Below, piece by piece: positions 1 through 64,000 of a stretch of DNA of 64,000 nucleotides (position 1 is its first letter; every line of letters starts with the position of its first letter). The translations under genes were made by a program, and so were the position numbers. This DNA comes from Shewanella sp. UCD-KL12 (GTDB lineage: Bacteria > Pseudomonadota > Gammaproteobacteria > Enterobacterales > Shewanellaceae). Under the pieces are notes generated by a model, which searched no databases, was not told the origin of the DNA, and worked only from the letters and a program-made list of their open reading frames with translations. The stretch covers positions 1,247,765-1,311,764 of the forward strand of contig NZ_MPHJ01000001.1 of assembly GCF_001957125.1 (NCBI RefSeq), written 5' to 3'.

Positions 1-1
1 G

Positions 2-463
2 TCAGGAGGCAGGTTTCATAAAGAGATTATTAAGCTTAAGGCATTTAGAAATGTATCAGAGCCACTAGTAATACAGATGCTGATCACTGAGTTTCTAAAA
101 AGTGGTGGTTATGAACGACACTTAAAGCGGTTAAAGTCTAAATTGATAGATAACTATCGCCAAATGAGCGAATGCATTAAACAGCACTTCCCTAAGGGTA
201 CCATGATAAATACGGTTCAAGGTGGCTATCTTGTTTGGGTAAAATTACCCCCAGACTGTGACTCTAGGGTGCTATTTAAACAGGCAATATTTAAAAACGT
301 GGCATTTTTCCCCGGCGATCTGTTTTCACAGCATGGTCATTACATTAACTATATAAGATTAAATTTGGCTATCTGCTGGAGTGAGTCTGTTGAGCAATCT
401 ATTATCGTATTGGGAAATATTGTATCGAGAATGGTCAGAAGTGAGTCGCTCAGTAAGTGCTAG
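2..463 (+). CDS. C-terminal part of a MocR-type (GntR/aminotransferase) protein, 5'-truncated by the window edge
   Basis: The frame is open from base 2 to the stop at 461-463, so the first ATG at 77 is internal and the gene begins outside the window. The 153 visible residues match the C-terminal small domain of fold-type I PLP aminotransferases as found fused to GntR helix-turn-helix domains: a conserved Ser-Gly-Gly-Arg near the start, EFLKSGGYERHLKRLK, then GGYLVWVKLP and a segment with FFPGDLF and a conserved Asn-Tyr-Ile-Arg-Leu. The PLP lysine and the DNA-binding domain lie upstream and cannot be seen, so whether it is a regulator or a stand-alone aminotransferase is inferred from family resemblance only. 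Confidence 0.75.
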   Translation, partial: SGGRFHKEIIKLKAFRNVSEPLVIQMLITEFLKSGGYERHLKRLKSKLIDNYRQMSECIKQHFPKGTMINTVQGGYLVWVKLPPDCDSRVLFKQAIFKNVAFFPGDLFSQHGHYINYIRLNLAICWSESVEQSIIVLGNIVSRMVRSESLSKC

Positions 464-475
464 TTTTTTATAAAA

Positions 476-500
476 TGGCTCAATACAATGTATTGAGCCA
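476..500 (-). terminator. Intrinsic terminator for yccF
   Basis: A perfect 11-bp stem (476-486 with 490-500) has a 3-nt loop and sits between two convergent genes. Read on the minus strand it is followed by TTTTAT, which fits termination of the yccF transcript. No U-tract follows on the plus strand. Confidence 0.7.
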
Positions 501-523
501 AATAAAATCAAGACTGAGTACCT

Positions 524-931
524 TTAGGCTTTTGAAACAACCGTTTGTCCGATTGGGGTTAAGCTTAGCATAGCGAGTTTAAGGTGTTGAATCCCGAAGG
601 GAATACCAATAATTGTAACGAAACAAGCTAATGCATGGGTTAAATGACCTATCGCTAACCAGATCCCAAAGAGTAAGAACCAGATAATATTACCAACTGT
701 GCCGAATGCACCAGTACCTAAGTCCTCTTGACCCGTAAGGTGCCTTCTATTCATCTGCTCTTGGCCAAATGGCCAAAATGTCATCTCTCCGATGACAAAA
801 CATGCTCGGCCAAATGGAATACCAATGATGCTAATGAAACACAGTAATCCTGCAAGCCACCATGCTAGTCCCATGACAAATCCACCTAATACGAACCATG
901 CGATGTTAAAGATTAATCTTAATACTGCCAT
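524..931 (-). CDS. yccF: YccF-family inner membrane protein
   Basis: A 135-residue protein of the YccF (DUF307) family of small bacterial inner membrane proteins, whose biochemical role is not established. Two similar hydrophobic halves are visible, each ending in an IGIPFG motif (SIIGIPFG near residue 40 and TIIGIPFG near residue 112), the internal duplication typical of the family. The length agrees with E. coli YccF (about 148). The start at 931 is chosen because GGAGG lies just upstream and the family begins with M-A/R-x-L-R-x-I-x-N; an in-frame ATG 48 bases further upstream has no such support. The gene is monocistronic and ends at a terminator. Confidence 0.9.
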   Translation of the reverse strand: MAVLRLIFNIAWFVLGGFVMGLAWWLAGLLCFISIIGIPFGRACFVIGEMTFWPFGQEQMNRRHLTGQEDLGTGAFGTVGNIIWFLLFGIWLAIGHLTHALACFVTIIGIPFGIQHLKLAMLSLTPIGQTVVSKA

Positions 932-1149
932 TAAGGCCTCCAAATGAATGCAAAAACAGGTCAAAAATAGAAAATTCAATTACAAATAGTTAAGCTAAAA
1001 TCGTGCCATATTTATTTATTTTAAATATCAGTGCTTTAATCTTATTGTTGGCATGTTTGTTTGGTGGTTTTCATCATGATTTAGTACTTTTAGTCGATTA
1101 TTTGCAGTGGTAAAATCTCCTTATATATCCTTTTTCGTTAGATAAAAAG

Positions 1150-2076
1150 ATGAAGCTAAGTCAAACCCGAGTAGATTCAATTGAAATGTTCAACAGGGTC
1201 ATTCACGTAAAGCGTGATGATCTGCTTCACCCTGAATTCTCAGGCAATAAAGCCCGTAAGTTTGCTTACTTTCTTGAAAACGACTTTCCTGATGTAAAGA
1301 CACTGATTGGTTATGGCTCTGCTCAGGCTAACTCTTTGTACTCAATGTCTGCATTGGCAAAACTAAAGGGCTGGCAATTAGACTTTTATGTCGATCATAT
1401 CGCTTCATACATAAAGCAGCAGCCAAGAGGGAATTATAGGGCTGCATTGGAGAATGGAGCCAAGATTATTGCGTTAGATGAACAAGGAGATAGAGAGGGG
1501 AGAGATACGCTGGATTACATTACAGAAGTTGTGTTGCCGAAAACTGAAAATGCCGTTTTTGTTCCTGAAGGCGGACGTTGTGAGTTTGCCAAGCACGGTG
1601 TGTATCGACTGGCCAGAGAAATTGCTTTATGGTCAGAAGCACAAGGTTTACCTCAGCTTACGGTCTTTTTACCTTCAGGAACCGGCACTACAGCCCTTTT
1701 CTTAAATCAATACTTTGTCGAGCATGAACGAGATATTCAGGTATTAACCTGTGCGACCGTTGGAGGGGATGACTATCTTCATAGTCAGTTTTCTGAATTA
1801 ACGGACAACTCCCTCTACCACCCTAAATCCGTCATGCTCCCCAAGAAATACCATTTCGGCAAGCTGTACCGAGAGTGTTATGAAATGTGGAATAAGGTAT
1901 CTGGAGCGGGGATTGAATTTGAATTACTTTATGATCCCGTCGGCTGGATAGCCCTTGAACAGTATTTACAGTCAGATGAAAGCAATGGGGCGATACTTTA
2001 TCTACACCAAGGTGGAATGCTTGGCAATGAGACGATGTTGCCTAGGTATCGACGGAAGTACCCTGATCTTAAATAA
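1150..2076 (+). CDS. PLP-dependent enzyme, ACC deaminase / D-cysteine desulfhydrase family
   Basis: A 308-residue fold-type II PLP enzyme. SGNKARK at residues 31-37 carries the predicted Schiff-base lysine (K34), preceded by the family's VKRDDLLHPE. A PSGTGTTALF phosphate-binding loop lies near residue 176. Members of the family deaminate 1-aminocyclopropane-1-carboxylate or remove H2S and ammonia from D-cysteine; sequence alone does not settle which, and marine relatives are mostly uncharacterised. The protein is slightly shorter than typical ACC deaminases (about 338). Its 3' end overlaps the convergent next gene by 8 bases. Only a weak AAAAG precedes the ATG. Confidence 0.85.
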   Translation: MKLSQTRVDSIEMFNRVIHVKRDDLLHPEFSGNKARKFAYFLENDFPDVKTLIGYGSAQANSLYSMSALAKLKGWQLDFYVDHIASYIKQQPRGNYRAALENGAKIIALDEQGDREGRDTLDYITEVVLPKTENAVFVPEGGRCEFAKHGVYRLAREIALWSEAQGLPQLTVFLPSGTGTTALFLNQYFVEHERDIQVLTCATVGGDDYLHSQFSELTDNSLYHPKSVMLPKKYHFGKLYRECYEMWNKVSGAGIEFELLYDPVGWIALEQYLQSDESNGAILYLHQGGMLGNETMLPRYRRKYPDLK

Positions 2077-2326
2077 GCTTATTACGTTCAAGTATTTTAT
2101 GGGTACGCTTACTTAAGGTGGTTAGTTCACCAAGATCCACAAGTCCAGGCTTCTCTTGTGATGATTCCCAATAGCCCAGCTCTGTATCTAACATCTCGAG
2201 CATCTTCTTGCTGCAGCCTAAGCAGCGACCTTGGCACATCTGTGCTTCATCTAAATGAAAGGGAATCGTGGCTCTAATCTTCGTGATTAGCAGAACCATG
2301 GCTGTGCTTACGTCAGGCTTGGGCAT
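2069..2326 (-). CDS. Conserved small Cys-rich protein, function unknown
   Basis: An 85-residue protein with a compact cysteine cluster, MCQGRCLGCSKKMLEMLD at residues 30-47, that could bind a metal ion. I recognise the pattern as that of a conserved gammaproteobacterial hypothetical family but know of no assigned function. No signal peptide or membrane segment is visible. The gene is convergent with the PLP enzyme, overlapping its last codons. The region upstream of its start holds two strong hairpins (2403-2556). Confidence 0.6.
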   Translation of the reverse strand: MPKPDVSTAMVLLITKIRATIPFHLDEAQMCQGRCLGCSKKMLEMLDTELGYWESSQEKPGLVDLGELTTLSKRTHKILERNKLI

Positions 2327-2402
2327 ATAAAGGAATATATGTTTGTGGGTTGTTTGATAGTGTAAAGCTGAGGGTATTTTAGAGCAAGTGGGTTTTTACC
2401 GT

Positions 2403-2556
2403 TTGGTCAGGCTAAGTATCTGTGAAAGTGATACAGCCTGGACCAAAGGTAGGTACTGCTTGAGTTGCTGAGTAGCCAGCTTAATGGTGCCGGTCCTACT
2501 TGTCGTTAGCGTAACCCGCTTCAGACATTCGATACAGATGAGAGGAGGTGTATCGA
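2403..2556. other. Structured intergenic stretch with two hairpins
   Basis: Two inverted repeats lie between small minus-strand genes. The first pairs 2403-2420 with 2430-2446 (TTGGTC, AGGCT and GTATC arms, 16 base pairs with one 2-nt and one 1-nt bulge, 9-nt loop). The second pairs 2529-2536 (TCGATACA) with 2549-2556, enclosing a purine-rich 12-nt loop. Neither is followed by a U-tract, so terminators are unlikely. They could be a leader RNA or an intergenic repeat; no family is recognised. Confidence 0.4.
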
Positions 2557-2598
2557 TTAGCTTAGGTGTAACTATAATTCAGTACTTTGATAACGCTT

Positions 2599-2772
2599 TT
2601 ATTTATTGCCTGAAAGTAGCCAGTTCATAAATTTAAGTGCTTCAGTACGTTTTGAGAACGTTTGTTTATTTTTTCCATGGCTATCGGTAAATGCGATAGA
2701 AGATTTATTTACTGAAATAGAATCTACTGGAAAATTAACTGTGATCTCATGACCGTTTACATTGTACGACAT
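2599..2772 (-). CDS. Small protein of 57 residues, function unknown
   Basis: A complete short frame begins at ATG 2770-2772, with AAGGAG 8 bases upstream, and ends at TAA 2599-2601. The product starts MSYNVNGHEITVNFPVDSIS and contains KNKQTFSKRTEALKFMNWLL near its end. It is a mixed hydrophilic/hydrophobic sequence with no signal peptide, membrane segment or cysteines. The strong ribosome binding site and balanced amino-acid composition argue that it is real. I do not recognise a family. It lies alone between the Cys-rich gene and the MscS gene, on the strand opposite to the latter. Confidence 0.6.
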   Translation of the reverse strand: MSYNVNGHEITVNFPVDSISVNKSSIAFTDSHGKNKQTFSKRTEALKFMNWLLSGNK

Positions 2773-3251
2773 AGGTCATACTCCTTATTGATTGCTGCTA
2801 AAAATAACTAGCAGGCATTTGTATTTAATAATAAAAATCCTTAGCGAATTGCAAAAGATGAGCATTAAGTGTGTCTTGAGACTACCCAGCTTCAACATCT
2901 TAATCAAGTTATCTAGATTCAAACTGTGTGACTAATTGTAACAAGATGAATATAGCTATCTTCAATCCTGTTCAGTTCAACATAGTGATATGACAGTCTG
3001 ATGACGAAAGATGATGTATCGGAGCTTTTTATATTTTGCGAGGCGGAGACGATAATAGGTCTAGCGAAAGGAAAATATAGCAGTTATCTCAAATCTGTTG
3101 GTGATTATATAGACACAAGCATACTTGTCAATATACGAATGCACAAATTTGGTCATTTTCGTTGGAGTGAGGAAATTGTGTTGTGAAACTGTTGTTTATG
3201 GAAATTGGTGGTAGAATTTGTCTGTGTTTTGTTAATTAACGGTCGTAGTGA
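2773..3251. other. Intergenic stretch without a convincing gene
   Basis: About 480 bases separate the 57-residue gene from the MscS gene. A 61-codon frame at 3001-3186 is open but lacks a ribosome binding site and any recognisable feature, so it is not called. The segment presumably holds the divergent promoters of the neighbours, but no clear -35/-10 pair or repeat is seen. Confidence 0.5.
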
Positions 3252-4865
3252 ATGAGATTGAGTTGCTGGAGCATTGTCCTTTTATCGTTTTCTTTATTAT
3301 TTTGCTCGCACGGTTTTGCTGCGGGAACGCCAAGTATGGCGAGTGTGCTTAAAGGTGCTTCAACTGAAGAGGAGAAACCTGCTGAACTTTCTGTTCATAA
3401 GAAGTATGAATATAAAGATAAGTTAAAGCGTGATACGCCAAGAGGAACCTTAGAAGGTTTTACTCAAGCATCCTATGAACAAGACTATGAGCTAGCTGCA
3501 GAATTTCTTGATCTTAGATACCTCCCTGAGGGGATGACAAAGGCGCAAGGTGCTGAATATGCATCAAAGCTTCAGGCGATTATTGACAGAAATATCTGGG
3601 TCGATCTTGACGAAATTAATGACTCCCCCCGTGGTCTAGATAACGATATGTTGCCTGCATACCGTGATGCTTTTGGCCGTATTAAAGTTGAAAGTGGCGA
3701 GGTTTCCCTCCTTTTGCAGCGAGTTCCTGGCGAGCAAGGCTCTATCTGGAAAATCTCGAATGCCACGGTTGCAAAAATCCCGACCTTATATGAACAGCTT
3801 GGTTACGGGCCTGTCGTTGAATGGTTTGTCGATAATATTCCCGAAGGCCGTTTGTTTAAGGTTAATCTGTGGGAGCTAACCTTATTACTGGTTTATTTAG
3901 CCGCCGCATTTTTAATTGTGGTCCCAATAACTTGGGTCACAAAGCTCATCATATTGAAGAGCCAGTATTCCCTTAAACAAGAACTATCATACATAGTGGC
4001 AGGCCCATTACGCTTCTTTTTAGCGGTTGTCTTAGATAGAGCGTGGATAGCGAACAGTAGCATCTCTGCCATGGCATTAGAGATGATAAACACTGGCTTT
4101 TTGATGTTTATCGCGATCATATGGCTGGTGTGGTCCTCTTTAGGCATTTTACAAGCTGGGCTAAAAAGGCGATGGCTTGATAAAGATAATCAACAAGGGG
4201 CTTCTCTGCTTGGCCCGCTAACTAACTTTGTCAGGGTCATTTTTGTCGCACTTGCTACCTTGGTCTGGCTTGAACATCTTGGGTTCAGTGCCAGCGCGAT
4301 TTTAGCTGGTATGGGGATAGGTGGCGTCGCTATCGCACTGGCATCTAAGCAATCTATTGAGAACTTTATTGGCACAATAACCTTATACTCAGCAGCACCG
4401 ATTAGGGTTGGACACCTGTGCCGCTTCGGGGCTATTAACGGTACTGTCGAGGAGATAGGTTTAAGGTGCACGCAAATAAGAACGCTAGATAGAACGCTCA
4501 TCCATGTGCCTAATGCTAAGTTGGCGGAGATGGAGATAGAAAATATCTCAGAGCGCGAAAAGATAAGGTTTAAAGCTGATATTAGACTCGAATATGGCAC
4601 TTCATCAGAGCAACTTAAGGCGATAATTTCCGATATTACTTCAATGTTAGAACAACATGATAATGTTGATGAAAGCCCATTGAGAGTGACATTCCAAGGC
4701 TTTGGTTTGCATGGATTACAGGTTAATGTTTTCGCCTATGTCGGCACAACAAGTTACCCAACTTATCAATTGGTCGCTGAAGAGCTTCATTTAGGCATTA
4801 TGGATATAGTGGTTAATCACGGCTCAAGGATTATTCCAGTAGCGCCTATAGCGGCAAAAATCTAG
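3252..4865 (+). CDS. MscS-family mechanosensitive ion channel
   Basis: A 537-residue membrane protein. An N-terminal signal sequence ends near residue 24 (SHGFAAG) and is followed by a periplasmic domain of about 180 residues. Four hydrophobic helices then lead to the MscS signature: a Gly/Ala-rich pore helix (AILAGMGIGGVAIALASKQS, around residues 350-370), the beta domain (GTVEEIGLRCTQIRTLDRTL) and HVPNAKLAEMEIENIS. Such channels open on membrane tension and release solutes during hypo-osmotic shock. The extra periplasmic N-terminal domain distinguishes it from the 286-residue E. coli MscS and resembles the larger MscK/YbdG-like variants. The gene stands alone. Confidence 0.9.
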   Translation: MRLSCWSIVLLSFSLLFCSHGFAAGTPSMASVLKGASTEEEKPAELSVHKKYEYKDKLKRDTPRGTLEGFTQASYEQDYELAAEFLDLRYLPEGMTKAQGAEYASKLQAIIDRNIWVDLDEINDSPRGLDNDMLPAYRDAFGRIKVESGEVSLLLQRVPGEQGSIWKISNATVAKIPTLYEQLGYGPVVEWFVDNIPEGRLFKVNLWELTLLLVYLAAAFLIVVPITWVTKLIILKSQYSLKQELSYIVAGPLRFFLAVVLDRAWIANSSISAMALEMINTGFLMFIAIIWLVWSSLGILQAGLKRRWLDKDNQQGASLLGPLTNFVRVIFVALATLVWLEHLGFSASAILAGMGIGGVAIALASKQSIENFIGTITLYSAAPIRVGHLCRFGAINGTVEEIGLRCTQIRTLDRTLIHVPNAKLAEMEIENISEREKIRFKADIRLEYGTSSEQLKAIISDITSMLEQHDNVDESPLRVTFQGFGLHGLQVNVFAYVGTTSYPTYQLVAEELHLGIMDIVVNHGSRIIPVAPIAAKI

Positions 4866-4983
4866 CGGTTTTTCAATGATAGTATGATATAAACTTGTTT
4901 AAAATCAGTTATCGCAGCTTAATAAATACTATAATAAGCAAGAATGATTTTTTAGTTTTTCCAATTTTTTGAGAGTAAACATA

Positions 4984-5925
4984 ATGGCTAAAGTACTTGA
5001 TTCAGTAAACCAACGCACACAACTGGTTGGTGAAAATCGGCTGGAACTATTACTCTTCAGAATCAATGCTACTCAACTATTTGCCATTAATGTTTTTAAG
5101 GTTAAAGAGGTGGTTAAGCTCCCTGTGCTAAGTGGCATGCCAGGAAGTCATTCTCATATTAGCGGTGTCGCCAATATTCGAGGCTCCTCTATTCCCGTTA
5201 TCGATCTGCGCAGTGCTATCGGTTTTCGCCCGATAACAGGTGAGCATGAAGCAAATATGATCATTACTGAGTATAACCGCAGTGTACAAGGCTTTAAGGT
5301 TGGAAAAGTTGAACATATTGTTAATTTAACTTGGGGGGATATCTTACCTCCACCAAAGTCTGCTGGAAATCATAATTATTTAACGGCAATCACTCATATT
5401 GAAATGGATGGTAAACAGCAACTGGTTTCCATTATAGATGTAGAGAAGGTATTAGCTGAGATCATCCATTATGATATCACCTTATCGGAAGGTGTATTAG
5501 ATGAACAACTTAGCCATGAGATGGTTGGGCGTAAGATACTTATTGCCGATGACTCATCTACCGCAAGGCGACAAATAAAAGAGACCCTTGAGCCTTTAGG
5601 TATTGAGATCTTAGAGGTCTCTGACGGCCTGCAAGCGTTAAGAACATTGCAAAAATGGTGTGATGAGGGAAAAACAATTCAAGAAGAGATCTTGATGTTG
5701 ATCACAGATGCCGAAATGCCTGAAATGGACGGTTATAAGCTCACCCATGAGATCCGTAATGACAAACGAATGAAAGATCTGTATATCACGTTAAACACAT
5801 CATTAAGTGGCAGTTTTAATAACGCTATGGTGGAGAAAGTAGGCTGCGATCGATTTATTTCAAAATTCCAACCTGATCTTTTAGTTGATGTCGTACAGCA
5901 ACGACTTAGAGAGATCTTATCTTAA
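4984..5925 (+). CDS. cheV: Chemotaxis coupling protein CheV (CheW + receiver)
   Basis: A 313-residue cytoplasmic protein with an N-terminal CheW-like domain (roughly residues 15-165, with FAINVFKVKEVVKLP and VANIRGSSIPVIDL) and a C-terminal receiver domain from about 184 (KILIADDSSTARRQI). D242 in LITDAEMPEMDGYK is the expected phospho-acceptor. CheV links chemoreceptors to CheA and adapts signalling through receiver phosphorylation. The start at 4984 is preferred over an in-frame ATG five codons upstream because CheV proteins begin close to this point. It is an orphan here, without other che genes, as is common for CheV paralogs. Confidence 0.92.
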   Translation: MAKVLDSVNQRTQLVGENRLELLLFRINATQLFAINVFKVKEVVKLPVLSGMPGSHSHISGVANIRGSSIPVIDLRSAIGFRPITGEHEANMIITEYNRSVQGFKVGKVEHIVNLTWGDILPPPKSAGNHNYLTAITHIEMDGKQQLVSIIDVEKVLAEIIHYDITLSEGVLDEQLSHEMVGRKILIADDSSTARRQIKETLEPLGIEILEVSDGLQALRTLQKWCDEGKTIQEEILMLITDAEMPEMDGYKLTHEIRNDKRMKDLYITLNTSLSGSFNNAMVEKVGCDRFISKFQPDLLVDVVQQRLREILS

Positions 5926-5948
5926 GCTAGCTAAGTGAAAAACCAATT

Positions 5949-6620
5949 TTAAAACCAGGTTTTTTTATTTAACTCGTTGCCTTGTTCAACAGCGATATCC
6001 TTGACCACTTCTTGTTTAACGCGTTTTGTGGAGGCTATATTGATGCGGGCTATTCTAACCGCATAACCAAAGCGCTGCCGGCCCACTTGGGATAAGATGG
6101 CTTCAAAAAAAGGTCTATCTAACCCTAAGGTTTGGCTGTAATGGGTGACAGCCTTCGACATTGAGCTATATTTGACACCGTCAAATTCGAAACCTGGTGA
6201 ATAACTCGCTGTGTCTATGGTTATCCCATCTAAAATTATTGGCCATCCTGTGGCATTGACTCTATCTCGGGCGATAAGGTACATCATCCAAGCGCTTTTC
6301 TTGAATCCTTCAAATACCTTACAAGAAAATTCAGAGTCTATGAGTTCTTGCTCGGTCCAATTCACGCCTATGGCTAAATGCTTTGCATAGATCCGCATGA
6401 GTTCATCTTTAACCGCTATTTGACAGTCCCAAATTGAAGTTAACGGACTTTTTTGGGCCAGTTTCAAGCACTCTTTACAGGCTGGAATGCCAAGGCTTGG
6501 ATGCGGAGTATGGACGCTGGCATGGTATTCAAATACACAGTTACTTGGCTCACTGCAGAACCAACAGGTATGACGAAGTTCAAAGGGAACATCGATTAGG
6601 GGAACTGATTGCGTCACCAT
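5949..6620 (-). CDS. Conserved protein with N-terminal Cys cluster, function unknown
   Basis: A 223-residue soluble protein. The N-terminal part carries CWFCSEPSNC followed by PACKEC about 25 residues on, together a plausible four-cysteine zinc site reminiscent of HNH-associated fingers, but the catalytic HNH residues are not apparent. The C-terminal half is helical and basic (RQRFGYAVRIARINIASTKR). I do not recognise a characterised family. The start is uncertain: ATG at 6618-6620 is used, and TTG at 6636-6638 is an alternative in frame. The stop lies in a short inverted repeat shared with the convergent cheV end. Confidence 0.6.
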   Translation of the reverse strand: MVTQSVPLIDVPFELRHTCWFCSEPSNCVFEYHASVHTPHPSLGIPACKECLKLAQKSPLTSIWDCQIAVKDELMRIYAKHLAIGVNWTEQELIDSEFSCKVFEGFKKSAWMMYLIARDRVNATGWPIILDGITIDTASYSPGFEFDGVKYSSMSKAVTHYSQTLGLDRPFFEAILSQVGRQRFGYAVRIARINIASTKRVKQEVVKDIAVEQGNELNKKTWF

Positions 6621-6686
6621 TTTATTGAAGTGACGCAATAGGAGAGCAAAAACTCATTTGCAGATAATTAGAAGTAAGCTTTGAGC

Positions 6687-7046
6687 TTACTCCTCTTCGA
6701 CATTAACTAAAGAGGTCGCAAGTTCGATAGGATCGATCTCTAGGCATTCTTGATCCGCTAGCCAATCGGTACCGACAAGTACACCATCATCGTTCAAATC
6801 GGATACCCAGAACTCTAAAAATTCAACTAAAGTGATAGATACAGGCTGGTAATCTGCCCACTCTTCACTACAGTGAACCTTTGCTCGCTCTTCAGAAGAC
6901 CAAAGAGGCATAACATCAGTGTTTTCATACTCTGATGAATCACATACTACCCAACCTTCACCTGTCTCATCTTGTAATCCCCAGACGACTTGATGTTGTT
7001 TTACATTTTCGATAAAGCTAGCTAGTTCAGGGGTTATTTCGCTCAT
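6687..7046 (-). CDS. DUF2750 domain protein
   Basis: A 119-residue acidic cytoplasmic protein. The order WGLQDETGEGWVVCDSSE, then LWSSEERAKVHCSEEW, then the Leu/Phe/Trp-rich segment ending in FWVSDL and GTDW, is characteristic of the DUF2750 family, whose function is unknown. The start at 7046 is chosen because AAGAGA precedes it at good distance and the family begins with M-S-x-x-x; the longer frame to 7091 would add a basic tail without support. It is followed after a short gap by the Cys-cluster gene on the same strand, possibly one transcript. Confidence 0.75.
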   Translation of the reverse strand: MSEITPELASFIENVKQHQVVWGLQDETGEGWVVCDSSEYENTDVMPLWSSEERAKVHCSEEWADYQPVSITLVEFLEFWVSDLNDDGVLVGTDWLADQECLEIDPIELATSLVNVEEE

Positions 7047-7307
7047 GATAGGTCTCTTAAGTGTGATTTTAACCGGGCCATTATACGGCAAGTACGAGGT
7101 TCGCCAAGGAAATCTTCAAAGAAGTCACCTGGAAAAGCAAACATTAAGTAAAAATAACCTTTTTCTAGCAAAAAACGCGGATTAATACTTAATATATGTT
7201 GTTCGTATAGTTATTATGGCTCAGATTGTTGTCGTTATAGCGATACAGAGAGTTTTTTCTTTCTTCATTATGGTCAAATTTTTTATTGCATTCTTGGAGT
7301 TGTCGTT

Positions 7308-8495
7308 TTGAATAAAAATGTCCCAATAGCATCCGCTTTATTTCTTTCCTCTCTGTGGGTGATGCCCGCCGTAGCCAATGATTTTGCCAGTTGTGTGGTT
7401 AAGCTAAAGGAAACAGCGCAGCAGCAAGGTTTGTCACAAGATACCATCGACAATACTTTAGCTAATGTTAAGTACGTTTCTAGAGTGATTGAGCTCGATA
7501 AGAAGCAACCTGAGTTTAGTCAGACTTTCGATAACTATTTTAGTAAGCGAGTGACTGATTGGCGGGTGCAACAGGGCCGCAAGATGCTTAAAGAGAATAA
7601 GGTGTTGCTGGAGCAATTACAGGATACCTATGGTATTCCACCTCAGTATCTGATGGCGTTTTGGGGGCTTGAAACAAATTTCGGTTCTTATAAAGGCAAA
7701 ATGCCTGTTTTAGATTCATTAGCGACTTTGGCTTGCGATCCGCGCCGCAGTAAATATTTCACTGGCGAACTGATGAAGGCTCTGAAGCTCAAAGAGAAGT
7801 ATGATTTCGATGCGTCTCAAATGGTTGGCTCTTGGGCTGGTGCTATGGGGCATACTCAGTTTATGCCGAGTGCTTACACCCATTATGCTGTAGACGGTGA
7901 TGGTGATGGCAAAGCTGATCTTTGGAACAGTACGGCAGATGCGTTAACCTCAGCAGCAAACTTTTTGAATCAACTTGGCTGGCAGCGTAATGAGCGTTGG
8001 GGCAGGGAGGTTAGCTTGCCCGAGAATTTTGATTATGACTACTTGGGCAAAGCAAAATCACAGTCGCTTATAGAGTGGCAAAAGCTTGGTGTTATGCAGA
8101 GTAATGGCGGTGCTCTTTCTACACCAGATATGAATGCAGCACTTTATCTTCCCGCCGGATATACAGGGCCAGCATTTCTTGGTTATAAGAACTTTGATGT
8201 GATAATGCGCTGGAATCGTTCTATATTTTACGCCATCGCCGTTGGACATTTAGCGGATAGAATCAATGGTGGTGTGAGTTTAGTGGTATCTCCGCCTAAG
8301 CAGGATAACTTGAGCCGTGCGAGAGTGAAAACACTGCAAGCAAAGCTAAATGCAAAAGGTTTTGATGTCGGTAAGCCTGATGGCGTCATGGGCACTAATT
8401 CAAAAGCTGGTTTACGTGCTTATCAGAAAAGCATTGGTTTAGTTGCTGATGGTTTCCCTAGTGAAGCCACATTTAAAGCCATTGGGGTAAATTAA
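7308..8495 (+). CDS. MltB-family lytic murein transglycosylase with peptidoglycan-binding domain
   Basis: A 395-residue exported enzyme that cleaves glycan strands of peptidoglycan to 1,6-anhydro ends. Translation starts at TTG with GGAG seven bases upstream. A signal peptide ends at PAVAND (about residue 24). The catalytic domain shows FWGLETNFG with the predicted catalytic glutamate, then VGSWAGAMGHTQFMPS and DGDGDGKADLWNS. A C-terminal PG_binding_1 domain (about residues 335-395, ARVKTLQAKLNAKGF to GLVADGFPS) completes the architecture. There is no lipobox, so it should be soluble in the periplasm, unlike E. coli MltB. A strong terminator follows. Confidence 0.92.
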   Translation: MNKNVPIASALFLSSLWVMPAVANDFASCVVKLKETAQQQGLSQDTIDNTLANVKYVSRVIELDKKQPEFSQTFDNYFSKRVTDWRVQQGRKMLKENKVLLEQLQDTYGIPPQYLMAFWGLETNFGSYKGKMPVLDSLATLACDPRRSKYFTGELMKALKLKEKYDFDASQMVGSWAGAMGHTQFMPSAYTHYAVDGDGDGKADLWNSTADALTSAANFLNQLGWQRNERWGREVSLPENFDYDYLGKAKSQSLIEWQKLGVMQSNGGALSTPDMNAALYLPAGYTGPAFLGYKNFDVIMRWNRSIFYAIAVGHLADRINGGVSLVVSPPKQDNLSRARVKTLQAKLNAKGFDVGKPDGVMGTNSKAGLRAYQKSIGLVADGFPSEATFKAIGVN

Positions 8496-8549
8496 TCAGG
8501 CTAGTTTTATAATGTTCGCCTGAACCTACTTAGCGCTGTGCTTTCCTAT

Positions 8550-8585
8550 AAAGGTGTAATCATTATGATTGCACCTTTTTGTTTT
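8550..8585 (+). terminator. Intrinsic terminator after the transglycosylase
   Basis: The arms AAAGGTG-AATCA and TGATT-CACCTTT form a stem of about 12 base pairs with one opposed mismatch and a 3-nt loop, followed by TTTTTGTTTT. It lies 55 bases after the stop of the transglycosylase and ahead of the WYL gene. Confidence 0.85.
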
Positions 8586-8664
8586 ATCCATTACATTATT
8601 GCTATCAACAGTATGCACTGAAATCATTTCTGCTGCAGAGAACAATACAAAGAGAGAACAGTAT

Positions 8665-9540
8665 ATGACTCAAATGGATAACCTTTCTCATGCACAGAAA
8701 CAGCGTCTTGCATTTATCGACTTTAGCCTACAGTATTTTGGTCAAGTCTCTCGCCAAGATTTAATTAAAAAATTTGCTACAGGGCTGGCTGCTGCAACTC
8801 GGGATTTTTCCAGTTACCGCACCTTAGCACCAGATAATATGGCTTTGGTCCATCAGACTAAAAGTTATCATCGTAAACCCGAGTTCACTGCGTTATTTAG
8901 CCATGAACCTGAAGGGATATTGCATGGCTTGGCTAAAGGGTTTGGTGATGGTTTATCACACCCAATCTCTCCGAGTGAAATCTGTATTGACGCTGTGCAG
9001 CTTATTCACCCAAATACCGAAATTATTGCCGCCTTGATGCGTGCAATACAAAACAAGCAAGCAATTAAGATCAAATATGTATCAGTATCATCGGGTGAGA
9101 AGAGCCGGGAAGTCGTTCCCCATGCACTCGTTAATAATGGTCAGCGTTGGCATGTTCGCGCTTTTGATCGTGAGCATCAGGTATTTACTGATTTTGTTGT
9201 TACACGTATTAAGTTAATTGCTGCAGCTGAAACCGTGCCTAGTTTCAATGAAACCCAGGCTAAAGATCGCCAGTGGGATAATGTCGTCACATTAAAACTG
9301 ATCCCCCATCCAAGCCTTAAGCATCCCGAAGCGATAGCACTCGATTATCAGATGCAAGATAATCAACTCGAAGTACAAACTCGTGCGGCGTTAGCGGGTT
9401 ATCTGTTAAGGCAGTGGAGTGTCGATTGCTCTGCTAAGCATCAAATTACCTCTGGGGTATGCCAGCTAGCCTTGTCTAATACAGAAGTGCTTAATGAAGT
9501 TGAGCATATCGCTATAGTGCCAGGTGGAGCAAGCCGTTAA
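8665..9540 (+). CDS. Standalone WYL-domain regulator, CapW/BrxR-like layout
   Basis: A 291-residue protein. An N-terminal winged-helix segment (HAQKQRLAFIDFSLQYFGQV, RQDLIKKFATGLAAATRDFS) leads to YRTLAPDNMALVHQTKSY. A WYL domain near residues 130-185 follows (AIKIKYVSVSSGEKSREVVP, LVNNGQRWHVRAFD) and a WCX-like tail ends the protein. This order is that of WYL regulators such as CapW and BrxR, which repress phage-defence operons, though many family members sit in neutral contexts. No defence gene adjoins it here. The start at 8665 is chosen because the open frame further upstream runs back into the preceding terminator hairpin. Confidence 0.8.
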   Translation: MTQMDNLSHAQKQRLAFIDFSLQYFGQVSRQDLIKKFATGLAAATRDFSSYRTLAPDNMALVHQTKSYHRKPEFTALFSHEPEGILHGLAKGFGDGLSHPISPSEICIDAVQLIHPNTEIIAALMRAIQNKQAIKIKYVSVSSGEKSREVVPHALVNNGQRWHVRAFDREHQVFTDFVVTRIKLIAAAETVPSFNETQAKDRQWDNVVTLKLIPHPSLKHPEAIALDYQMQDNQLEVQTRAALAGYLLRQWSVDCSAKHQITSGVCQLALSNTEVLNEVEHIAIVPGGASR

Positions 9541-9690
9541 AGCCTGTTCACATTATGGATATAGTGTCGGTTGTGCACAGAGAAAACAGTCCATTGAATG
9601 GACTAATGTTAGATATAACTAGAGAGCTTTATGTACTTTTGTTAAGCTCTTTCACCAAAATTTAGTAAGCATGAATTCAAAGGACATTCG

Positions 9691-10173
9691 ATGAGCATTA
9701 AAAATGATATGGTTGTGCAGTTCAACTATACCTTACGTGACGAAAAGGGAGAGGTATTGGAGACAAACGAAGGCTTAGATCCTATCGCTTATCTGCATGG
9801 ACATGACAACATGATGCCTGGTGTTGAGGATTCAATCGAAGGTAAAGCTGTGGGGGAAAGTTTTTCTGTCACACTCGCGCCAGAAACGACTTATGGCATT
9901 CGCAATGAAGAAGCTGTTCAACGTGTATCTGTGAAGCACCTTCAGGGAGCTAAAACTTGGAAAGCGGGTATGAGAGCCCTCATCGACACTGATCAAGGCC
10001 AACGTCAGGTTACAATCATCAAGATGGGCAAGTTTATGGCCACAGTTGATGTTAATCACCCACTAGCTGGACGTGAGCTAACCTTTGATATTGAGATAAT
10101 TGATGCTCGTGATGCAACTGAAGAAGAGATTGCACACGGTCATGCTCATGGTAAAGGTGGCCATCAACACTAA
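9691..10173 (+). CDS. SlyD-like FKBP-type peptidyl-prolyl isomerase
   Basis: A 160-residue cytoplasmic chaperone and prolyl isomerase. The FKBP half-domains flank an insert-in-flap chaperone region: QFNYTLRDEKGEVLETN, YLHGHDNMMPGVEDSIEGK, ETTYGIRNEEAVQRV, then VDVNHPLAGRELTFDIEI, the motif that closes SlyD and FkpB domains. The C-terminal tail is His-rich (HGHAHGKGGHQH), a short version of the metal-binding tail of SlyD, suggesting nickel or zinc binding. Which of the two families it belongs to is not decided by this alone. It is a single gene with its own terminator. Confidence 0.9.
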   Translation: MSIKNDMVVQFNYTLRDEKGEVLETNEGLDPIAYLHGHDNMMPGVEDSIEGKAVGESFSVTLAPETTYGIRNEEAVQRVSVKHLQGAKTWKAGMRALIDTDQGQRQVTIIKMGKFMATVDVNHPLAGRELTFDIEIIDARDATEEEIAHGHAHGKGGHQH

Positions 10174-10204
10174 GTAGAGTTTGATACTACTTTTGTTAAA
10201 CATA

Positions 10205-10228
10205 AACCAGCTTTTAGCTGGTTTTTTT
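10205..10228 (+). terminator. Intrinsic terminator of the SlyD-like gene
   Basis: A perfect 8-bp stem (AACCAGCT with AGCTGGTT), with a 3-nt loop, is followed by a T-run, 32 bases after the stop codon. Confidence 0.9.
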
Positions 10229-10243
10229 CAATGTTTAGATTTT

Positions 10244-10324
10244 ATACCAGTTGCTCACTAATGCGCCTTGAATTGAAAAGCCTAAGGCGCTCTGAATTGT
10301 TCAAATACTTAATGCAATTGGTAT
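10244..10324. repeat. 81-bp nested inverted-repeat element
   Basis: The outer arms ATACCAGTTGC (10244-10254) and GCAATTGGTAT (10314-10324) pair with a single G-T wobble. Inside them GCGCCTT (10263-10269) pairs with AAGGCGC (10284-10290). The two nested stems make a compact element between a terminator and the next gene. The layout resembles miniature palindromic repeats scattered in marine gammaproteobacterial genomes. No second copy is apparent in this window, so repetitiveness is inferred. Confidence 0.45.
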
Positions 10325-10350
10325 TAAATAAACGACGATAAGAAGATGAT

Positions 10351-10569
10351 ATGGTTATTGAGTTTTCTCAAGGTAAAATCATAATTACCCCATTTGAGAT
10401 CCAGATAAGACTTGGTCTCTCAGGCTCAGGTTTATATGCCATGGTTGAAGATATTAAGTTTAATGAACAAGCTTTGATTATCTTCGCCGATGCAGGTGCT
10501 GTTCGCTGGAGCCTGAAATTAGATAGCATTGAGCAACTTAAGCTACTTCGTGATGAGTTAGGTATATAG
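10351..10569 (+). CDS. DUF3389-like small protein
   Basis: A 72-residue protein beginning MVIEFSQGKIIITPFEIQIR and ending with the pattern VRWSLKLDSIEQLKLLRDEL. It resembles a small conserved family of Vibrio and Shewanella annotated DUF3389, for which no function is known. It has no signal peptide or membrane segment, and the alternating hydrophobic pattern suggests a beta-rich fold with a C-terminal helix. No strong ribosome binding site is visible, only a purine stretch AAGAAGATGAT before the ATG. It precedes the esterase gene by 130 bases. Confidence 0.65.
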   Translation: MVIEFSQGKIIITPFEIQIRLGLSGSGLYAMVEDIKFNEQALIIFADAGAVRWSLKLDSIEQLKLLRDELGI

Positions 10570-10699
10570 TTTTTATTCAGTAAACTACTTCTAGGTACTC
10601 ATCGTCACTTGTCGATAATCAAACCATGTATGGGCTAGCTATACGAGCTAAGCGTAGGCATTGTTTTGCAGAAAACATAAGAACAGAAAAGGAAGCAGA

Positions 10700-11371
10700 A
10701 TGTCCGCAACACCATTAGAGAGGATCACAATCGAGCCAAGCACACAGGCTAATGCCTGTGTGATCTGGCTACATGGCTTAGGAGATTCAGGTGCAGGTTT
10801 TGCGCCTGTTGTGCCAGCCCTAGGTTTACCAGATGATCATAGTATCCGTTTCGTGTTTCCTCATGCGCCAGAGCAAGCTGTAACGATTAACCAAGGTTAT
10901 ATCATGCGAGCTTGGTACGATATTAAAAGCATGGATCTACATAACCGAGCAGATATGCCAGGCGTCTTAGCATCAGAGCAAGCAGTGATAGCCTTAATTC
11001 AAGAGCAGATAGACTCAGGGATCCCAGCTAATAAAATAGTGCTTGCAGGTTTTAGCCAAGGTGGCGTTATGAGCCTCTTCACTGCACTAAGGTACCCTGA
11101 GACTCTTGCAGGTATTATGGCCTTATCTTGCTATCTTCCTACTGGGGATGTTTTACCAACAGACTTAAGCCAAGCTAATAAGCAAACACCGATATTACAA
11201 CATCACGGCGAGCAGGATGATGTGGTGCCTCTGTTTGCTGGAAAGATGGCTAATGATCTGCTTAATCAAGCTGGTTATCTAACACAGTGGCAAACCTATA
11301 CAATGGGGCATAGTGTTTTACCTGAACAACTGCAAGATATTGCCAAATGGTTGTCTTTGCGTTTGCTATAG
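10700..11371 (+). CDS. Alpha/beta-hydrolase, carboxylesterase / acyl-protein thioesterase family
   Basis: A 223-residue cytoplasmic hydrolase of the phospholipase/carboxylesterase (APT1-like) family. IWLHGLGDSGAGF forms the oxyanion-hole region, GFSQGG holds the nucleophile S119, and the rest of the triad is expected at the aspartate of GEQDDVVPL and the histidine of MGHSV. A conserved AWYD segment is also present. Bacterial members hydrolyse short-chain esters; the natural substrate is unknown. The start at 10700 has GGAAG just upstream and matches family length, while the frame extends 13 codons further 5' without support. Confidence 0.9.
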   Translation: MSATPLERITIEPSTQANACVIWLHGLGDSGAGFAPVVPALGLPDDHSIRFVFPHAPEQAVTINQGYIMRAWYDIKSMDLHNRADMPGVLASEQAVIALIQEQIDSGIPANKIVLAGFSQGGVMSLFTALRYPETLAGIMALSCYLPTGDVLPTDLSQANKQTPILQHHGEQDDVVPLFAGKMANDLLNQAGYLTQWQTYTMGHSVLPEQLQDIAKWLSLRLL

Positions 11372-11733
11372 GTTTATTTCGTGTTCTTGAGTTGTTTTTG
11401 AATTGATTCTGATACAAGTTGTTTCTTTTGGCTGCTGTTTTAATTTTGGTATAGTCAAAAGTAACAGCGTGTATTTATCACGCCTTGTTCTATAAGTATT
11501 TTCTTCGCCGCACATTCCGTAATCATCTCCTTTTAAACTTGTCTCAATGCGCGCTTTACTCTGCTGTTTTTTATCTGAAACACACTTTGTTAATGGTGGG
11601 CTGGTTTTGGTTACATTTTAGCTGAGCTATCAATTAATTAGATAAAAACTGTCATACCTCTTTGGTATCATTTTGCCAGCTGGATCAGAGAATCCTACTT
11701 TCTAAGTAAAGTGAAAACCTAGGGGTTGATGTA
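11372..11733. other. Intergenic region upstream of the first 5'-nucleotidase
   Basis: No gene is seen. The distal part contains the 37-bp block described at 11659-11695 and an AGGGG Shine-Dalgarno element at the gene start. A CTGTCAT half-site at 11650-11656 resembles half of a Pho box, but no proper second half follows. Confidence 0.5.
11659..11695 (+). promoter_or_regulatory. Leader element shared with the second 5'-nucleotidase gene
   Basis: This 37-base block matches 14023-14059 at 31 of 37 positions without gaps, sharing cores such as TATCAT and TTGCCAGC and ending AGAATCC or AAGAATCC. Both copies lie 38 to 62 bases before the ATG of a paralogous nucleotidase. TATCAT could be a -10 hexamer. 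Either it is a common promoter or operator, or a remnant of the duplication. Confidence 0.45.
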
Positions 11734-13500
11734 ATGACAAATAAACTTATTAAAGGCGTAGTAGCCACAGCTGTTTTAGCGGCTTTAGCGGGTTGTAATT
11801 CAAGCGATAATGACACGCCACAAACAGGTTGTGAATCAGGCAGTGATACATGTACCGGTTTTACTGTTATTCATACAAACGATAACCATGGCCGCTTCTG
11901 GCAAAATAGCGATGGTGAATATGGTATGGCTGCACGTAAAACTGTCATCGATCAGATACGTGATGAAGTTGAACGTAGCGGTGGTGAAACCATTTTGCTC
12001 TCTGGCGGTGACATAAACACAGGTGTTCCAGAGTCAGATATGCAAGACGCTGTGCCTGACTTTATCGGTATGAGCATCTTAGGTTATGATGCTATGGCTG
12101 TCGGTAATCATGAGTTTGATAACCCGTTAACTACATTAGATATGCAAGCTAATATTGCTCAGTTCCCAATGCTTGCTGCAAACATCTATAAAAAAGATAT
12201 TGATGGCAATATCACCGAAGAGCGTTATTTTGAACCATATCGTGTGTTTGAAGTGAATGGTTTGCAAGTTGCCATTATAGGCTTCACAACCGTTGATACC
12301 CCTAAGGTTGTAAGCCCTGATAATGTAGCCAGCTTGTACTTTACTGATCCGCAAGATGAAATTCAGACCGTGCTTGCTGAGATTGAAGCCAATGAAACCG
12401 TTGATATGGTATTTGCTTTGACTCATATGGGTCACTATGCCGATGGTAATCATGGAACAGAAGCTGCTGGCGATGTGATGTTAGCGCGCTCTTTAGAGCA
12501 AGGTAAACTTCAAGCAATAATTGGCGGCCACTCACAAAACCCTGTCTGTATGGAAGGTGATGGTTATGATGAAAACTTCCAGCCTGGTGATGAGTGTAAG
12601 CCAGATATTCAAAATGGCACCTTTATCATGCAAGCCCATGAGTGGGGCAAATACGTTGGCCGTGCAGATTTTGAATACCAGGACGGTGAATTAACCCTAG
12701 TTAGCTACAACCTGATCCCAATTAACCTTAAGGTCGAAGATGAGAACGGCGACAAAGTCTTTGCTACCGAAGAGATAGAGCAGGACCAAATCGTTATTGA
12801 TGCATTACAGCATTATCAAGATATTGGTCAGGAGCTTTTAGATGTTGTCATTTCAAGCACTGATGGCAAGCTAGAGGGTGATCGTGATGTAGTGCGCGTT
12901 GAACAAACTAATCTTGGTCAGTTGTTGACACGTGCATACGGTGACTGGGTTACAGAGAACTTTGAGCCGACAGTTGATTTTGGCGTGATGAACTCAGGCG
13001 GTATTCGTGCTTCAATTGCTGCTGGTGATGTCTCTTACCGTGATGTATTGACTGTACAGCCGTTTGGCAATGATGTTGCTTTTGTGACTATGTCAGGCAC
13101 AGAAGTTGAGTCATATTTGGCAAACGTGGCACAGAAGACGGGTGGCGGTATGCCACAGCTCTATCCTATGGATATGATTGTTCGTTGTGATGCGGTTGAA
13201 ATTAACCCTGATGCTACACCTGCGGATATTGTAGAAATTAGTTCTTTAGGTGGCCGAGAGTTTAATCTTGAAAGTGACTACACCTTCTCATTGATTAACT
13301 TTAGTGCCTCTGGTGGTGATGATTACCCTGTGATCACAGGCCATGCAAACTATATTGATACTCAACGTAGCGATGCATCAGTTCTTCGTGAGTACTTTGA
13401 AAAAAATCCAAGTATTGAAACTGCTGATTACGCGCCAACGAATGGCGGACATCCGGTATTTATGCGTGGTAATGACGTAGTGAAGAGTTGTGCTAAATAA
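11734..13500 (+). CDS. Lipoprotein 5'-nucleotidase / metallophosphatase, copy 1
   Basis: A 588-residue UshA/NadN-type enzyme expected to dephosphorylate extracellular or periplasmic nucleotides. The lipobox LAGC places the lipidated cysteine at residue 21. The N-terminal metallophosphatase domain shows VIHTNDNHGRFW, LSGGDINTG, AVGNHEFDN, THMGHYADG and IIGGHSQNP, the dinuclear metal ligands. The C-terminal nucleotide-binding domain has MNSGGIRASIAAGDVSYRDV, TVQPFGND and FSASGGDDYPV. It is followed by a terminator and then by a paralog, a tandem duplication. Upstream sequence is also shared, including CTAGGGGTTGAT just before the start. Confidence 0.93.
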   Translation: MTNKLIKGVVATAVLAALAGCNSSDNDTPQTGCESGSDTCTGFTVIHTNDNHGRFWQNSDGEYGMAARKTVIDQIRDEVERSGGETILLSGGDINTGVPESDMQDAVPDFIGMSILGYDAMAVGNHEFDNPLTTLDMQANIAQFPMLAANIYKKDIDGNITEERYFEPYRVFEVNGLQVAIIGFTTVDTPKVVSPDNVASLYFTDPQDEIQTVLAEIEANETVDMVFALTHMGHYADGNHGTEAAGDVMLARSLEQGKLQAIIGGHSQNPVCMEGDGYDENFQPGDECKPDIQNGTFIMQAHEWGKYVGRADFEYQDGELTLVSYNLIPINLKVEDENGDKVFATEEIEQDQIVIDALQHYQDIGQELLDVVISSTDGKLEGDRDVVRVEQTNLGQLLTRAYGDWVTENFEPTVDFGVMNSGGIRASIAAGDVSYRDVLTVQPFGNDVAFVTMSGTEVESYLANVAQKTGGGMPQLYPMDMIVRCDAVEINPDATPADIVEISSLGGREFNLESDYTFSLINFSASGGDDYPVITGHANYIDTQRSDASVLREYFEKNPSIETADYAPTNGGHPVFMRGNDVVKSCAK

Positions 13501-13530
13501 ATAGCGAGTGACGAGTAACACCCGTTGAAT

Positions 13531-13556
13531 AAAAGCAGCCTGCGGGCTGCTTTTTT
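13531..13556 (+). terminator. Intrinsic terminator of 5'-nucleotidase copy 1
   Basis: The GC-rich stem AAGCAGCC with GGCTGCTT, loop TGCG, is followed by TTTT, 31 bases after the stop. Confidence 0.92.
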
Positions 13557-14121
13557 GTCTCTGCAGATTTTGTAAAACGAGCCCTTAACTTGGCCAGTTT
13601 TATTGGGAGGCAAAACCCTATATAAATCTCCATTTAAATCTTAAAGGGCTAATTTAACAACTCCTTATCTTTTGGCTGGAAAAACCTGAATTTTGTTATT
13701 TGAGTACAGTATTTCACCGGCTGTAACTAGATTAGCATCGCGGTAATGTAAAATAATCCATTTAAATTTATCAAAACCATTTAGTTGCGCCTTACCACTG
13801 TTCTCATTATGCGTATTCAGTTTACATATGCTTGAGTGAGTTAATTGACTGAAAAATAAAGTAAGAGTTGCTTTGTTTAATCAGCCTCTTGAAACAAGCC
13901 TATAGCCTTTAAAAAATATCATTGAGCTTGTTCTTTATTGAGAACAATAATTGATATAAATCACTGTAATTGCATACATTAATCTCACATTTATTCATGA
14001 AAATGACACATTAACCAAATATTCTTTGCTATCATGTTGCCAGCGAGATCGAAGAATCCGTAATTGTAAACAATGATGGTTACCAAAAAGATATTTAAAA
14101 ATAATCTAGGGGTTGATAGTA
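13557..14121. other. Intergenic region between the two nucleotidase genes
   Basis: About 565 bases without a convincing gene on either strand. The last 100 bases hold the 37-bp block repeated from copy 1 (14023-14059) and the CTAGGGG Shine-Dalgarno region, so copy 2 almost certainly has its own promoter. Confidence 0.5.
14023..14059 (+). promoter_or_regulatory. Leader element shared with the first 5'-nucleotidase gene
   Basis: Second copy of the 37-base block at 11659-11695 (31 of 37 identical, no gaps), here 62 bases before the ATG. Conservation of this block while nearby non-coding sequence has diverged suggests function. Confidence 0.45.
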
Positions 14122-15846
14122 ATGACAAATAAGCTAATTAAAGGTTTAGTTGCAACTGCAGTTTTAGCAGCATTATCAGGTTGTGGTAGTGATAACGATG
14201 ATGTAACAGTACCAAAGACATGCGCCGAAGCGGGTGATGCTTGTACGACTTTTACCGTACTTCACACTAACGACAACCATGGTCGCTTCTGGGAAAACAG
14301 CAATGGTGAGTACGGCATGGCTGCTCGTATGACCCTGATTGAACAGATCCGCGCAGAAGTAGAGGCGAATGGTGGTGAAACTATTCTTCTTTCTGGTGGT
14401 GATATCAACACCGGCGTCCCTGAGTCTGATATGCAAAATGCAGTACCTGACTTTGTCGGTATGAACTTGATTGGTTACGATGCAATGGCTATCGGTAACC
14501 ACGAGTTTGATAACGATCTTGACGTGCTTGATATGCAGGCACAACTTGCAGATTTCCCAATGCTTGCTGCAAACATCTATCATAAAGATGATGAAGGTAA
14601 TGTAACCGATGAGCGTTACTTTGACCCATATAAGGTGTTTGATGTAAATGGTCTTAAAGTTGCCGTTATTGGTCTAACAACCAAAGATACCGCTAAGCTA
14701 GTTAATCCTGACAACGTGGCTAAGATCCACTTTGCAGATCCTGAAGTTGAAATTGCTAAGGCAATTGCAGAAATTAAGGCTAATGAAACTGTTGACCTTA
14801 TTTTTGCAACAACCCATATGGGTCACTATGCAGATGGCCAACACGGTAGTGAAGCACCTGGTGATGTCACGCTTGCACGCTCTTTAGAGGCGGGTCAATT
14901 AAACGCAATCATTGGTGGTCACTCTCAGAACCCTGTTTGTATGGAAGGTGATGCATACGACCCTGAATTTACTCCAGGTGGCGAATGTAAGCCAGATGTT
15001 CAAAATGGTACTTACATTATGCAAGCCCATGAATGGGGTAAGTATGTTGGCCGTGCAGATTTTGAATACTTCAATGGTGAACTCACACTGGCAAGCTATG
15101 ATCTAATTCCAGTGAACCTTAAAGCAAAAGATGAAAATGGCGTTCGTCAGTTCATTCAAGATGAGATCAAGCCTGATGCGACTGTAAAGGCTATCTTGCT
15201 TCCATACCAGCTGGAAGGCCAAGAGCTACTTGATGTAGAAATCTCAGAGACTGATGGGAAGCTTGAAGGTGACCGTGGTGTTGTGCGTGCTCAACAGACA
15301 AACTTAGGCCATCTTCTTGGTCATGCCTACAGAACATATAACTTAGTGAACGCTGATTTTGGTGTCATGAACTCTGGTGGTGTTCGTGACTCTATTGCTG
15401 AAGGTACTATTACATACCGCGATGTATTAACTGTACAGCCTTTCGGTAACTTCGTTACTAAAGCAACAATGACAGGTGCTGAAGTTAAAGATTACCTTAA
15501 TGTTGTTGCAACTAAGACGGCAGGTTCTGGTGCTTATGCTCAGCTAGACAACATCACTATGACCGTTGATTGTACTGCAGGTGAAGTTGATATTACTGAT
15601 ATCAATGGCAAAGGCTTTAAAGCTGAAGATACATACACATTCTCAGTGATAAGCTTTAGCGCCGCTGGTGGTGATGATTATCCTGTGATTGATGTTGAAT
15701 CAACTCAGATAACTGACGCTGCAGTATTACGCCAGTTCTTTGTAGATACACCGACTGTTATTGCTGCTGATTATGAGCCAACGCCTGGTCAGCTAGTTTA
15801 TATGGACAATGGTACTGAAGTTGCGGGTTGCCCAGCTTCTAACTAA
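14122..15846 (+). CDS. Lipoprotein 5'-nucleotidase / metallophosphatase, copy 2
   Basis: A 574-residue paralog of the preceding gene, highly similar over its whole length, with the lipidated cysteine again at residue 21 (LSGC). All metal and substrate motifs are kept: TVLHTNDNHGRFW, LSGGDINTG, AIGNHEFDN, THMGHYADG, IIGGHSQNP, MNSGGVRDSIAEG, TVQPFGN and FSAAGGDDYPV. Differences cluster in the C-terminal domain (for example AGSGAYAQL for GGGMPQLYP), which contacts the nucleotide, so substrate range may differ. ATG at 14122 is preferred over TTG at 14113 because the aligned start region of copy 1 uses this codon. A terminator follows. Confidence 0.93.
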   Translation: MTNKLIKGLVATAVLAALSGCGSDNDDVTVPKTCAEAGDACTTFTVLHTNDNHGRFWENSNGEYGMAARMTLIEQIRAEVEANGGETILLSGGDINTGVPESDMQNAVPDFVGMNLIGYDAMAIGNHEFDNDLDVLDMQAQLADFPMLAANIYHKDDEGNVTDERYFDPYKVFDVNGLKVAVIGLTTKDTAKLVNPDNVAKIHFADPEVEIAKAIAEIKANETVDLIFATTHMGHYADGQHGSEAPGDVTLARSLEAGQLNAIIGGHSQNPVCMEGDAYDPEFTPGGECKPDVQNGTYIMQAHEWGKYVGRADFEYFNGELTLASYDLIPVNLKAKDENGVRQFIQDEIKPDATVKAILLPYQLEGQELLDVEISETDGKLEGDRGVVRAQQTNLGHLLGHAYRTYNLVNADFGVMNSGGVRDSIAEGTITYRDVLTVQPFGNFVTKATMTGAEVKDYLNVVATKTAGSGAYAQLDNITMTVDCTAGEVDITDINGKGFKAEDTYTFSVISFSAAGGDDYPVIDVESTQITDAAVLRQFFVDTPTVIAADYEPTPGQLVYMDNGTEVAGCPASN

Positions 15847-15865
15847 ATCATTTTAGTCTGTCCTT

Positions 15866-15891
15866 AAGGTCGCCATTGGCGGCCTTTTTTT
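15866..15891 (+). terminator. Intrinsic terminator of 5'-nucleotidase copy 2
   Basis: AAGGTCGCC pairs with GGCGGCCTT (one G-T pair) across a 3-nt loop and is followed by TTTTT. Confidence 0.9.
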
Positions 15892-15942
15892 ATGGGAGCA
15901 TTTTATTTTTCTGGTAATAAATTTTTCTTTTTTTAATTTATT

Positions 15943-15971
15943 CCCTTGAAAAGGAAATTTTCGTCTACATA
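15943..15971 (+). promoter_or_regulatory. Candidate heat-shock (sigma-32) promoter of the ibpA-like gene
   Basis: CCCTTGAAA at 15943-15951 matches the sigma-32 -35 consensus. CTACATAT at 15964-15971, 12 bases later, is a weaker match to the -10. It would start a transcript with a 5' leader of about 155 bases ahead of the Hsp20 gene, consistent with the family's regulation. Confidence 0.5.
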
Positions 15972-16108
15972 TATTGATTATGGAGCGCTCAATGAGGTTC
16001 CTCAGTTAACTTAAATCGTGATGCCTTCGGGGTCATAGAAGTTAACAACAATCAAAGCGGCGCAACAACATACTGTTTTAACAGTTGAGTTGGCCAACTT
16101 AAATTAAA

Positions 16109-16132
16109 TATATTGCTTAAGACAAGGATATA
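16109..16132 (+). promoter_or_regulatory. ROSE-like RNA thermometer hairpin over the ibpA ribosome binding site
   Basis: UAUA-U-UGCU (16109-16117) pairs with AGGA-UAUA (16125-16132) around a 7-nt loop, leaving one bulged U and an opposed G-G pair. This is the hallmark U(U/C)GCU-against-AGGA arrangement of ROSE elements, which masks the Shine-Dalgarno sequence at low temperature. Further upstream hairpins in the leader, including one with a UUCG loop near 16020-16037, fit the multi-hairpin ROSE layout. Confidence 0.6.
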
Positions 16133-16135
16133 ACT

Positions 16136-16576
16136 ATGCGTAATTATGATCTCACTCCCCTATACCGCAGTGCCATTGGTTTCGATCGTTTAGCCCAGCT
16201 TGCAGAGCATGCTGCATCGAATAAAGGCAACTCAGGTTACCCACCTTATAACATCGAGCTACTTAACGAGAACCGTTATCGTATCACTATGGCCGTTGCA
16301 GGCTTTACTATGGACGAGCTTGATATCACCAGCCAAGGTGAAAAGTTATTAGTGAAGGGCACAAAAGCGGCAGAAGATAAATCCCGCAAATACCTGTATC
16401 AAGGTATTGCAGAGCGTGGATTTGAACGTACTTTTCAACTCGCCGATTATGTCACAGTGATAGGTGCAAACCTTGAAAATGGTCTACTCAATATTGATCT
16501 TCAGCGGGAGATCCCTGAGGCGTTAAAACCTAGAAAGATTGAGATAGGCGGTGCACAGGTGCTTGAGTCTAAATAG
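16136..16576 (+). CDS. ibpA: Small heat-shock protein, IbpA/Hsp20 family
   Basis: A 146-residue cytoplasmic holdase that binds unfolding proteins at heat shock. The start [19 protein letters not shown] is typical of IbpA/IbpB. The alpha-crystallin domain (about residues 35-130) contains [27 protein letters not shown] and the [13 protein letters not shown] box. An acidic/basic C-terminal tail follows. Length agrees with E. coli IbpA (137). Upstream lie a sigma-32-like promoter and a thermometer-like hairpin. The gene is single and ends before a strong bidirectional terminator. Confidence 0.92.
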
Positions 16577-16665
16577 ATACTCACACGCTTTGGCGAATAA
16601 ACGGGTTAATGCTCATTGTATTGAGTGATGGCCTGGACTCCGTACTCGTTTATTGCTGAAGACGT

Positions 16666-16693
16666 AAAAAAGGGAGCTATCGCTCCCTTTTTA
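16666..16693. terminator. Bidirectional terminator between ibpA and ilvH
   Basis: GGGAGC (16672-16677) pairs with GCTCCC (16682-16687), flanked by an A-run on the left and a T-run on the right, so it can serve both convergent transcripts. A second perfect 10-bp inverted repeat (16705-16730) overlaps the ilvH stop codon. Confidence 0.88.
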
Positions 16694-16723
16694 GTGTTTG
16701 TATCAGCCTAACACTGATTAGTG

Positions 16724-17218
16724 TTAGGCTTTCATTGCCTTTTCGCCGCGCGAGAGACCCACGACGCCAGAGCGCGATACTTCAACAACTTTCGTCACTT
16801 CGCCAACAGCCTGGATAAAGGCATCTAGCTTATCTGTAGTACCAGTAAGTTGTACGGTATAAAGATCTGCTGTCACATCAACTATCTGGCCTCTAAAGAT
16901 GTCTGCAGAGCGTTTAACCTCTTCACGCAAATTACCTTTAGCTTTCACTTTGACTAATGCAATTTCACGCTCAATGTGATCAGACTCGGTGATATTAGAT
17001 ACTTTTAAAATATCAATGAGCTTATGTAGCTGCTTTTCTATCTGCTCTAATGAGGCTTCATTTGCTACAACAGTAATGTTAAGGCGAGATAGGGTTGGAT
17101 CGTCAGTAGGCGCAACGGTTAAGGTTTCGATGTTATAGCCACGCTGAGAAAATAGGCCAACAACGCGTGATAGGGCGCCTGGCTGGTTTTCGAGTAATAC
17201 AGATATTATACGACGCAT
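16724..17218 (-). CDS. ilvH: Acetolactate synthase small (regulatory) subunit
   Basis: A 164-residue regulatory subunit of acetohydroxyacid synthase III. It begins [20 protein letters not shown], the ACT domain that binds valine for feedback inhibition, with [17 protein letters not shown] following. Length equals that of E. coli IlvH (163). Its ATG overlaps the stop of ilvI by one base (TAATG), so the two are translationally coupled. Valine, leucine and isoleucine synthesis is the pathway. Confidence 0.95.
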
Positions 17219-18939
17219 TAGCTTTTCTCCGTTTTACTTAACCACATTTCATTCATTGCTCCGCCTCGGATCAACATGGGGTAGACGTGTTCGGTTTGAT
17301 CGACATTGATGTCAACAAAGACCAGCCTATCTTTCATGGCTAACGCTTTTTCAAGTCCAGACTCAAGTTCTGACGGATCGCTGATAGTGATGCCTACGTG
17401 TCCATATGCTTCAGCAATCTTGGCAAAGTTGGGGACTGAGTCCATATAGGAGTGAGAATGGCGACCAGAGTAGATCATATCTTGCCATTGCTTAACCATA
17501 CCTAGGAAACGGTTGTTTAAGTTGATGATTTTCACTGGAATATCATATTGAAGCGCCGTTGAAAGCTCCTGAATATTCATCTGAATAGAGCCATCACCCG
17601 TTACACAAAGGACAGTTTCATCAGGTTTCGCAAGTTTCACACCCATAGCGGCAGGCAATCCGAACCCCATGGTGCCAAGTCCACCTGAGTTTATCCAGCG
17701 GCGTGGTTTATCAAATGGGTAATATAAAGCAGCAAACATCTGATGTTGGCCTACATCTGAGGCAACATAGGCATCACCATTGGTGAGTTTATGAAGTGCT
17801 TCAATCACTTGTTGAGGCTTAATTTTGTCTGTGGTTGTGTCGTAGGCTAAGCTCTTTCGTGCTTGCCATTGATTTATCTCACTCCACCAGCAATCGATGG
17901 CAGCTTCATCTTCATTTTTATCATTACTTGAAGCTAACTGTACCAGCATTTCATCCAAGATTTTGTCAGCAGAGCCAACGATTGGAATATCGACTCTGAT
18001 CGTTTTCGAGATAGAAGATGGATCGATATCAATATGCAAAATGGTTGCATTGGGACAATATTTCTCGACATTGTTGGTAGTGCGGTCATCGAAACGAACA
18101 CCTATACCAAAAATAAGGTCGGTATTGTGCATCGCCATATTGGCTTCATAGCAGCCATGCATGCCGAGCATACCTAGGCTATTTTTATGACTTGCAGGAA
18201 ATGCGCCTAGCCCCATTAAGGTACTGACAACAGGAATATTAAGCTTTTCTGAGATGGCCAAGATCTGTTTGTCACACTCAGAGATCACCGCACCGCCACC
18301 CACATAAAGTACTGGCTTCTTGGCCTTTAACAGCGCTTGAAGGCCACGACGGATCTGGCCTTTGTGGCCCGACGTTGTCGGATTATATGAACGCATACTG
18401 ATATCTTTTGGGTATTGATATTCATGTAAAATTTCAGGGTTCATACAGTCTTTAGGGACATCGACAACTACTGGACCTGGGCGGCCGCTGGCTGCAATAA
18501 AGAAAGCCTTTTTGATGATAGTTGGGATATCTCTAGCATCTGTAACCAAAAAGCTATGTTTAACCACAGGACGTGAAATACCAATCATGTCACACTCTTG
18601 GAATGCGTCATTACCAATCAAGTTACTGGGCACTTGACCTGATATTATTACCAATGGGATAGAATCTGTATAGGCGGTGGCGATACCTGTAATGGTGTTA
18701 GTAGCACCGGGCCCCGATGTGACTAAAACAACACCGACTTCACCGGTTGATCGCGCATAACCATCAGCCATATGGACAGCCGCTTGTTCATGGCGAACCA
18801 AAATATGTTCAATTTTTGATTTTTCGTGGAGGGCATCATAGATATCTAACACAGAACCGCCAGGATAGCCGAAAATGTGTTTAACGCCTTCATCGATAAG
18901 AGAACGGACGACCATGCTGGCCCCTGATAACTTCTCCAT
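17218..18939 (-). CDS. ilvI: Acetolactate synthase large (catalytic) subunit
   Basis: A 573-residue ThDP- and FAD-dependent enzyme condensing pyruvate with pyruvate or 2-oxobutyrate, the first common step of branched-chain amino acid synthesis. The N-terminal domain has the catalytic glutamate in [16 protein letters not shown]. The ThDP/Mg motif is in the C-terminal third ([15 protein letters not shown] to [13 protein letters not shown]). Length matches E. coli IlvI (574). It is transcribed first in ilvIH. A terminator-like hairpin lies in its leader at 19005-19035. Confidence 0.95.
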
Positions 18940-19004
18940 TTTTAAACCCTCATAAGTTACCGCTACGGTATGCAGTATCTAGCTACAGCGACGGTAATCG
19001 CAGT

Positions 19005-19035
19005 AAAAAATTAAGTTTGAACGGTTATTCAAACT
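19005..19035 (-). terminator. Terminator-like hairpin in the ilvIH leader
   Basis: On the minus strand AGTTTGAA pairs with TTCAAACT across a 6-nt loop and is followed by a run ending TTTTTT, some 70 bases before the ilvI ATG. This is the form of an attenuator. A frame running through it has no Ile, Leu or Val run, so classical leader-peptide control is not supported. Confidence 0.55.
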
Positions 19036-19296
19036 CTCGGTGTGCCAGGCAACGTTTTGATTAAAAGTTGTTTTCACTCTGTAAAGTGTGACACCTGTTT
19101 CAAATGAACAGATTTTCATCATTATAAAAATAACAGTGTTTTTCAAGCCTTTTATGCAAAAAAAGGCCTAAATATGACAAAAATTCATATTAACTATGCA
19201 TTTTAGGTGGAAAAGTAGGCGTGAGTAGAGTGTTTTTAGTAGTTTTTATTTAAAGATTTAACGAATTAACTTGAGTGGTTAACCTGATGAAACATT

Positions 19297-19324
19297 GAGG
19301 TCTACTGGGTTATCAGTAGACCTC
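19297..19324. terminator. Long perfect inverted repeat after the efflux gene
   Basis: An 11-bp perfect stem (GAGGTCTACTG with CAGTAGACCTC, 6-nt loop) lies 18 bases past the stop of the minus-strand MFS gene. The following U-tract is poor (AATGTTT), so a terminator is likely but not certain. The rest of the 18940-19341 gap holds the ilvIH leader. Confidence 0.55.
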
Positions 19325-19341
19325 AGATGTGAGGCTGTTAG

Positions 19342-20562
19342 CTATTCAATAATTTGCCTGTTGGCAAAAAACTGGCAAATCGCGACTAAGAGCACTGCAC
19401 TTAACATTAAGGCAGAAAAGGGGACTGCAGTGCCAGTATAGAACATGGCTAATAAGGGACCCGCTAAAGCGCCAAAACCAAATCTTAGCGTACCCACAAC
19501 AGCGGTTGCTGTTCCAGTTTCTTTTTGAAACTTCATAAGTACTATAGCGTCAGCATTGACAGACATGATGCCTAGGCAGGCCATAAATGGCAGTAAGGTT
19601 ATCACGGTATAATGAAAGCTCATTCCCAGCCAATTGACACTAAACAGTGCGGTTCCTGCAATGATACCAAGCAGTGTTGACACTTTTAGCATACGCCTTG
19701 AGCCATAGTGGACCACGATTCGACTATTAACAACATTTGCCAACATCAGTGCGCCAACATTGATACTAAAAAGGATAGCAAATACTGATTTATCTAGACC
19801 AAACACTTCCATATACACAAAAGGTGAAGCGGTCAGGTAACAGAAGAAAGCAAACGAGGTTAACACACCGCTGGCAATATGCAGTTTTACGCCGGGTTTA
19901 GTAAATACGACGGCATAAGCGCCAAAGAATGATTTTTGGCTGCGACTCGTTAAGTCCTTGTCACTTGGCATTCTTAGCTTCCAAAAGACTAAAAGGACTA
20001 AACCTGCCGCATAAAAAGCCAGAATAAAAAAGATAAGGTGCCATTCACCAAATTCTAAAATAAGGCTGCCGATACTCGGGGCTATGAGGGGGGCGAGCAT
20101 CATGATGAGGCTGACATATGACATCCCTTTCGCCGTATTCTTACCATAAACTTCTTTGATGTAACCAGGCACAACAACGGTGGCTGCAGCGCCTATAAAA
20201 GCTTGTAAAAACCGAAGAGATAAAAACCACTCAATGCTGGTGACAAAGGCGAGAAATAAGCTCACGATACTAAAGCCTGTTAATCCCAGTATGACCAAGG
20301 GCCGTCGACCAATTCTGTCAGCAAGAGGGCCAAAACATAGCATTCCCAAGGCATATCCAGCTAAATAGATACTCAGTGATTGTTGCACCATGGTGATGTC
20401 GGTATGGAAGCTTGTTGCTAACGTTGCCATTGCTGGTAGGTAGAGATCAATAGCCAAAGGGGTTATGGCGATGATCGCTGATAACATAGGGATTAATATG
20501 GCAAGATTTAACTGTGCTGTAGATTTTGTCAACGCGTGTGCTTGAGTAGGTGTACTTTTCAC
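19342..20562 (-). CDS. Bcr/CflA-type MFS drug efflux transporter
   Basis: A 406-residue inner membrane protein with about twelve hydrophobic helices. The signature of 12-TM drug:H+ antiporters appears as DLYLPAMATLATSF in helix 1 and GPLADRIGRRPLVILG in the loop after helix 2, followed by the motif C-like VVPGYIKEVYG stretch. Bcr/CflA transporters export bicyclomycin, sulfonamides, chloramphenicol or cysteine and peptides; the substrate here is unknown. The gene is single and is followed by a perfect 11-bp inverted repeat. Confidence 0.9.
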   Translation of the reverse strand: MKSTPTQAHALTKSTAQLNLAILIPMLSAIIAITPLAIDLYLPAMATLATSFHTDITMVQQSLSIYLAGYALGMLCFGPLADRIGRRPLVILGLTGFSIVSLFLAFVTSIEWFLSLRFLQAFIGAAATVVVPGYIKEVYGKNTAKGMSYVSLIMMLAPLIAPSIGSLILEFGEWHLIFFILAFYAAGLVLLVFWKLRMPSDKDLTSRSQKSFFGAYAVVFTKPGVKLHIASGVLTSFAFFCYLTASPFVYMEVFGLDKSVFAILFSINVGALMLANVVNSRIVVHYGSRRMLKVSTLLGIIAGTALFSVNWLGMSFHYTVITLLPFMACLGIMSVNADAIVLMKFQKETGTATAVVGTLRFGFGALAGPLLAMFYTGTAVPFSALMLSAVLLVAICQFFANRQIIE

Positions 20563-20953
20563 TAATACCTCATTAAGTTTATGTCTATTTGTATTTATTC
20601 CCTATCCGGGGTTAGGAGCAGAAAATCTACTGACAACAAATATAAAAAAGACAACCTATTTGATGAATTGAAGCCTATGCTGGTGTCGTTATTTTGATTG
20701 AATCGCTTAGCTGGGCGTCACTGAGTAAATCGATTAAACAGCAAGTGTAGGAGAGGAGCTTGCTGCTAGAAAGATGGATTATTTTACGACTAATGCCCAC
20801 TATTAGCCATTGTAAATTTAACTTTAAGCTTATTTTAATCGTTTTAAATTGTAACCAAATACAGCCTTACTTTACTGCGGTAGAGTAAGGCGTTGATGAT
20901 GGAATAGTTATTATTTTCGGGTGTATCTATGCACCTGCTACATTTAGCTAAGT
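20563..20953. other. Intergenic region with a strong hairpin
   Basis: About 390 bases without a gene between two minus-strand genes. The one clear structure is a 12-bp stem at 20864-20875 paired with 20880-20891 (one G-T pair, loop TGCG), lying 60 bases past the stop of the MocR gene. It lacks a U-tract, so it may be a weak terminator or an mRNA-end stabiliser. Confidence 0.5.
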
Positions 20954-22324
20954 TCACACCACCGAGTAGGTGTTTTGAGATAAGTTCGTGATACTTGACT
21001 CAATCTGTAATAGTGAAGACTCAAACTCTGTCTCACTATTCGCACCACCGATGCTTAGCCGTATATGGTTATCATGGTTGTCAAAGTCATCACCATTACG
21101 AACCAAAATTCCACTACTTGCTAAAGAGGTCACTAAATGATGCGCTTTTACACCGGGCATGAGTTGGACCCAACCATTTAAGCCGCGCCAATTGCTAGTG
21201 AGTCCGAGCCTTTCACACATTTCAATGCAGCGTTGTTGTCTATGGGCTATCAGTTTCTCCCTGTCTCCCATCAAGGCCTTAGCGCTAATGAGTTGTGTTG
21301 CCAGTTCAATATTTAATGGCGAAACCATCCAGCACTGGCTATGAAGCGCTTGTTTTATTTTTGGCCTAAGTGGTTCAGGTATTAACACGAAGCCTTGTCT
21401 TAGGCCGCCCGAAAAAAGTTTAGATAAACTTGATAGGTAGATGACTCGATGAGGCCGCTCTTTTGTTGTTTGCTTAACTGACAAATTCCAAAGCGGGCCT
21501 TTCCACTCATGGGGCAAACAATAATTGACATCATCCTCTATGATATAAAAATCATGTTCTTGAGCCAACTTCAACAAGGCGTGCCTTTGTTCATCAGAGT
21601 ATTGAATGCACGTTGGATTTTGATTATTTAGAGTCAGATACAGAAGTTTTGGTTGATGTTTTTTGACCAATTTTAGTAAGGCGTCAAGATCTAACCCGTC
21701 CTGACTCAAAGGCGCGCCGTAACTTGTTATTCCTAATTGCCTTGAAGCAAGTTTTATTCCTGGGTAACAATTTTCTTCATGTAATAGCACCTCTCCAGCT
21801 TGCATCAAGCCATTAATGATGGCGAAAAGCCCTTGCTGCGCTCCATGAGTGAAGAGTAGATCTTCACTAGACTGTACTATCCCACGATTTGTTAACCATT
21901 GATGAAAGGCAAACTGTTGCTGAGGCAAGGGGTTGGCATGGTATCCAAGCAATACGCTTAATTTATGCGGATCTTTTGCGAGTTGACTTAGTGCTTCACC
22001 TAGCGCATCGACTTGATTGGTTAATGGCTGCTGACACGTGGCGAAATTAGTTTGTTGCTGTGCGAGTGTCGGTTTGAACTGCGGTTTTACGTAGGTACCA
22101 GCACCCACTTTAGCTTCGACGAGCCCTTTGAGCTCAGCTTGTGCATAAGCTCGAGTGATAGTGCCTACGGTAAAGCCAAGTTTATCGGCAAGTAGCCTTT
22201 GAGGAGGAAGTTTGACCCCGTCAATCAACTCTCCGCGTTTAATTGCCTCTTCAATGGCATCAAATAAACGTAAATATTTTGGCCCGGTGAACGTGCTGAG
22301 GTCTGGAATCCAAATTGTACCCAT
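20954..22324 (-). CDS. MocR-type regulator (GntR HTH fused to aminotransferase)
   Basis: A 456-residue two-domain protein. The N-terminal winged helix (about residues 10-75: YLRLFDAIEEAIKRGELIDG, KLPPQRLLADKLGFTVGTI) is followed by a fold-type I aminotransferase domain with the PLP lysine expected in YLSSLSKLFSGGLRQGF. MocR proteins sense amino-acid or vitamin ligands as PLP adducts and control neighbouring genes. This one is divergent from a LysE exporter with a perfect 26-bp palindrome between them, so it very probably controls that exporter. The C-terminal PLP domain looks intact. Confidence 0.92.
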   Translation of the reverse strand: MGTIWIPDLSTFTGPKYLRLFDAIEEAIKRGELIDGVKLPPQRLLADKLGFTVGTITRAYAQAELKGLVEAKVGAGTYVKPQFKPTLAQQQTNFATCQQPLTNQVDALGEALSQLAKDPHKLSVLLGYHANPLPQQQFAFHQWLTNRGIVQSSEDLLFTHGAQQGLFAIINGLMQAGEVLLHEENCYPGIKLASRQLGITSYGAPLSQDGLDLDALLKLVKKHQPKLLYLTLNNQNPTCIQYSDEQRHALLKLAQEHDFYIIEDDVNYCLPHEWKGPLWNLSVKQTTKERPHRVIYLSSLSKLFSGGLRQGFVLIPEPLRPKIKQALHSQCWMVSPLNIELATQLISAKALMGDREKLIAHRQQRCIEMCERLGLTSNWRGLNGWVQLMPGVKAHHLVTSLASSGILVRNGDDFDNHDNHIRLSIGGANSETEFESSLLQIESSITNLSQNTYSVV

Positions 22325-22386
22325 GACAATAAAACCATTGATCCATTTTTAGTAGTCGTTATTATGCGTTTACCAACTAACTGTGT

Positions 22387-22412
22387 CAATTATTGTATGC
22401 ATACAATAATTG
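22387..22412. promoter_or_regulatory. Perfect 26-bp palindrome, candidate operator
   Basis: Thirteen bases on each side of the centre at 22399/22400 are exactly complementary, with the core TTGTATGCATACAA. It lies 30 bases before the LysE start and 63 before the divergent MocR start. GntR-superfamily dimers bind palindromes of this kind, so it is the obvious operator for the adjacent regulator. Confidence 0.75.
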
Positions 22413-22441
22413 GTGAAACGAGTAATACTAAGGAGAAATAG

Positions 22442-23050
22442 ATGGATCAATCGTTATGGGCATTGATGATCTCAGCAGGAATATTTGGCGCTACGATGAC
22501 AATGACCCCAGGGCCGAACAATATTTTACTGGCACAGTCTGGCGCAAACTATGGAATAAAAAGCTCCTTACCCCATATCTTGGGAATACGAGTTGGGCAG
22601 ACGACCTTGCATGTGTCTATTTTATTAGGTCTAGGGACACTCTTTGAAACGTGGCCAGTGTTTCATCAGGTACTTAAATATTTATCGATCGCTTATCTGT
22701 TATTTTTGGCTTATCGAGTGGCCACATCCTCTGTGTCAGAGACGCAAGCGGATAGTCATGCAAGGCCGATGACCTTAAAGGAAGCAGCTTTATTTCAATG
22801 GGTAAACCCAAAGTCTTGGATGGCGACCATCACGCTTTGTAGTGCTTTTACCATAGCGGGTGAGGCGTTTTGGCTTAGTGCTATTTTAGGTGTAATTGTT
22901 TTTAATTTGGTCGGTTTCCCAGCCTCCTTTACTTGGGTATTTCTTGGGGCGGCTATTCGTAAATTATTGAGTTCAGCCAAGAGACGCTTACATTTTAACT
23001 GGATGATGGCAGCGCTGTTAGTCGCATCTATCCCTATGGTTATTAAGTGA
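22442..23050 (+). CDS. LysE-family amino acid exporter
   Basis: A 202-residue inner membrane protein with about six hydrophobic helices. The family signature is clear near the N-terminus: MTPGPNNILLAQSGANYG (residues 21-38), and QWVNPKSWM occurs mid-protein. RhtB/LysE transporters export amino acids or their derivatives. AAGGAG lies 6 bases before the ATG. Divergent transcription from a MocR regulator, with a palindrome between, suggests export induced by an amino acid or vitamin-like ligand. Confidence 0.92.
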   Translation: MDQSLWALMISAGIFGATMTMTPGPNNILLAQSGANYGIKSSLPHILGIRVGQTTLHVSILLGLGTLFETWPVFHQVLKYLSIAYLLFLAYRVATSSVSETQADSHARPMTLKEAALFQWVNPKSWMATITLCSAFTIAGEAFWLSAILGVIVFNLVGFPASFTWVFLGAAIRKLLSSAKRRLHFNWMMAALLVASIPMVIK

Positions 23051-23132
23051 TTGCCATTCACAGCTCAATAGAAGTGACTGACTATTGCGAAGAGATGACG
23101 GTTTACACTTATACGGCTAATGGCTAGGGCGT

Positions 23133-23771
23133 TTACTCCGTTAACTTGGCAATAATAAATAGATCATTTTCGCTGCTACCTTGTTGGGCTGGACTGGTTT
23201 TACGAATAAGTTTGAGTATTTCAAATCCATTGGCTTCTAAGTGCCTGATTAAATGGTCAGCTTGATGGTAATGGGTATACACTTTATCGCCATCACTGTT
23301 TTCTGAATACTTAGATTTGTCATAATCATCTTCCATAGTACTAAGGTAGATGACGCCATTTGATGTTAATAGAGATGCACTGGATTTTATTAGTTTCTCT
23401 GCATCAGATTTGGATAAATAAGGCAGGCAGAAACCGCTCATAATGGCGTCAAAGCGTTCATCAAGTTGAGCTATCTCACGGCTGTCCATGACATCAACCT
23501 TTACGCTTGGGTTGTTTATCTGTGCGAGCCTAACCATATTTGGGGAAAGATCTGTCGCATATATCGATAGTTCAGGTAGCTGCTCATTGAGCAAACGTGT
23601 GATATTTCCGGGACCGCAAGCCATCTCAAATAGTGTACCTGCTTTGTTGAGCCTTAATTGTTCAATAAAGGCGTCAAAGGTATCTTGGTAAAGGGACAGT
23701 TCCATATATTTGTCTTGATACTTTTCAGCTAATTTATCGAACGTACTAACAGTGTGCTCATATTTGTCCAT
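23133..23771 (-). CDS. Class I SAM-dependent methyltransferase
   Basis: A 212-residue cytoplasmic protein with a Rossmann methyltransferase fold: motif I LFEMACGPGNITRLL (about residues 47-61), the acidic end of strand 2 in IYATDLSPNMVRLA, VDVMDSREIAQL and then FDAIMSGFCLPYL. The C-terminal region is variable and substrate-determining, so the substrate (small molecule or lipid) is unknown. AAGGGA lies upstream of the ATG. It is not obviously linked to its neighbours. Confidence 0.85.
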   Translation of the reverse strand: MDKYEHTVSTFDKLAEKYQDKYMELSLYQDTFDAFIEQLRLNKAGTLFEMACGPGNITRLLNEQLPELSIYATDLSPNMVRLAQINNPSVKVDVMDSREIAQLDERFDAIMSGFCLPYLSKSDAEKLIKSSASLLTSNGVIYLSTMEDDYDKSKYSENSDGDKVYTHYHQADHLIRHLEANGFEILKLIRKTSPAQQGSSENDLFIIAKLTE

Positions 23772-24124
23772 ATTATCCCTTTTGAACGATTTTTAACTTA
23801 GATCTAAACTGAAAGACTGACTTCAATTTAACTGTCCTTACAATCTAACAGCCATATATATCAAGCGTCGATAGTGCTAATTACAGTTAGTCTAGTGCTG
23901 TGTACTGTCATACAAGGTTTGATACGCATATGACGGTAAAGCCACAATCTATCAGTTTGGGACTATAGATAATAATGACCCCTTAATAGATTTGTACACG
24001 AATTAAGTTATGTTACTTTATATCAGCTGACTGTTTACATACTAACTTTGCTGCTAGGTAAAAATAGGCGGCAAGTAAAAATGAGTGACAGGTAAAATGG
24101 ACTAGTAAGATCAGGGAGATAAGT
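23772..24124. other. Intergenic region, nothing recognised
   Basis: About 350 bases between divergently oriented genes. A minus-strand frame entering it from 24327 overlaps the DUF4124 gene and is not credible. No repeat or clear terminator is seen. Confidence 0.4.
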
Positions 24125-24727
24125 ATGGATACTAGGGGCATTAATAGAAATGCAATGGCAATTTGTTTGCTCGCGATAGGTTTTTTCACTTCAACTTTAG
24201 CGAATTCTGCCGTATATAAATGTATTGATGAAAATAACAAGCCTACCTTTAGTGATAGACCTTGTGCTGACGATGCGGTCAGAATTGATAAGCTGATCCC
24301 TGAGATCGAGGGGCTCGAGAGACTCACTAAAGAGAATGTAAAAGCAGCATTTTTACTATTAGCTAAATATCAGAAGAACAGTGATATAAGTAAGATCAGA
24401 AACTTTCTCCATGTCGACGCCAAACTCTCAATCGATCTTCCTGAGGAGATGGGAGGCCTTCAAACTTACTCAGTAGAAGAGTATTTACGCTCAGCTAAAG
24501 GCAATAAGAACAAGAATAATGTCTCTTATGATGTTGAAATTACAGCTATAGATATTAAAAATGATGGCTATAGTGCAAGGGTTGAAGCCAATATTATTCA
24601 AGTTGGCAAGGTTGAAGGTCAGCGTTTACAGCTGATAACCTCTGAAGTCGATGAGATAAAGCTCATTGGAAAGTCACTTCGTATTACTAAGGTTACAGCT
24701 AAGCTCAATGATATGAAGCTACTTTAA
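24125..24727 (+). CDS. Periplasmic DUF4124 domain protein
   Basis: A 200-residue protein with a signal peptide cleaved near TLANSAVY (about residue 28). It is followed by the DUF4124 motif VYKCIDENNKPTFSDRPC at residues 29-46, whose two cysteines probably form a disulfide. The rest is a charged alpha/beta domain without a known match. DUF4124 proteins are periplasmic and of unknown function. After the gene, GAAACCCAT and ATGGGTTTC (24796-24844) form a long-looped inverted repeat. Confidence 0.75.
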   Translation: MDTRGINRNAMAICLLAIGFFTSTLANSAVYKCIDENNKPTFSDRPCADDAVRIDKLIPEIEGLERLTKENVKAAFLLLAKYQKNSDISKIRNFLHVDAKLSIDLPEEMGGLQTYSVEEYLRSAKGNKNKNNVSYDVEITAIDIKNDGYSARVEANIIQVGKVEGQRLQLITSEVDEIKLIGKSLRITKVTAKLNDMKLL

Positions 24728-24924
24728 GGCTCGTTATCCAAGGGAAGTACAAATTTATCCAAGAATTGTGCAAAACGTTATCAGTTAAATAGTGTGAAAC
24801 CCATTGAGCAGGAGTGGCCTTAACCTCACGACCTGATGGGTTTCGACTGTTCTAGAGGTGCTTTGATCTCGCGGAACCTTGATCTAGAAGAGTTTCGCAA
24901 CAATTTTCAATTCAGAAGTAACAT

Positions 24925-25575
24925 CTAATGCGGAAATGTAAATGATTCGCCGCTCTCTAACCAAGTGGGATATTTATTCATAATAGCCTTAAATGTTGGG
25001 CTATTAACATGTTCATTTAACCACCTTTGGACATTAGGATAAGGTGCTTGGTTAAACCACATAGTATCTACTGCTGCAAATTGACGAATAAAGGGGAAAA
25101 TGGCTATGTCGGCAATACTCATCGAGTCGGCTAAAATGTTTTTCTGTTTACTTAATAAGTGATCCAACTGAGCAATAAACTTCTCACCTTGGCTTCGATA
25201 AAACACCTCTGTGTTTTCAGGGTACCTGTCGGCATATTTATACTTGTCTAACCATGGCTTAAAGTCATTATCATTACTTTCTATCAAAGCTTTTGCTACC
25301 TCTTGCTGCCTTTGATTATCTGCGAGCAAAAGGTTGTTGGGATCTGACTGATGCAGTGCCCAGCACATAATATCGAGACTTTCTTCAATAACCTCTCCGT
25401 TTGCTAGTAGTAGCACTGGCACTGTTCCCTTAGGGGAGGCATCAAGCATAGGTTGAGGCTTATGTTTAAGTACAATCTCTCGTAAATCAACACAAGTGTT
25501 AGACAGGTAAATACCTAAGCGTGCGCGCATGGCGTAAGGGCATCGCCTAAAAGAGTAAAGTGTGGGTAGTGGCAT
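24925..25575 (-). CDS. Glutathione S-transferase family protein
   Basis: A 216-residue cytoplasmic protein. The N-terminal thioredoxin-like domain has SFRRCPYAMRARL (catalytic Cys near residue 12, as in omega/beta-like GSTs and glutaredoxin-like enzymes), SPKGTVPVLL with the cis-proline, and EESLDIMCW that binds the glutathione glutamyl end. A helical C-terminal domain with DSMSIADIAIFPFIRQF follows. A Cys-type active site suggests thiol transfer or dehalogenation/reduction rather than classical conjugation; the substrate is unknown. Confidence 0.9.
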   Translation of the reverse strand: MPLPTLYSFRRCPYAMRARLGIYLSNTCVDLREIVLKHKPQPMLDASPKGTVPVLLLANGEVIEESLDIMCWALHQSDPNNLLLADNQRQQEVAKALIESNDNDFKPWLDKYKYADRYPENTEVFYRSQGEKFIAQLDHLLSKQKNILADSMSIADIAIFPFIRQFAAVDTMWFNQAPYPNVQRWLNEHVNSPTFKAIMNKYPTWLESGESFTFPH

Positions 25576-25828
25576 TGTGTTTGTCTAATCTTATTCATTT
25601 TTAACAATTATTTTTGACTGACAGCGTAAAAATAACAAGCATTAAATAGCTTGTTTATCAAAAAATGGACTGTTAATTAGAGATAGTGCCAATAACCTTA
25701 CATTTTATACCTGTTTGTAAACATGTGACTCATGTAGAATTCCCGCTGTTTTTGTGGCCTAGCACATGCCTAAGGTCGTCACTATTTTATGCACAGGAGA
25801 TTAAGCTCCTGCCAGCATTGAGGTTAAT

Positions 25829-26815
25829 ATGTCCCAAGTTGTTGTATGCGCGTTATATAAATTTGTTTCTCTGCCAAACTTTGAATCCATTCAAGCACCA
25901 TTACTTGATGTGATGACTGATGCGGGGATTATGGGAACCTTGTTACTGGCCAGCGAAGGGATCAATGGCACCGTTGCTGGTTCACAAGACTCTATTGATA
26001 AGTTATTGAGTTGGCTAGAAAGCCAGCCGGGGCTCGATAACATAGTACACAAACTCTCTTTTGATGATGCGATGCCATTTTATCGTACTAAAGTAAAATT
26101 GAAGAAAGAGATAGTGACTATGGGGGTCGAAGGTATAGATCCACTAAAAGTCGTTGGCACGTATGTAAAGCCTAAAGACTGGAATGAATTAATTTCAGAT
26201 CCGGATGTCATTGTTGTTGATACTCGAAATGAGTATGAAGTTCAGATTGGTACTTTCAAGAACGCCATAGACCCGAAAACAGATACATTCCGCGAGTTTC
26301 CTGCTTACGTTAAAGAGAATCTTAACCCGGAAAAACATAAGAAAGTAGCGATGTTTTGTACCGGTGGAATACGTTGTGAAAAGTCCACTGCTTACCTAAA
26401 AGAGCAAGGTTTTGATGATGTATACCATCTAGAAGGTGGCGTACTGAAATACCTTGAAGAGGTTAAGCAGGAAGATAGCTTATGGGAAGGTGAGTGTTTC
26501 GTATTCGATAATAGAGTTGCGGTTAACCACGATCTAGAAAAAGGTCAATATGATCAATGTAATGCCTGTCGTATGCCGATAACAGAGTCTGAAAAGGCCA
26601 GCGAATCGTACGTAAAAGGGGTCAGCTGTCCGCACTGTGTTGGTAGTATAACGGATAAGCAACGTCAGCGTTTCGAAGAGCGTGAGCGTCAGATGCAACT
26701 GGCTGAAAAGCGCGGAGAAGCGCATATCGGCAGTGAAGTTAAGACTGTGATTCAATCTCGTCGTAATGAGAAAGAAACCTTAAAACAAGCTCAGCTTGAA
26801 TTGAATAAAAAATAA
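25829..26815 (+). CDS. trhO: tRNA uridine(34) hydroxylase TrhO
   Basis: A 328-residue enzyme (formerly YceA) that hydroxylates U34 of certain tRNAs on the route to 5-methoxyuridine or cmo5U-type wobble bases. The N-terminal domain (about 1-100) carries [13 protein letters not shown]. The central rhodanese domain contains [13 protein letters not shown] and the active-site loop [11 protein letters not shown] with catalytic C177. A cysteine-rich C-terminal segment ([12 protein letters not shown] then CPHC) is typical. ATG is preceded by GAGG. A bidirectional terminator follows. Confidence 0.94.
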
Positions 26816-26920
26816 CTTAGTCGGTTACGGGCATATTAAAAATAACTTGCTATAGTTAGTTGGCATTTGAGTTTATTGAACCCTGTATCGGGCGATTCAT
26901 ACCTCATTGATGCAGCTAAA

Positions 26921-26944
26921 AAGCCGTCGCAAGACGGCTTTTTT
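26921..26944. terminator. Bidirectional terminator between trhO and the slipin gene
   Basis: AAGCCGTC pairs with GACGGCTT across a GCAA tetraloop, flanked by AAAA on the left and TTTT on the right. It serves both convergent transcripts. Confidence 0.92.
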
Positions 26945-26966
26945 ATTGGTGAAAATTAGGTTTTGG

Positions 26967-27764
26967 TTATTTTTCTTTATCTGGTTTATCTGGTTTATCT
27001 AGGTTCTTCTTCATCACTCCTTCAAGAAGATCCATAGGCAGAGGAAATAAAATCGTAGAGTTCTTCTCGCCAGCGATTTCAGTTAAAGTTTGTAGGTATC
27101 TGAGTAATATGGCATTAGGCTCTTCGGCAAGTTTATTAGCAGCTTCAACCAGCTTAGCCGATGCTTCCATCTCTCCCGATGCATGAATGACTTTTGCACG
27201 ACGTGTCCGCTCAGCTTCTGCTTGTCTTGCGATAGCCCTGACCATCGTCTCGTTAAGATCCACATGCTTTATTTCAACATTCGAGACTTTTATCCCCCAG
27301 CCATCGGTGCGGGTATCGAGAATACTTTGTATATCGGTATTCAACATCTCCCTATTGGCGAGCATCTCATCGAGATCGTGCTGACCTAAAACGGATCGCA
27401 AGGTAGTTTGGGCTAATTGAGAGGTTGCTTGAAGGAAGTCTTCGACATTAATTATTGCTTTTTGAGAGTCCAAAACCCGAAAATAGATCACCGCATTGAC
27501 ACGTACCGACACGTTATCTCGACTGATCACATCCTGAGTTGGGACATCCATGACTATGGTTCTCAGATCGACTCGTACCATCTGTTGAATGATCGGAATG
27601 ACTATGATGAGACCAGGGCCTTTCACTCGGTAAAACCGGCCTAACATAAAGATAACGCCTCGTTCATATTCTCTGAGGATCTTAAATGCACTGAGTAGCA
27701 GAGCAAGAAATAGTACCAATACAGCTAGGGTAAACATGGCACCATTAGGCAGAATGTGATCCAT
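26967..27764 (-). CDS. Slipin / stomatin-like SPFH membrane protein
   Basis: A 265-residue protein with one N-terminal membrane helix (about residues 8-28) and a Band 7/SPFH domain: [36 protein letters not shown] and [15 protein letters not shown], ending in a helical region rich in Ala/Glu ([16 protein letters not shown]). SPFH proteins form ring- or cage-like oligomers in membranes. The start at 27764 has AAGGAG 7 bases upstream and overlaps the end of the NfeD gene by 20 bases, so the pair is one operon. Such slipin-NfeD pairs are conserved partners. A charged KPDKPDKEK tail ends the protein. Confidence 0.92.
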
Positions 27765-29199
27765 CATTTGTCTCCTTATCAACCCCTTTATGACTCGAGG
27801 TTGCTTCATCGTTGCTATATTGTCCAAGGATCAGAGTGAGGTTATCGACATCACTCACTTTAACCCACTTACCTTTTAACATGGGAGCCTCGCTTTTAGC
27901 TGCCCAGCGTTCCCCACCAAGTAAAACAAACCCTTGGCCAGTAAAGTCTTCTAATACTTTAGCATTAGCCCCAATCATAGATTCACGGCCACTGACAACC
28001 TTGTTATGGCGTGCGCGCCACAAGTAACCTAAGCAGAGTATGACAAAAGCGGCGCTGACAAAGGTCACAGCGGCAATAACGGGGAGAGATATCTGAAAGT
28101 CTGTGTTTTTGGTATCAATAAGAAATATAGAACCTAAGGCAAAGGCGATTACACCACCTACACCAAACACACCGATACTCGGGGCCATTGACTCTGCAAC
28201 CATTAAACCTATACCTAAAAGTAGTAAGAGTAGGCCTGCGTAATTTACTGGAAGCATCTGAAAAGCATACATGGCGACGACAAGTGCTATGGCACCTGTT
28301 ATGCCCGCAACACCCACACCTGGGCTATAAAACTCTAAGATCAGACCGTAAACACCAATTAACATTAAAATATACGCAATATTGGGATTAGTAATGGTTG
28401 CAATGAAATCATTGCGCCAATCAGGTTTTATCTGGGTCAATTTTGATGAAGAGAGTTCAAGTTGTTTTGCTTGCTGGCCAATTGTGATCGTCCACCCATC
28501 TATCTGTTTAATTAAGTCAGAGCTTGAGGTGGCGATAAGATTAATCACATTTTTTTCTAACGCTTCTTGTGCTGTTAGTGTTGCAGCGTCAGTGACGGCC
28601 AGCTCTGCCCACTCTTCGTTACGCCCTCTAAGTTGTGCTAAAGAGCGGATATAGGCGATGGAATCATTAAGAACCTTTTTTTCCATTGCTGATGGCGAGC
28701 TTGGTTGCGTTTCTTTATCTTGGGGACTGGGCGATTTGGGTGAGCCGCCTATGCTGACAGGAGTTGCTGCGCCTAAAGTTGTGGCGTGGGTCATCGCGGC
28801 AATATGACAGGCATAGAGAATGTAAGTACCAGCACTTGCTGCTCTTGCCCCTGATGGGTGAACCAAGCAAGCAATAGGAATACTTGAGGTTAATATAGCC
28901 TGATTAATATCACGTAAACTGGATACTAAGCCACCCGGGGTATCGATAACAATAATAAGCAGTGGTGAATTTAGCTGATTGGCAACTGTTATCTCACTGG
29001 TTAAGTAATCACTGACTGCAGGGCCAATAGCCCCTTTAATATTAAGGATCGGGATAATATCTGTTTGTGCTGTTTTTTCGACGGGAGCTTGCAGTTGTTT
29101 TTCAGATGCCGTTAAGGAATATGAGATAACTAGCATAAAAAACAGCATGCTAGTTAAGCATAGTTGTAATGAATGATATTGCTGAGTCGCTGGTTTCAT
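27745..29199 (-). CDS. NfeD-family membrane-bound serine protease (long form)
   Basis: A 484-residue protein with a signal peptide, an N-terminal ClpP-like protease domain (about 45-235), four to five hydrophobic helices (about 270-400) and a C-terminal soluble OB-fold NfeD domain. The Ser nucleophile is expected in [10 protein letters not shown] and the Lys base in [15 protein letters not shown]. In the best-studied archaeal homologs this protease cleaves the C-terminal region of its partner stomatin. It is first in the operon with the slipin gene. A linker at about 170-190 ([18 protein letters not shown]) is low in complexity. Confidence 0.92.
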
Positions 29200-29385
29200 G
29201 GGTGAGTAACTTAACAGCCATTATTGTATAGTTTAGCCAAGAATAAGCTTCACTGCTTAATACCTAGTCTCGCTGAGCTTTACTATAATTATACCTAGAC
29301 TAGGCTAAGGCTTGACTCAAAGCCTCAATACGAACTGTTGGTTTTTTCGTGGTAGGGAGCATTGAGGTAAGTAGAGGGTGTTTCT

Positions 29386-29931
29386 ATGGCTATCGCAATG
29401 ACTTTGTCATCATTTCTAAACAAAAATCATGTTGACTACTCTGTGGTGAAACATAGAAAAACGCTCTCTTCGCTCGACTCATCAGCTTCTGCACATATAC
29501 CGAGTTCTCAACTAATTAAAGCGCTGCTATTAGTCAACGAAGAGGGTGATTACATGTTAGCCGGTATTAGTGCTGGCCACAGGTTATCAATACTTAAAGT
29601 CAGTGAGCTAATGGGAGAGGTTTACCATCTAGCCGATGAGAGTGAGTTATTGTCACTGTTCTATGATTGCGAAAGAGGTGCAACCCCTGGACTTGCAGAA
29701 GCTTATGGCGTCAAGATGATGTTAGATAAACAGCTTATTGATGAAGAGGCTGTGTATATCGAAGCTGGCGATCATTGTCATCTAATCAAAATCAATCATC
29801 TTCAGTACGCGCCTTTACTCTGTGGGACTTTACTTGCCGATATCAGCGGTGAACTGATCGGTGCGCCTGCATTTGGTGATTATGATAATGCCTACAGCAG
29901 GGATGAGCGGAAAATTGCACATGTAAACTAG
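29386..29931 (+). CDS. YbaK/EbsC-type aminoacyl-tRNA deacylase domain protein
   Basis: A 181-residue protein of the YbaK/ProX editing-domain superfamily, which hydrolyses mischarged tRNAs such as Ala- or Cys-tRNA(Pro). LIKALLLVNEEGDYMLAGIS contains the conserved lysine (K45 in LIKALLL), and CERGATPGLAEAYGVKMMLD matches the GxxxP region that positions the substrate. The segment after residue 110 (EAVYIEAGDHCHLIKINHL) continues the fold. It is divergent from nfeD; an 8-bp inverted repeat (29263-29270 with 29297-29304) lies in the shared promoter region. Its substrate is unknown. Confidence 0.85.
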   Translation: MAIAMTLSSFLNKNHVDYSVVKHRKTLSSLDSSASAHIPSSQLIKALLLVNEEGDYMLAGISAGHRLSILKVSELMGEVYHLADESELLSLFYDCERGATPGLAEAYGVKMMLDKQLIDEEAVYIEAGDHCHLIKINHLQYAPLLCGTLLADISGELIGAPAFGDYDNAYSRDERKIAHVN

Positions 29932-30160
29932 CTAACAGTAAACAGAAATCATTTGTTTAGCGTTTGTTTATGGAACTTATCCGCGATGTCATGTTCCTTG
30001 CTACCTGTTGCTGAAGAAAAAGCCAGACAGTAATCTACGTGGATATTAAAGCAAATTTTGGCTGTTTACTCTTGCAATTCTATGTTACTTTTCTCGGCTT
30101 TTTTATCTCTTTTCGTTTCTGCTTCTGTTGAACGGATCCTTTAATTATTGGGGCGAGTGA

Positions 30161-31543
30161 ATGTTTGTTGGTTTTGATTATGGCAGTGCCAATTGTGCCA
30201 TAGGTATCATGGAAGATAGTGAAGTTCGGTTGCTCCCATTATCAGCTACCTCTAATTATCTGACTTCCACCCTTTATGCGCTCGACAGAGAGCTGATCGC
30301 CGAAGCTGTTTACCAGCAGATGCCACAACATCAAAAAGCGGATTATGCCAAACTGCGAGGAGCACAATTAAGTCGTGCCAAGCATGCAAGGCGAGAGTTA
30401 GACCTCGATAGCGGTGAGCAAGCTGTTTTTGTGGGTGAACAAGCTGTTAAGGCGTATTTGGAGATGCCAGAAGAGGGCTTTTATGTTCGCTCCCCTAAAT
30501 CATTTCTTGGAGCGAGTGGGTTAAGGCTAGATCAAGTTGCCCTGTTCGAAGATATCGTCACCATGATGATGTTGCATGTTAAGCAGCTGGCGGAGTCAAA
30601 TACAGGTCTCAAGCAGCAAGGAATCATTACACATGCGGTGATAGGTAGACCGGTCAATTTCCAAGGTATTGGCGGTGAAGATAGCAATCTTCAAGCCGAG
30701 GCCATACTGCGCCTCGCTGCGCAGCGTGCAGGCTTTATCGATGTGGATTTTTTGTTTGAACCCCTCGCTGCCGGTATGGATTTTGAGGCCACGTTAACCG
30801 AAGATAAAGTCGTGCTAGTGGTTGATGTTGGTGGTGGTACTACCGATTGCTCTGTGGTGCGAATGGGTCCATCCCATATTCATTTAAATGAACGCAGCCA
30901 AGACTTTTTGGGGCACAGCGGCCAACGAATTGGCGGTAATGATCTAGATATCGCTTTATCGATGAAGGCCTTTATGATCCATTTAGGTTTAGGGTGCCAT
31001 ATGGTTAATGGTTTACCTGTTCCTAGTAAACCTTTTTGGAATGCGGTTGCAGTAAATGATATCAGTGCTCAACGTGATTTTGTGTCATTAAGCTCAAAGA
31101 AGATGATAGAGGAGCTTATTAAAGATGCTGAAAGCCCAGAGCTACTACAAAGGTTACTCAAAGTTCAGCATGACCAATTAGGTTACCGCATTGTTCGAAG
31201 TGCTGAGCAAGCCAAAATAGCACTATCAGAGTCAGAGTCTGTGGTGACTAAACTTGATTATATTTGCCCTTCACTGGATGCTGAGGTGACACGTCAACTC
31301 TTTAGCGATGCCATTGAGCTACCAAGTGCCAAGATTGAAGTCTTGATGAAACAAGCGTTAAGTGCTGCAGATGTCGATGCCGACATTATCTATGTCACTG
31401 GCGGGACGGCAAGAAGCCCTGCTATTTACGATAAAATTGCGGGATTACATCCTCAGACTCCTATTGTAGTCGGTGATCACTTTGGTAGTGTTACAGCAGG
31501 CTTAACCCGTTGGGCACAGAAAGTATTTAAGGAGAACACATGA
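30161..31543 (+). CDS. yegD: Hsp70-family chaperone YegD
   Basis: A 460-residue Hsp70/actin-fold ATPase lacking the canonical substrate-binding domain, as in E. coli YegD (450). FVGFDYGSANCAIGIMED is the phosphate-1 loop, VLVVDVGGGTTDCSVVRMGP the phosphate-2 loop, and VTGGTARSPAIYDKI the adenosine loop. Its cellular role is not established. The last four bases overlap the ATG of creA (ATGA), so both are co-transcribed and translationally coupled. Confidence 0.93.
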   Translation: MFVGFDYGSANCAIGIMEDSEVRLLPLSATSNYLTSTLYALDRELIAEAVYQQMPQHQKADYAKLRGAQLSRAKHARRELDLDSGEQAVFVGEQAVKAYLEMPEEGFYVRSPKSFLGASGLRLDQVALFEDIVTMMMLHVKQLAESNTGLKQQGIITHAVIGRPVNFQGIGGEDSNLQAEAILRLAAQRAGFIDVDFLFEPLAAGMDFEATLTEDKVVLVVDVGGGTTDCSVVRMGPSHIHLNERSQDFLGHSGQRIGGNDLDIALSMKAFMIHLGLGCHMVNGLPVPSKPFWNAVAVNDISAQRDFVSLSSKKMIEELIKDAESPELLQRLLKVQHDQLGYRIVRSAEQAKIALSESESVVTKLDYICPSLDAEVTRQLFSDAIELPSAKIEVLMKQALSAADVDADIIYVTGGTARSPAIYDKIAGLHPQTPIVVGDHFGSVTAGLTRWAQKVFKENT

Positions 31544-32034
31544 AAATCCTTGCAAGGTTAACGAAAATATCAACTGCAGCTGTTATTTTTCTCGGCTTAA
31601 CTGCGTGTGGCGGTGACGATGTAGCCAAAGTCAGTCTCGGTTTGTTTACCACTAAAGATGTCATTATCGATGCACGTCATGATCCTAAAGTTAATGGAGT
31701 AACTTGTCATATCAGCCGTATTGAGGCCAATTTGAGCCTAGCTGATCCATCTGATATGAGTATATCCTGTCGTCAAACAGGCCCGATAACAGCAGCGGAT
31801 ATAGCTGGTATTGATAAAAGCAAGAATGGTGAAATTGTATTTAAGCAATCTTTGAGTATCTTGTTTAAATCATTAAAAGTTCGCCGTATCTATGATGCGG
31901 AAAACCAAACTTTGCTCTACCTTTCTTACTCTACCAAAGAGACTAAGGGAAGCCACAAACATGCTTTATCTACAGTGCCTTTATATAACACGGCTGCATG
32001 GCTGGAACCTGGCAAAACAGATAAAGTGAATTAA
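31540..32034 (+). CDS. creA: CreA-family periplasmic lipoprotein
   Basis: A 164-residue protein resembling E. coli CreA. The lipobox LTAC gives a lipidated cysteine at residue 23, whereas E. coli CreA has an ordinary signal peptide. The family pattern is clear: VTCHISRIEANLSLADPSD, ISCRQTGPI, GEIVFKQSLSILFKSLKVRRIYD and YLSYSTKETKGSHKHALSTVPL. Function is unknown. It overlaps yegD by four bases. Confidence 0.9.
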   Translation: MKILARLTKISTAAVIFLGLTACGGDDVAKVSLGLFTTKDVIIDARHDPKVNGVTCHISRIEANLSLADPSDMSISCRQTGPITAADIAGIDKSKNGEIVFKQSLSILFKSLKVRRIYDAENQTLLYLSYSTKETKGSHKHALSTVPLYNTAAWLEPGKTDKVN

Positions 32035-32061
32035 GCCGTGATGGTCTAATAGAGCGGTGAG

Positions 32062-32499
32062 TTGAGCGTATGCTGCAGCTTGCCACTCTTTCATTCGCAC
32101 TGGAGTTCTCTTATCTCACTGCAACTGCTAGCTCAAAAAATATTGAGTATCGTTATAGTCTTATACGGGATAATAGGTGCAGGCATTCTGCTGTTGTCTG
32201 AAGCGAGGCATGACTCACTTAGTCGGCTTTGTATTTATGCGGCCGTGTTTATTTTCGTGCCGATAATAACGGCTTATGGCATTTGGACAAGTAGGCGTTG
32301 GGCCGAATTGCTTTCTATACTCTTTTTCACTCTGCAATGCGTCAAACCGCTTTATCTGCTGCAATGGCTTCCCTATAATCCACCATTTTCCTTAGGCATA
32401 CCTTTTGGTAATTTTAATGATGGCTCAGCGGTATTGATAGATGGTTTTGCTATCTTGATGTTAGCCATCTCCACAATCATCATCTATTTTCGAAAATAG
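32062..32499 (+). CDS. Small membrane protein, function unknown
   Basis: A 145-residue hydrophobic protein with about four predicted membrane helices (roughly residues 25-47, 57-75, 82-100 and 122-142). No family recognised. The start is uncertain: TTG at 32062 with GGTGAG a few bases upstream is used, and no ATG lies early in the frame. It begins 27 bases after creA and may belong to the yegD-creA operon. An array of 13-bp repeats follows it. Confidence 0.55.
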   Translation: MSVCCSLPLFHSHWSSLISLQLLAQKILSIVIVLYGIIGAGILLLSEARHDSLSRLCIYAAVFIFVPIITAYGIWTSRRWAELLSILFFTLQCVKPLYLLQWLPYNPPFSLGIPFGNFNDGSAVLIDGFAILMLAISTIIIYFRK

Positions 32500-32542
32500 A
32501 CTTAGCCCTTGAACTTAAATGTTGAGCTTAGATGTTGCAGTG

Positions 32543-32620
32543 TAAGCTTGGACTTAAACTTTGGAGCTAAAGCTTGGACGTAAAGCTTGGACGTAAAGCT
32601 TGGAGTTAGTGCTTAAGCTG
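32543..32620 (+). repeat. Six imperfect tandem copies of a 13-bp unit
   Basis: Units of 13 bases run head to tail, with consensus AAAGCTTGGACGT. Copies three and four (32569-32594) are identical, the flanking ones diverge, and the sixth is barely recognisable. The period is not a multiple of three and the block lies between genes, so it is non-coding. It could be a recombination-prone spacer or a protein-binding array. Confidence 0.75.
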
Positions 32621-32765
32621 AGTACTAGAAGTTAAACCGATTGGTTTTCAATCTTAGTCTTATCGCTATCTAAATGACTCATACTGACGTATTACTGAAA
32701 TTGTATAAGTCTCTGAACGAACGTAAGTTAAGATGATATTCACTTTTTGATAAGAGTAAAATTGT

Positions 32766-33224
32766 GTGCAAATGATTATAAGTGCGGTACCTCGCTCGAA
32801 ATATAAAGATTTACTTGCAGTGTGGGAGGCATCTGTTCGATGCAGCCATGATTTTTTATGTGACTCTGAAATTAACAGGTTGAAGCCTCTCATATTGGAG
32901 CATTATTTCGATGCCGTTGATTTGCGCTGTATTGAGGATAAAAGTGGAAGCGTTCTTGGTTTTTGTGGCGTTGCCGATGGCAATGTAGAGATGCTCTTTG
33001 TCGAACCAAATAGCATGGGCTTAGGGGCAGGTAAGGCATTGATCACATATGCCATTAAGCATCAAGCTGCCACTAAGGTCGATGTTAATGAGCAAAACCC
33101 TAAGGCCCTCGCTTTTTATTTGCATATGGGGTTTAGTGTTATTGGGCGCTCGCCTTTAGATAGCCAAGGTAAACCATACCCATTATTACATATGGCTCTG
33201 AATACAGTCGATGCGCTGGTATAG
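32766..33224 (+). CDS. yjaB: GNAT acetyltransferase, YjaB-like
   Basis: A 152-residue GNAT-fold acetyltransferase closely patterned on E. coli YjaB: LLAVWEASVRCSHDFL near the start, VEMLFVEPNSMGLGAGKALI with the acetyl-CoA pyrophosphate loop, and VDVNEQNPKALAFYLHMGF followed by GRSPLDSQGKPYPLLHM. The physiological substrate of YjaB is unknown. GTG at 32766 has AAGAG nine bases upstream; ATG at 32772 is the alternative. Confidence 0.85.
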   Translation: MQMIISAVPRSKYKDLLAVWEASVRCSHDFLCDSEINRLKPLILEHYFDAVDLRCIEDKSGSVLGFCGVADGNVEMLFVEPNSMGLGAGKALITYAIKHQAATKVDVNEQNPKALAFYLHMGFSVIGRSPLDSQGKPYPLLHMALNTVDALV

Positions 33225-33298
33225 TGAAACTGTTTAGAACTGTTAACCATTTAATCTCATGTTTTTAAACCTATTAAAATTTGGCAAGAGAACCTGCT

Positions 33299-34180
33299 AT
33301 GACACTCACTTCAAAGTCGCCGATAGTCACGACACAATGGCTTGAACAAAATCTTGATAATGAACGGGTTATTTTACTCGACGCCAGCATGGAAAAGGTG
33401 GTTGGGAAAACACCGATAGAATACGATTCTTTGAGTTGTATTCCTGGGGCGATGAAAATTGATCTGGAAAAAGAGTTGTGTGATTTGAGCTCTACGCAAG
33501 TTCACGCTTTTCCCACAAGAGAAAAGTTTGAGCTGATTGTGTCTGTCTTAGGCATCAAAAAAGACAGCCTTGTTGTTATCTATGACAATCAGGGGATCTA
33601 TTCATCTCCTAGAGCCTGGTGGATATTTCAGGTAATGGGGTTTGAAAATACGCTTGTGTTAGATGGCGGGTTACCTCAATGGTTAGCCGAAGGGCGAGAG
33701 ACGACTTCTCATTATAAGCAAACGGCGCCTTTACCTTTGCTTAATAATAAGGAGTCGCCAGTTGATTTATGTTCAGACAAAGTGTGCGATTCACGTTACG
33801 TGTTAGAAAAAATGGCCGACAAAAATATCTCTATTTATGATGCTAGGGGAGCAGCACGGTTTTTAGGACAAGCCGCTGAGCCTAGAGCAGGGATTCGCAG
33901 TGGTCATATTCCAAATGCAACCAATCTACCATTCGCTAAGGTTTTACACGGACATTGTCTAAAAACGCCTGTTGATCTTAGAGCACTTTTTACTGAGGTC
34001 ACTGCAATTGACAGTAATAACCCGATTGCTCAGACTGAGCGTATTTTCAGTTGTGGCTCAGGAATAACGGCCTGCATCTTAATTTTGGCCTCAGTAACAG
34101 CAGGGCACGATAATAACGTACTTTATGATGGCTCATGGGCCGATTGGGGGAGCAATCATAGATTACCCATTGAAGTCTAA
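33299..34180 (+). CDS. sseA: Two-domain rhodanese sulfurtransferase, SseA-like
   Basis: A 293-residue sulfurtransferase made of two rhodanese domains. The C-terminal one holds the active-site cysteine C252 in SCGSGITACI, the CGSGxTA loop typical of 3-mercaptopyruvate sulfurtransferases. SSPRAWWIFQVMGF in the first domain and EPRAGIRSGHIPNATNLPF in the second are conserved substrate-region motifs. It transfers sulfur from 3-mercaptopyruvate or thiosulfate to acceptors. ATG at 33299 is used because AAGAG lies 8 bases upstream; a TTG further 5' is also in frame. Confidence 0.87.
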   Translation: MTLTSKSPIVTTQWLEQNLDNERVILLDASMEKVVGKTPIEYDSLSCIPGAMKIDLEKELCDLSSTQVHAFPTREKFELIVSVLGIKKDSLVVIYDNQGIYSSPRAWWIFQVMGFENTLVLDGGLPQWLAEGRETTSHYKQTAPLPLLNNKESPVDLCSDKVCDSRYVLEKMADKNISIYDARGAARFLGQAAEPRAGIRSGHIPNATNLPFAKVLHGHCLKTPVDLRALFTEVTAIDSNNPIAQTERIFSCGSGITACILILASVTAGHDNNVLYDGSWADWGSNHRLPIEV

Positions 34181-34222
34181 AAACGACACATCTATCACTC
34201 ATGAACCTTGTATTGATTGCTT

Positions 34223-35482
34223 TTATAAGTAATAAATAGAGGTTCCTGATATCTGTTTTGCTTGGTACATCGCTTCATCAGCGAGCTGTATTAAGGTTTG
34301 TACATCGGTATTATTACCATAATAAACGGCGACCCCTAAACTCGCTGCTACGTGAAGGGTGTTTGGACCGATATGAAAAGGGGAGTTAAATTTTTCAAGC
34401 AGTTTCTCTGTCATCAGCTTAACTTGCTCCTCTTTTTTAAAGCCATTTACTACGACTAGAAACTCATCGCCTCCAAGTCGTGTAATGATATCTGACTCCC
34501 TAATGCAGGCTTTTAGCCTCTTGGCTGCTCCTTTTAATATTCCGTCTCCCGTAGTATGCCCATAGGTGTCATTGATGATTTTAAACTTATCTAGATCAAT
34601 ATAGATAAAGGCAATAAACAACGTATCTTGCTCAGCTTTAGCAAACAGCTGAGTAAGCTTCTGCTCCATGATTCGTCTATTAGGCAGATTAGTCAAAGGG
34701 TCTAAATTCGCTTGCTCTAGCACCTCTAGCTCTTTTTGCTTGCGCCTAGAGATATCTCTGACAATGGCAATTAAGTACTCTGCACTGTTATATTCTATAA
34801 AGCTGATGTTTGCTTCAATTGGAATCGCTGTACCGTCTTTACGGTTGTGTGTTGACTCTATGACTTGGCTACTATTGTCTTTAATATTTTTGACATGCTG
34901 CTGCCATTTTCCATCTTGCTTTAATGCAGGATGAATATGAGGAACTGATAAGGTCAACAGTTCCTGTTTACTGTATCCGAGCCTCCTGTAGCCAAGGTGA
35001 TTAGAGTTAAGAAAGTCCCCACTTTTTGGGTCAACCACATATATGGCATCATTAGATTGATTAACAAGGTGGTTGAGTAACACCTCAGCAGCTTCAGATT
35101 TTCTTATATTGGTTAGATCAACCAGCTGTGAAATGTACCTGACTATGTTCCCCTCCATGTCAGGTTGAGCCACAATATTTAGTTGCGCATAGATAGCATG
35201 TCCATTCTTGTGTAAGTAGCGCTTTTCAGTTGTGACAGGAGAATAGGGCTTTTCTGTGAGTTGACGTCTGACTTCTTGGTTGATTGGGATATCGTCATGG
35301 TGCGTGATGATGATACCGTCTGCATAGATCTGTTCGTTTTCGTATCCAAGCATCTTATTAAAGGCTGGATTTACATATTCGAGCTTGCCACTTGGGTAGG
35401 ACAAAACAACGGGGATCGGGGTGATCTCAAAAAGCCGATAAATAGATTGTTCAATTTGGGAGTTATCCTTCATCATAGTCAT
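34223..35482 (-). CDS. PAS-PAS-GGDEF diguanylate cyclase
   Basis: A 419-residue cytoplasmic sensor enzyme without membrane helices. The first PAS domain spans about residues 10-125 (ITPIPVVLSYPSGKLEYVNP) and the second about 130-245 (NDAIYVVDPKSGDFLNSNHL), ending in a PAC motif (LIAIVRDISRRKQKELEVLE). The GGDEF domain starts at DPLTNLPNRR and carries an intact RLGGDEFLVVV near residue 335. It should make cyclic di-GMP in response to a PAS-sensed signal. An inhibitory RxxD site is not evident just upstream of GGDEF (KACIRESDIIT contains R-E-S-D, four residues before RLGGDEF). Confidence 0.93.
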   Translation of the reverse strand: MTMMKDNSQIEQSIYRLFEITPIPVVLSYPSGKLEYVNPAFNKMLGYENEQIYADGIIITHHDDIPINQEVRRQLTEKPYSPVTTEKRYLHKNGHAIYAQLNIVAQPDMEGNIVRYISQLVDLTNIRKSEAAEVLLNHLVNQSNDAIYVVDPKSGDFLNSNHLGYRRLGYSKQELLTLSVPHIHPALKQDGKWQQHVKNIKDNSSQVIESTHNRKDGTAIPIEANISFIEYNSAEYLIAIVRDISRRKQKELEVLEQANLDPLTNLPNRRIMEQKLTQLFAKAEQDTLFIAFIYIDLDKFKIINDTYGHTTGDGILKGAAKRLKACIRESDIITRLGGDEFLVVVNGFKKEEQVKLMTEKLLEKFNSPFHIGPNTLHVAASLGVAVYYGNNTDVQTLIQLADEAMYQAKQISGTSIYYL

Positions 35483-35690
35483 TCACTCATGGTCAGTTAT
35501 TGAATGATTTACAGATAATTGATATTGAACAGTGTTCCCTACCGTTTTGTTATTCGTTAATCCTTTAGATATATCATCTGCACTACTGCTCTTATGTAGA
35601 GCTATACTCTGAAGTATTTAAGGTAATGCAAAATTACTACAATAGGAAGGCCTAATGTAAATAAACTGTTGCGAGTGGATTTCGAAGACA

Positions 35691-35718
35691 AAAAAGGCCG
35701 CATAACAGCGGCCTTTTT
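35691..35718. terminator. Intrinsic terminator of metG
   Basis: GGCCGC pairs with GCGGCC, flanked by AAAAA and TTTTT, with a 6-nt loop. It lies 19 bases past the metG stop and could work in both directions. Confidence 0.9.
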
Positions 35719-35736
35719 AACAGCAATTGATGACGC

Positions 35737-37809
35737 TTATTTAACGCGCATACCTGGTTGTGCACCTTCATGTGGCTCGACAATCCAGAGATCTTTCTTG
35801 CCAGGACCTGCAGCAACGACCATGCCTTCAGACATACCAAAGCGCATTTTACGAGGGGCAAGGTTAGCGACCATAACCGTTAACTTACCTTCAAGATCTT
35901 CAGGTGCATAAGCCGACTTAATGCCAGCGAAGACCTGTTTAGTCTCACCGCCTAAATCAAGCTGTAACTTCAGCAATTTGTTAGCTTCAGGAACATGCTC
36001 AGCTTTTGCTATGCGTGCGATACGCAGATCAATTTTGGCAAAGTCTTCGAAGCTAATCTCTTCAGAGATAGGGTCGAGTGCTAACTGGTCAACATCGGTC
36101 ATGTCGGTAGCTGTTTCAACGTCGGCTTGCTTTGTTTTAGTCGCCTCTGGCTGTGCGGCAAGCAAGTTTTCTTTAGAAGCTTCAATAATGGCCTCGATAT
36201 TTTTCATATCGACGCGTTGCATCAAGGCTTTAAATTTAGTGATTTCGTGTCCAGCAAGATCTGCCGCTAAATTTTCCCATGTCAGTGGGAACTGCAGGAA
36301 TGCTTCAACATCATCAGCGAGTTTTGGCAATACAGGCTTAAGATAAGTCACAAGAATACGGAATAGATTAAGCGCATTTGAACAAACTTGATGTGCTTCT
36401 TCCTGCTTATCTTCCTGCTTAATCAGTTGCCAAGGTGCTGCATCGGCAACATAGGCGTTTGCCATATCAGCTAGCGCCATGATCTCACGCATCGCTTTAC
36501 CAAACTCACGTGTTTCATAAAGCTCAGCGATAAGGTCAGCTTTTGCAAGGAAAGTTTGCTCAAGGCTTGTATCGGTAACGTTAGCTAGCTTACCTTCAAA
36601 GCGTTTGGTGACAAAACCTGCTGTGCGGGAAGCAAGGTTAACCAGCTTACCGACTAGATCTGAGTTAACACGTTGAGCAAAATCTTCTAGATTAAGGTCA
36701 AGATCGTCAATTCTGCTACTTAGTTTTGCAGCGTAGTAATAACGAAGATATTCAGGCTCAAGGTTATCAAGGTAGGTACGTGCCTTAATAAATGTCCCTT
36801 TCGACTTAGACATCTTAGCGCCATTTACAGTGACATAGCCGTGTGCGTAAACATTGTTAGGCTTACGGAAGCCTGCACCTTCTAACATCGCTGGCCAAAA
36901 GAGGCTGTGGAAGTTGACGATATCTTTACCGATGAAATGGTAAACTTCAGCGGTAGAATCTTTAGCCCAGAAATCATCAAAGTTTAAGTCTTCACGTCGG
37001 TCACATAAGTTTTTAAATGAGCCCATGTAGCCGATGGGGGCATCAAGCCAAACGTAGAAGTACTTACCTGGCGCATCAGGGATCTCAAAACCAAAGTATG
37101 GTGCATCACGGCTGATGTCCCACTGCTGCAGGCCTTGTTCAAACCATTCACCGAGCTTATTGGCTATCTCATCTTGCAGGGCGCCAGAGCGGGTCCACTC
37201 ACTGAGCATCTCTTCAAAAGCTGGAAGGTCGAAGAAGAAGTGCTCTGAGTCTTTCATCACTGGCGTCGCGCCAGAAACTGCAGACTTAGGATTAATTAGA
37301 TCTGTTGGACTGTATGTCGCACCACAGTTATCGCAGTTATCTCCGTACTGATCTTCGCTCTTACATTTAGGGCAGGTGCCTTTAACGAATCTATCAGGCA
37401 GGAACATAGATTTTTCAGGATCAAATAGCTGAGAAATTGTACGAGTTTTAATGTAACCAGAGTCACGCAGCTTGATGTATATCTTACTGGCTAATTCACG
37501 GTTCTCTTCGCTGTGAGTACTATGGAAATTGTCGAACTGAATATTGAAATCGGCAAAATCTTGCTGATGCTCTTTATTAACCTGAGCGATCATCTCTTCA
37601 GGCTCGATACCCATCTGCTGAGCTTTGAGCATTATCGGCGTACCGTGTGCATCATCAGCACAAATATAATGACACTCATGGCCACGTAGCTTTTGGAAAC
37701 GAGACCAAATATCAGTTTGAATATATTCCAGCATATGGCCTAAATGGATAGGTCCATTTGCGTATGGAAGTGCACTTGTGACTAGGATTTTACGTTGTGA
37801 ATTTGCCAT
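35737..37809 (-). CDS. metG: Methionyl-tRNA synthetase
   Basis: A 690-residue class I aminoacyl-tRNA synthetase that charges tRNA-Met. PIHLGH (residues 20-25) is the HIGH motif and KMSKS lies near residue 333. A zinc knuckle [17 protein letters not shown] sits in the CP insertion, and the C-terminal tRNA-binding dimerisation domain ([12 protein letters not shown] onward) is present as in E. coli MetG. It is divergent from apbC, the same arrangement as metG/mrp in E. coli. It ends at a strong terminator. Confidence 0.97.
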
Positions 37810-37970
37810 CTTGTCTCAAAATCAGTTAAAGGCCCATAAATAATGGCATAGATACTAACCGATCCTTGCAAGAGTTTCATTAAAAGGTGATTTAAGTGGG
37901 TTAAAACTACACGAATATTTGTGGTGTTTTCTGGTACACTTGGGCAAATTATTAATAGGGGGTAGCACTT

Positions 37971-39086
37971 TTGTCTTCAGCTTCTCAAAATTATCGTTTA
38001 AGCGACGATCTTCTCGGGCCTGTTTTGGCCATCTTAGATGCACATCAGGACCCATATCTAGCGCAAGGTTTAGTTTCTGCTGGATGTGTGAACAAACTCG
38101 ATATCGAAGGTAAACGCCTACTACTAGGCCTTGTCTATCCCTATCCTTGTATGACTCAGTATCGCGATACTGTGATGGCTATAACGAACAAGCTCGCAGT
38201 GCTTGATGCCATCGACGAAGTCGAATGTGAAATTGATTTTCAGCCTGCGACTATTTCAGCGATTAGTGCAGTAGAGCCTATCCCTAATGTTAAGCAGGTT
38301 ATTGCTGTTGCGTCAGGTAAAGGTGGCGTTGGTAAATCAACTACATCGGTAAACCTCGCGCTTGCGTTGGCAGCAGAAGGCGCCAAAGTTGGTATCTTAG
38401 ATGCTGATATATATGGTCCTTCAATCCCACTAATGTTAGGGGTTACCGATTTTAAACCTGTGTCTCCAGATGGCAAAATGATGACGGCGGCTGAGGCTCA
38501 TGGCATTACTGCTCAATCTATTGGGTTTATGTTAGGTCAAGATGAAGCTGCAGTTTGGCGTGGGCCTATGGCTGCGGGTGCGCTTGCTCAGTTATTAAAT
38601 GAAACGCTTTGGCCTGAGATAGATTACCTAGTTATTGATATGCCGCCAGGGACAGGTGATATTCAGCTGACCTTGTCACAGAAAGTACCCGTTACTGGTG
38701 CTGTTGTGGTGACGACGCCACAAGATATTGCACTTGCTGATGCGAAAAAAGGTGTAAGCATGTTCCAAAAGGTCAATATCCCTGTACTGGGTATCGTTGA
38801 GAACATGAGCTTCCATATTTGTAATGAATGTGGTCATAAAGAACATCCATTTGGCAGTCTCGGTGGCAGCAAGATGGCGGAGCGTTATCAAGTGCCGCTT
38901 CTTGGTGAATTACCGCTTAAACTTAATATTCGTGAAGATGTAGATAAAGGCGCACCTACAGTGGTCGCTCATCCAGAAAACGATGAGTCAGCAATCTATC
39001 GCGAAATAGCAAGAAAAGTGGGAGCACAACTTGCTCTTACTCAAGCAGCATCTAGTGTTTCAATTAGTATCTCAGAAGACGAATAA
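37971..39086 (+). CDS. apbC: Iron-sulfur cluster carrier protein ApbC (Mrp)
   Basis: A 371-residue P-loop protein of the Mrp/NBP35 type that holds and transfers Fe-S clusters. A short N-terminal MIP18-like domain (about 1-95) is followed by the deviant Walker A loop GKGGVGKS from residue 116, [15 protein letters not shown] and [15 protein letters not shown]. The cluster-binding pair CNEC is in [14 protein letters not shown]. Translation starts at TTG, with AGGGGGT nine bases upstream. udk follows after 8 bases. Confidence 0.95.
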
Positions 39087-39094
39087 GGTTTAGC

Positions 39095-39730
39095 ATGAAT
39101 TCTCAGTGTGTCATCATCGGTATTGCAGGGGCTTCTGCTTCAGGTAAAAGTTTAATCGCTAAAACAATTTATGAAGAGCTGTGTCGTGATTTAGGCACAG
39201 ATCAGATTGGTGTTATAGCGGAAGATGCTTACTATAAAGATCAGAGCCATATGTCTATGGATGAACGTGTTTTGACCAACTACGATCATCCTAAAGCACT
39301 CGATCATGAACATCTTTGTCGTCATTTGCAGGCCCTTAAATCAGGAGAAGCAGTAGATATCCCACAGTACAGCTATAGCGAGCATACTCGTATGGCTGAG
39401 ACCATTAAAATGACGCCTAAGAAGATCATCATTTTAGAGGGGATTTTGCTGTTAACCGATCCTAATTTAAGAGCCTTGATGGATGCGAGTGTATTTATGG
39501 ATACACCACTTGATATCTGTTTTATGCGTAGATTAGCACGTGATGTGGCAGAGCGTGGCCGTACTATGGAGTCTGTAATGACTCAGTATACAGATACGGT
39601 ACGCCCAATGTTTTTACAGTTCATTGAACCATCAAAACAGTATGCCGATATCATAGTGCCACGTGGCGGGAAAAACCGCATTGCAACTGATATATTGAAA
39701 ACTAGAATTCAACACCTTTTAGATAAGTAG
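39095..39730 (+). CDS. udk: Uridine kinase
   Basis: A 211-residue cytoplasmic kinase phosphorylating uridine and cytidine in pyrimidine salvage. The P-loop is GASASGKS at residues 12-19. [29 protein letters not shown] and IILEGILLL are all conserved, as is the lid region [12 protein letters not shown]. Length matches E. coli Udk (213). It lies directly downstream of apbC in one transcript. Confidence 0.96.
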
Positions 39731-39798
39731 TCTAAAACGTACCCTACAGATGCCTTTACTTTATAAGTTTGAATATACAAACAGTAAAGAGGCAATCA

Positions 39799-39864
39799 AT
39801 GAAAGTTATAAGCAGCCTTAGCGAGTTTTTATTAGCCAAGATGGCTAATCATCCTAGGTATTAA
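39799..39864 (+). CDS. Candidate 21-residue peptide upstream of pabC
   Basis: A 22-codon frame starts at ATG 39799 with AAAGAGG upstream and ends at TAA, 12 bases before the pabC ATG. The product would be a short amphipathic peptide beginning MKVISSLSEFLLAKM. It could be a translational leader or a chance frame. The 68 bases between udk and this frame also hold a long inverted repeat (TGCC-TTTACT with AGTAAA-GGCA). Confidence 0.3.
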   Translation: MKVISSLSEFLLAKMANHPRY

Positions 39865-39876
39865 CTCGGAGCATGC

Positions 39877-40692
39877 ATGACGCAAGTCTGGATTAATGGT
39901 GAGATTGATAATCAGCTTGATCCCTTTGATCGAGGTTTGAGTTATGGAGATGGCCTGTTTGCGACCATGAGAGTTGCAGATGGTTGCCCTCTGTTTCTTT
40001 CTCAACATCTTAAGCGCTTATCTCAAGGCGCTAAGCGTCTGGGATTTCACTGGGAGCCGCAGCCAAGTCTTATTGAGCAGATAATGCAGGTTGCTAAACC
40101 TCATGCTCAAGCATGCCTTAAGTTATTAATCACTCGAGGCGCTGGTGGTCGGGGTTACGCACCTCCTTCTGCGGTGACAGTAACAGAAGTTCTTTCTGTT
40201 CATGCGATTCCCCTTCATTACTCCTCATGGCAGCAGCAAGGGATCGCGTTGAAAACCAGCCCTGTTCTGCTTTCATCTCAGCCAAGGTTGGCGGGAGTTA
40301 AGCACCTTAACCGGCTCGAGCAGGTGTTGATTAAATCACAACACTTGGATGGGGACTATGATGATTGGCTTGTTTTAGATGCAAACAGCAGGGTGATAGA
40401 AAGCTCAATGGCCAATATTTTTTGCGTCAAGGGGAATCAGGTTGTAACCCCTGCCATCTCTCATTCAGGTGTATCGGGTGTGATGCGCGAGCAGGTGATT
40501 TATGAGCTCATTGAGTTAGGGTTAGACATTAATGTCGGTGACCTAGCTTATAAGCAGCTTGCTACATTTGATCAGATATTTATTACCAATAGCCTTTTGG
40601 GGGTTGTCGATATCAATCGTATTGATGATATCAGCTTCTCTAAAGCAGATTTTAGTGACAGGATAAGAGAAAAGTATCAGTTAACATTATGA
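39877..40692 (+). CDS. pabC: Aminodeoxychorismate lyase
   Basis: A 271-residue fold-type IV PLP enzyme that makes 4-aminobenzoate for folate. FDRGLSYGDGLFATMR near the start and LAGVKHLNRLEQVLIK, which carries the PLP lysine, are diagnostic. ESSMANIFCV contacts the cofactor. CGGAG lies 5 bases before the ATG. It heads a tightly packed operon with mltG, tmk and holB, as in E. coli, and its stop overlaps the mltG start (ATGA). Confidence 0.94.
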   Translation: MTQVWINGEIDNQLDPFDRGLSYGDGLFATMRVADGCPLFLSQHLKRLSQGAKRLGFHWEPQPSLIEQIMQVAKPHAQACLKLLITRGAGGRGYAPPSAVTVTEVLSVHAIPLHYSSWQQQGIALKTSPVLLSSQPRLAGVKHLNRLEQVLIKSQHLDGDYDDWLVLDANSRVIESSMANIFCVKGNQVVTPAISHSGVSGVMREQVIYELIELGLDINVGDLAYKQLATFDQIFITNSLLGVVDINRIDDISFSKADFSDRIREKYQLTL

Positions 40693-41696
40693 AAAAAATA
40701 TTAATATCACTTCTAGGGCTTTTCTTTACCTTATCCTTGTTAGCTGGTGGAGCTGGCATCTGGGTTTACCAAAGTGTGATGGACTATAGCCAGTCACCGT
40801 TAAACCTGACTCAGTCTGAAGACCTACAGCTCCACAGAGGTACATCATTTAATCAGTTGGTGACGGACCTTGAAACAAAAGCGTTAATCAAAGACGCTTG
40901 GAAGCTAAAAGTGCTGGTAAGAATTGATCCGCAACTTGCCAAAATTCGTTCAGGCTATTATGAGCTCAATCCCGGTGAAACCGTTAATCAATTACTGTTA
41001 AAGCTCACTCAAGGTAAAGAGAAAATCTTTAGTGTGACGTTAGTTGAAGGACAGAGCATAAAAGAGTGGAGCGCTATTTTACAGGCGTTGCCTCACAGTC
41101 AGTTTGATCCTCAGGTCTTTAATCAGGTATTAGCTGAAAACGGTGATGACTCAGCGCTGCCTGAAGGTAAGTTTTTCCCTGATACTTATCATTATGTGGC
41201 GGGTGAGAATATTCGCTCTATCGTGCAGCAGAGTTATCTCAAAATGCAGCAGCAGCTCAACGCTGCGTGGGAGAGCCGAGATGAAGATCTCCCACTAAAG
41301 ACACCTTACGAGCTGTTGATCATGGCGTCTATTATCGAAAAGGAAACAGGAAAAGCGAGCGAGCGGCCATGGATTTCAGCGGTATTTGCCAATAGGTTAA
41401 ATAAAGGAATGCGACTACAAACTGATCCTACTGTTATTTATGGCATGGGTGAGAGTTATCAAGGCAATATAACCCGCAAAGCTTTACGCGAGCATACTCC
41501 ATTTAACACTTATAGAATCAATGGGCTGACTCCAACGCCTATTGCCGCTCCAAGCGGAGCTTCATTACTTGCCGCTGCGCAACCTGCTGATGTGAATTAT
41601 CTCTATTTTGTATCTAAGAATGACGGCAGCCATGTTTTTTCAAGAACACTAACCGAGCACAATCGTGCAGTAAATAAATATCAGAGAAATCGATGA
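40689..41696 (+). CDS. mltG: Endolytic murein transglycosylase MltG
   Basis: A 335-residue inner membrane enzyme that cuts nascent peptidoglycan strands and is thought to end their synthesis. One membrane helix covers residues 4-28. The YceG domain shows [29 protein letters not shown] with the catalytic glutamate, and [18 protein letters not shown]. The length agrees with E. coli MltG (340). ATGA overlaps link it to pabC and tmk. Confidence 0.95.
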
Positions 41697-42325
41697 GCAG
41701 AACAAATAATAGCAAATTTATTGTTATCGAAGGTTTAGAGGGAGCGGGTAAGTCGAGTGCTATCTCTTTAGTAGGTGATTTTATCGAAAAGCATACAGGT
41801 AGGTTAGCTGTATGTACTCGAGAGCCTGGTGGCACCCCTTTAGCTGAAAAGATGCGCGACTTGGTCAAGATTGCAGAGGAAAACGATCCACTGTGTGATG
41901 AAGCTGAGTGTTTATTACTCTATGCCGCTAGAGCTCAGCTAGTTGCTAATGTCATTAAGCCTGCTTTAGCGAGTGGTGACTGGGTGTTGGGTGATAGGCA
42001 TAACTTATCTTCATTGGCCTATCAAGGCGGCGGCCGTGGCTTAATGCCGTTAGTTAAGGTCGTTAGCCAGGCGACATTAGGTGACTTTAAACCAGACTTA
42101 ACGATCTATTTAGATATTGATCCAGAGTTAGGGCTCAAGCGTGCGGCGAATAGAGGTGAGCTCGACCGAATTGAAAAACAAGCACTGGATTTTTTTGAAC
42201 GTGCACGGGCTACCTTTTTAGAGATTGCTGATAGTGATGACACCATCGCGGTGATTGATGCTGGCCAAACTATGGCAGAAGTTCACAAAGATATCCTTGC
42301 TTTGTTGCAGTCTCAGGAGTGGTAA
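41693..42325 (+). CDS. tmk: Thymidylate kinase
   Basis: A 210-residue cytoplasmic kinase converting dTMP to dTDP. The P-loop is [28 protein letters not shown] binds dTMP, and the DR of [17 protein letters not shown] is the conserved catalytic/LID-side pair. Length matches E. coli Tmk (213). Its start overlaps the mltG stop (ATGA) and its stop overlaps the holB start (TAATG). Confidence 0.96.
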
Positions 42326-43242
42326 TGGAGCAGCTTCCTTGGCTCGCTTCACCAATCCGTGAGTTTAGCCATCAGGCAAAAGGTGGATTAATTGGTCATG
42401 CCTATCTTGTTGGGTTGCACTGTGGCTATGGCGGCGATCGCTTTATAGAGGAGATGGCGAAAGTTGCACTTTGCCATACCCCATCAGAGCAGGGAGCTTG
42501 TGGCTTTTGTAAAGCTTGCCAATTAATTGAATCTGGTAACCACCCTGACTTTTATCAGTTAAAAGCAGACGGTAATCAGATTAAAGTTGATCAAGTTAGA
42601 GCACTGTGTCAAAAGTTAACTTCAACCTCTCAGCAAAGTGGCCGACGAGTTGCGTTGATTTACAATTGTGAAAAGCTTAATCAAGCATCAGCGAACGCGT
42701 TGCTCAAGACTTTGGAAGAGCCAGGTAAAGATACCTTGCTACTGCTGCAGTCAGATACTCCGGCTAGATTGATGGCAACCATTAATAGCCGTTGTCAGCG
42801 TGTTCATGTGGATCTTCCCTCTATTGCAGAGATCAATGCCTGGCTATCAAGAGCAAGTACGCTTAAATCAGATGTAACTTGGTGTTTGCCTGTGATGGGG
42901 GGCCCACTGGAGTTGTCACTTGCCTTACAGAGCGAACGTTATACACAGCTGCTACAATTTAGAAAAGACTGGGCTCAAAGTTTGTCCTCTGGACACCTGT
43001 GTGCTAGTTTAATTAACATAAATGAAAAGCAAGTTTCTGATGCACTTAAAGTTTTATACCTTTTGATAAGGCAGAAACTCATTAAACAGTCTGATTTAGA
43101 TGCATTGTTGAGAGTCAAAGTAACGGAGTTTGCCATGAAGGTAATGGATACCTATCATAAACTGAGTGTCATGCCGAACGTGAATTACTTAGCTCTTTTT
43201 AATGGTTTTATCTTAGAATATAATAAGTTAGCTAAGAGATAG
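42325..43242 (+). CDS. holB: DNA polymerase III delta-prime subunit
   Basis: A 305-residue clamp-loader subunit. The zinc module CGFCKACQLIESGNHPDF, then NALLKTLEEPGKDTLLLL and INSRCQRV (the SRC-type motif), identify delta-prime. As expected for this subunit, there is no intact Walker A. The start at 42325 has AGGAG 6 bases upstream and overlaps the tmk stop by one base. pilZ follows after 7 bases. Confidence 0.94.
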   Translation: MEQLPWLASPIREFSHQAKGGLIGHAYLVGLHCGYGGDRFIEEMAKVALCHTPSEQGACGFCKACQLIESGNHPDFYQLKADGNQIKVDQVRALCQKLTSTSQQSGRRVALIYNCEKLNQASANALLKTLEEPGKDTLLLLQSDTPARLMATINSRCQRVHVDLPSIAEINAWLSRASTLKSDVTWCLPVMGGPLELSLALQSERYTQLLQFRKDWAQSLSSGHLCASLININEKQVSDALKVLYLLIRQKLIKQSDLDALLRVKVTEFAMKVMDTYHKLSVMPNVNYLALFNGFILEYNKLAKR

Positions 43243-43249
43243 CCGTTTT

Positions 43250-43576
43250 ATGATAGATCTAGTTGTTAATTTTGATACTTTACACCAGCTTTATCGCGCC
43301 TACATGCCTTTTATACAGCCTGTAGGCCTATTTATTGCGACCAGTGAAAGCCATTATCTAGGTCAAGAACTCAACATCAGCTATCAACTTCCTGGTTCAA
43401 CCAATAAACATGAATTTCAAGGCGTGGTTGTTTGGATCAACCCTTTAGGGGCCTCTGGTGGCCGGCCAGCTGGGATTGGTATTAAAGTTTTATCTGATGC
43501 CTTAACGCATAAACAACACATTGAAACTCTATTATCTGCCGAACTCGCTTCAGGGGATTTGACCTGTACCATGTAG
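43250..43576 (+). CDS. pilZ: Type IV pilus PilZ-domain protein
   Basis: A 108-residue single PilZ-domain protein. The conserved core is YLGQELNISYQLPGS, then VVVWINPLGASGGRPAGIGIKVL. It lacks the N-terminal RxxxR cyclic-di-GMP-binding motif, as does the Pseudomonas PilZ needed for type IV pilus assembly. Its position between holB and a TatD gene is the same as in Pseudomonas, which supports the assignment. It likely acts at the PilB motor. Confidence 0.87.
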   Translation: MIDLVVNFDTLHQLYRAYMPFIQPVGLFIATSESHYLGQELNISYQLPGSTNKHEFQGVVVWINPLGASGGRPAGIGIKVLSDALTHKQHIETLLSAELASGDLTCTM

Positions 43577-43625
43577 CTCTGTATTCTTTGTCGACTTTTT
43601 TGTTTCAACAAAGCTGGAAATACAC

Positions 43626-44414
43626 GTGCTCATCGACTCCCATTGCCACCTAGATAGATTAAAATCAGCCCCTGATCAACCTTCATTAAGACAAGTCATA
43701 TCTGATGCTCATGCACGAGATGTTGCTTACTTTCTCTGTGTTAATGTAAGGCAGCAAGGCTTTACCTCTATGCGAGATAAAATGGCTGAGTTTGAACAGG
43801 TGTTTCTATCTGCTGGTGTGCACCCGCTCGATGTTCAAGAGGGGTTAAATACTAGCGAACTCAATGAGTTTGTAAAAGAGCGCAAGGTTATCGCCGTTGG
43901 TGAGACTGGTTTAGACTATTTTTATGCTAATGAAACCAAAGCGCTGCAGCAGCAATGTTTTGAAGAGCAGATAGCACTCGCCGTTGATGTTAATAAGCCC
44001 TTAATCATTCATACTCGTGATGCTAAAGCTGATACCTTACATTTTTTACGTAATGGACATGCTGATAAAGTGGGCGGGGTATTGCACTGCTTCACAGAAG
44101 ACTGGGAGATGGCTAAAGCGGCGTTGAATTTAGGTTTTTATATCTCTGCATCTGGTATTGCTACCTTTAAAAATGCAGGAGAGCTACGCTCTGTTATCAG
44201 AAAAGTCCCTCAAGATCGCCTGCTTGTAGAAACCGATTCACCCTATTTAGCGCCTGTCCCCCACAGGGGAAAAGAGAATCAGCCTGCCTTTGTTCGAGAC
44301 GTTGCCGAAGCGATGGCAGAGCTTAGAGGGGACTCTTATGAAGAGTTGGCTGCTTATACGACAGATAACTTCTTCAGATTATTTAAAGATGCAGCAAGGC
44401 TAGCTGCTCGCTAA
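43626..44414 (+). CDS. ycfH: TatD-family metal-dependent DNase, YcfH-like
   Basis: A 262-residue TIM-barrel metallohydrolase. Metal ligands are seen in DSHCHLD at residues 4-10, in GETGLDYF, HTRDA, LHCF and TDSPYLAP. TatD enzymes are Mg-dependent 3'-5' exonucleases for DNA repair or RNA processing. Translation starts at GTG with GGAAA upstream. It closes the pabC-to-ycfH operon as in E. coli. No clear plus-strand terminator is seen: the hairpin right after it belongs to the minus-strand sRNA. Confidence 0.92.
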   Translation: MLIDSHCHLDRLKSAPDQPSLRQVISDAHARDVAYFLCVNVRQQGFTSMRDKMAEFEQVFLSAGVHPLDVQEGLNTSELNEFVKERKVIAVGETGLDYFYANETKALQQQCFEEQIALAVDVNKPLIIHTRDAKADTLHFLRNGHADKVGGVLHCFTEDWEMAKAALNLGFYISASGIATFKNAGELRSVIRKVPQDRLLVETDSPYLAPVPHRGKENQPAFVRDVAEAMAELRGDSYEELAAYTTDNFFRLFKDAARLAAR

Positions 44415-44428
44415 GCCAAATTTCAGAC

Positions 44429-44535
44429 AAAAAAAGACCCAAAACTATTCCGATTGTTTTGGGTCCAGGGGAATGGCTCTACTTAAAGAGCCGTGCGCTA
44501 CTGTTGAGATCCTCATAAGGAATTAACTCTCTGGC
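44429..44535 (-). ncRNA. sdsR: SdsR (RyeB) small regulatory RNA
   Basis: On the minus strand, UAGCGCACGGCUCU (44487-44500) and the run AGAGCCAUUCCCCUGGACC (44462-44480) match the conserved core of E. coli SdsR with one mismatch in the second block. They make the GGCUCU/AGAGCC stem-loop. A terminator hairpin (44436-44445 with 44456-44465) follows, ending in seven Us, as in E. coli. The predicted length of about 107 nt agrees with 104 in E. coli. Gene context supports it, since the adjacent gene is rsmF and E. coli sdsR lies close to rsmF (yebU). Known family role: a sigma-S-dependent, Hfq-bound stationary-phase RNA repressing outer membrane protein and mismatch-repair (mutS) mRNAs. Confidence 0.9.
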
Positions 44536-44539
44536 ATAT

Positions 44540-44547
44540 AGTGTAGA
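44540..44547 (-). promoter_or_regulatory. Sigma-S-like -10 element of sdsR
   Basis: On the minus strand the sequence reads TCTACACTATA, close to the extended sigma-S -10 consensus KCTAYACTTAA. The hexamer TACACT is at 44540-44545, about 5 to 7 bases before the start expected from the E. coli RNA length. Confidence 0.65.
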
Positions 44548-44616
44548 CTACTATTGGAAATAACCTCGCTTATATGCACTTTTTTTAATGCACCTTTGTA
44601 ACTAAATATTTCAAAA

Positions 44617-46047
44617 CTATTCACTGCAAGTCGAATTGACTATTTTGTCTCTGACAAGGTCACGTGGCAGTGAGTTTTTAAGTCTTTTTCCTAAGTGCTT
44701 AGCAAGTCCTAATGGACTGTTATGATAGGCAAGAATTACCTCCCCCTGAGGCTTACCACCATCGTTAAGCGGGATGTCTCTACCCATAAGGTATTCGCAA
44801 GCTTGAGCTTGGGTCAGTTCAATCGTCTCTGTGTTTTTCCCCAGTACAGTAATTGCCTGATGTTGGGCTTTAAATCCTTTTTTAATTTCATCAGCCAGCT
44901 TTATCCCAATTCTCTGGTAGCGCATACGGCCGATGAGACTTTCTATCTCCTTGGGAAATAGCCAGTACTCAAGATCTCTTTTCATAAGGAGAGCATCATC
45001 AGGTATCGACAAATTAAAGGTATCGCTAAAGTAGGTGCTTAGGGCTGCTTTCTCTTTGGTTGATGCAGGCGAAAAGGGGAAGTTTTTCTGTCGCTTAGGC
45101 TCTGGCTTTAATCTATCGATTGAAGCTAATTTACCTATTTTAGCAATAAAAAAACCTTCACTATCAAAAATCTGCGGCCATACATGTAGGAACCCCTCTT
45201 CAGTGCAAGCTTTGTCAGCTTCAGGAAACAGGTCATTTAGAGGCAAAAACGTGACAGCGTCAGGGAATCTGTTTTTGAGATACTGACACACTTCTTGGTT
45301 CTCACTACGGCTTAGAGCGCAGGTAGAATAAACTAAGGTTCCTCCTGCTTTTAGCGCTAAGAAAGCAGACTCAATCAATGACTTTTGAGTCTCAACTATC
45401 GACTTTGAGCTTTCTATGCTCCAATTTTTAAGTGCGAAAGGATCTTTTCGTATCGTACCTTCACCACTACAAGGTGCATCAAGCAGTATGCTATCAAATG
45501 TCTCATAAAGGTACTCTCCAAAGACACGCGCATCAAAGTGCGTAAGGGCGGTATTGCTCACTCCCATGCGCTGAATGTTGGCATGTAATACTTTTACTCG
45601 GCTTGATGAATACTCGTTAGCAATGAGTAATCCCTGATTATTCATTAATGCAGCAATTTGAGTTGTTTTAGATCCCGGTGCAGAAGCCATATCTAATATC
45701 TTGATATCATGCGCTTCTTTTAACTGGGAAAATAGTGCTGTTGGTGGCAACATAGAGCTGGCTTCTTGAATATAAAATAATCCCTGCAGATGTTCGATAG
45801 TATTGCCGAGCTGTATCTCACTGTTTAATGAGATCCAAAAGCCATCTTCACACCATGGTATTGGCTCAAGGTGCCAACCCTTTGGTGACATCATAGTGAT
45901 AAATGACGCTGATGAAATTTTTAGGGTATTGACCCTAATTGAGGGGCGCAGTGGCTTTTGACTGTAGTGTATTAAGTCATCCATTGAGAGGTGAGAAGGT
46001 AACTCTTTTGCGATACAGTCGATAAAATCTTGATTTAATTGAGACAT
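44617..46047 (-). CDS. rsmF: 16S rRNA m5C1407 methyltransferase RsmF
   Basis: A 476-residue enzyme (YebU) that methylates C1407 of 16S rRNA. The SAM-binding domain shows ILDMASAPGSKTTQIAALM, motif IV DAPCSGEGTIRKD and the catalytic-cysteine motif VYSTCALSRSENQEV. A C-terminal PUA-like region follows as in E. coli RsmF (479). It is a single gene; sdsR lies immediately downstream on the same strand with its own promoter. Confidence 0.95.
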   Translation of the reverse strand: MSQLNQDFIDCIAKELPSHLSMDDLIHYSQKPLRPSIRVNTLKISSASFITMMSPKGWHLEPIPWCEDGFWISLNSEIQLGNTIEHLQGLFYIQEASSMLPPTALFSQLKEAHDIKILDMASAPGSKTTQIAALMNNQGLLIANEYSSSRVKVLHANIQRMGVSNTALTHFDARVFGEYLYETFDSILLDAPCSGEGTIRKDPFALKNWSIESSKSIVETQKSLIESAFLALKAGGTLVYSTCALSRSENQEVCQYLKNRFPDAVTFLPLNDLFPEADKACTEEGFLHVWPQIFDSEGFFIAKIGKLASIDRLKPEPKRQKNFPFSPASTKEKAALSTYFSDTFNLSIPDDALLMKRDLEYWLFPKEIESLIGRMRYQRIGIKLADEIKKGFKAQHQAITVLGKNTETIELTQAQACEYLMGRDIPLNDGGKPQGEVILAYHNSPLGLAKHLGKRLKNSLPRDLVRDKIVNSTCSE

Positions 46048-46276
46048 AGAGAAGGTGCAGGAAGTATTTTGCTGGGATTATAGCATAGTGATTTTATAGG
46101 ACGGCGACTTTAATAGGGTAGTGACTGTATAGATTGACGGTTTTAAAGATAGGCCAGTTTATCAACCTGCTTAACGAGCAGTAATTGGTATTAGACTTCT
46201 CTAACCGTTTTAGTGAGTTGAAATAGTAACTAGAGTTAAATTGAAGCGCTTTAGTATGATATTAAAAGGGATGTGA

Positions 46277-47503
46277 GTGTTAAATCGGATTTGGTTTTTC
46301 TTTTTTGCTACAGCAATGGTCTCCATAGTCATCCAACTGCTTAATGGTCATGTCGATGTGTTATCTGATGCCGTTACTGCGCTGTTTTCGAGCTCAAAAT
46401 TAGCTGCAGAGATTGCATTAGGCTTGATTGGTGTATTGTCGCTGTGGATGGGCTTGATGCGAGTCGGTGAAAAAGCGGGGGTAGTCGGTGTCTTTGCAAA
46501 AGCCTTTGAACCCCTTCTTTCAAGGTTGATGCCTGAAGTGCCACGAGGGCACCCAGCTTATGGCAGCGTAACCATGAATTTAACGGCTAATATATTGGGG
46601 TTAGACAATGCTGCGACCCCGCTGGGCTTGAAAGCGATGCAAGATCTGCAGTCGCTTAACTCTGATAAAGCAACGGCGACCAATGCCCAGATATTATTCT
46701 TAGTACTAAATACCTCATCAGTCACCTTAGTGCCGGTTACTGTGTTTCTATACCGTGCACAGCAAGGCGCAGCTGCCCCTGCTGATATTTTCTTACCCAT
46801 CCTCCTCGCCACATCCGCTTCTACCATTGTTGGTGTACTCGTAGTGGCAATGTTTCAACGCTTATCTTTATTTAACACCATTATTATGGGCTATGGCGCC
46901 TTGATTTTTGGCTCTATTATGGCCTTGGTGTTTTACTTAGGAACGCTAACAACGACTGCAATTGGTACTTTATCTACTGCGATGGGAAATGGCATTTTAC
47001 TCCTGTTAGTCTTTAGTTTTATTCTGGTCGCCGGCCTTAAGAAAGTTGCTGTCTATGATGAGTTTATTGAGGGGGCTAAAGAGGGCTTCGCGCAATCAAT
47101 CAAACTCATTCCATACCTTTTAGCTATGTTACTGGCAATTGCATTGCTCAGAGCATCAGGTGCTTTGGATTACTTGCTGCATGTGATTTCTGTAATGGTT
47201 TCTGTTATTGGGGGAGACACTCGATTTGTGGATGCTTTGCCAACGGCAATAATGAAGCCTTTTAGTGGTTCTGGGGCTAGAGCCATGATGTTAGAAACAA
47301 TGGACCATTATGGCGCGGACTCTTTTGCTGGCCGATTAGCTGCAATCTTTCAAGGAAGTACTGAAACCACCTTTTATGTGTTGGCTGTGTATTTTGGTGC
47401 TGTTGGGATTCGAAATGGCAGACATGCACTCTTCTGCGGACTAACTGCTGATTTTGCCGGCATAGTTGCTGCCATTGTTGTCTGTTATCAGTTTTACGGT
47501 TGA
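46277..47503 (+). CDS. SpmA/SpmB-like nucleoside-recognition (Gate-domain) membrane protein
   Basis: A 408-residue inner membrane protein that reads as SpmA and SpmB fused end to end. The N-terminal half contains GLMRVGEKAGVVGVFAKAFE, LMPEVPRGHPAYGSVTMNL and NILGLDNAATPLGLKAM. The C-terminal half holds a second gate domain with KLIPYLLAMLLAI and PFSGSGARAMMLE, then FQGSTETTFYVLAVYFG. In sporeformers SpmA and SpmB act in spore dehydration; in non-sporeformers the function is unknown, probably transport. GTG start with AAGGGA upstream. A very strong terminator follows. Confidence 0.87.
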   Translation: MLNRIWFFFFATAMVSIVIQLLNGHVDVLSDAVTALFSSSKLAAEIALGLIGVLSLWMGLMRVGEKAGVVGVFAKAFEPLLSRLMPEVPRGHPAYGSVTMNLTANILGLDNAATPLGLKAMQDLQSLNSDKATATNAQILFLVLNTSSVTLVPVTVFLYRAQQGAAAPADIFLPILLATSASTIVGVLVVAMFQRLSLFNTIIMGYGALIFGSIMALVFYLGTLTTTAIGTLSTAMGNGILLLLVFSFILVAGLKKVAVYDEFIEGAKEGFAQSIKLIPYLLAMLLAIALLRASGALDYLLHVISVMVSVIGGDTRFVDALPTAIMKPFSGSGARAMMLETMDHYGADSFAGRLAAIFQGSTETTFYVLAVYFGAVGIRNGRHALFCGLTADFAGIVAAIVVCYQFYG

Positions 47504-47520
47504 TTAGATATATGCTATTT

Positions 47521-47567
47521 AACATGAGTGGTTCATTATAAATGAACCACTCATGTTTGTTTTTTTG
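47521..47567 (+). terminator. Strong intrinsic terminator after the SpmA/B-like gene
   Basis: A 17-bp perfect stem (47521-47537 with 47541-47557), with an ATA loop, is followed by a T-rich tail (GTTTTTTTG). The A-rich stretch beyond (47571-47578) lets it act weakly for the convergent gene as well. Confidence 0.92.
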
Positions 47568-47582
47568 TAAAAAAAAACAAGC

Positions 47583-48020
47583 CTATTTAAGTACTGTGAC
47601 ATGACCTCGGTGGTCTTTCTTTGTCATTGAACGTGTGCTTATTACGCTACATGTAGGATCACAGACAATTACCATTTCAGCGAAACGAACGCCGTCTTGG
47701 CCTGACGAATCTATATTCATTATTCTGTATTTAACCATTGCTGAATAGCGCTTACCTTTTCCTGTACTATCTGGTGATGATGATAAGTCCATTGATAATA
47801 TTTCAGTGTCAAATGTACTTGTAGCACCACGCTTTGATTGCATTTCAACGCTTGCTGTTAAATCTAGTGGTGAAAGTGAAGGACTTCCATCAGCTGTTAG
47901 TTCTATATCAAAAAAAACATCGAAAAATGAGTCAGGTTGAGCACTCGTAGGTATCGCGATCACCAATGAGCAAATCGCAATACACAGAGCAATAGTTTGT
48001 GTGATTAATCTAGCCATCAT
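47583..48020 (-). CDS. Exported protein of unknown function
   Basis: A 145-residue protein with a signal peptide cleaved near PTSAQP (about residue 28). The mature part is small, acidic then basic, with a single disulfide candidate in VCDPTCSVIS near residue 120. Its beta-rich pattern (IELTADGSPSLSPLDLTASV) suggests a periplasmic beta-sandwich. I recognise no family. GAGGAAATT precedes tandem ATGs. It is a single gene. Confidence 0.55.
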   Translation of the reverse strand: MMARLITQTIALCIAICSLVIAIPTSAQPDSFFDVFFDIELTADGSPSLSPLDLTASVEMQSKRGATSTFDTEILSMDLSSSPDSTGKGKRYSAMVKYRIMNIDSSGQDGVRFAEMVIVCDPTCSVISTRSMTKKDHRGHVTVLK

Positions 48021-48246
48021 AATTTCCTCAATTACATCTCTATTTCAATGTAGTTATTGGCAAGTGAAGTTTCCAAGGCTAGAGGTGGGATTTATTAATA
48101 TTTTGAACCCTTATGGATTCTGGTTGGCGAACTGTTTTTTTTTGCTTCAGATTCAAATGATTAATGGTGTAGATTTAATAGACTATTTTGATGCTATAGA
48201 CAGGGTTGATACTACTTGAAAGAATAAATGAGGAGAGAGTTGAGCT

Positions 48247-48290
48247 AACCGAGTGATCACATTTCAAGTGGAGCCGTTGCTCACTCGGTT
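48247..48290. terminator. Inverted repeat after the outer membrane protein gene
   Basis: AACCGAGTGA (48247-48256) pairs perfectly with TCACTCGGTT (48281-48290) across a 24-nt loop, just past the minus-strand stop at 48299. There is no U-tract, so it is a tentative terminator. Confidence 0.4.
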
Positions 48291-48298
48291 GGTTAGAT

Positions 48299-49207
48299 TT
48301 AGAACCTATAGCTGACCGACAGCATAGGACCTATGAAGCTATAGTAGAGGTTGTAGTCTGCTACGTGAATATCAGCATTATTACTTTTTTGGCTATAATC
48401 GACGTCTACTTCATAAAAGTTAAACGCGGCTGTCATATGCCAGTTATCGGTGATCTCTGCCTCAACGCCAGCTCTAATATCAATTAAACGTCCTTTTAGA
48501 TCATCGAGCTTGATGTAAAAGTATTGCGCGTGGGCGGTAAACCTAAAGCCTGGGCTAAACTCATAATCTCCGTATAGGCCGATATCGGGTAGGGGAGCGG
48601 TAACACTCTCATCTACGGCTTTATCTAATGGCTGCTGATTACAATTGAGAACAAGTTGCTCTTCAATACAAGCGCCGATATCACCTTCAAACCCGGTTTT
48701 TATAAACATGGTATGTAAGCCGACAGACAGGCCCAAGTTATAGTTATTACCTTGATAAAAGTTATAACCATAACCTAAACGAGCGATATCCATATTCAAT
48801 GTCGTTTTTAACTTTGCACCGGCTTTCACATCATATATTTTGTCTTCAAAGTTAACTTGGAAAGGTTTAGTGATTTGTTGAACTTCAGCATTACGGTGTA
48901 ACTGCTTCCAGTCAATGTAAAGGCTATGTCTTTCATTAAAGTGATAAAACAATTCGAAGAATGGCAGAAACTGTGACTCTTCGAGTTTGAGATCTTTCTC
49001 AAAATCGATCTTGAAGTCCTCGCCTAAGACAGGATTTGTTACATCCATACTCGAGTTCGAGTTTGAATAAAACCCACCAACTCTTATAACCACTTCATCG
49101 TTAGCTGTAGTATGAACAGAATTAGTCTTAAGTGGACTCGTTTCATCTGCGTAGCTCTGGCAACTAGCCAGTAGGCATAAAAATGAGATGCCTAATCTTG
49201 TTAACAT
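48299..49207 (-). CDS. Outer membrane beta-barrel protein
   Basis: A 302-residue protein with a signal peptide (cleavage near QSYADE, about residue 20). The mature part has alternating aromatic and polar residues in repeated strands (LGYGYNFYQGNNYNLGLSVG, FRFTAHAQYFYIKL, WHMTAAFNFYEVDVDY) and ends in the C-terminal motif SVSYRF with a terminal Phe, recognised by the BAM machinery. An acidic extracellular-type loop holds a Cys pair (GACIEEQLVLNCNQ). No specific porin family is assigned. SdsR in other bacteria represses outer membrane protein mRNAs, so this gene is a conceivable target. Confidence 0.75.
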   Translation of the reverse strand: MLTRLGISFLCLLASCQSYADETSPLKTNSVHTTANDEVVIRVGGFYSNSNSSMDVTNPVLGEDFKIDFEKDLKLEESQFLPFFELFYHFNERHSLYIDWKQLHRNAEVQQITKPFQVNFEDKIYDVKAGAKLKTTLNMDIARLGYGYNFYQGNNYNLGLSVGLHTMFIKTGFEGDIGACIEEQLVLNCNQQPLDKAVDESVTAPLPDIGLYGDYEFSPGFRFTAHAQYFYIKLDDLKGRLIDIRAGVEAEITDNWHMTAAFNFYEVDVDYSQKSNNADIHVADYNLYYSFIGPMLSVSYRF

Positions 49208-49454
49208 TAAGGCTGCTCCATCAAAGTTTATTATTTTTATAATTATTGATAAGTAGTTGATTATATTGAGTTCAAATTAATCATTAAGACTATAGTAGCA
49301 GAATGTGTCTAATTGTGAATGATTTGTATCAAAGAATGTGTAAAAAATTTAAGGAGGGTGTTTTTCGCACTAATAAGAGGAAGGAGGTAAGTGAGCTTTA
49401 GTCTTGAGTGTGAACAGGTGAGTTTACACTGTTTGTTTGAATCCTGTTAAATGC

Positions 49455-49480
49455 AAAATAGCAGCTAGGTCTAGCTGCTA
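49455..49480 (-). terminator. Intrinsic terminator of dgkA
   Basis: TAGCAGCTA pairs with TAGCTGCTA across a 4-nt loop. On the minus strand TTTT follows. It lies 27 bases past the dgkA stop. Confidence 0.8.
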
Positions 49481-49506
49481 AGCCATGCAACAATAGCAAA
49501 TAATAT

Positions 49507-49878
49507 TTAAAGATACCTAGTTGTCAGAATGATAGTCCATGTGATCCCTGCTAGGGCTAAACTCATAAAAACAGCGGCTGATGCAATGTCTTTAGCTTGC
49601 CCACTTAAGGTGTGAATTTCATCACCAATCCTATCAACAACAGCTTCAATTGCAGAGTTTAATAACTCAACAATAATGACGATAAACAGTGTGAGAATGA
49701 GCAATAGTTTCTCTACAATCGTGACATCTACAATGAATGCAATCGGCAACATTATAGCGGCTAAGATGAGCTCTTGTCTGAAGGCTGCTTCATGAGTCCA
49801 AGCAGCTTTAAGACCTTTCATCGAAAATCCAGTCGCTCTGATAATGCGTTTTATACCGTGATTATTTTCAGGTTTCAT
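49507..49878 (-). CDS. dgkA: Diacylglycerol kinase
   Basis: A 123-residue integral membrane kinase with three membrane helices, recycling diacylglycerol from membrane-derived oligosaccharide or LPS modification to phosphatidic acid. Diagnostic residues are EAAFRQEL in the amphipathic start and VELLNSAIEAVVDRIGDE with the catalytic glutamates, followed by KDIASAAVF. Length equals E. coli DgkA (122). Confidence 0.95.
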   Translation of the reverse strand: MKPENNHGIKRIIRATGFSMKGLKAAWTHEAAFRQELILAAIMLPIAFIVDVTIVEKLLLILTLFIVIIVELLNSAIEAVVDRIGDEIHTLSGQAKDIASAAVFMSLALAGITWTIILTTRYL

Positions 49879-50096
49879 ATTTTTCCATTATTTAATTTGA
49901 ACTTAATCCAAGAGCATAAACAGGAGTGCTATCCGATGTTCTTGTCATCCATTTATTGTTGCCGAGTATATCATTTGAAATGTTTGAGACCAGTTTCATA
50001 TAATTTGGTTCATGTTCTACACTCATTATTGGGGATTTATTAATGCCTAACCTGGTTAAAGGAGTTAATCGGGTCACTTTAGACGAAGGAATGTAT

Positions 50097-51002
50097 ATGA
50101 ACGTCCTGCCTCATCGATACATCACTATTTTTGTTATTGCTTTAACCTCTTCATTCGCTTTTGCAAACCCTTTAGGGCGTTGTGAGGTAAGCGGGTGTGA
50201 TCAAGAGAGTGATAATACACAAACACAACTTACCTTTGAACATATTCAGTTGGCTACACATGGAGACCTACAAGGCGTTATCAATGACTACTTAGTGAGT
50301 GAGAAGCTTGATGGGGTTAGGGGGTTTTGGGATGGAAAGCAGATGTTTTCACGTTCAGGAAGAGCTATTGCGATACCTGATTGGTTTACTAAAGACTTTC
50401 CTACATATCCGCTAGATGGTGAGCTTTGGATGGGAAGGGGAGCATTTGAACAAATATCTGCTTTAGCAAGGCGCAAGGTACCTATTGATGAGCAGTGGCG
50501 CAAAGTTCAATTTATGGTGTTCGATCTTCCGGCCAGTTCAGAGAGTTTCAAACAGCGATATGCTCAAGCACACCGTGAGTTAACCAATATTTCCCCCTTT
50601 CTTGAAGTCATTAAACAAAGGAGATTCCAAACACTGGCGAATTTAGAGTTTTGGTTTCAACAAATACTTGATGAAGGCGGGGAAGGGTTGATGCTGCATA
50701 GGCAAACAGCCATTTATAGCGCAGGTCGTAGCAGCGATCTCATAAAGCTTAAACCTTATTATGATGCGGAAGCGACTGTCATTGCATATCAAGCGGGGAA
50801 GGGAAAACTCGAAGGCATGATGGGGGCATTATTGGTAGAAAATGAACAGGGAGTGAAGTTTAAAGTTGGAACAGGCTTTACGATTAAGGAAAGACTTAGT
50901 CCACCACCACTAGGTGCCAGAATAACGTATCAATATTCAGGTTTAACACAAAAAGGAACGCCTAGGTTTGCTCGGTTTCTTAGGGAAAGGTTAGAGCAAT
51001 AA
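50097..51002 (+). CDS. Periplasmic ATP-dependent DNA ligase (Lig E type)
   Basis: A 301-residue minimal ATP-dependent DNA ligase with a signal peptide (cleavage near AFANPL, about residue 24), the Lig E class found in several proteobacteria. Motif I is SEKLDGVRGFW with the adenylated lysine K70; RSGRAI, DGELWMGRG, and DEGGEGLMLHR then LIKLKPYYDAEATVI (motifs III, IV and V) are intact. Ends with an OB-fold (FKVGTGFTIKERLSPPP). A role in joining extracellular or incoming DNA has been proposed for the class. ATG at 50097 has AAGGA 6 bases upstream and gives an intact signal peptide. Confidence 0.92.
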   Translation: MNVLPHRYITIFVIALTSSFAFANPLGRCEVSGCDQESDNTQTQLTFEHIQLATHGDLQGVINDYLVSEKLDGVRGFWDGKQMFSRSGRAIAIPDWFTKDFPTYPLDGELWMGRGAFEQISALARRKVPIDEQWRKVQFMVFDLPASSESFKQRYAQAHRELTNISPFLEVIKQRRFQTLANLEFWFQQILDEGGEGLMLHRQTAIYSAGRSSDLIKLKPYYDAEATVIAYQAGKGKLEGMMGALLVENEQGVKFKVGTGFTIKERLSPPPLGARITYQYSGLTQKGTPRFARFLRERLEQ

Positions 51003-51356
51003 CGCTACCTAACTAGATGTACGAGTTAGATTATAAATGAAAATAACGGGTTATCGACTTGTGTTGACGATTAAGATAGATGTTGGATTTTTACTTAATT
51101 TTACAATAATAACTCTTAGTTGATTAATGAGGTTTATAGTTAATTTGCAAATAATAAATAGTTGGTTTATGAATTATATTAGGTTGTAAGTTGGGGTTTA
51201 GCAGTCAGCGACGTATTTCCATGTTATTTATAGTCAACTGACTAAGTTGAAACCTCAAATAAAGCTGATGTGTAAATATTAATTTTAATGACGGCAGTTC
51301 TAAACTAGCTTTTGTAAGTGTAAGGTAAGCTGGTTAGTTATCTAGTAATGAACGTT
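51003..51356. other. Intergenic region at the left edge of the AT-rich block
   Basis: About 350 bases between the convergent ligase and the helix-turn-helix gene. No gene, clear terminator or direct repeat marking an insertion boundary is visible. One TTAGCA occurs at 51198. Confidence 0.4.
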
Positions 51357-52307
51357 CTAATCTGTTTTTATGTGATCGGATAAATTACAACGATTGCAGA
51401 GTTTATTAGAGCAACTCTGTAAGCAATGAAGTTGTTTTTGAGCTGAAGGAAATAATATTGAATTGCACAACGCCTTCATTATATCTATTTTAAATAGATA
51501 AACACCTAACTTTGAATCAGGGTTTTTAGGTGGAAAATACATAGTTTCTTCAATGCCCAACAAGCTTCTTGTTATATCGAAAAGAGGGTATCCGGCAACA
51601 AAAAGATAAAGGTTCTTTTTGTTGATTTTTGATATGATATAATAACAAATGGAATAATCTAATAATTCCATGTAATGTTTGGAGTTATTAAAATACCCAA
51701 CGTTGATCAATGAGCTTGTAGATAGGTCGGATTTATCAATAAACTCAAATAAAGATAACCCTTCTAACTGACTTAGATCTTCTATTCCGCTGTAGTGGCT
51801 TAAAATTTCCCCCTTTGAGTTCTCTAATGTTATACTCGTATAATCTACACTGTTACCGAGCTTATGGAGTTCATCGAAGTAGTCACTTAATGAGCAAATG
51901 TTTTTATGGAAATCAGAAAAATATTTATTATATTCTTCAAAGTTTTGATGTCTTATTTTACAAATAGATTGTTTAGGTTGTTGTTTATAAGATAAAGTCA
52001 ATGATGAAAAATCTAAAATTGTAATAAGGTTTTTGAATGTTTTTGATATTTTTTCTGAAACCTTTAAAGTTGAACTTTCCACTCTGCAAATGATGTCTAC
52101 AATATCAACACCCATATACTGAGCAATTAGCAGTTGTTTATGTAATGGTGGTACAGTTTTTCCAGTGGTCCAGCGACTGACAGTTATACTATCAAGTCCT
52201 TTAAACTCTTCATAATTTGAACTCTGAAGAAGAAATATAAATTCACTTCTTGAAAGTTCTTTCTCTTTTAACCATGTAATCAATTCATTTTTAAATATGT
52301 ACTTCAT
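51357..52307 (-). CDS. Helix-turn-helix regulator-like protein, copy A
   Basis: A 316-residue protein. An N-terminal XRE/Cro-like helix-turn-helix covers about residues 16-72: LSRSEFIFLLQSSNYEEF, LDSITVSRWTTGKTVPP. The rest is a long, Lys/Ser-rich domain without a recognised family, ending in a cysteine-rich tail (CLQSCSNKLCNRCNLSDH) that could bind metal. The N-terminus is clearly related to that of the protein at 62947-63831 at the other end of the adhesion block. It is transcribed away from the pilus genes. I infer a regulator of that block. Confidence 0.65.
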   Translation of the reverse strand: MKYIFKNELITWLKEKELSRSEFIFLLQSSNYEEFKGLDSITVSRWTTGKTVPPLHKQLLIAQYMGVDIVDIICRVESSTLKVSEKISKTFKNLITILDFSSLTLSYKQQPKQSICKIRHQNFEEYNKYFSDFHKNICSLSDYFDELHKLGNSVDYTSITLENSKGEILSHYSGIEDLSQLEGLSLFEFIDKSDLSTSSLINVGYFNNSKHYMELLDYSICYYIISKINKKNLYLFVAGYPLFDITRSLLGIEETMYFPPKNPDSKLGVYLFKIDIMKALCNSILFPSAQKQLHCLQSCSNKLCNRCNLSDHIKTD

Positions 52308-52845
52308 AGGTTATTACCTTGTAGAGATAAAATAATTCCAATAACGAGCTAATGAACTGGGTAATGATTTAATATGTGCCAAAATGATAGGTGCATAAGA
52401 TTAAGCATTAGCAATGTCTCTAGATTATGTGTTGAAGTGCTATTTTACTAATGCGTTACAAATATATCGTTAGCACGTGCGAAATTTGTTTGTGCAGCAT
52501 GCTAACGACATGTTGCTCAGAGCTATTTACAATCCATTACTTAAGTTACAACTACTTTGCTAACAGTGCAGTCGAATACGCGTGAGTATTATCAAGAAAA
52601 GAAAGCAAGTCCCTAACTATTTTTATTAGTTGTACTGAGCTCTTTACTTGCACTAGTGTCAAAGATTCATTATCAAAAAATGCTTACTTGGCACTGCTTA
52701 CTTAGCTTTTAAGTGAAGTTTAGTAGATAAAAATTTGTGAAGTAACAATTAGTTAATTCCAGTGTTATCTATGTAGGTCGTGTTATGAACTCATAGTAAG
52801 TTAATTATTATGTTGATAGTAAAGCTATTTAGAAGAGAAATAACT
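52308..52845. promoter_or_regulatory. Regulatory intergenic region with repeated TTAGCA/TGCTAA sites
   Basis: Contains GCATTAGCAATG (52405), CGTTAGCACG (52468), TGCTAACG (52500) and TGCTAA (52558). The second and third form an inverted pair (8-bp arms, 32 bp centre to centre). The same motifs recur before the pilin gene (53767 and 53798). The 11-mer TTACAACTACT at 52546 also recurs at 53707. This is the expected place for the promoters of the HTH and EAL genes. No other gene is seen. Confidence 0.5.
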
Positions 52846-53589
52846 ATGAATGATTGCTATTTATTAAATTCAAACCGTTATGAGACATCTAGAATGTTGA
52901 GCTCTTTATTACTTTTTAAATGTCAAAATATATTCGACCCCTTAATAGAGAGTTTTAAAAATAATCGTCATTGTATAATTGGCGCTGAATTGCTTGTTGA
53001 TTTCCAGCATCTTAAGTCATTAGGTGTGCCTTTGGAACAGTCAAATGAACTGATCTCTTCAGGTGAGGCAGCACATAGCTCACTTGATTATGCTTCTACA
53101 ATATTGGGTAAGGAAGTGGTTTTTGTTAATGTTGAAAGGTGCAATCTTTGTGATATGAAAATTTTGAAACGCATAATTACGCTAAGTAATCAGTTATTGT
53201 TGATTGGGATTGAATTAGTTATTGAAATAACTGAAAGAAATTTTTGTGGTATATGTGTTAGAGTGGTTGAGGGGTTGACTTATTTAAAGGAAAATAAAGT
53301 AAAGCTAGCAGCTGATGATTTTGATTATATTGGGTATAAAAATGATAGCAAAGAGAAAGAGCTTGTTTTGTATTATGATTATATAAAATTAGAAATGCCA
53401 GTTAATGAATTTGAAAGAATGGTTTTTAACGATTTTATTGATTGTTACTCAAGTGTAAAGAGAATAATAGTTGAAAGAGTAGAAACAACAAGGCAAATGA
53501 AAAGTTTACCTGTTGATAAATTATGGGGAGTTCAGGGTTTTCTTTTTTGTAAAGGTTATATGGTTCCAAGAATTTCTTTTTCCATTTAA
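52846..53589 (+). CDS. Divergent EAL-domain (c-di-GMP phosphodiesterase-like) protein
   Basis: A 247-residue protein consisting of an EAL domain alone. The ELL of GAELLV (E48) replaces EAL. Key residues still seen: N of VFVNVER, E of IEITERN, DD of AADDFDYIGY, K of YIKLEM, E of ERVET and Q of VQGF. The usual DFGTGYSS loop 6 is changed to DFDYIGYKND, KxD to KLE, and AEGVE to VERVE. Ligand binding is therefore likely but catalysis uncertain. The start at 52846 has AAGAGA upstream. It lies just ahead of the pilus operon and probably links c-di-GMP to its expression. Confidence 0.8.
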   Translation: MNDCYLLNSNRYETSRMLSSLLLFKCQNIFDPLIESFKNNRHCIIGAELLVDFQHLKSLGVPLEQSNELISSGEAAHSSLDYASTILGKEVVFVNVERCNLCDMKILKRIITLSNQLLLIGIELVIEITERNFCGICVRVVEGLTYLKENKVKLAADDFDYIGYKNDSKEKELVLYYDYIKLEMPVNEFERMVFNDFIDCYSSVKRIIVERVETTRQMKSLPVDKLWGVQGFLFCKGYMVPRISFSI

Positions 53590-53898
53590 TACATTATCCA
53601 CTTAAAGATATGTTTGTCATATATTTATCAATTATTTTATTTTAAAAAAATATTTTTACATTTTTCTGGTGGAGTAAAGCCGTAAAGTGATTGTTCTAAC
53701 ATGAAATTACAACTACTAATGTGAGTTAAATGTTATCTTAGGTAATCATGTGTTTATTTTAATCTAGCATTAGCATTGTGAGTAATATTAAATACTTCGT
53801 GCTAACGCAATTGTTGTTGATATTAAATAAAATGTTTTTGGCGTAAATAATCTCGCATTGTTATATGTGTTAAATGTTAATAACTAGGAGTTTTAAAT
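53590..53898. promoter_or_regulatory. Promoter region of the pilus operon
   Basis: About 310 AT-rich bases without a gene. It holds GCATTAGCATTG (53767-53778) and CGTGCTAACG (53798-53807), the latter the exact reverse complement of 52468-52477, and TTACAACTACT (53707). AGGAG precedes the pilin ATG. Confidence 0.5.
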
Positions 53899-54480
53899 AT
53901 GAAAGTTAACAAATTAGTAGCATTTTTGGGGATGGTAGTTGTAAGTCAAGGTGTTTATGCAGCAGCTGGTGATACAGCAACGGCAACAGCTAATTGGCAA
54001 GGAAAGGTACCTGGAGTTATTCAGTCTGATGCTTTTGTAATCACAGGCGAAGGTGGGGATTTAGTCACTCCTATAGGTCAATTAATGCGTACAACAGACG
54101 GAGCTATTGTTGCGCCAAGTATACAGCTAGAAGCGAGGGATAATACAGGAACTGTCGCTGCTCCGATTGTTGGAGAATTAGTGTCTACTACAACACGTGA
54201 CGATGGTGCAGGTAGTACGGAGGCGCGAGCTATAACATGGGCTGTATCAGATGTTGCTTTTTTCGCTAATGGTACTCCTGTGGCTGGGCTTGATTGGTCA
54301 GTGATGCATGATGGGATTGTACTTGCAACTTCTACTGCAAGTGGTGTAACTCAAATTAGCTCGCATGCTGGAGATATTCTAAAGCTAAATGCACTATCTA
54401 CTTCAGCATCTGCTGATATTGATATGTATACGGGCAAAGATGCAGCACTATCTGTTACCGTTATTGCGTCTGAAATTTAA
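53899..54480 (+). CDS. Major pilin-like subunit of an alternative chaperone-usher pilus
   Basis: A 193-residue exported protein with a signal peptide cleaved near VYAAAG (residue 22). The mature part begins DTATATANWQGKVPG, resembling the donor-strand N-terminus of alpha-type pilins such as EcpA (which has ATATW-like sequence), followed by a low-charge beta-rich domain without cysteines that ends KDAALSVTVIASEI. The family assignment rests on this and on position as first gene of a cluster encoding usher and chaperone. AGGAG precedes ATG by 8 bases. A distinct 3' gap of 79 bases before the next gene would suit higher expression of this subunit. Confidence 0.7.
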   Translation: MKVNKLVAFLGMVVVSQGVYAAAGDTATATANWQGKVPGVIQSDAFVITGEGGDLVTPIGQLMRTTDGAIVAPSIQLEARDNTGTVAAPIVGELVSTTTRDDGAGSTEARAITWAVSDVAFFANGTPVAGLDWSVMHDGIVLATSTASGVTQISSHAGDILKLNALSTSASADIDMYTGKDAALSVTVIASEI

Positions 54481-54559
54481 TTGTATTGTTCTTAATTATA
54501 TTGTCCGATTAAATTGATAGTGCTTGTCTTGAAATAACGATGTCCCAAAATGGTAAGTC

Positions 54560-55105
54560 ATGATGAATATTTCTTTCAAAACGACATTAATTATGAGTTC
54601 GATATTTTCTCTTAGTGTTACTGCAAAGCATTTTACTCATGACTTTCCTGTATCAACAACTATCGATAGATCAAATATGCTATCAGAAACTGTTAACTTA
54701 ACATTAAATCCAAGTGCGATAACGTTAATGTATGATGGTGAAATAAAAACGTTCGCAAATACTAAGGTAGATTTGAATATTGAGTCAACGGTTTATTCAT
54801 TAGGCTCGAAAGTTGATGTTGATAGGTATGAATTGTTTCTTTTAGGAAACAGTTCATCATGCTATTCATCTACGATAAAAAATATAACTCAAAAAGTTGT
54901 AGGTTATGAAGATATCGTAAAAATATATCTAGACGATGATGTATCAGAAATGAATGTAAACAAAGCATATAGTATTACCGATAGTTCGTTGTTTGTAGAG
55001 GGTTCAAACAAAAAGCATAAGTTGGTACTTAGGTTTTCAACGCTAGGAAATGATGTTAGATATTGCGACGGTTCATTTGTAATTGGCTTTAGGTATGATC
55101 TATGA
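54560..55105 (+). CDS. Second (minor) pilin-like subunit
   Basis: A 181-residue exported protein with a signal peptide ending near SVTAKHF (about residue 22). It has a beta-rich domain with two cysteines (SSSCYSS and VRYCDGSF) that could form a disulfide, and ends VIGFRYDL, like the closing strand of a pilin-type Ig fold. It lacks the chaperone features of EcpB, so a minor subunit is preferred. Its final ATGA overlaps the usher start, which fixes it in the operon. No close family is recognised. Confidence 0.6.
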   Translation: MMNISFKTTLIMSSIFSLSVTAKHFTHDFPVSTTIDRSNMLSETVNLTLNPSAITLMYDGEIKTFANTKVDLNIESTVYSLGSKVDVDRYELFLLGNSSSCYSSTIKNITQKVVGYEDIVKIYLDDDVSEMNVNKAYSITDSSLFVEGSNKKHKLVLRFSTLGNDVRYCDGSFVIGFRYDL

Positions 55106-57885
55106 CATTTATATTTAGATTGTTTTTATATTTGTTTTTTGCAATCACCTCATTTATGTCAATGGCTAGTAAAACGATAGTCCCAGAAGGGTTTGAGGAT
55201 TTTTACAAGTTTAAAGAATCAAAGGTTAAAATAAAAAGTGCAAATGGAAAGTATTATGATGCAATTTTGGATGTATCATATAATAAGATAAAACTTAATA
55301 CCAATGAACATGAACAAAATTTGATTAGAGTCAAAGACATATTAGCAGCTAACAATATCAAGGGAAAATATATTTCATTAATGGTTAATGACCTAACTAC
55401 AGGGGTAGTTGTTGATAATGCTCGTTGTATTGAAAAACTGATAACAAACTGTGTCATTACGCCCAATGATTGGGGGTATTCCTTTGTATTTGATTATGAT
55501 AGTAAAACTGTTCTGATATTTATTAGTGATAAAATATTAAATGTTATTAATCCCACTAATCAGTCTGTTTATCAAACTGCTAAAAGTGATAGCCCTGCAC
55601 TAATAAATCATTTTTCTGTGGATATAAATAAATATGTGCAATCAGATGTTGATTTTAATATAAACGATGAAGTTCTTTGGGGCTTGAAGTATGGCCATTT
55701 TGTCGGTGACTTTCAATATCAAAGTGCTAGTAGTAGTTTTGATGTTTACAAATTGGCATATCAATTAGATTTCGACAAGTATCGCTTTAGATTGGGTCAG
55801 TTCCTGGGGGGGCAAGTTATAAATAGCACTGATTTTTTAAAAAATAGTTCTGTACTAAACGGTGTAACTGAAAGTGTAATTGAGTTTGGAACTTCGAACC
55901 GTTTACTACTTGGCAAGAAAAATAAAAACAAACAATTATACTATTTTTCTCCTGCAGTTGGCAGACTAAAGATTAAAGAACTCGGTAGTGATCGTATTAT
56001 CCTTAGTCAGAACACAAATCAAGGTCAGCAATTTATTTCGTACTCTGAATTGCCATATGGTGTTTATGAGGTAGTACTTGAAGTAATGAACGGTGATAAT
56101 GTTCTGTTGAGCCAAATTCATACAATATATAATAAGCCTTCTGATAGCTTAACTGTTGGCGATTATGATTTCTTACTTACATTAGGAAGTTTGAATGGTC
56201 ATGGTATTTTAAGTGATAGTGATAGTGATAGTGATAGTGATAGTGATGAGTTATTATTTGCTCGTGGATTAGCCAGTTTAAAAGTTACTCAAGGGGCGTT
56301 ACTGGCGCTTGGAATTACAGGAAGTGAATCTGGTGCGATTGTGTCGTCAGGGCTTTCATGGGATATGCAAGACATTGCTAAATTTGAAACATCATTTAAT
56401 TATTCTGACTCAGGTGAGTTTCTGTTTGATACGAGTTTTAATTTTGGCAACTTAACAACTTCCTATCTGAATTATTCAGGGTCAGAAAATACTAACTTAG
56501 CGTCTACCTTATATGGATATGGAGATTATCAAAGGCTTTATGTAAGTAGTTCATTTGATTTTTTTGAATTAGGACACGCAAGATTAACTAGTTCTTATAA
56601 TTTTAGTGAGAGTATTTTAACTCCATATAACTATGAAAATTATAATGTTAGTTTTGGTATTAGTAGACAAATAAATAACTATCTTATGTTAGATCTTAAT
56701 GTAGGTTATGATACTGACTCTATAAGTGCTAACTTTGATGCGGATAAAATAAATGCAATGTTATCGTTATCTATAAGTTTGTCACCTAAACATTCTTTGT
56801 CATATAGAACCAGTGTTCATGCATATGGTGGTGATGTGTCATCATTTCGAAATACATTATCAGCCTCATCTTTGATCGAAATGAAAAATTACCATGACTA
56901 TGGTGAAATTAGTCACATATACTCAAATTCACTTGATGGAACAACAGAATTCAATGCTACATATTCTGGTAACCTTTCCAATAAGTGGTTGAATTCAAAT
57001 GGCTACGTAACAGGGAATTCAAATGGAGATAAAGGGGCTACTATTGGGTTTAATTCATCACAAATTTTGTATGATAACTCTTTCTTTTTTACGTCCAGTA
57101 AAAGTGAAAGTTATGGTCTAATTGATTTGAAAGGAGCTGGTTCTAATGTGTCTGAACCATCATTGAAGGCATACTTATCCATTAAGGACGAGCAAGGTCT
57201 AGTTAATCGGGAATCACTATATTCAGCTAAAAGCATATTGCCTTTGAAGGAGTTTAAAAGGTATGAGCTTGGTCTAAACACAGAAGTAGGTGATTTGCTA
57301 AATAGTGGCCGGGAGTTTTCATTTGGGTATTCTTATCCATCAAGCGTGATAGAGTTTTCTACTGAAGTTGGTAAAACAAGAAAGATAATATCAGGGTTCA
57401 AGACTGTTTTCGATGAGCCAATCACTAACTTAATCTGTGAAGGCTCAGGATGTATAGACGTTTTTCCAATAACGGAAGGTGTTTTTGACGTTACTGTATT
57501 AGATGGAAAGGGTTTTCTGTTAACGCATGATGATTTGTATTGTGATATAGATTTACAAGATGGGATAACAAATTATGGGACTAACTATTGTTTTCCAAAT
57601 GTTTTATCTGGGGAGTCAAAATTAATAACAAATGTTTCCGGTAATAAAATTAATTTAAGATATTTGGGTGAATATCTTAAGGATGAAAATACTATGCAGT
57701 TTATCGATAGATTAGAAGCCAGCGAGGTAAAGCTATACACTCTTGAAAGGAAATTGACGTTTGCAATATATGTTACATACTCTAATGGTTCTTTAATCCC
57801 TGAAGAGTTGTTTAACTATATTAAAGAATTATCTGAGTACGCTCTAAATAATAACCAAGTGAATAATAGTGGAGTAGGTAAATGA
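55102..57885 (+). CDS. TcfC/CooC-type outer membrane usher
   Basis: A 927-residue outer membrane protein of the alternative (CS1/alpha) usher family that exports and assembles pilin subunits. Signal peptide ends near SMASKTI. The N-terminal region begins IVPEGFEDFYKFKES, as in CooC/TcfC ushers. A core of strands follows, with FSPAVGRLKIKE from about residue 283 and the paired SYSELPYGVYEVVLEV segment typical of TcfC. The last 170 residues hold the C-terminal plug/CTD with cysteines (CEGSGC, CDIDL, NYCFPN). A run of six Ser-Asp pairs at residues 371-382 is unusual. Overlaps both neighbours by 4 bases. Confidence 0.85.
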   Translation: MTFIFRLFLYLFFAITSFMSMASKTIVPEGFEDFYKFKESKVKIKSANGKYYDAILDVSYNKIKLNTNEHEQNLIRVKDILAANNIKGKYISLMVNDLTTGVVVDNARCIEKLITNCVITPNDWGYSFVFDYDSKTVLIFISDKILNVINPTNQSVYQTAKSDSPALINHFSVDINKYVQSDVDFNINDEVLWGLKYGHFVGDFQYQSASSSFDVYKLAYQLDFDKYRFRLGQFLGGQVINSTDFLKNSSVLNGVTESVIEFGTSNRLLLGKKNKNKQLYYFSPAVGRLKIKELGSDRIILSQNTNQGQQFISYSELPYGVYEVVLEVMNGDNVLLSQIHTIYNKPSDSLTVGDYDFLLTLGSLNGHGILSDSDSDSDSDSDELLFARGLASLKVTQGALLALGITGSESGAIVSSGLSWDMQDIAKFETSFNYSDSGEFLFDTSFNFGNLTTSYLNYSGSENTNLASTLYGYGDYQRLYVSSSFDFFELGHARLTSSYNFSESILTPYNYENYNVSFGISRQINNYLMLDLNVGYDTDSISANFDADKINAMLSLSISLSPKHSLSYRTSVHAYGGDVSSFRNTLSASSLIEMKNYHDYGEISHIYSNSLDGTTEFNATYSGNLSNKWLNSNGYVTGNSNGDKGATIGFNSSQILYDNSFFFTSSKSESYGLIDLKGAGSNVSEPSLKAYLSIKDEQGLVNRESLYSAKSILPLKEFKRYELGLNTEVGDLLNSGREFSFGYSYPSSVIEFSTEVGKTRKIISGFKTVFDEPITNLICEGSGCIDVFPITEGVFDVTVLDGKGFLLTHDDLYCDIDLQDGITNYGTNYCFPNVLSGESKLITNVSGNKINLRYLGEYLKDENTMQFIDRLEASEVKLYTLERKLTFAIYVTYSNGSLIPEELFNYIKELSEYALNNNQVNNSGVGK
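56212..56247 (+). repeat. Six tandem copies of the hexamer AGTGAT inside the usher gene
   Basis: A perfect simple-sequence repeat encoding six Ser-Asp pairs. The unit is a multiple of three, so copy-number change would lengthen or shorten an acidic stretch without a frameshift. Confidence 0.9.
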
Positions 57886-58610
57886 GGCTTTTTAAATGCA
57901 TTTATATTTTTGTTTTTAGTACTTTGTGTTCTCCGGTATCTAATGCAATTTACCTGGATAAAATGTTGACCATTGCAGATGAAAATAAAAATGGCTCATT
58001 TATCATCACTAACGACAAAGAAACTACATATTTTATAGAAACTAAAATTAAAGAAATTATAACTCAGGAAGATGGGTCTATAGTAAGGAAGGAATACACT
58101 AAAGATAATGTTGATAGCTGGGGAATAGCAGTCAGTAACCCTCGGTTTATTATTGAACCTGGTCGAACCAAAAATCTTGGCGTTAGAGCAATTTGCGGAG
58201 AATTATGTGATGTGAATAAGGATAAAACTTATGAATTATTATTAATACCTAGGCCATATAATTCTATGGATGAGGATATCCAACAGTCAATTAGCATTTT
58301 TGTTGGTTACGCACCAATTTTTATCATTCCGTCAGAAAATCCTGAAATTGCATTTGATATTAGCGTGGATCATGATGTTATTACTATACACAATAATAGT
58401 AATACCTTGATAAGGGTGTTGATTGACAATTGTACCGGAGTTAAGAATGGTTCTTGTAGCACTTATTATACACTAATTGAAGGTAGGGAGAAAAAATATT
58501 CACTTCCTCAGAAGCTTATTGGAGAAAACCTAAATATATCTATTTTGAATCATGACGAAAGTTATAATCAAAAAATTATCATTCCATCTAACGGCCGTTT
58601 CTCTAGGTAG
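57882..58610 (+). CDS. CS1-type periplasmic pilus chaperone
   Basis: A 242-residue periplasmic chaperone with a signal peptide ending near SNAIYL. The N-terminal Ig domain carries WGIAVSNPRFIIEPGRTKNL, matching the conserved VTPxxxxLxPGxxxxI strand of alpha-type chaperones such as CfaA and CooB. The second domain has IIPSENPEIAFDI and ITIHNNSNTLIRVLIDNC, then INISILNHDE-like sequence at the end (LNISILNHDE). Two Cys pairs (CGELCD; DNC...GSC) may form disulfides. It starts inside the usher stop (ATGA) and is followed after 7 bases by the adhesin-like gene. Confidence 0.82.
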   Translation: MRLFKCIYIFVFSTLCSPVSNAIYLDKMLTIADENKNGSFIITNDKETTYFIETKIKEIITQEDGSIVRKEYTKDNVDSWGIAVSNPRFIIEPGRTKNLGVRAICGELCDVNKDKTYELLLIPRPYNSMDEDIQQSISIFVGYAPIFIIPSENPEIAFDISVDHDVITIHNNSNTLIRVLIDNCTGVKNGSCSTYYTLIEGREKKYSLPQKLIGENLNISILNHDESYNQKIIIPSNGRFSR

Positions 58611-58617
58611 GTTGCAA

Positions 58618-59670
58618 ATGAAAAGTTTTCTTGCAATTATAGTTTATATATTATGCCTTCATCCAGTTTATGCTATTACGGTTAATATCAATATTAATGG
58701 AGATAATGTTAAGTATGAGAATGCAAGGCTTGATAAAGGTAATTACATAAGTACTGCTTCGGAGTTTGTTTCAAATTTGGAGCCTACTTCATCTTGGCTT
58801 CCTGCATCTAGTAGTAAAGAGCTTAATTTCAACCTATTTGGTCCAGATAAAAAAAATGCAAGCCTTCATGTTCAATTAACTGGGTTAGAGTTTGATTGGG
58901 CTGGTAGTAGTTCAAATTCTGATTCAATAAATAACACAGTTATGGGACTAGAGTCTGGAATTTGCAATACATATATATTGGCTGGGACTAAAGTTCAGTT
59001 AACTAGTGATTCGTCTTCTTGTATTAGTAACAGATTCATCAACTCTGCAAGCGAGTTGAACCCATTTTATTTTGTGAGACCAATATTTAAAGTTCACAGC
59101 TTCAGCACATTAACTGGCTTACCAGAGGGGGTTTACGTTGGAAGCGAAATAATAAAGTATAGATACTATTATTATAATAAACATAATGTTTTTACATACA
59201 GAGAGCTAAGTTTCGATTTGACTTTTCAGATAAGTTATACTCCTTCTGTATTTTCTTCATTAGAGGTAGTGGCAGAAAACGGAGGGATAATAGAGCCTAA
59301 ATATGAAACTGATAAAGTTAAAGGGGAAACTAAATATAATGTAGTAGCATCTGGATTCTTTGATACTGGTATTAAAATGAAGTTTGATACAGGGGGTAAC
59401 TACTCGCTCATTCATGAGTCAGATTCAACGTCAATAATCCCTTATTATATTCATTGTTCAACTTGTGATAATAAAGTGATCGTAGGAGATGATGGCAAAG
59501 TAGTGAGTGCCGTTTTAAGTAGTTCAGGAATAGTGAATGTACCTGTGGGCGGTAACCATAATACTATTAGTTTTGATTTGGTTGTTGGGTATAGAAATAG
59601 AGAGTTTAACGAAGTAATTACTGGGCGTTATTCGGCTTCATTTAATGTTATATTTGGTTTGGATTTTTAA
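58618..59670 (+). CDS. Tip adhesin-like pilus subunit
   Basis: A 350-residue exported protein, the size of CfaE/CooD tip adhesins (about 360). The signal peptide ends near VYAITV. The N-terminal half is a beta-rich lectin-like region with two cysteines (SGICNTY and SSCISN), and the C-terminal third looks like a pilin domain ending GRYSASFNVIFGLDF, with CSTC mid-way. Position after the chaperone, as last gene of the overlapping set, fits the tip subunit. ATG at 58618 is chosen for the signal peptide; a frame extending back into the chaperone gene has none. No ligand can be predicted. Confidence 0.7.
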   Translation: MKSFLAIIVYILCLHPVYAITVNININGDNVKYENARLDKGNYISTASEFVSNLEPTSSWLPASSSKELNFNLFGPDKKNASLHVQLTGLEFDWAGSSSNSDSINNTVMGLESGICNTYILAGTKVQLTSDSSSCISNRFINSASELNPFYFVRPIFKVHSFSTLTGLPEGVYVGSEIIKYRYYYYNKHNVFTYRELSFDLTFQISYTPSVFSSLEVVAENGGIIEPKYETDKVKGETKYNVVASGFFDTGIKMKFDTGGNYSLIHESDSTSIIPYYIHCSTCDNKVIVGDDGKVVSAVLSSSGIVNVPVGGNHNTISFDLVVGYRNREFNEVITGRYSASFNVIFGLDF

Positions 59671-59755
59671 TATGGTTAAGTTTATATTTTATGATATTTT
59701 AGTTGGGCTGGTTTTAAGTGGGTAAATATATTTCAAACAGATGTTTAATCTTAAG

Positions 59756-59785
59756 CATAAACATAAACATAAACTTAAACTTAGA
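59756..59785 (+). repeat. Hexanucleotide repeat in the promoter region of the lipoprotein gene
   Basis: Three perfect copies of CATAAA followed by CTTAAA and CTTAGA, at positions 38 to 67 before the GTG start. Length changes here would alter promoter spacing rather than a reading frame. Confidence 0.75.
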
Positions 59786-59822
59786 TTCAAGTGTTTTTTA
59801 CTTTGATAGTTAAGGAGTATCC

Positions 59823-62744
59823 GTGGGCCTATTATCATGTACTTTTTTTCAACGCAAATGTATAATTATTTCATTACTATTTTCTTTATTAGGGTGTGGC
59901 GGTGAAAGTTCAACAACTAGTAATGAAACTGAAGTAATCTCACCATCTGAACTAGATGCTATTGTGATTAGTCAAGATAGTATTGATTTAGGCTCATTAT
60001 ATCAAAATAATATTGTGGATCTTAGTAGTCGTAATATTATTTCTACAGGTGAAGCTTTAGCAATTTCAGATTTGATAAATATATCAAGAAACTCACAATG
60101 TGAGCCGCTTCTCATTTCAAACATGAATTTCACATTGGATAAGTTTGAAGCTCCAACTCTTTGCAGTTATAAGTATTCTTTGAAAAGTTTAAGTTCCGGA
60201 ATAGTATATGATAATAATAATATGGTAGCCCAAGTTATCATTAAGGATGCTTCACCTGTTGTACAAAATAGTCGAGCGAGTGTCCGTATGCTTCCGTCAA
60301 CAACACTTCCTCCAATTCAGTTGTCTATATCTGCACCTGGAGAAGTAGTTAATATCGATTTAACATCTAGATTGGCAACCCAATTCCCTAAAGATGATGC
60401 TAATAAAAGCTATCAGTTATCTAATAATGTACTTGTGCTTGGGAAAGGCACGGCGGTTGTTAAATCTGATGATTTAAACAAAAGCGTAATTAGCTATAGT
60501 AGTGATGTTAGTGACGTTGGTGGTATTACAAGATTACTGTATTCACTATCAGATGATTTTGATGGAGATGGTTATGGTGATTTTCAAATTGGTTCTATTG
60601 ATATTAGTGTCCATGGCGGTGGTAGTAATATGAGTCCAGTTGCGAATAATTTTCTGCGGGACAATGGAGATAATGAATTAATTATTAATAAAAAATATAC
60701 GATTAATGTTGCAAGCCAAACCTCTGATGACTGTATTTATGAGCGAAAACCTACTGAGTCAGTAGGAAGTTGTATTTTTGATTCAGACGGAGATAAACTT
60801 CAATTAGTTGGGGTGTATTCATATGATGCACAGGTTGTACCAACTAGCTTAACGAATATAGTATCAACGGAGTTTGACATTACATTTGAACGTACTGGCA
60901 TTCATGATGTCACTTACGAAATAAGTGACCATAACGGCGGTTTTGCAAGCGGCATTGTACGTTTTTATGTGAAAGAAAATCTTGCACCAGTACCAGATAA
61001 TAACCCTTATATCATAATAATGGAGGAATCTAATAGTTGGCTAACTAAGACTGTTAACAGTTTTGCAAGTGATCCAGATGGAGATATTATAACTATAAAA
61101 TCATTAGAAGAGTCTGTGGATGAAATTACCGTTGAAATCGATGACATATACCCTGATAAAGGTGACGCAAGAGTAAGGATAAAAACGGGAGTAAATTCAG
61201 AAGGTGTACATGAATTTTCAACAGTTCTTACTGATGGTATAAATGATGTTTTACAAAAATGGGTTATAATTGTCAACCCCGCTAATCACCTATCATTAGC
61301 ATCAATTGATAAAAGGACATTTTCTACCGATACTAATATGCCAATTGAAATTGATATCACATCGATAATTAGAAATATCAGACCTGGTAAGGTGGTGTCA
61401 GTAAAAAAAGTATCAGGTGGCCAGTATGGTGAAGTTGCAATAAGCTCAACTGATGAAAGTAAAGTTATTTACAAGCCTCATAAAAATATATTAGGTATTG
61501 ATGATTTTATCTTTGAAGTTGAAACGACTTCGGGAGCCTATATTGCCGGTGATGTAATTATAAATATCGGCAACCCTCCTGAATTACTTATATCTGATGT
61601 TACGGCAACTGAAGGGGTAAATGATCTTATTAGTGCTTCAGTAATATGTGATAACTGTGATGTGAGTAAATATGAATATAACTGGGTTATTGATGATCAA
61701 GTAGTATCGACTGATAAATCATTCACAATTACTCCAGAACAAAGGATTTATAATGTTACATTATTAGTTGTCGGCACTGATGTTTTTGGACAAAAGGCTC
61801 ATAATGTTTCGATTTATAATTTTTTTGAGATTGTAACTGGTTCGTATAACTTTCCTGCTACGGATTGTCAGGAAATATATACTACTTATAATTCTCCTTT
61901 TGGGTTGACGGTTGATGATGGTGAATATTGGTTGAGAAGTGCCGATGATTCATATACTTATAAAACTCAATGCGACATGGTATCTCAAGCAGAAGCTGAT
62001 GAATTGGATAAAAGTGTTGGTGGTTATACTTTAATATGGTCCTATTCGGAGAAGACCAACTTAACACGTTTTGGTGGTTCTACTGATAAGTTCTCCCAAC
62101 GGAGTAAAGGTGTTGAGTTTAATGGTCGTTCATTTGTCGATGGTAGAGGGTTAGTAACCACTGAGAGTGGCATAGTTGACTATAATAATTTTCGTGTGAC
62201 CAATGATGAGTTGAATAAAAAGTTTGGCATTTCTTATTCACGAGTAACATACACATCAGATATATCTATAGATTCTATTAATAGAGATGTGGATCATACT
62301 GTTCAAGATTGGTACATGCAAACCACAGAGCCAGTAAATTTTTATACAGGCTCTGTAGATTTTAGCTCCGCTGGTTTCGAATCTGGCATTGCTGGGCGAT
62401 TAGCAGGGGTAAAAATCGACGGTATCTATAAATCCTCACGTGTTGTAGAGCTAAGAAATAATGTTGGTGAGGTTTTAGGTGATATGACTATGTATGGAGG
62501 AGCTTACGGTTTTCACTACTCTGTAGATGAAGTGTACAACGGTCAGTATCTTAATAATTTATGGGGCTTTTGGGGAGAAAATGATCATGATTTGGACTTG
62601 TTTGGTCTATGTACTAACCCTAAAGAGATAACCCTCGGAGGGGTTAAGAGTTTAGGGTGTAATGGTGATACTGCAGGTGCCAAAACTTACCATGAGAGTA
62701 TAAATGGTGGTGAAGGATATGTTATTCAGTGGTGGGCGCTATAA
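59823..62744 (+). CDS. Large surface lipoprotein with cadherin-like segments and a C-terminal fibrinogen-like domain
   Basis: A 973-residue lipoprotein: LLGC places the lipidated Cys at residue 25. The middle (about 150-600) has Ig/cadherin-like repeats with calcium-type Asp clusters (DDFDGDGYGDFQIG, DSDGDKLQLVGVY, SDPDGDIITI) and tandem strands. The C-terminal third begins DCQEIYTTYNSPFGLTVDDG, then EYWLRSADDSYTYKTQCDM and GGYTLIWSYSEKTN, and closes with GEGYVIQWWAL; this is the layout of bacterial fibrinogen-like domains, which bind glycans or glycoproteins in eukaryotes. GTG start with AAGGAG 5 bases upstream. Last gene of the block, separately expressed from the pilus operon, perhaps anchored to the outer membrane. 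Confidence 0.8.
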   Translation: MGLLSCTFFQRKCIIISLLFSLLGCGGESSTTSNETEVISPSELDAIVISQDSIDLGSLYQNNIVDLSSRNIISTGEALAISDLINISRNSQCEPLLISNMNFTLDKFEAPTLCSYKYSLKSLSSGIVYDNNNMVAQVIIKDASPVVQNSRASVRMLPSTTLPPIQLSISAPGEVVNIDLTSRLATQFPKDDANKSYQLSNNVLVLGKGTAVVKSDDLNKSVISYSSDVSDVGGITRLLYSLSDDFDGDGYGDFQIGSIDISVHGGGSNMSPVANNFLRDNGDNELIINKKYTINVASQTSDDCIYERKPTESVGSCIFDSDGDKLQLVGVYSYDAQVVPTSLTNIVSTEFDITFERTGIHDVTYEISDHNGGFASGIVRFYVKENLAPVPDNNPYIIIMEESNSWLTKTVNSFASDPDGDIITIKSLEESVDEITVEIDDIYPDKGDARVRIKTGVNSEGVHEFSTVLTDGINDVLQKWVIIVNPANHLSLASIDKRTFSTDTNMPIEIDITSIIRNIRPGKVVSVKKVSGGQYGEVAISSTDESKVIYKPHKNILGIDDFIFEVETTSGAYIAGDVIINIGNPPELLISDVTATEGVNDLISASVICDNCDVSKYEYNWVIDDQVVSTDKSFTITPEQRIYNVTLLVVGTDVFGQKAHNVSIYNFFEIVTGSYNFPATDCQEIYTTYNSPFGLTVDDGEYWLRSADDSYTYKTQCDMVSQAEADELDKSVGGYTLIWSYSEKTNLTRFGGSTDKFSQRSKGVEFNGRSFVDGRGLVTTESGIVDYNNFRVTNDELNKKFGISYSRVTYTSDISIDSINRDVDHTVQDWYMQTTEPVNFYTGSVDFSSAGFESGIAGRLAGVKIDGIYKSSRVVELRNNVGEVLGDMTMYGGAYGFHYSVDEVYNGQYLNNLWGFWGENDHDLDLFGLCTNPKEITLGGVKSLGCNGDTAGAKTYHESINGGEGYVIQWWAL

Positions 62745-62786
62745 GATACTTCTTTGTTCTCGCTTGGTTTAGAGTGTATTAATATA

Positions 62787-62806
62787 GGGCCTTGTCAGGC
62801 AGGCCC
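62787..62806 (+). terminator. Terminator after the lipoprotein gene
   Basis: GGGCCT pairs with AGGCCC across an 8-nt loop, followed by a short TTTA tail, 43 bases past the stop. Confidence 0.6.
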
Positions 62807-62946
62807 TTTATTGAGATATTGTTTTAACTATTAAAGGGTTTTAACTTAACGCTTGGGTATTGAATAAAATATAGCTATTGCTGTCTTCAAAGTAGTTAAA
62901 GGTTTGTACATTTATGATTCTACTGTAAAATCATTTTTTATTAACA

Positions 62947-63831
62947 TTATATATAGGATTCATAAACTGGAGATTGTCTTATTAGTGATGTCATAGGTAT
63001 TAAAAAACCTAGCCAAGCATAAGTTTTGGTGAAATGAGTGAGCCCATGTGATGATAATGGTCCGAATGTGGATACTGTACCACCTAATGACTCTGCGTAA
63101 ACTTTTAGATCTGTATTATATAAGCGCAGATATACATAACGAGCTTTGAATTTCTTTTTGTCGCAATATTCTAAAACGCCTAAGATATTTTGCAAAAAAA
63201 TTACATCTGATGAGGAGTGGCTGCAAGCAAGCACTGCAACATAATCACTACCTTTAATCGATGTATTGCTAGGTGAAAACTGATTACCAATATTTTTTAT
63301 GATACTTTCAAGCTTATTAATACATGTAAAGTATATTATTTGGTGCCCAACTAAATGTTTTTTATCGAGATAAAACTCTGTTATTGAATAGCAACATATT
63401 CCAACTTCTTCAATAATTTTATTGTACTCATTATAACTGTTTCCCCACGCATTGTGGTATGCCTCAGATATCAAAGGGTTTACATGTGATTTTTCGTATG
63501 TAACTTTTTTACTTAAATGTCTGTGAGACAAGTAAAAATTATCAAGAGTCCTATCTCCCACACTACCAAATCGATTATGGATAACTTTGGTTTCATTCTC
63601 ATTTTTTAATGTAAATGTTCTAGCTAATTTTTTTGCCAATTGGATGGTAGATAATTGAAAAATTGCAGAGATTTGTTTTATTTCTGAAGGGCGCGTATGG
63701 CCATTTTCCCAGCGCGAATACGTTACTTTATCCAACTTTTCGAACTCGTCTAGACTTCTTAAAGACTCTATAGCGTCTGATTGACTCAAAGATTGTTTAA
63801 CACGGATCTCTTTTAAAAGAATATCGAACAT
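62947..63831 (-). CDS. Helix-turn-helix regulator-like protein, copy B
   Basis: A 294-residue protein whose N-terminus (about residues 10-66: LSQSDAIESLRSLDEFEKL, DKVTYSRWENGHTRPSEIKQ) is an XRE/Cro-type helix-turn-helix clearly related to that of the 51357-52307 protein. The remaining 220 residues differ from it and include SEAYHNAWGNSYNEYNKIIE and a hydrophobic beta-rich end; an acyltransferase-like (GNAT) fold is conceivable but unproven. It reads toward the adhesion block. Its 5' flank (63832-64000) holds no recognised sites. Confidence 0.65.
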   Translation of the reverse strand: MFDILLKEIRVKQSLSQSDAIESLRSLDEFEKLDKVTYSRWENGHTRPSEIKQISAIFQLSTIQLAKKLARTFTLKNENETKVIHNRFGSVGDRTLDNFYLSHRHLSKKVTYEKSHVNPLISEAYHNAWGNSYNEYNKIIEEVGICCYSITEFYLDKKHLVGHQIIYFTCINKLESIIKNIGNQFSPSNTSIKGSDYVAVLACSHSSSDVIFLQNILGVLEYCDKKKFKARYVYLRLYNTDLKVYAESLGGTVSTFGPLSSHGLTHFTKTYAWLGFLIPMTSLIRQSPVYESYI

Positions 63832-64000
63832 ATATACCTCTTTGTTAAACTACCTTGTTGTGGAGGACATTCTATTACTTGATAATGTGAGCATGTTTAA
63901 ACAAATCTTGTATGTGTTGGTCGGTACATAACTTTATTAGCCAGCCATGTAGAGACTTTAGTAAGGCTAGCTCATTTGTTTAAAAAGCTTACAACACTCT

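Follow-up and report, generated by a model that had tools for sequence, protein, structure and literature searches.

The locus analysed here is a new variant of the alpha (alternative) chaperone-usher pili of the CFA/I–ECP kind and belongs to a separate aquatic branch; we put the probability that it holds an intact pilus gene set of that branch at roughly 0.8. The g6 lipoprotein gene (59823–62744) belongs to the pilus unit as well, and the preliminary description of this DNA had stopped one gene short. The familiar alpha pili are colonisation factors of enterics, and among open-licence papers, judged by titles and abstract openings, none was found on the aquatic branch. With its two pilins and a lipoprotein family that is inherited strictly along with it, this separate, mobile branch makes it possible to test whether alpha pili cooperate with envelope anchors and partner adhesins. 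The features concerned, in the window (the whole stretch of DNA analysed, 64,000 nt), are the following:

50043–51002: ligase gene, left border of the insert
51003–64000, no strand: low-GC insert, running on to about 64588 (flanks adjoining in congener G010)
51357–52307, − strand: XRE-type regulator with a family-specific C-terminal half (aligned family)
52810–53589, + strand: degenerate EAL-like protein (PF00563 20 bits, cut-off 31.3)
53899–54480, + strand: g1, pilin-like subunit, proposed major (rod) pilin, 193 aa (cassette position, weak fold match)
54560–55105, + strand: g2, CFA/I-type pilin, proposed minor subunit, 181 aa (predicted fold, conserved Cys pair)
55102–57885, + strand: usher, TcfC type, 927 aa (PF16967 above cut-off, tree)
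57882–58610, + strand: periplasmic chaperone, EcpB/CS1 type, 242 aa (family profile comparison)
58618–59670, + strand: candidate tip adhesin, 350 aa (position directly 3′ of the chaperone gene)
59823–62744, + strand: g6 lipoprotein, 973 aa (lipobox LLGC, Ig/cadherin-like stalk, C-terminal tip domain)
62947–63831, − strand: second XRE-type regulator, same family as 51357–52307 (PF01381 20.8 bits, cut-off 23)

All five pilus genes are open, on one strand and in the order previously described, and the strings by which the usher (VPEGFEDFY and SPAVGRLKI) and the chaperone (VSNPRFIIEPGRTKNL) had been recognised are all present; the signal peptides of the five products were judged by eye only. Genes 2 to 5 are tightly linked, ATGA overlaps joining 2 to 3 and 3 to 4 and 7 nt lying between 4 and 5, but the linkage reported earlier left unmentioned the 79 nt that separate g1 from g2. 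Likewise, describing the operon as complete with five genes overlooked the lipoprotein linked to it, its regulators and the barrel that most relatives encode. Such relatives occur in five families and on plasmids, and the order pilin-pilin-usher-chaperone-adhesin is kept in 28 of 29 loci. Promoter and terminator scans were not clearly above shuffles, the window contains no tRNA, and Rfam matched nothing between 48 and 64 kb. The search for an attenuator hairpin after g1 at six loci returned z scores of −4.9 (L021), −2.5 (L020), −2.1 (L019), −0.8 (L072, terminator-shaped), 0.1 (window) and 1.3 (L024), and since these are mixed we make no general attenuator claim.

The proposed alpha (TcfC) type of the usher is borne out: PF16967 matches at 43.2 bits in the Pfam scan, above the cut-off of 29.4, so a TcfC-type profile does recognise the protein. 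The other family named in the preliminary description, PF15976 (CooC C-terminal domain), reaches only 23.6 bits (E 5.2e-5, positions 2–92 of 93), below its cut-off of 29. PF00577, the classical usher family, is not among the four matches up to E 1. Usher scores over 394 sampled genomes of the order are bimodal, with 17 places scoring at least 468 bits and none of the others above 55, and this usher type is present in 14 of those genomes, its own included. In a tree built with EcpC and CS1-like ushers (without CfaC, CooC, Salmonella TcfC or other usher clades, and excluding L017 and L027, whose ushers are split), the aquatic ushers form one fully supported group (27 rows, 100/100) apart from both, in agreement with the earlier suggestion of a lineage distinct from the enteric ones sampled.

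The chaperone is also of the alpha type, as had been claimed. Its family profile matches the CS1-like chaperone with a probability of 98% (hhalign), EcpB with 94% and EcpE with 91%, and the other six yardsticks stay below 1%. Single-protein Pfam and NCBIfam scans gave little; among the 29 members aligned (of 31 longer copies), PapD_N is found in 5 and EcpB_C in 3 at E up to 0.1. Against the PDB, a larger profile has EcpB as its top match (E 0.038) and a small one returns PrgB (E 0.019) and FimC (about E 1). The candidate tip adhesin is pointed to by its position, its gene lying directly 3′ of the chaperone gene in 29/29 loci; in the window it starts with the ATG at 58618, preceded by AGGTAGG. 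No convincing Pfam or PDB family was found for it: single-protein Pfam and NCBIfam scans were empty, the 27 members aligned (of 29) gave no match to the CblD Pfam family and one weak CS6-subunit match (E 0.011), and the PDB search brought up no CfaE, its matches being ferredoxins and ribosomal proteins with E values of 0.1 or above. Its profile matches the CS1-like adhesin with a probability of 4% (hhalign), and its C-terminal 117 columns align weakly with the g2 profile (E 0.0036, probability 9%).

From its sequence, g6 looks like a large surface lipoprotein resembling a second adhesin, with a GTG start after AAGGAG, the lipobox LLGC, an Ig/cadherin-like stalk and a C-terminal tip domain (about 660–973) that is variable among relatives, which carry InvE_AD, Lcl_C and Big_1 tips. 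The window tip has no match in Pfam, in the PDB or on plasmids, and a class-wide sample gave a full-length relative in 0/368 others and weak matches in 10; its pattern (Cys, GEYWL, CDM, GGYTL) we presume to be fibrinogen-like. The N-terminal domain is full-length in exactly the 14 genomes with this usher type (14/14 versus 0/380 without it; Fisher p 5e-26, kinship ignored), and an aquatic-type cassette is near 40 of the 42 g6 copies, counting those with E below 1e-30, leaving out a weaker third copy in G306 and partial matches (up to 62 bits), and taking the two pieces of a broken copy in G003 as one (26 of 29 longer copies were kept for the alignment). A full-length g6 is missing within 30 kb of one cassette, L022 in G010. 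This linkage makes g6 a probable companion of the pilus. The relatives have a further neighbour, an outer-membrane barrel gene directly after the adhesin gene in 22/29 loci versus 0/6 controls, whose members (23 of 24 kept in the alignment) carry OMP_b-brl in 22 cases, LysM in 13 and OmpA in 8; by its linkage, the barrel may work together with the pilus.

We infer pilus assembly, the subunit roles and the partnership with g6 along the following lines. Subunits would be exported by Sec and bound by the EcpB/CS1-type chaperone, which would complement g1, g2 and also the 350-aa adhesin with a donor strand. The TcfC-type usher would assemble a pilus in which g1 would form the rod, g2 would be a minor subunit and the adhesin would occupy the tip. 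The g6 protein would be lipidated, sit exposed on the outer membrane and act with the pilus as another adhesin of modular build, its stalk Ig-like and its tip exchangeable. In most relatives the LysM/OmpA barrel, whose gene is absent from this locus, may link peptidoglycan to the envelope or to the apparatus itself. XRE-type regulators would control the block, which was presumably acquired by horizontal transfer. Tentatively, and at somewhat less than even odds, we speculate that pilus, dedicated g6 adhesin and, at most loci, a peptidoglycan-anchored barrel bracing usher or lipoprotein form a two-part adhesion machine; if true, such an apparatus would combine chaperone-usher assembly with two regular partners, an envelope anchor and another adhesin.

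The locus could instead be an ordinary alpha pilus operon whose companion genes (g6, regulators, barrel) are passengers of shared islands, held together by the clustering of adhesion genes and playing no part in the organelle, an alternative that we doubt but take seriously. It would account for the position of g6, which has a start and a Shine-Dalgarno sequence of its own 152 nt past the adhesin gene, stands upstream of the cassette at some loci (e.g., L023–L025, L067 and L069–L071) and is 24–28 kb away at two, as well as for the lack of the barrel gene at 7/29 loci, the window among them. However, the genome co-occurrence of g6 and usher extends across five families and, with the proximity of nearly all g6 copies to a cassette, is tighter than we would expect if membership of the same islands were the sole cause, which favours g6 as a partner.

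The AT-rich block noted earlier is real: between about 51.0 and 64.6 kb, 500-bp steps have 28–38% GC, g1 alone reaching 43%, and the flanks stand at 35–43% just upstream and 41–46% just downstream. It is a 13.6-kb low-GC insert between ligase and phosphatase genes, the matches to which are about 235 nt apart in congener G010; the flanks are largely collinear in three congeners (G003, G010, G011), and the insert is absent from all of them. No near DNA relative of the block was found on plasmids. The higher GC of g1 is due to its amino-acid content (Ala, Gly, Thr) and not to third codon positions; codon adaptation as its cause was rejected, g1 GC3 being the lowest of nine genes compared. An acquired island that is silent or decaying, its genes intact but unexpressed, appears unlikely: its absence from the congeners, the split ushers of two relatives (L017, L027) and the broken g6 copy of G003 would be in keeping with this reading, but every gene in the window is full length and the usher aligns with a 48% identical relative over residues 6–923 of 927. 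The XRE-type regulator family has 17 copies of at least 170 bits, all in genomes with this usher type and 16 of them near a cassette, and a defence-model scan of five regulators gave one weak unrelated match. Relatives of the EAL-like protein occur at 7/29 loci and also beside the CS1-like control loci L028, L074 and L076.

The preliminary description had the second gene as a divergent stand-in for a second chaperone. Its pilin-like character stands; the substitution does not, a single chaperone gene following the usher. Neither finding that would have counted against the earlier reading, an usher unmatched by TcfC-family profiles or a second gene product lacking any pilin fold, came about. 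The g2 model (pLDDT 79.9) is predicted to be one immunoglobulin-like domain of pilin size; the stretch N-terminal to residue 37 is not part of the domain that was matched. CfaB and the CS17 pilin rank first in Foldseek and VIA, with CooA and EcpA among the next (CfaB best in Foldseek, E 1.4e-6, probability 1.00, TM 0.47/0.56; VIA Z 9.5 to EcpA and the CS17 pilin), although TM-scores to pilins are only 0.4–0.6. Since these are the closest folds, we regard g2 as a pilin and not as a substitute chaperone. The g2 profile has the CS1-like pilin as the best of nine yardsticks (hhalign E 9.7e-5, probability 58%), and a Cys pair (Cys101, Cys169) is invariant across the 28 aligned rows (28 of 29, a 94-aa piece in L027 being dropped). 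Sequence searches were less telling: with E allowed up to 0.1, the Pfam CS1 pilin family matched 0/28 members, scans of the single protein (Pfam, NCBIfam) had no meaningful match, and against PDB sequences a small profile found nothing and a larger one two chance-level matches. That g2 is a chaperone-like or anchor protein, as this lack of pilin-family matches and its position, equal to that of the chaperone EcpB in ecpABCDE, might suggest, is very improbable in view of its pilin-sized domain, the CFA/I-type and ECP pilins heading both fold searches and a chaperone family that is a different gene.

A member of the g1 family is found at 29/29 loci, directly before g2-usher in 28 and in more than one copy at five. 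Its fold match is weak, with CfaB and CS17 rows not clear of unrelated folds: the model (pLDDT 80.5) has CfaB as its best PDB match (Foldseek E 4.6e-3, probability 0.99, TM 0.37/0.46) and reaches VIA Z 6.7 with CS17 (117 aligned, 3.6 Å). Neither the single protein (Pfam and NCBIfam) nor the family members (Pfam; 31 of 36 longer copies, near-duplicates and fragments being dropped here as in the other family alignments) had a match. Run against PDB sequences, the profile placed replication protein A at the top (E 0.004), with a type 1 pilin no better than E 5. Across the g1, g2 and adhesin families, none of the members convincingly matched a Pfam family of known pilins or adhesins.

Among known systems, CFA/I and CS1, of the alpha clade, have the gene orders cfaABCE and cooBACD. 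The window shares with them a TcfC-type usher, a CfaB-like predicted fold in g2, a chaperone related to the CS1-like one and a single candidate tip adhesin of ~350 aa. It differs in having two pilin genes before the usher and the chaperone after it, an usher grouped apart from the CS1-like ones, a linked lipoprotein and often a barrel gene at aquatic loci, and g2 and adhesin families without a Pfam CS1 pilin or CblD match. In E. coli K-12, ecpABCDE runs pilin-chaperone-usher-adhesin-chaperone; the pilin likewise comes first, and the chaperone profile and g2 model match EcpB, EcpE and EcpA as given above, whereas here gene 2 is a predicted pilin in place of EcpB, there is one chaperone, the adhesin has 350 aa versus 547 aa in EcpD and EcpC falls in another tree group. 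Invasin-like and bacterial Ig adhesins share the tip domains of g6 relatives, but g6 is a lipoprotein with its own N-terminal domain and a window tip outside any Pfam or PDB family.

Homologous ushers, annotated as TcfC / CS1-pili C-terminal proteins, are carried on 47 plasmid records, 45 of them from Vibrio and 2 from Photobacterium, and all three plasmids examined from this set have the same cassette. In the 20 records listed, the ushers are 24–30% identical. The locus supplies context for protein families labelled hypothetical on Vibrio and Photobacterium plasmids: on two annotated plasmids the other cassette genes bear that label, and the g6 relatives are labelled as Ig-like or DUF823 adhesin.

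The locus under study is an alpha chaperone-usher pilus in altered form, a known kind to which the co-inheritance of a lipoprotein gene (g6) is added. Its genes are:

53899-54480, + strand, first pilin-like gene (g1)
54560-55105, + strand, second pilin-like gene (g2), start of a linked chain that runs to gene five
55102-57885, + strand, usher gene
57882-58610, + strand, chaperone gene
58618-59670, + strand, adhesin candidate (350 aa)
59823-62744, behind the adhesin gene, g6, with a lipobox, an N-terminal domain, Ig/cadherin-like stretches and a C-terminal tip

The preliminary description had all five pilus genes linked, which holds for genes 2-5 (two ATGA overlaps and one 7-nt gap) but not for g1, 79 nt upstream of g2. 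Judged by eye, the signal peptides look convincing. For the adhesin gene, AGGTAGG precedes the ATG at 58618, while the listed longer start at 58552 has no clear Shine-Dalgarno sequence.

The core claim of an alpha-type chaperone-usher operon is borne out. Of the two profiles proposed for the usher, PF16967 is passed (43.2 bits, cut-off 29.4), whereas PF15976 stays below its cut-off (23.6 against 29 bits), with a match that nevertheless covers the model. Compared with nine single yardsticks, the chaperone family profile matches the CS1-like chaperone of genome G002 (probability 98%), EcpB (94%) and EcpE (91%), the other six remaining below 1%. Together, the PF16967 score and the chaperone matches argue, at the level of sequence, that the assembly machinery is of alpha type. 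Within the usher gene, six perfect AGTGAT units (56212-56247) specify a stretch of alternating Ser and Asp that follows the TcfC domain and is absent in the nearest relative; length changes by whole units would keep the frame.

A pilin-type fold had been anticipated for g2, and its predicted model (25 rows, pLDDT 79.9) has one: the first eight Foldseek matches are CFA/I and CS17 pilins (best E 1.4e-6, probability 1.00, TM 0.47/0.56), ahead of FimG, CooA and EcpA, and VIA gives Z 9.5 to both EcpA (127 aligned, 2.6 Å) and CS17 (120, 2.8 Å). In agreement, hhalign relates the g2 family to a CS1-like pilin (E 9.7e-5, probability 58%); a Pfam pilin-family match was found in none of its 28 members. 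The same comparisons give weaker results for g1: Foldseek supports a pilin (CfaB, E 4.6e-3, probability 0.99), but the best VIA score (Z 6.7) is equalled by an unrelated viral protein. Because of these weaker fold tests, we propose g1 as the rod pilin mainly from its position and from the presence of more than one copy at 5 of the 29 loci. By position and length, the 350-aa protein would be the tip adhesin; its C-terminal part aligns weakly with the g2 profile. At L022, a related locus, five full-length g1-type genes lie in a row (278-4123), on the other strand from the pilus cassette, which suggests pilin exchange.

Among 99 genomes (60 of the same genus, own genome counted), usher matches occur in 8, own included, the match in G002 being no more than a CS1-like usher. 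The nearest ushers are those of G051 (48%) and Vibrio hepatarius (47%). Over 394 genomes of the order, 41 match and scores are sharply bimodal: at least 17 places in 14 genomes reach 468 bits or more and the rest 55 or less, copy number being a lower bound with up to two candidates scored per genome. A class-wide sample gave a full-length relative in 0 of 368 other genomes, with 10 weak matches. A tree built from 50 ushers (48 of them distinct; arbitrary root, long branches flagged) places the 27 window-like (aquatic-type) ushers together on one side of a branch supported at 100/100, and on the other side EcpC (ECP) and CS1-like ushers, the types to which this unrooted comparison is limited. 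The suggested lineage apart from the enteric types sampled is recovered.

Chaperone and adhesin genes follow the usher in all 29 loci compared (the window, L015-L027 and L059-L073) and g1-g2 precede it in 28, the exception being L022, with its g1-type genes elsewhere in the locus. From these counts, pilin-pilin-usher-chaperone-adhesin order is, as read from the sequences, a mark of the branch. Two further cassettes were found in G380. At L062, L063, L066 and L112 a second chaperone-family gene lies 3′ of the outer-membrane barrel gene(s), followed in the first three by g6. Homologous ushers are carried on 47 Vibrio/Photobacterium plasmid records, some from diseased shrimp, and are annotated, in the rows listed, merely as TcfC or CS1 domain proteins.

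In published work, classical and alternative chaperone-usher pili are restricted to beta- and gammaproteobacteria (PMC9452303), the alpha clade is linked to CS1-CFA/I fimbriae (PMC3559732), one TcfC domain is tabulated for Vibrio parahaemolyticus (PMC8877628) and a V. vulnificus operon is archaic, not alpha (PMC13348674). Titles and abstract beginnings yielded no work on the aquatic branch or its lipoprotein.

The strongest new point is that g6 is strictly co-inherited with this usher type. It lies within the locus stretch at 26 of 29 loci, and a search of 394 genomes (up to five candidates scored in each) returned its full-length N-terminal domain in 14, exactly those with an aquatic-type usher (Fisher p 5e-26, kinship ignored; the profile derives from usher neighbourhoods, and divergent g6 proteins elsewhere could escape it). 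In a second set, the domain is present in 19/19 genomes with the usher type and 0/16 without, the latter giving partial matches alone (up to 51 bits). The count came to 42 copies: 36 are no more than 30 kb from an aquatic-type usher already known, and four (G380) adjoin two cassettes unscored in the first search; of the others, one is on a 3.5-kb contig and one, in G003, is broken, with no cassette in the 19 kb examined. Seen from the usher side, a g6 copy is present within 30 kb for 24 of 25 (exception, G010). Neither g6 nor the barrel gene was found in the stretches examined at six control loci with low-scoring, including CS1-like, ushers (L028, L074-L078), two of them short (8.8 and 10 kb). 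From this linkage, pilus and g6 may work by a joint mechanism.

The g6 N-terminal domain is some 370 residues long, and two of its cysteines, Cys93 and Cys114, are invariant in alignments of 17 and 26 rows; domains seen among 26 g6 relatives are Big_9 (16), Big_1 (8), InvE_AD (7) and Lcl_C (5). The tip (61800-62744), assigned to no family, is shared with its two nearest kin, L018 and L019 (62-63% identity); its pattern is fibrinogen-like by eye, and the L018 tip has a weak COLFI match (E 0.11). An imperfect TTAAAC/TAAACA hexamer array (59745-59783) ends 39 nt before the g6 start, and slippage there could alter g6 expression.

Absent from the window, the barrel gene stands directly 3′ of the adhesin gene in 22 of 29 loci (23 family members: OMP_b-brl in 22, LysM in 13, OmpA in 8). 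At 16 of 29 loci there are XRE-type regulators that have their C-terminal half in common. All 17 copies of at least 170 bits in 35 genomes searched are in genomes with an aquatic-type usher, 15 within 30 kb of one found earlier and one more (G380) beside a later-found cassette; weaker matches occur with and without this usher type. The EAL-like protein of the window scores below cut-off, and its gene is not specific to the branch, since three of the six control loci, the CS1-like L028, L074 and L076, likewise have EAL genes beside them. This hints that c-di-GMP may control alpha pili more widely.

GC is low from 51003 to about 64588, with core genes on both flanks. In G010, matches to the flanking ligase and phosphatase genes are about 235 nt apart; the ligase is followed in G011 by a phosphatase fragment and in G003 by the gene that comes after the phosphatase, and the other flanks in these three genomes are largely collinear. 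From this comparison, the entire block is probably an insertion at this site, which fits the occurrence of related cassettes on plasmids. About 1.6 kb beyond the insert, outside the window, lies a tandem repeat of 51 nt whose copies are 96% alike (L081:17922-18023).
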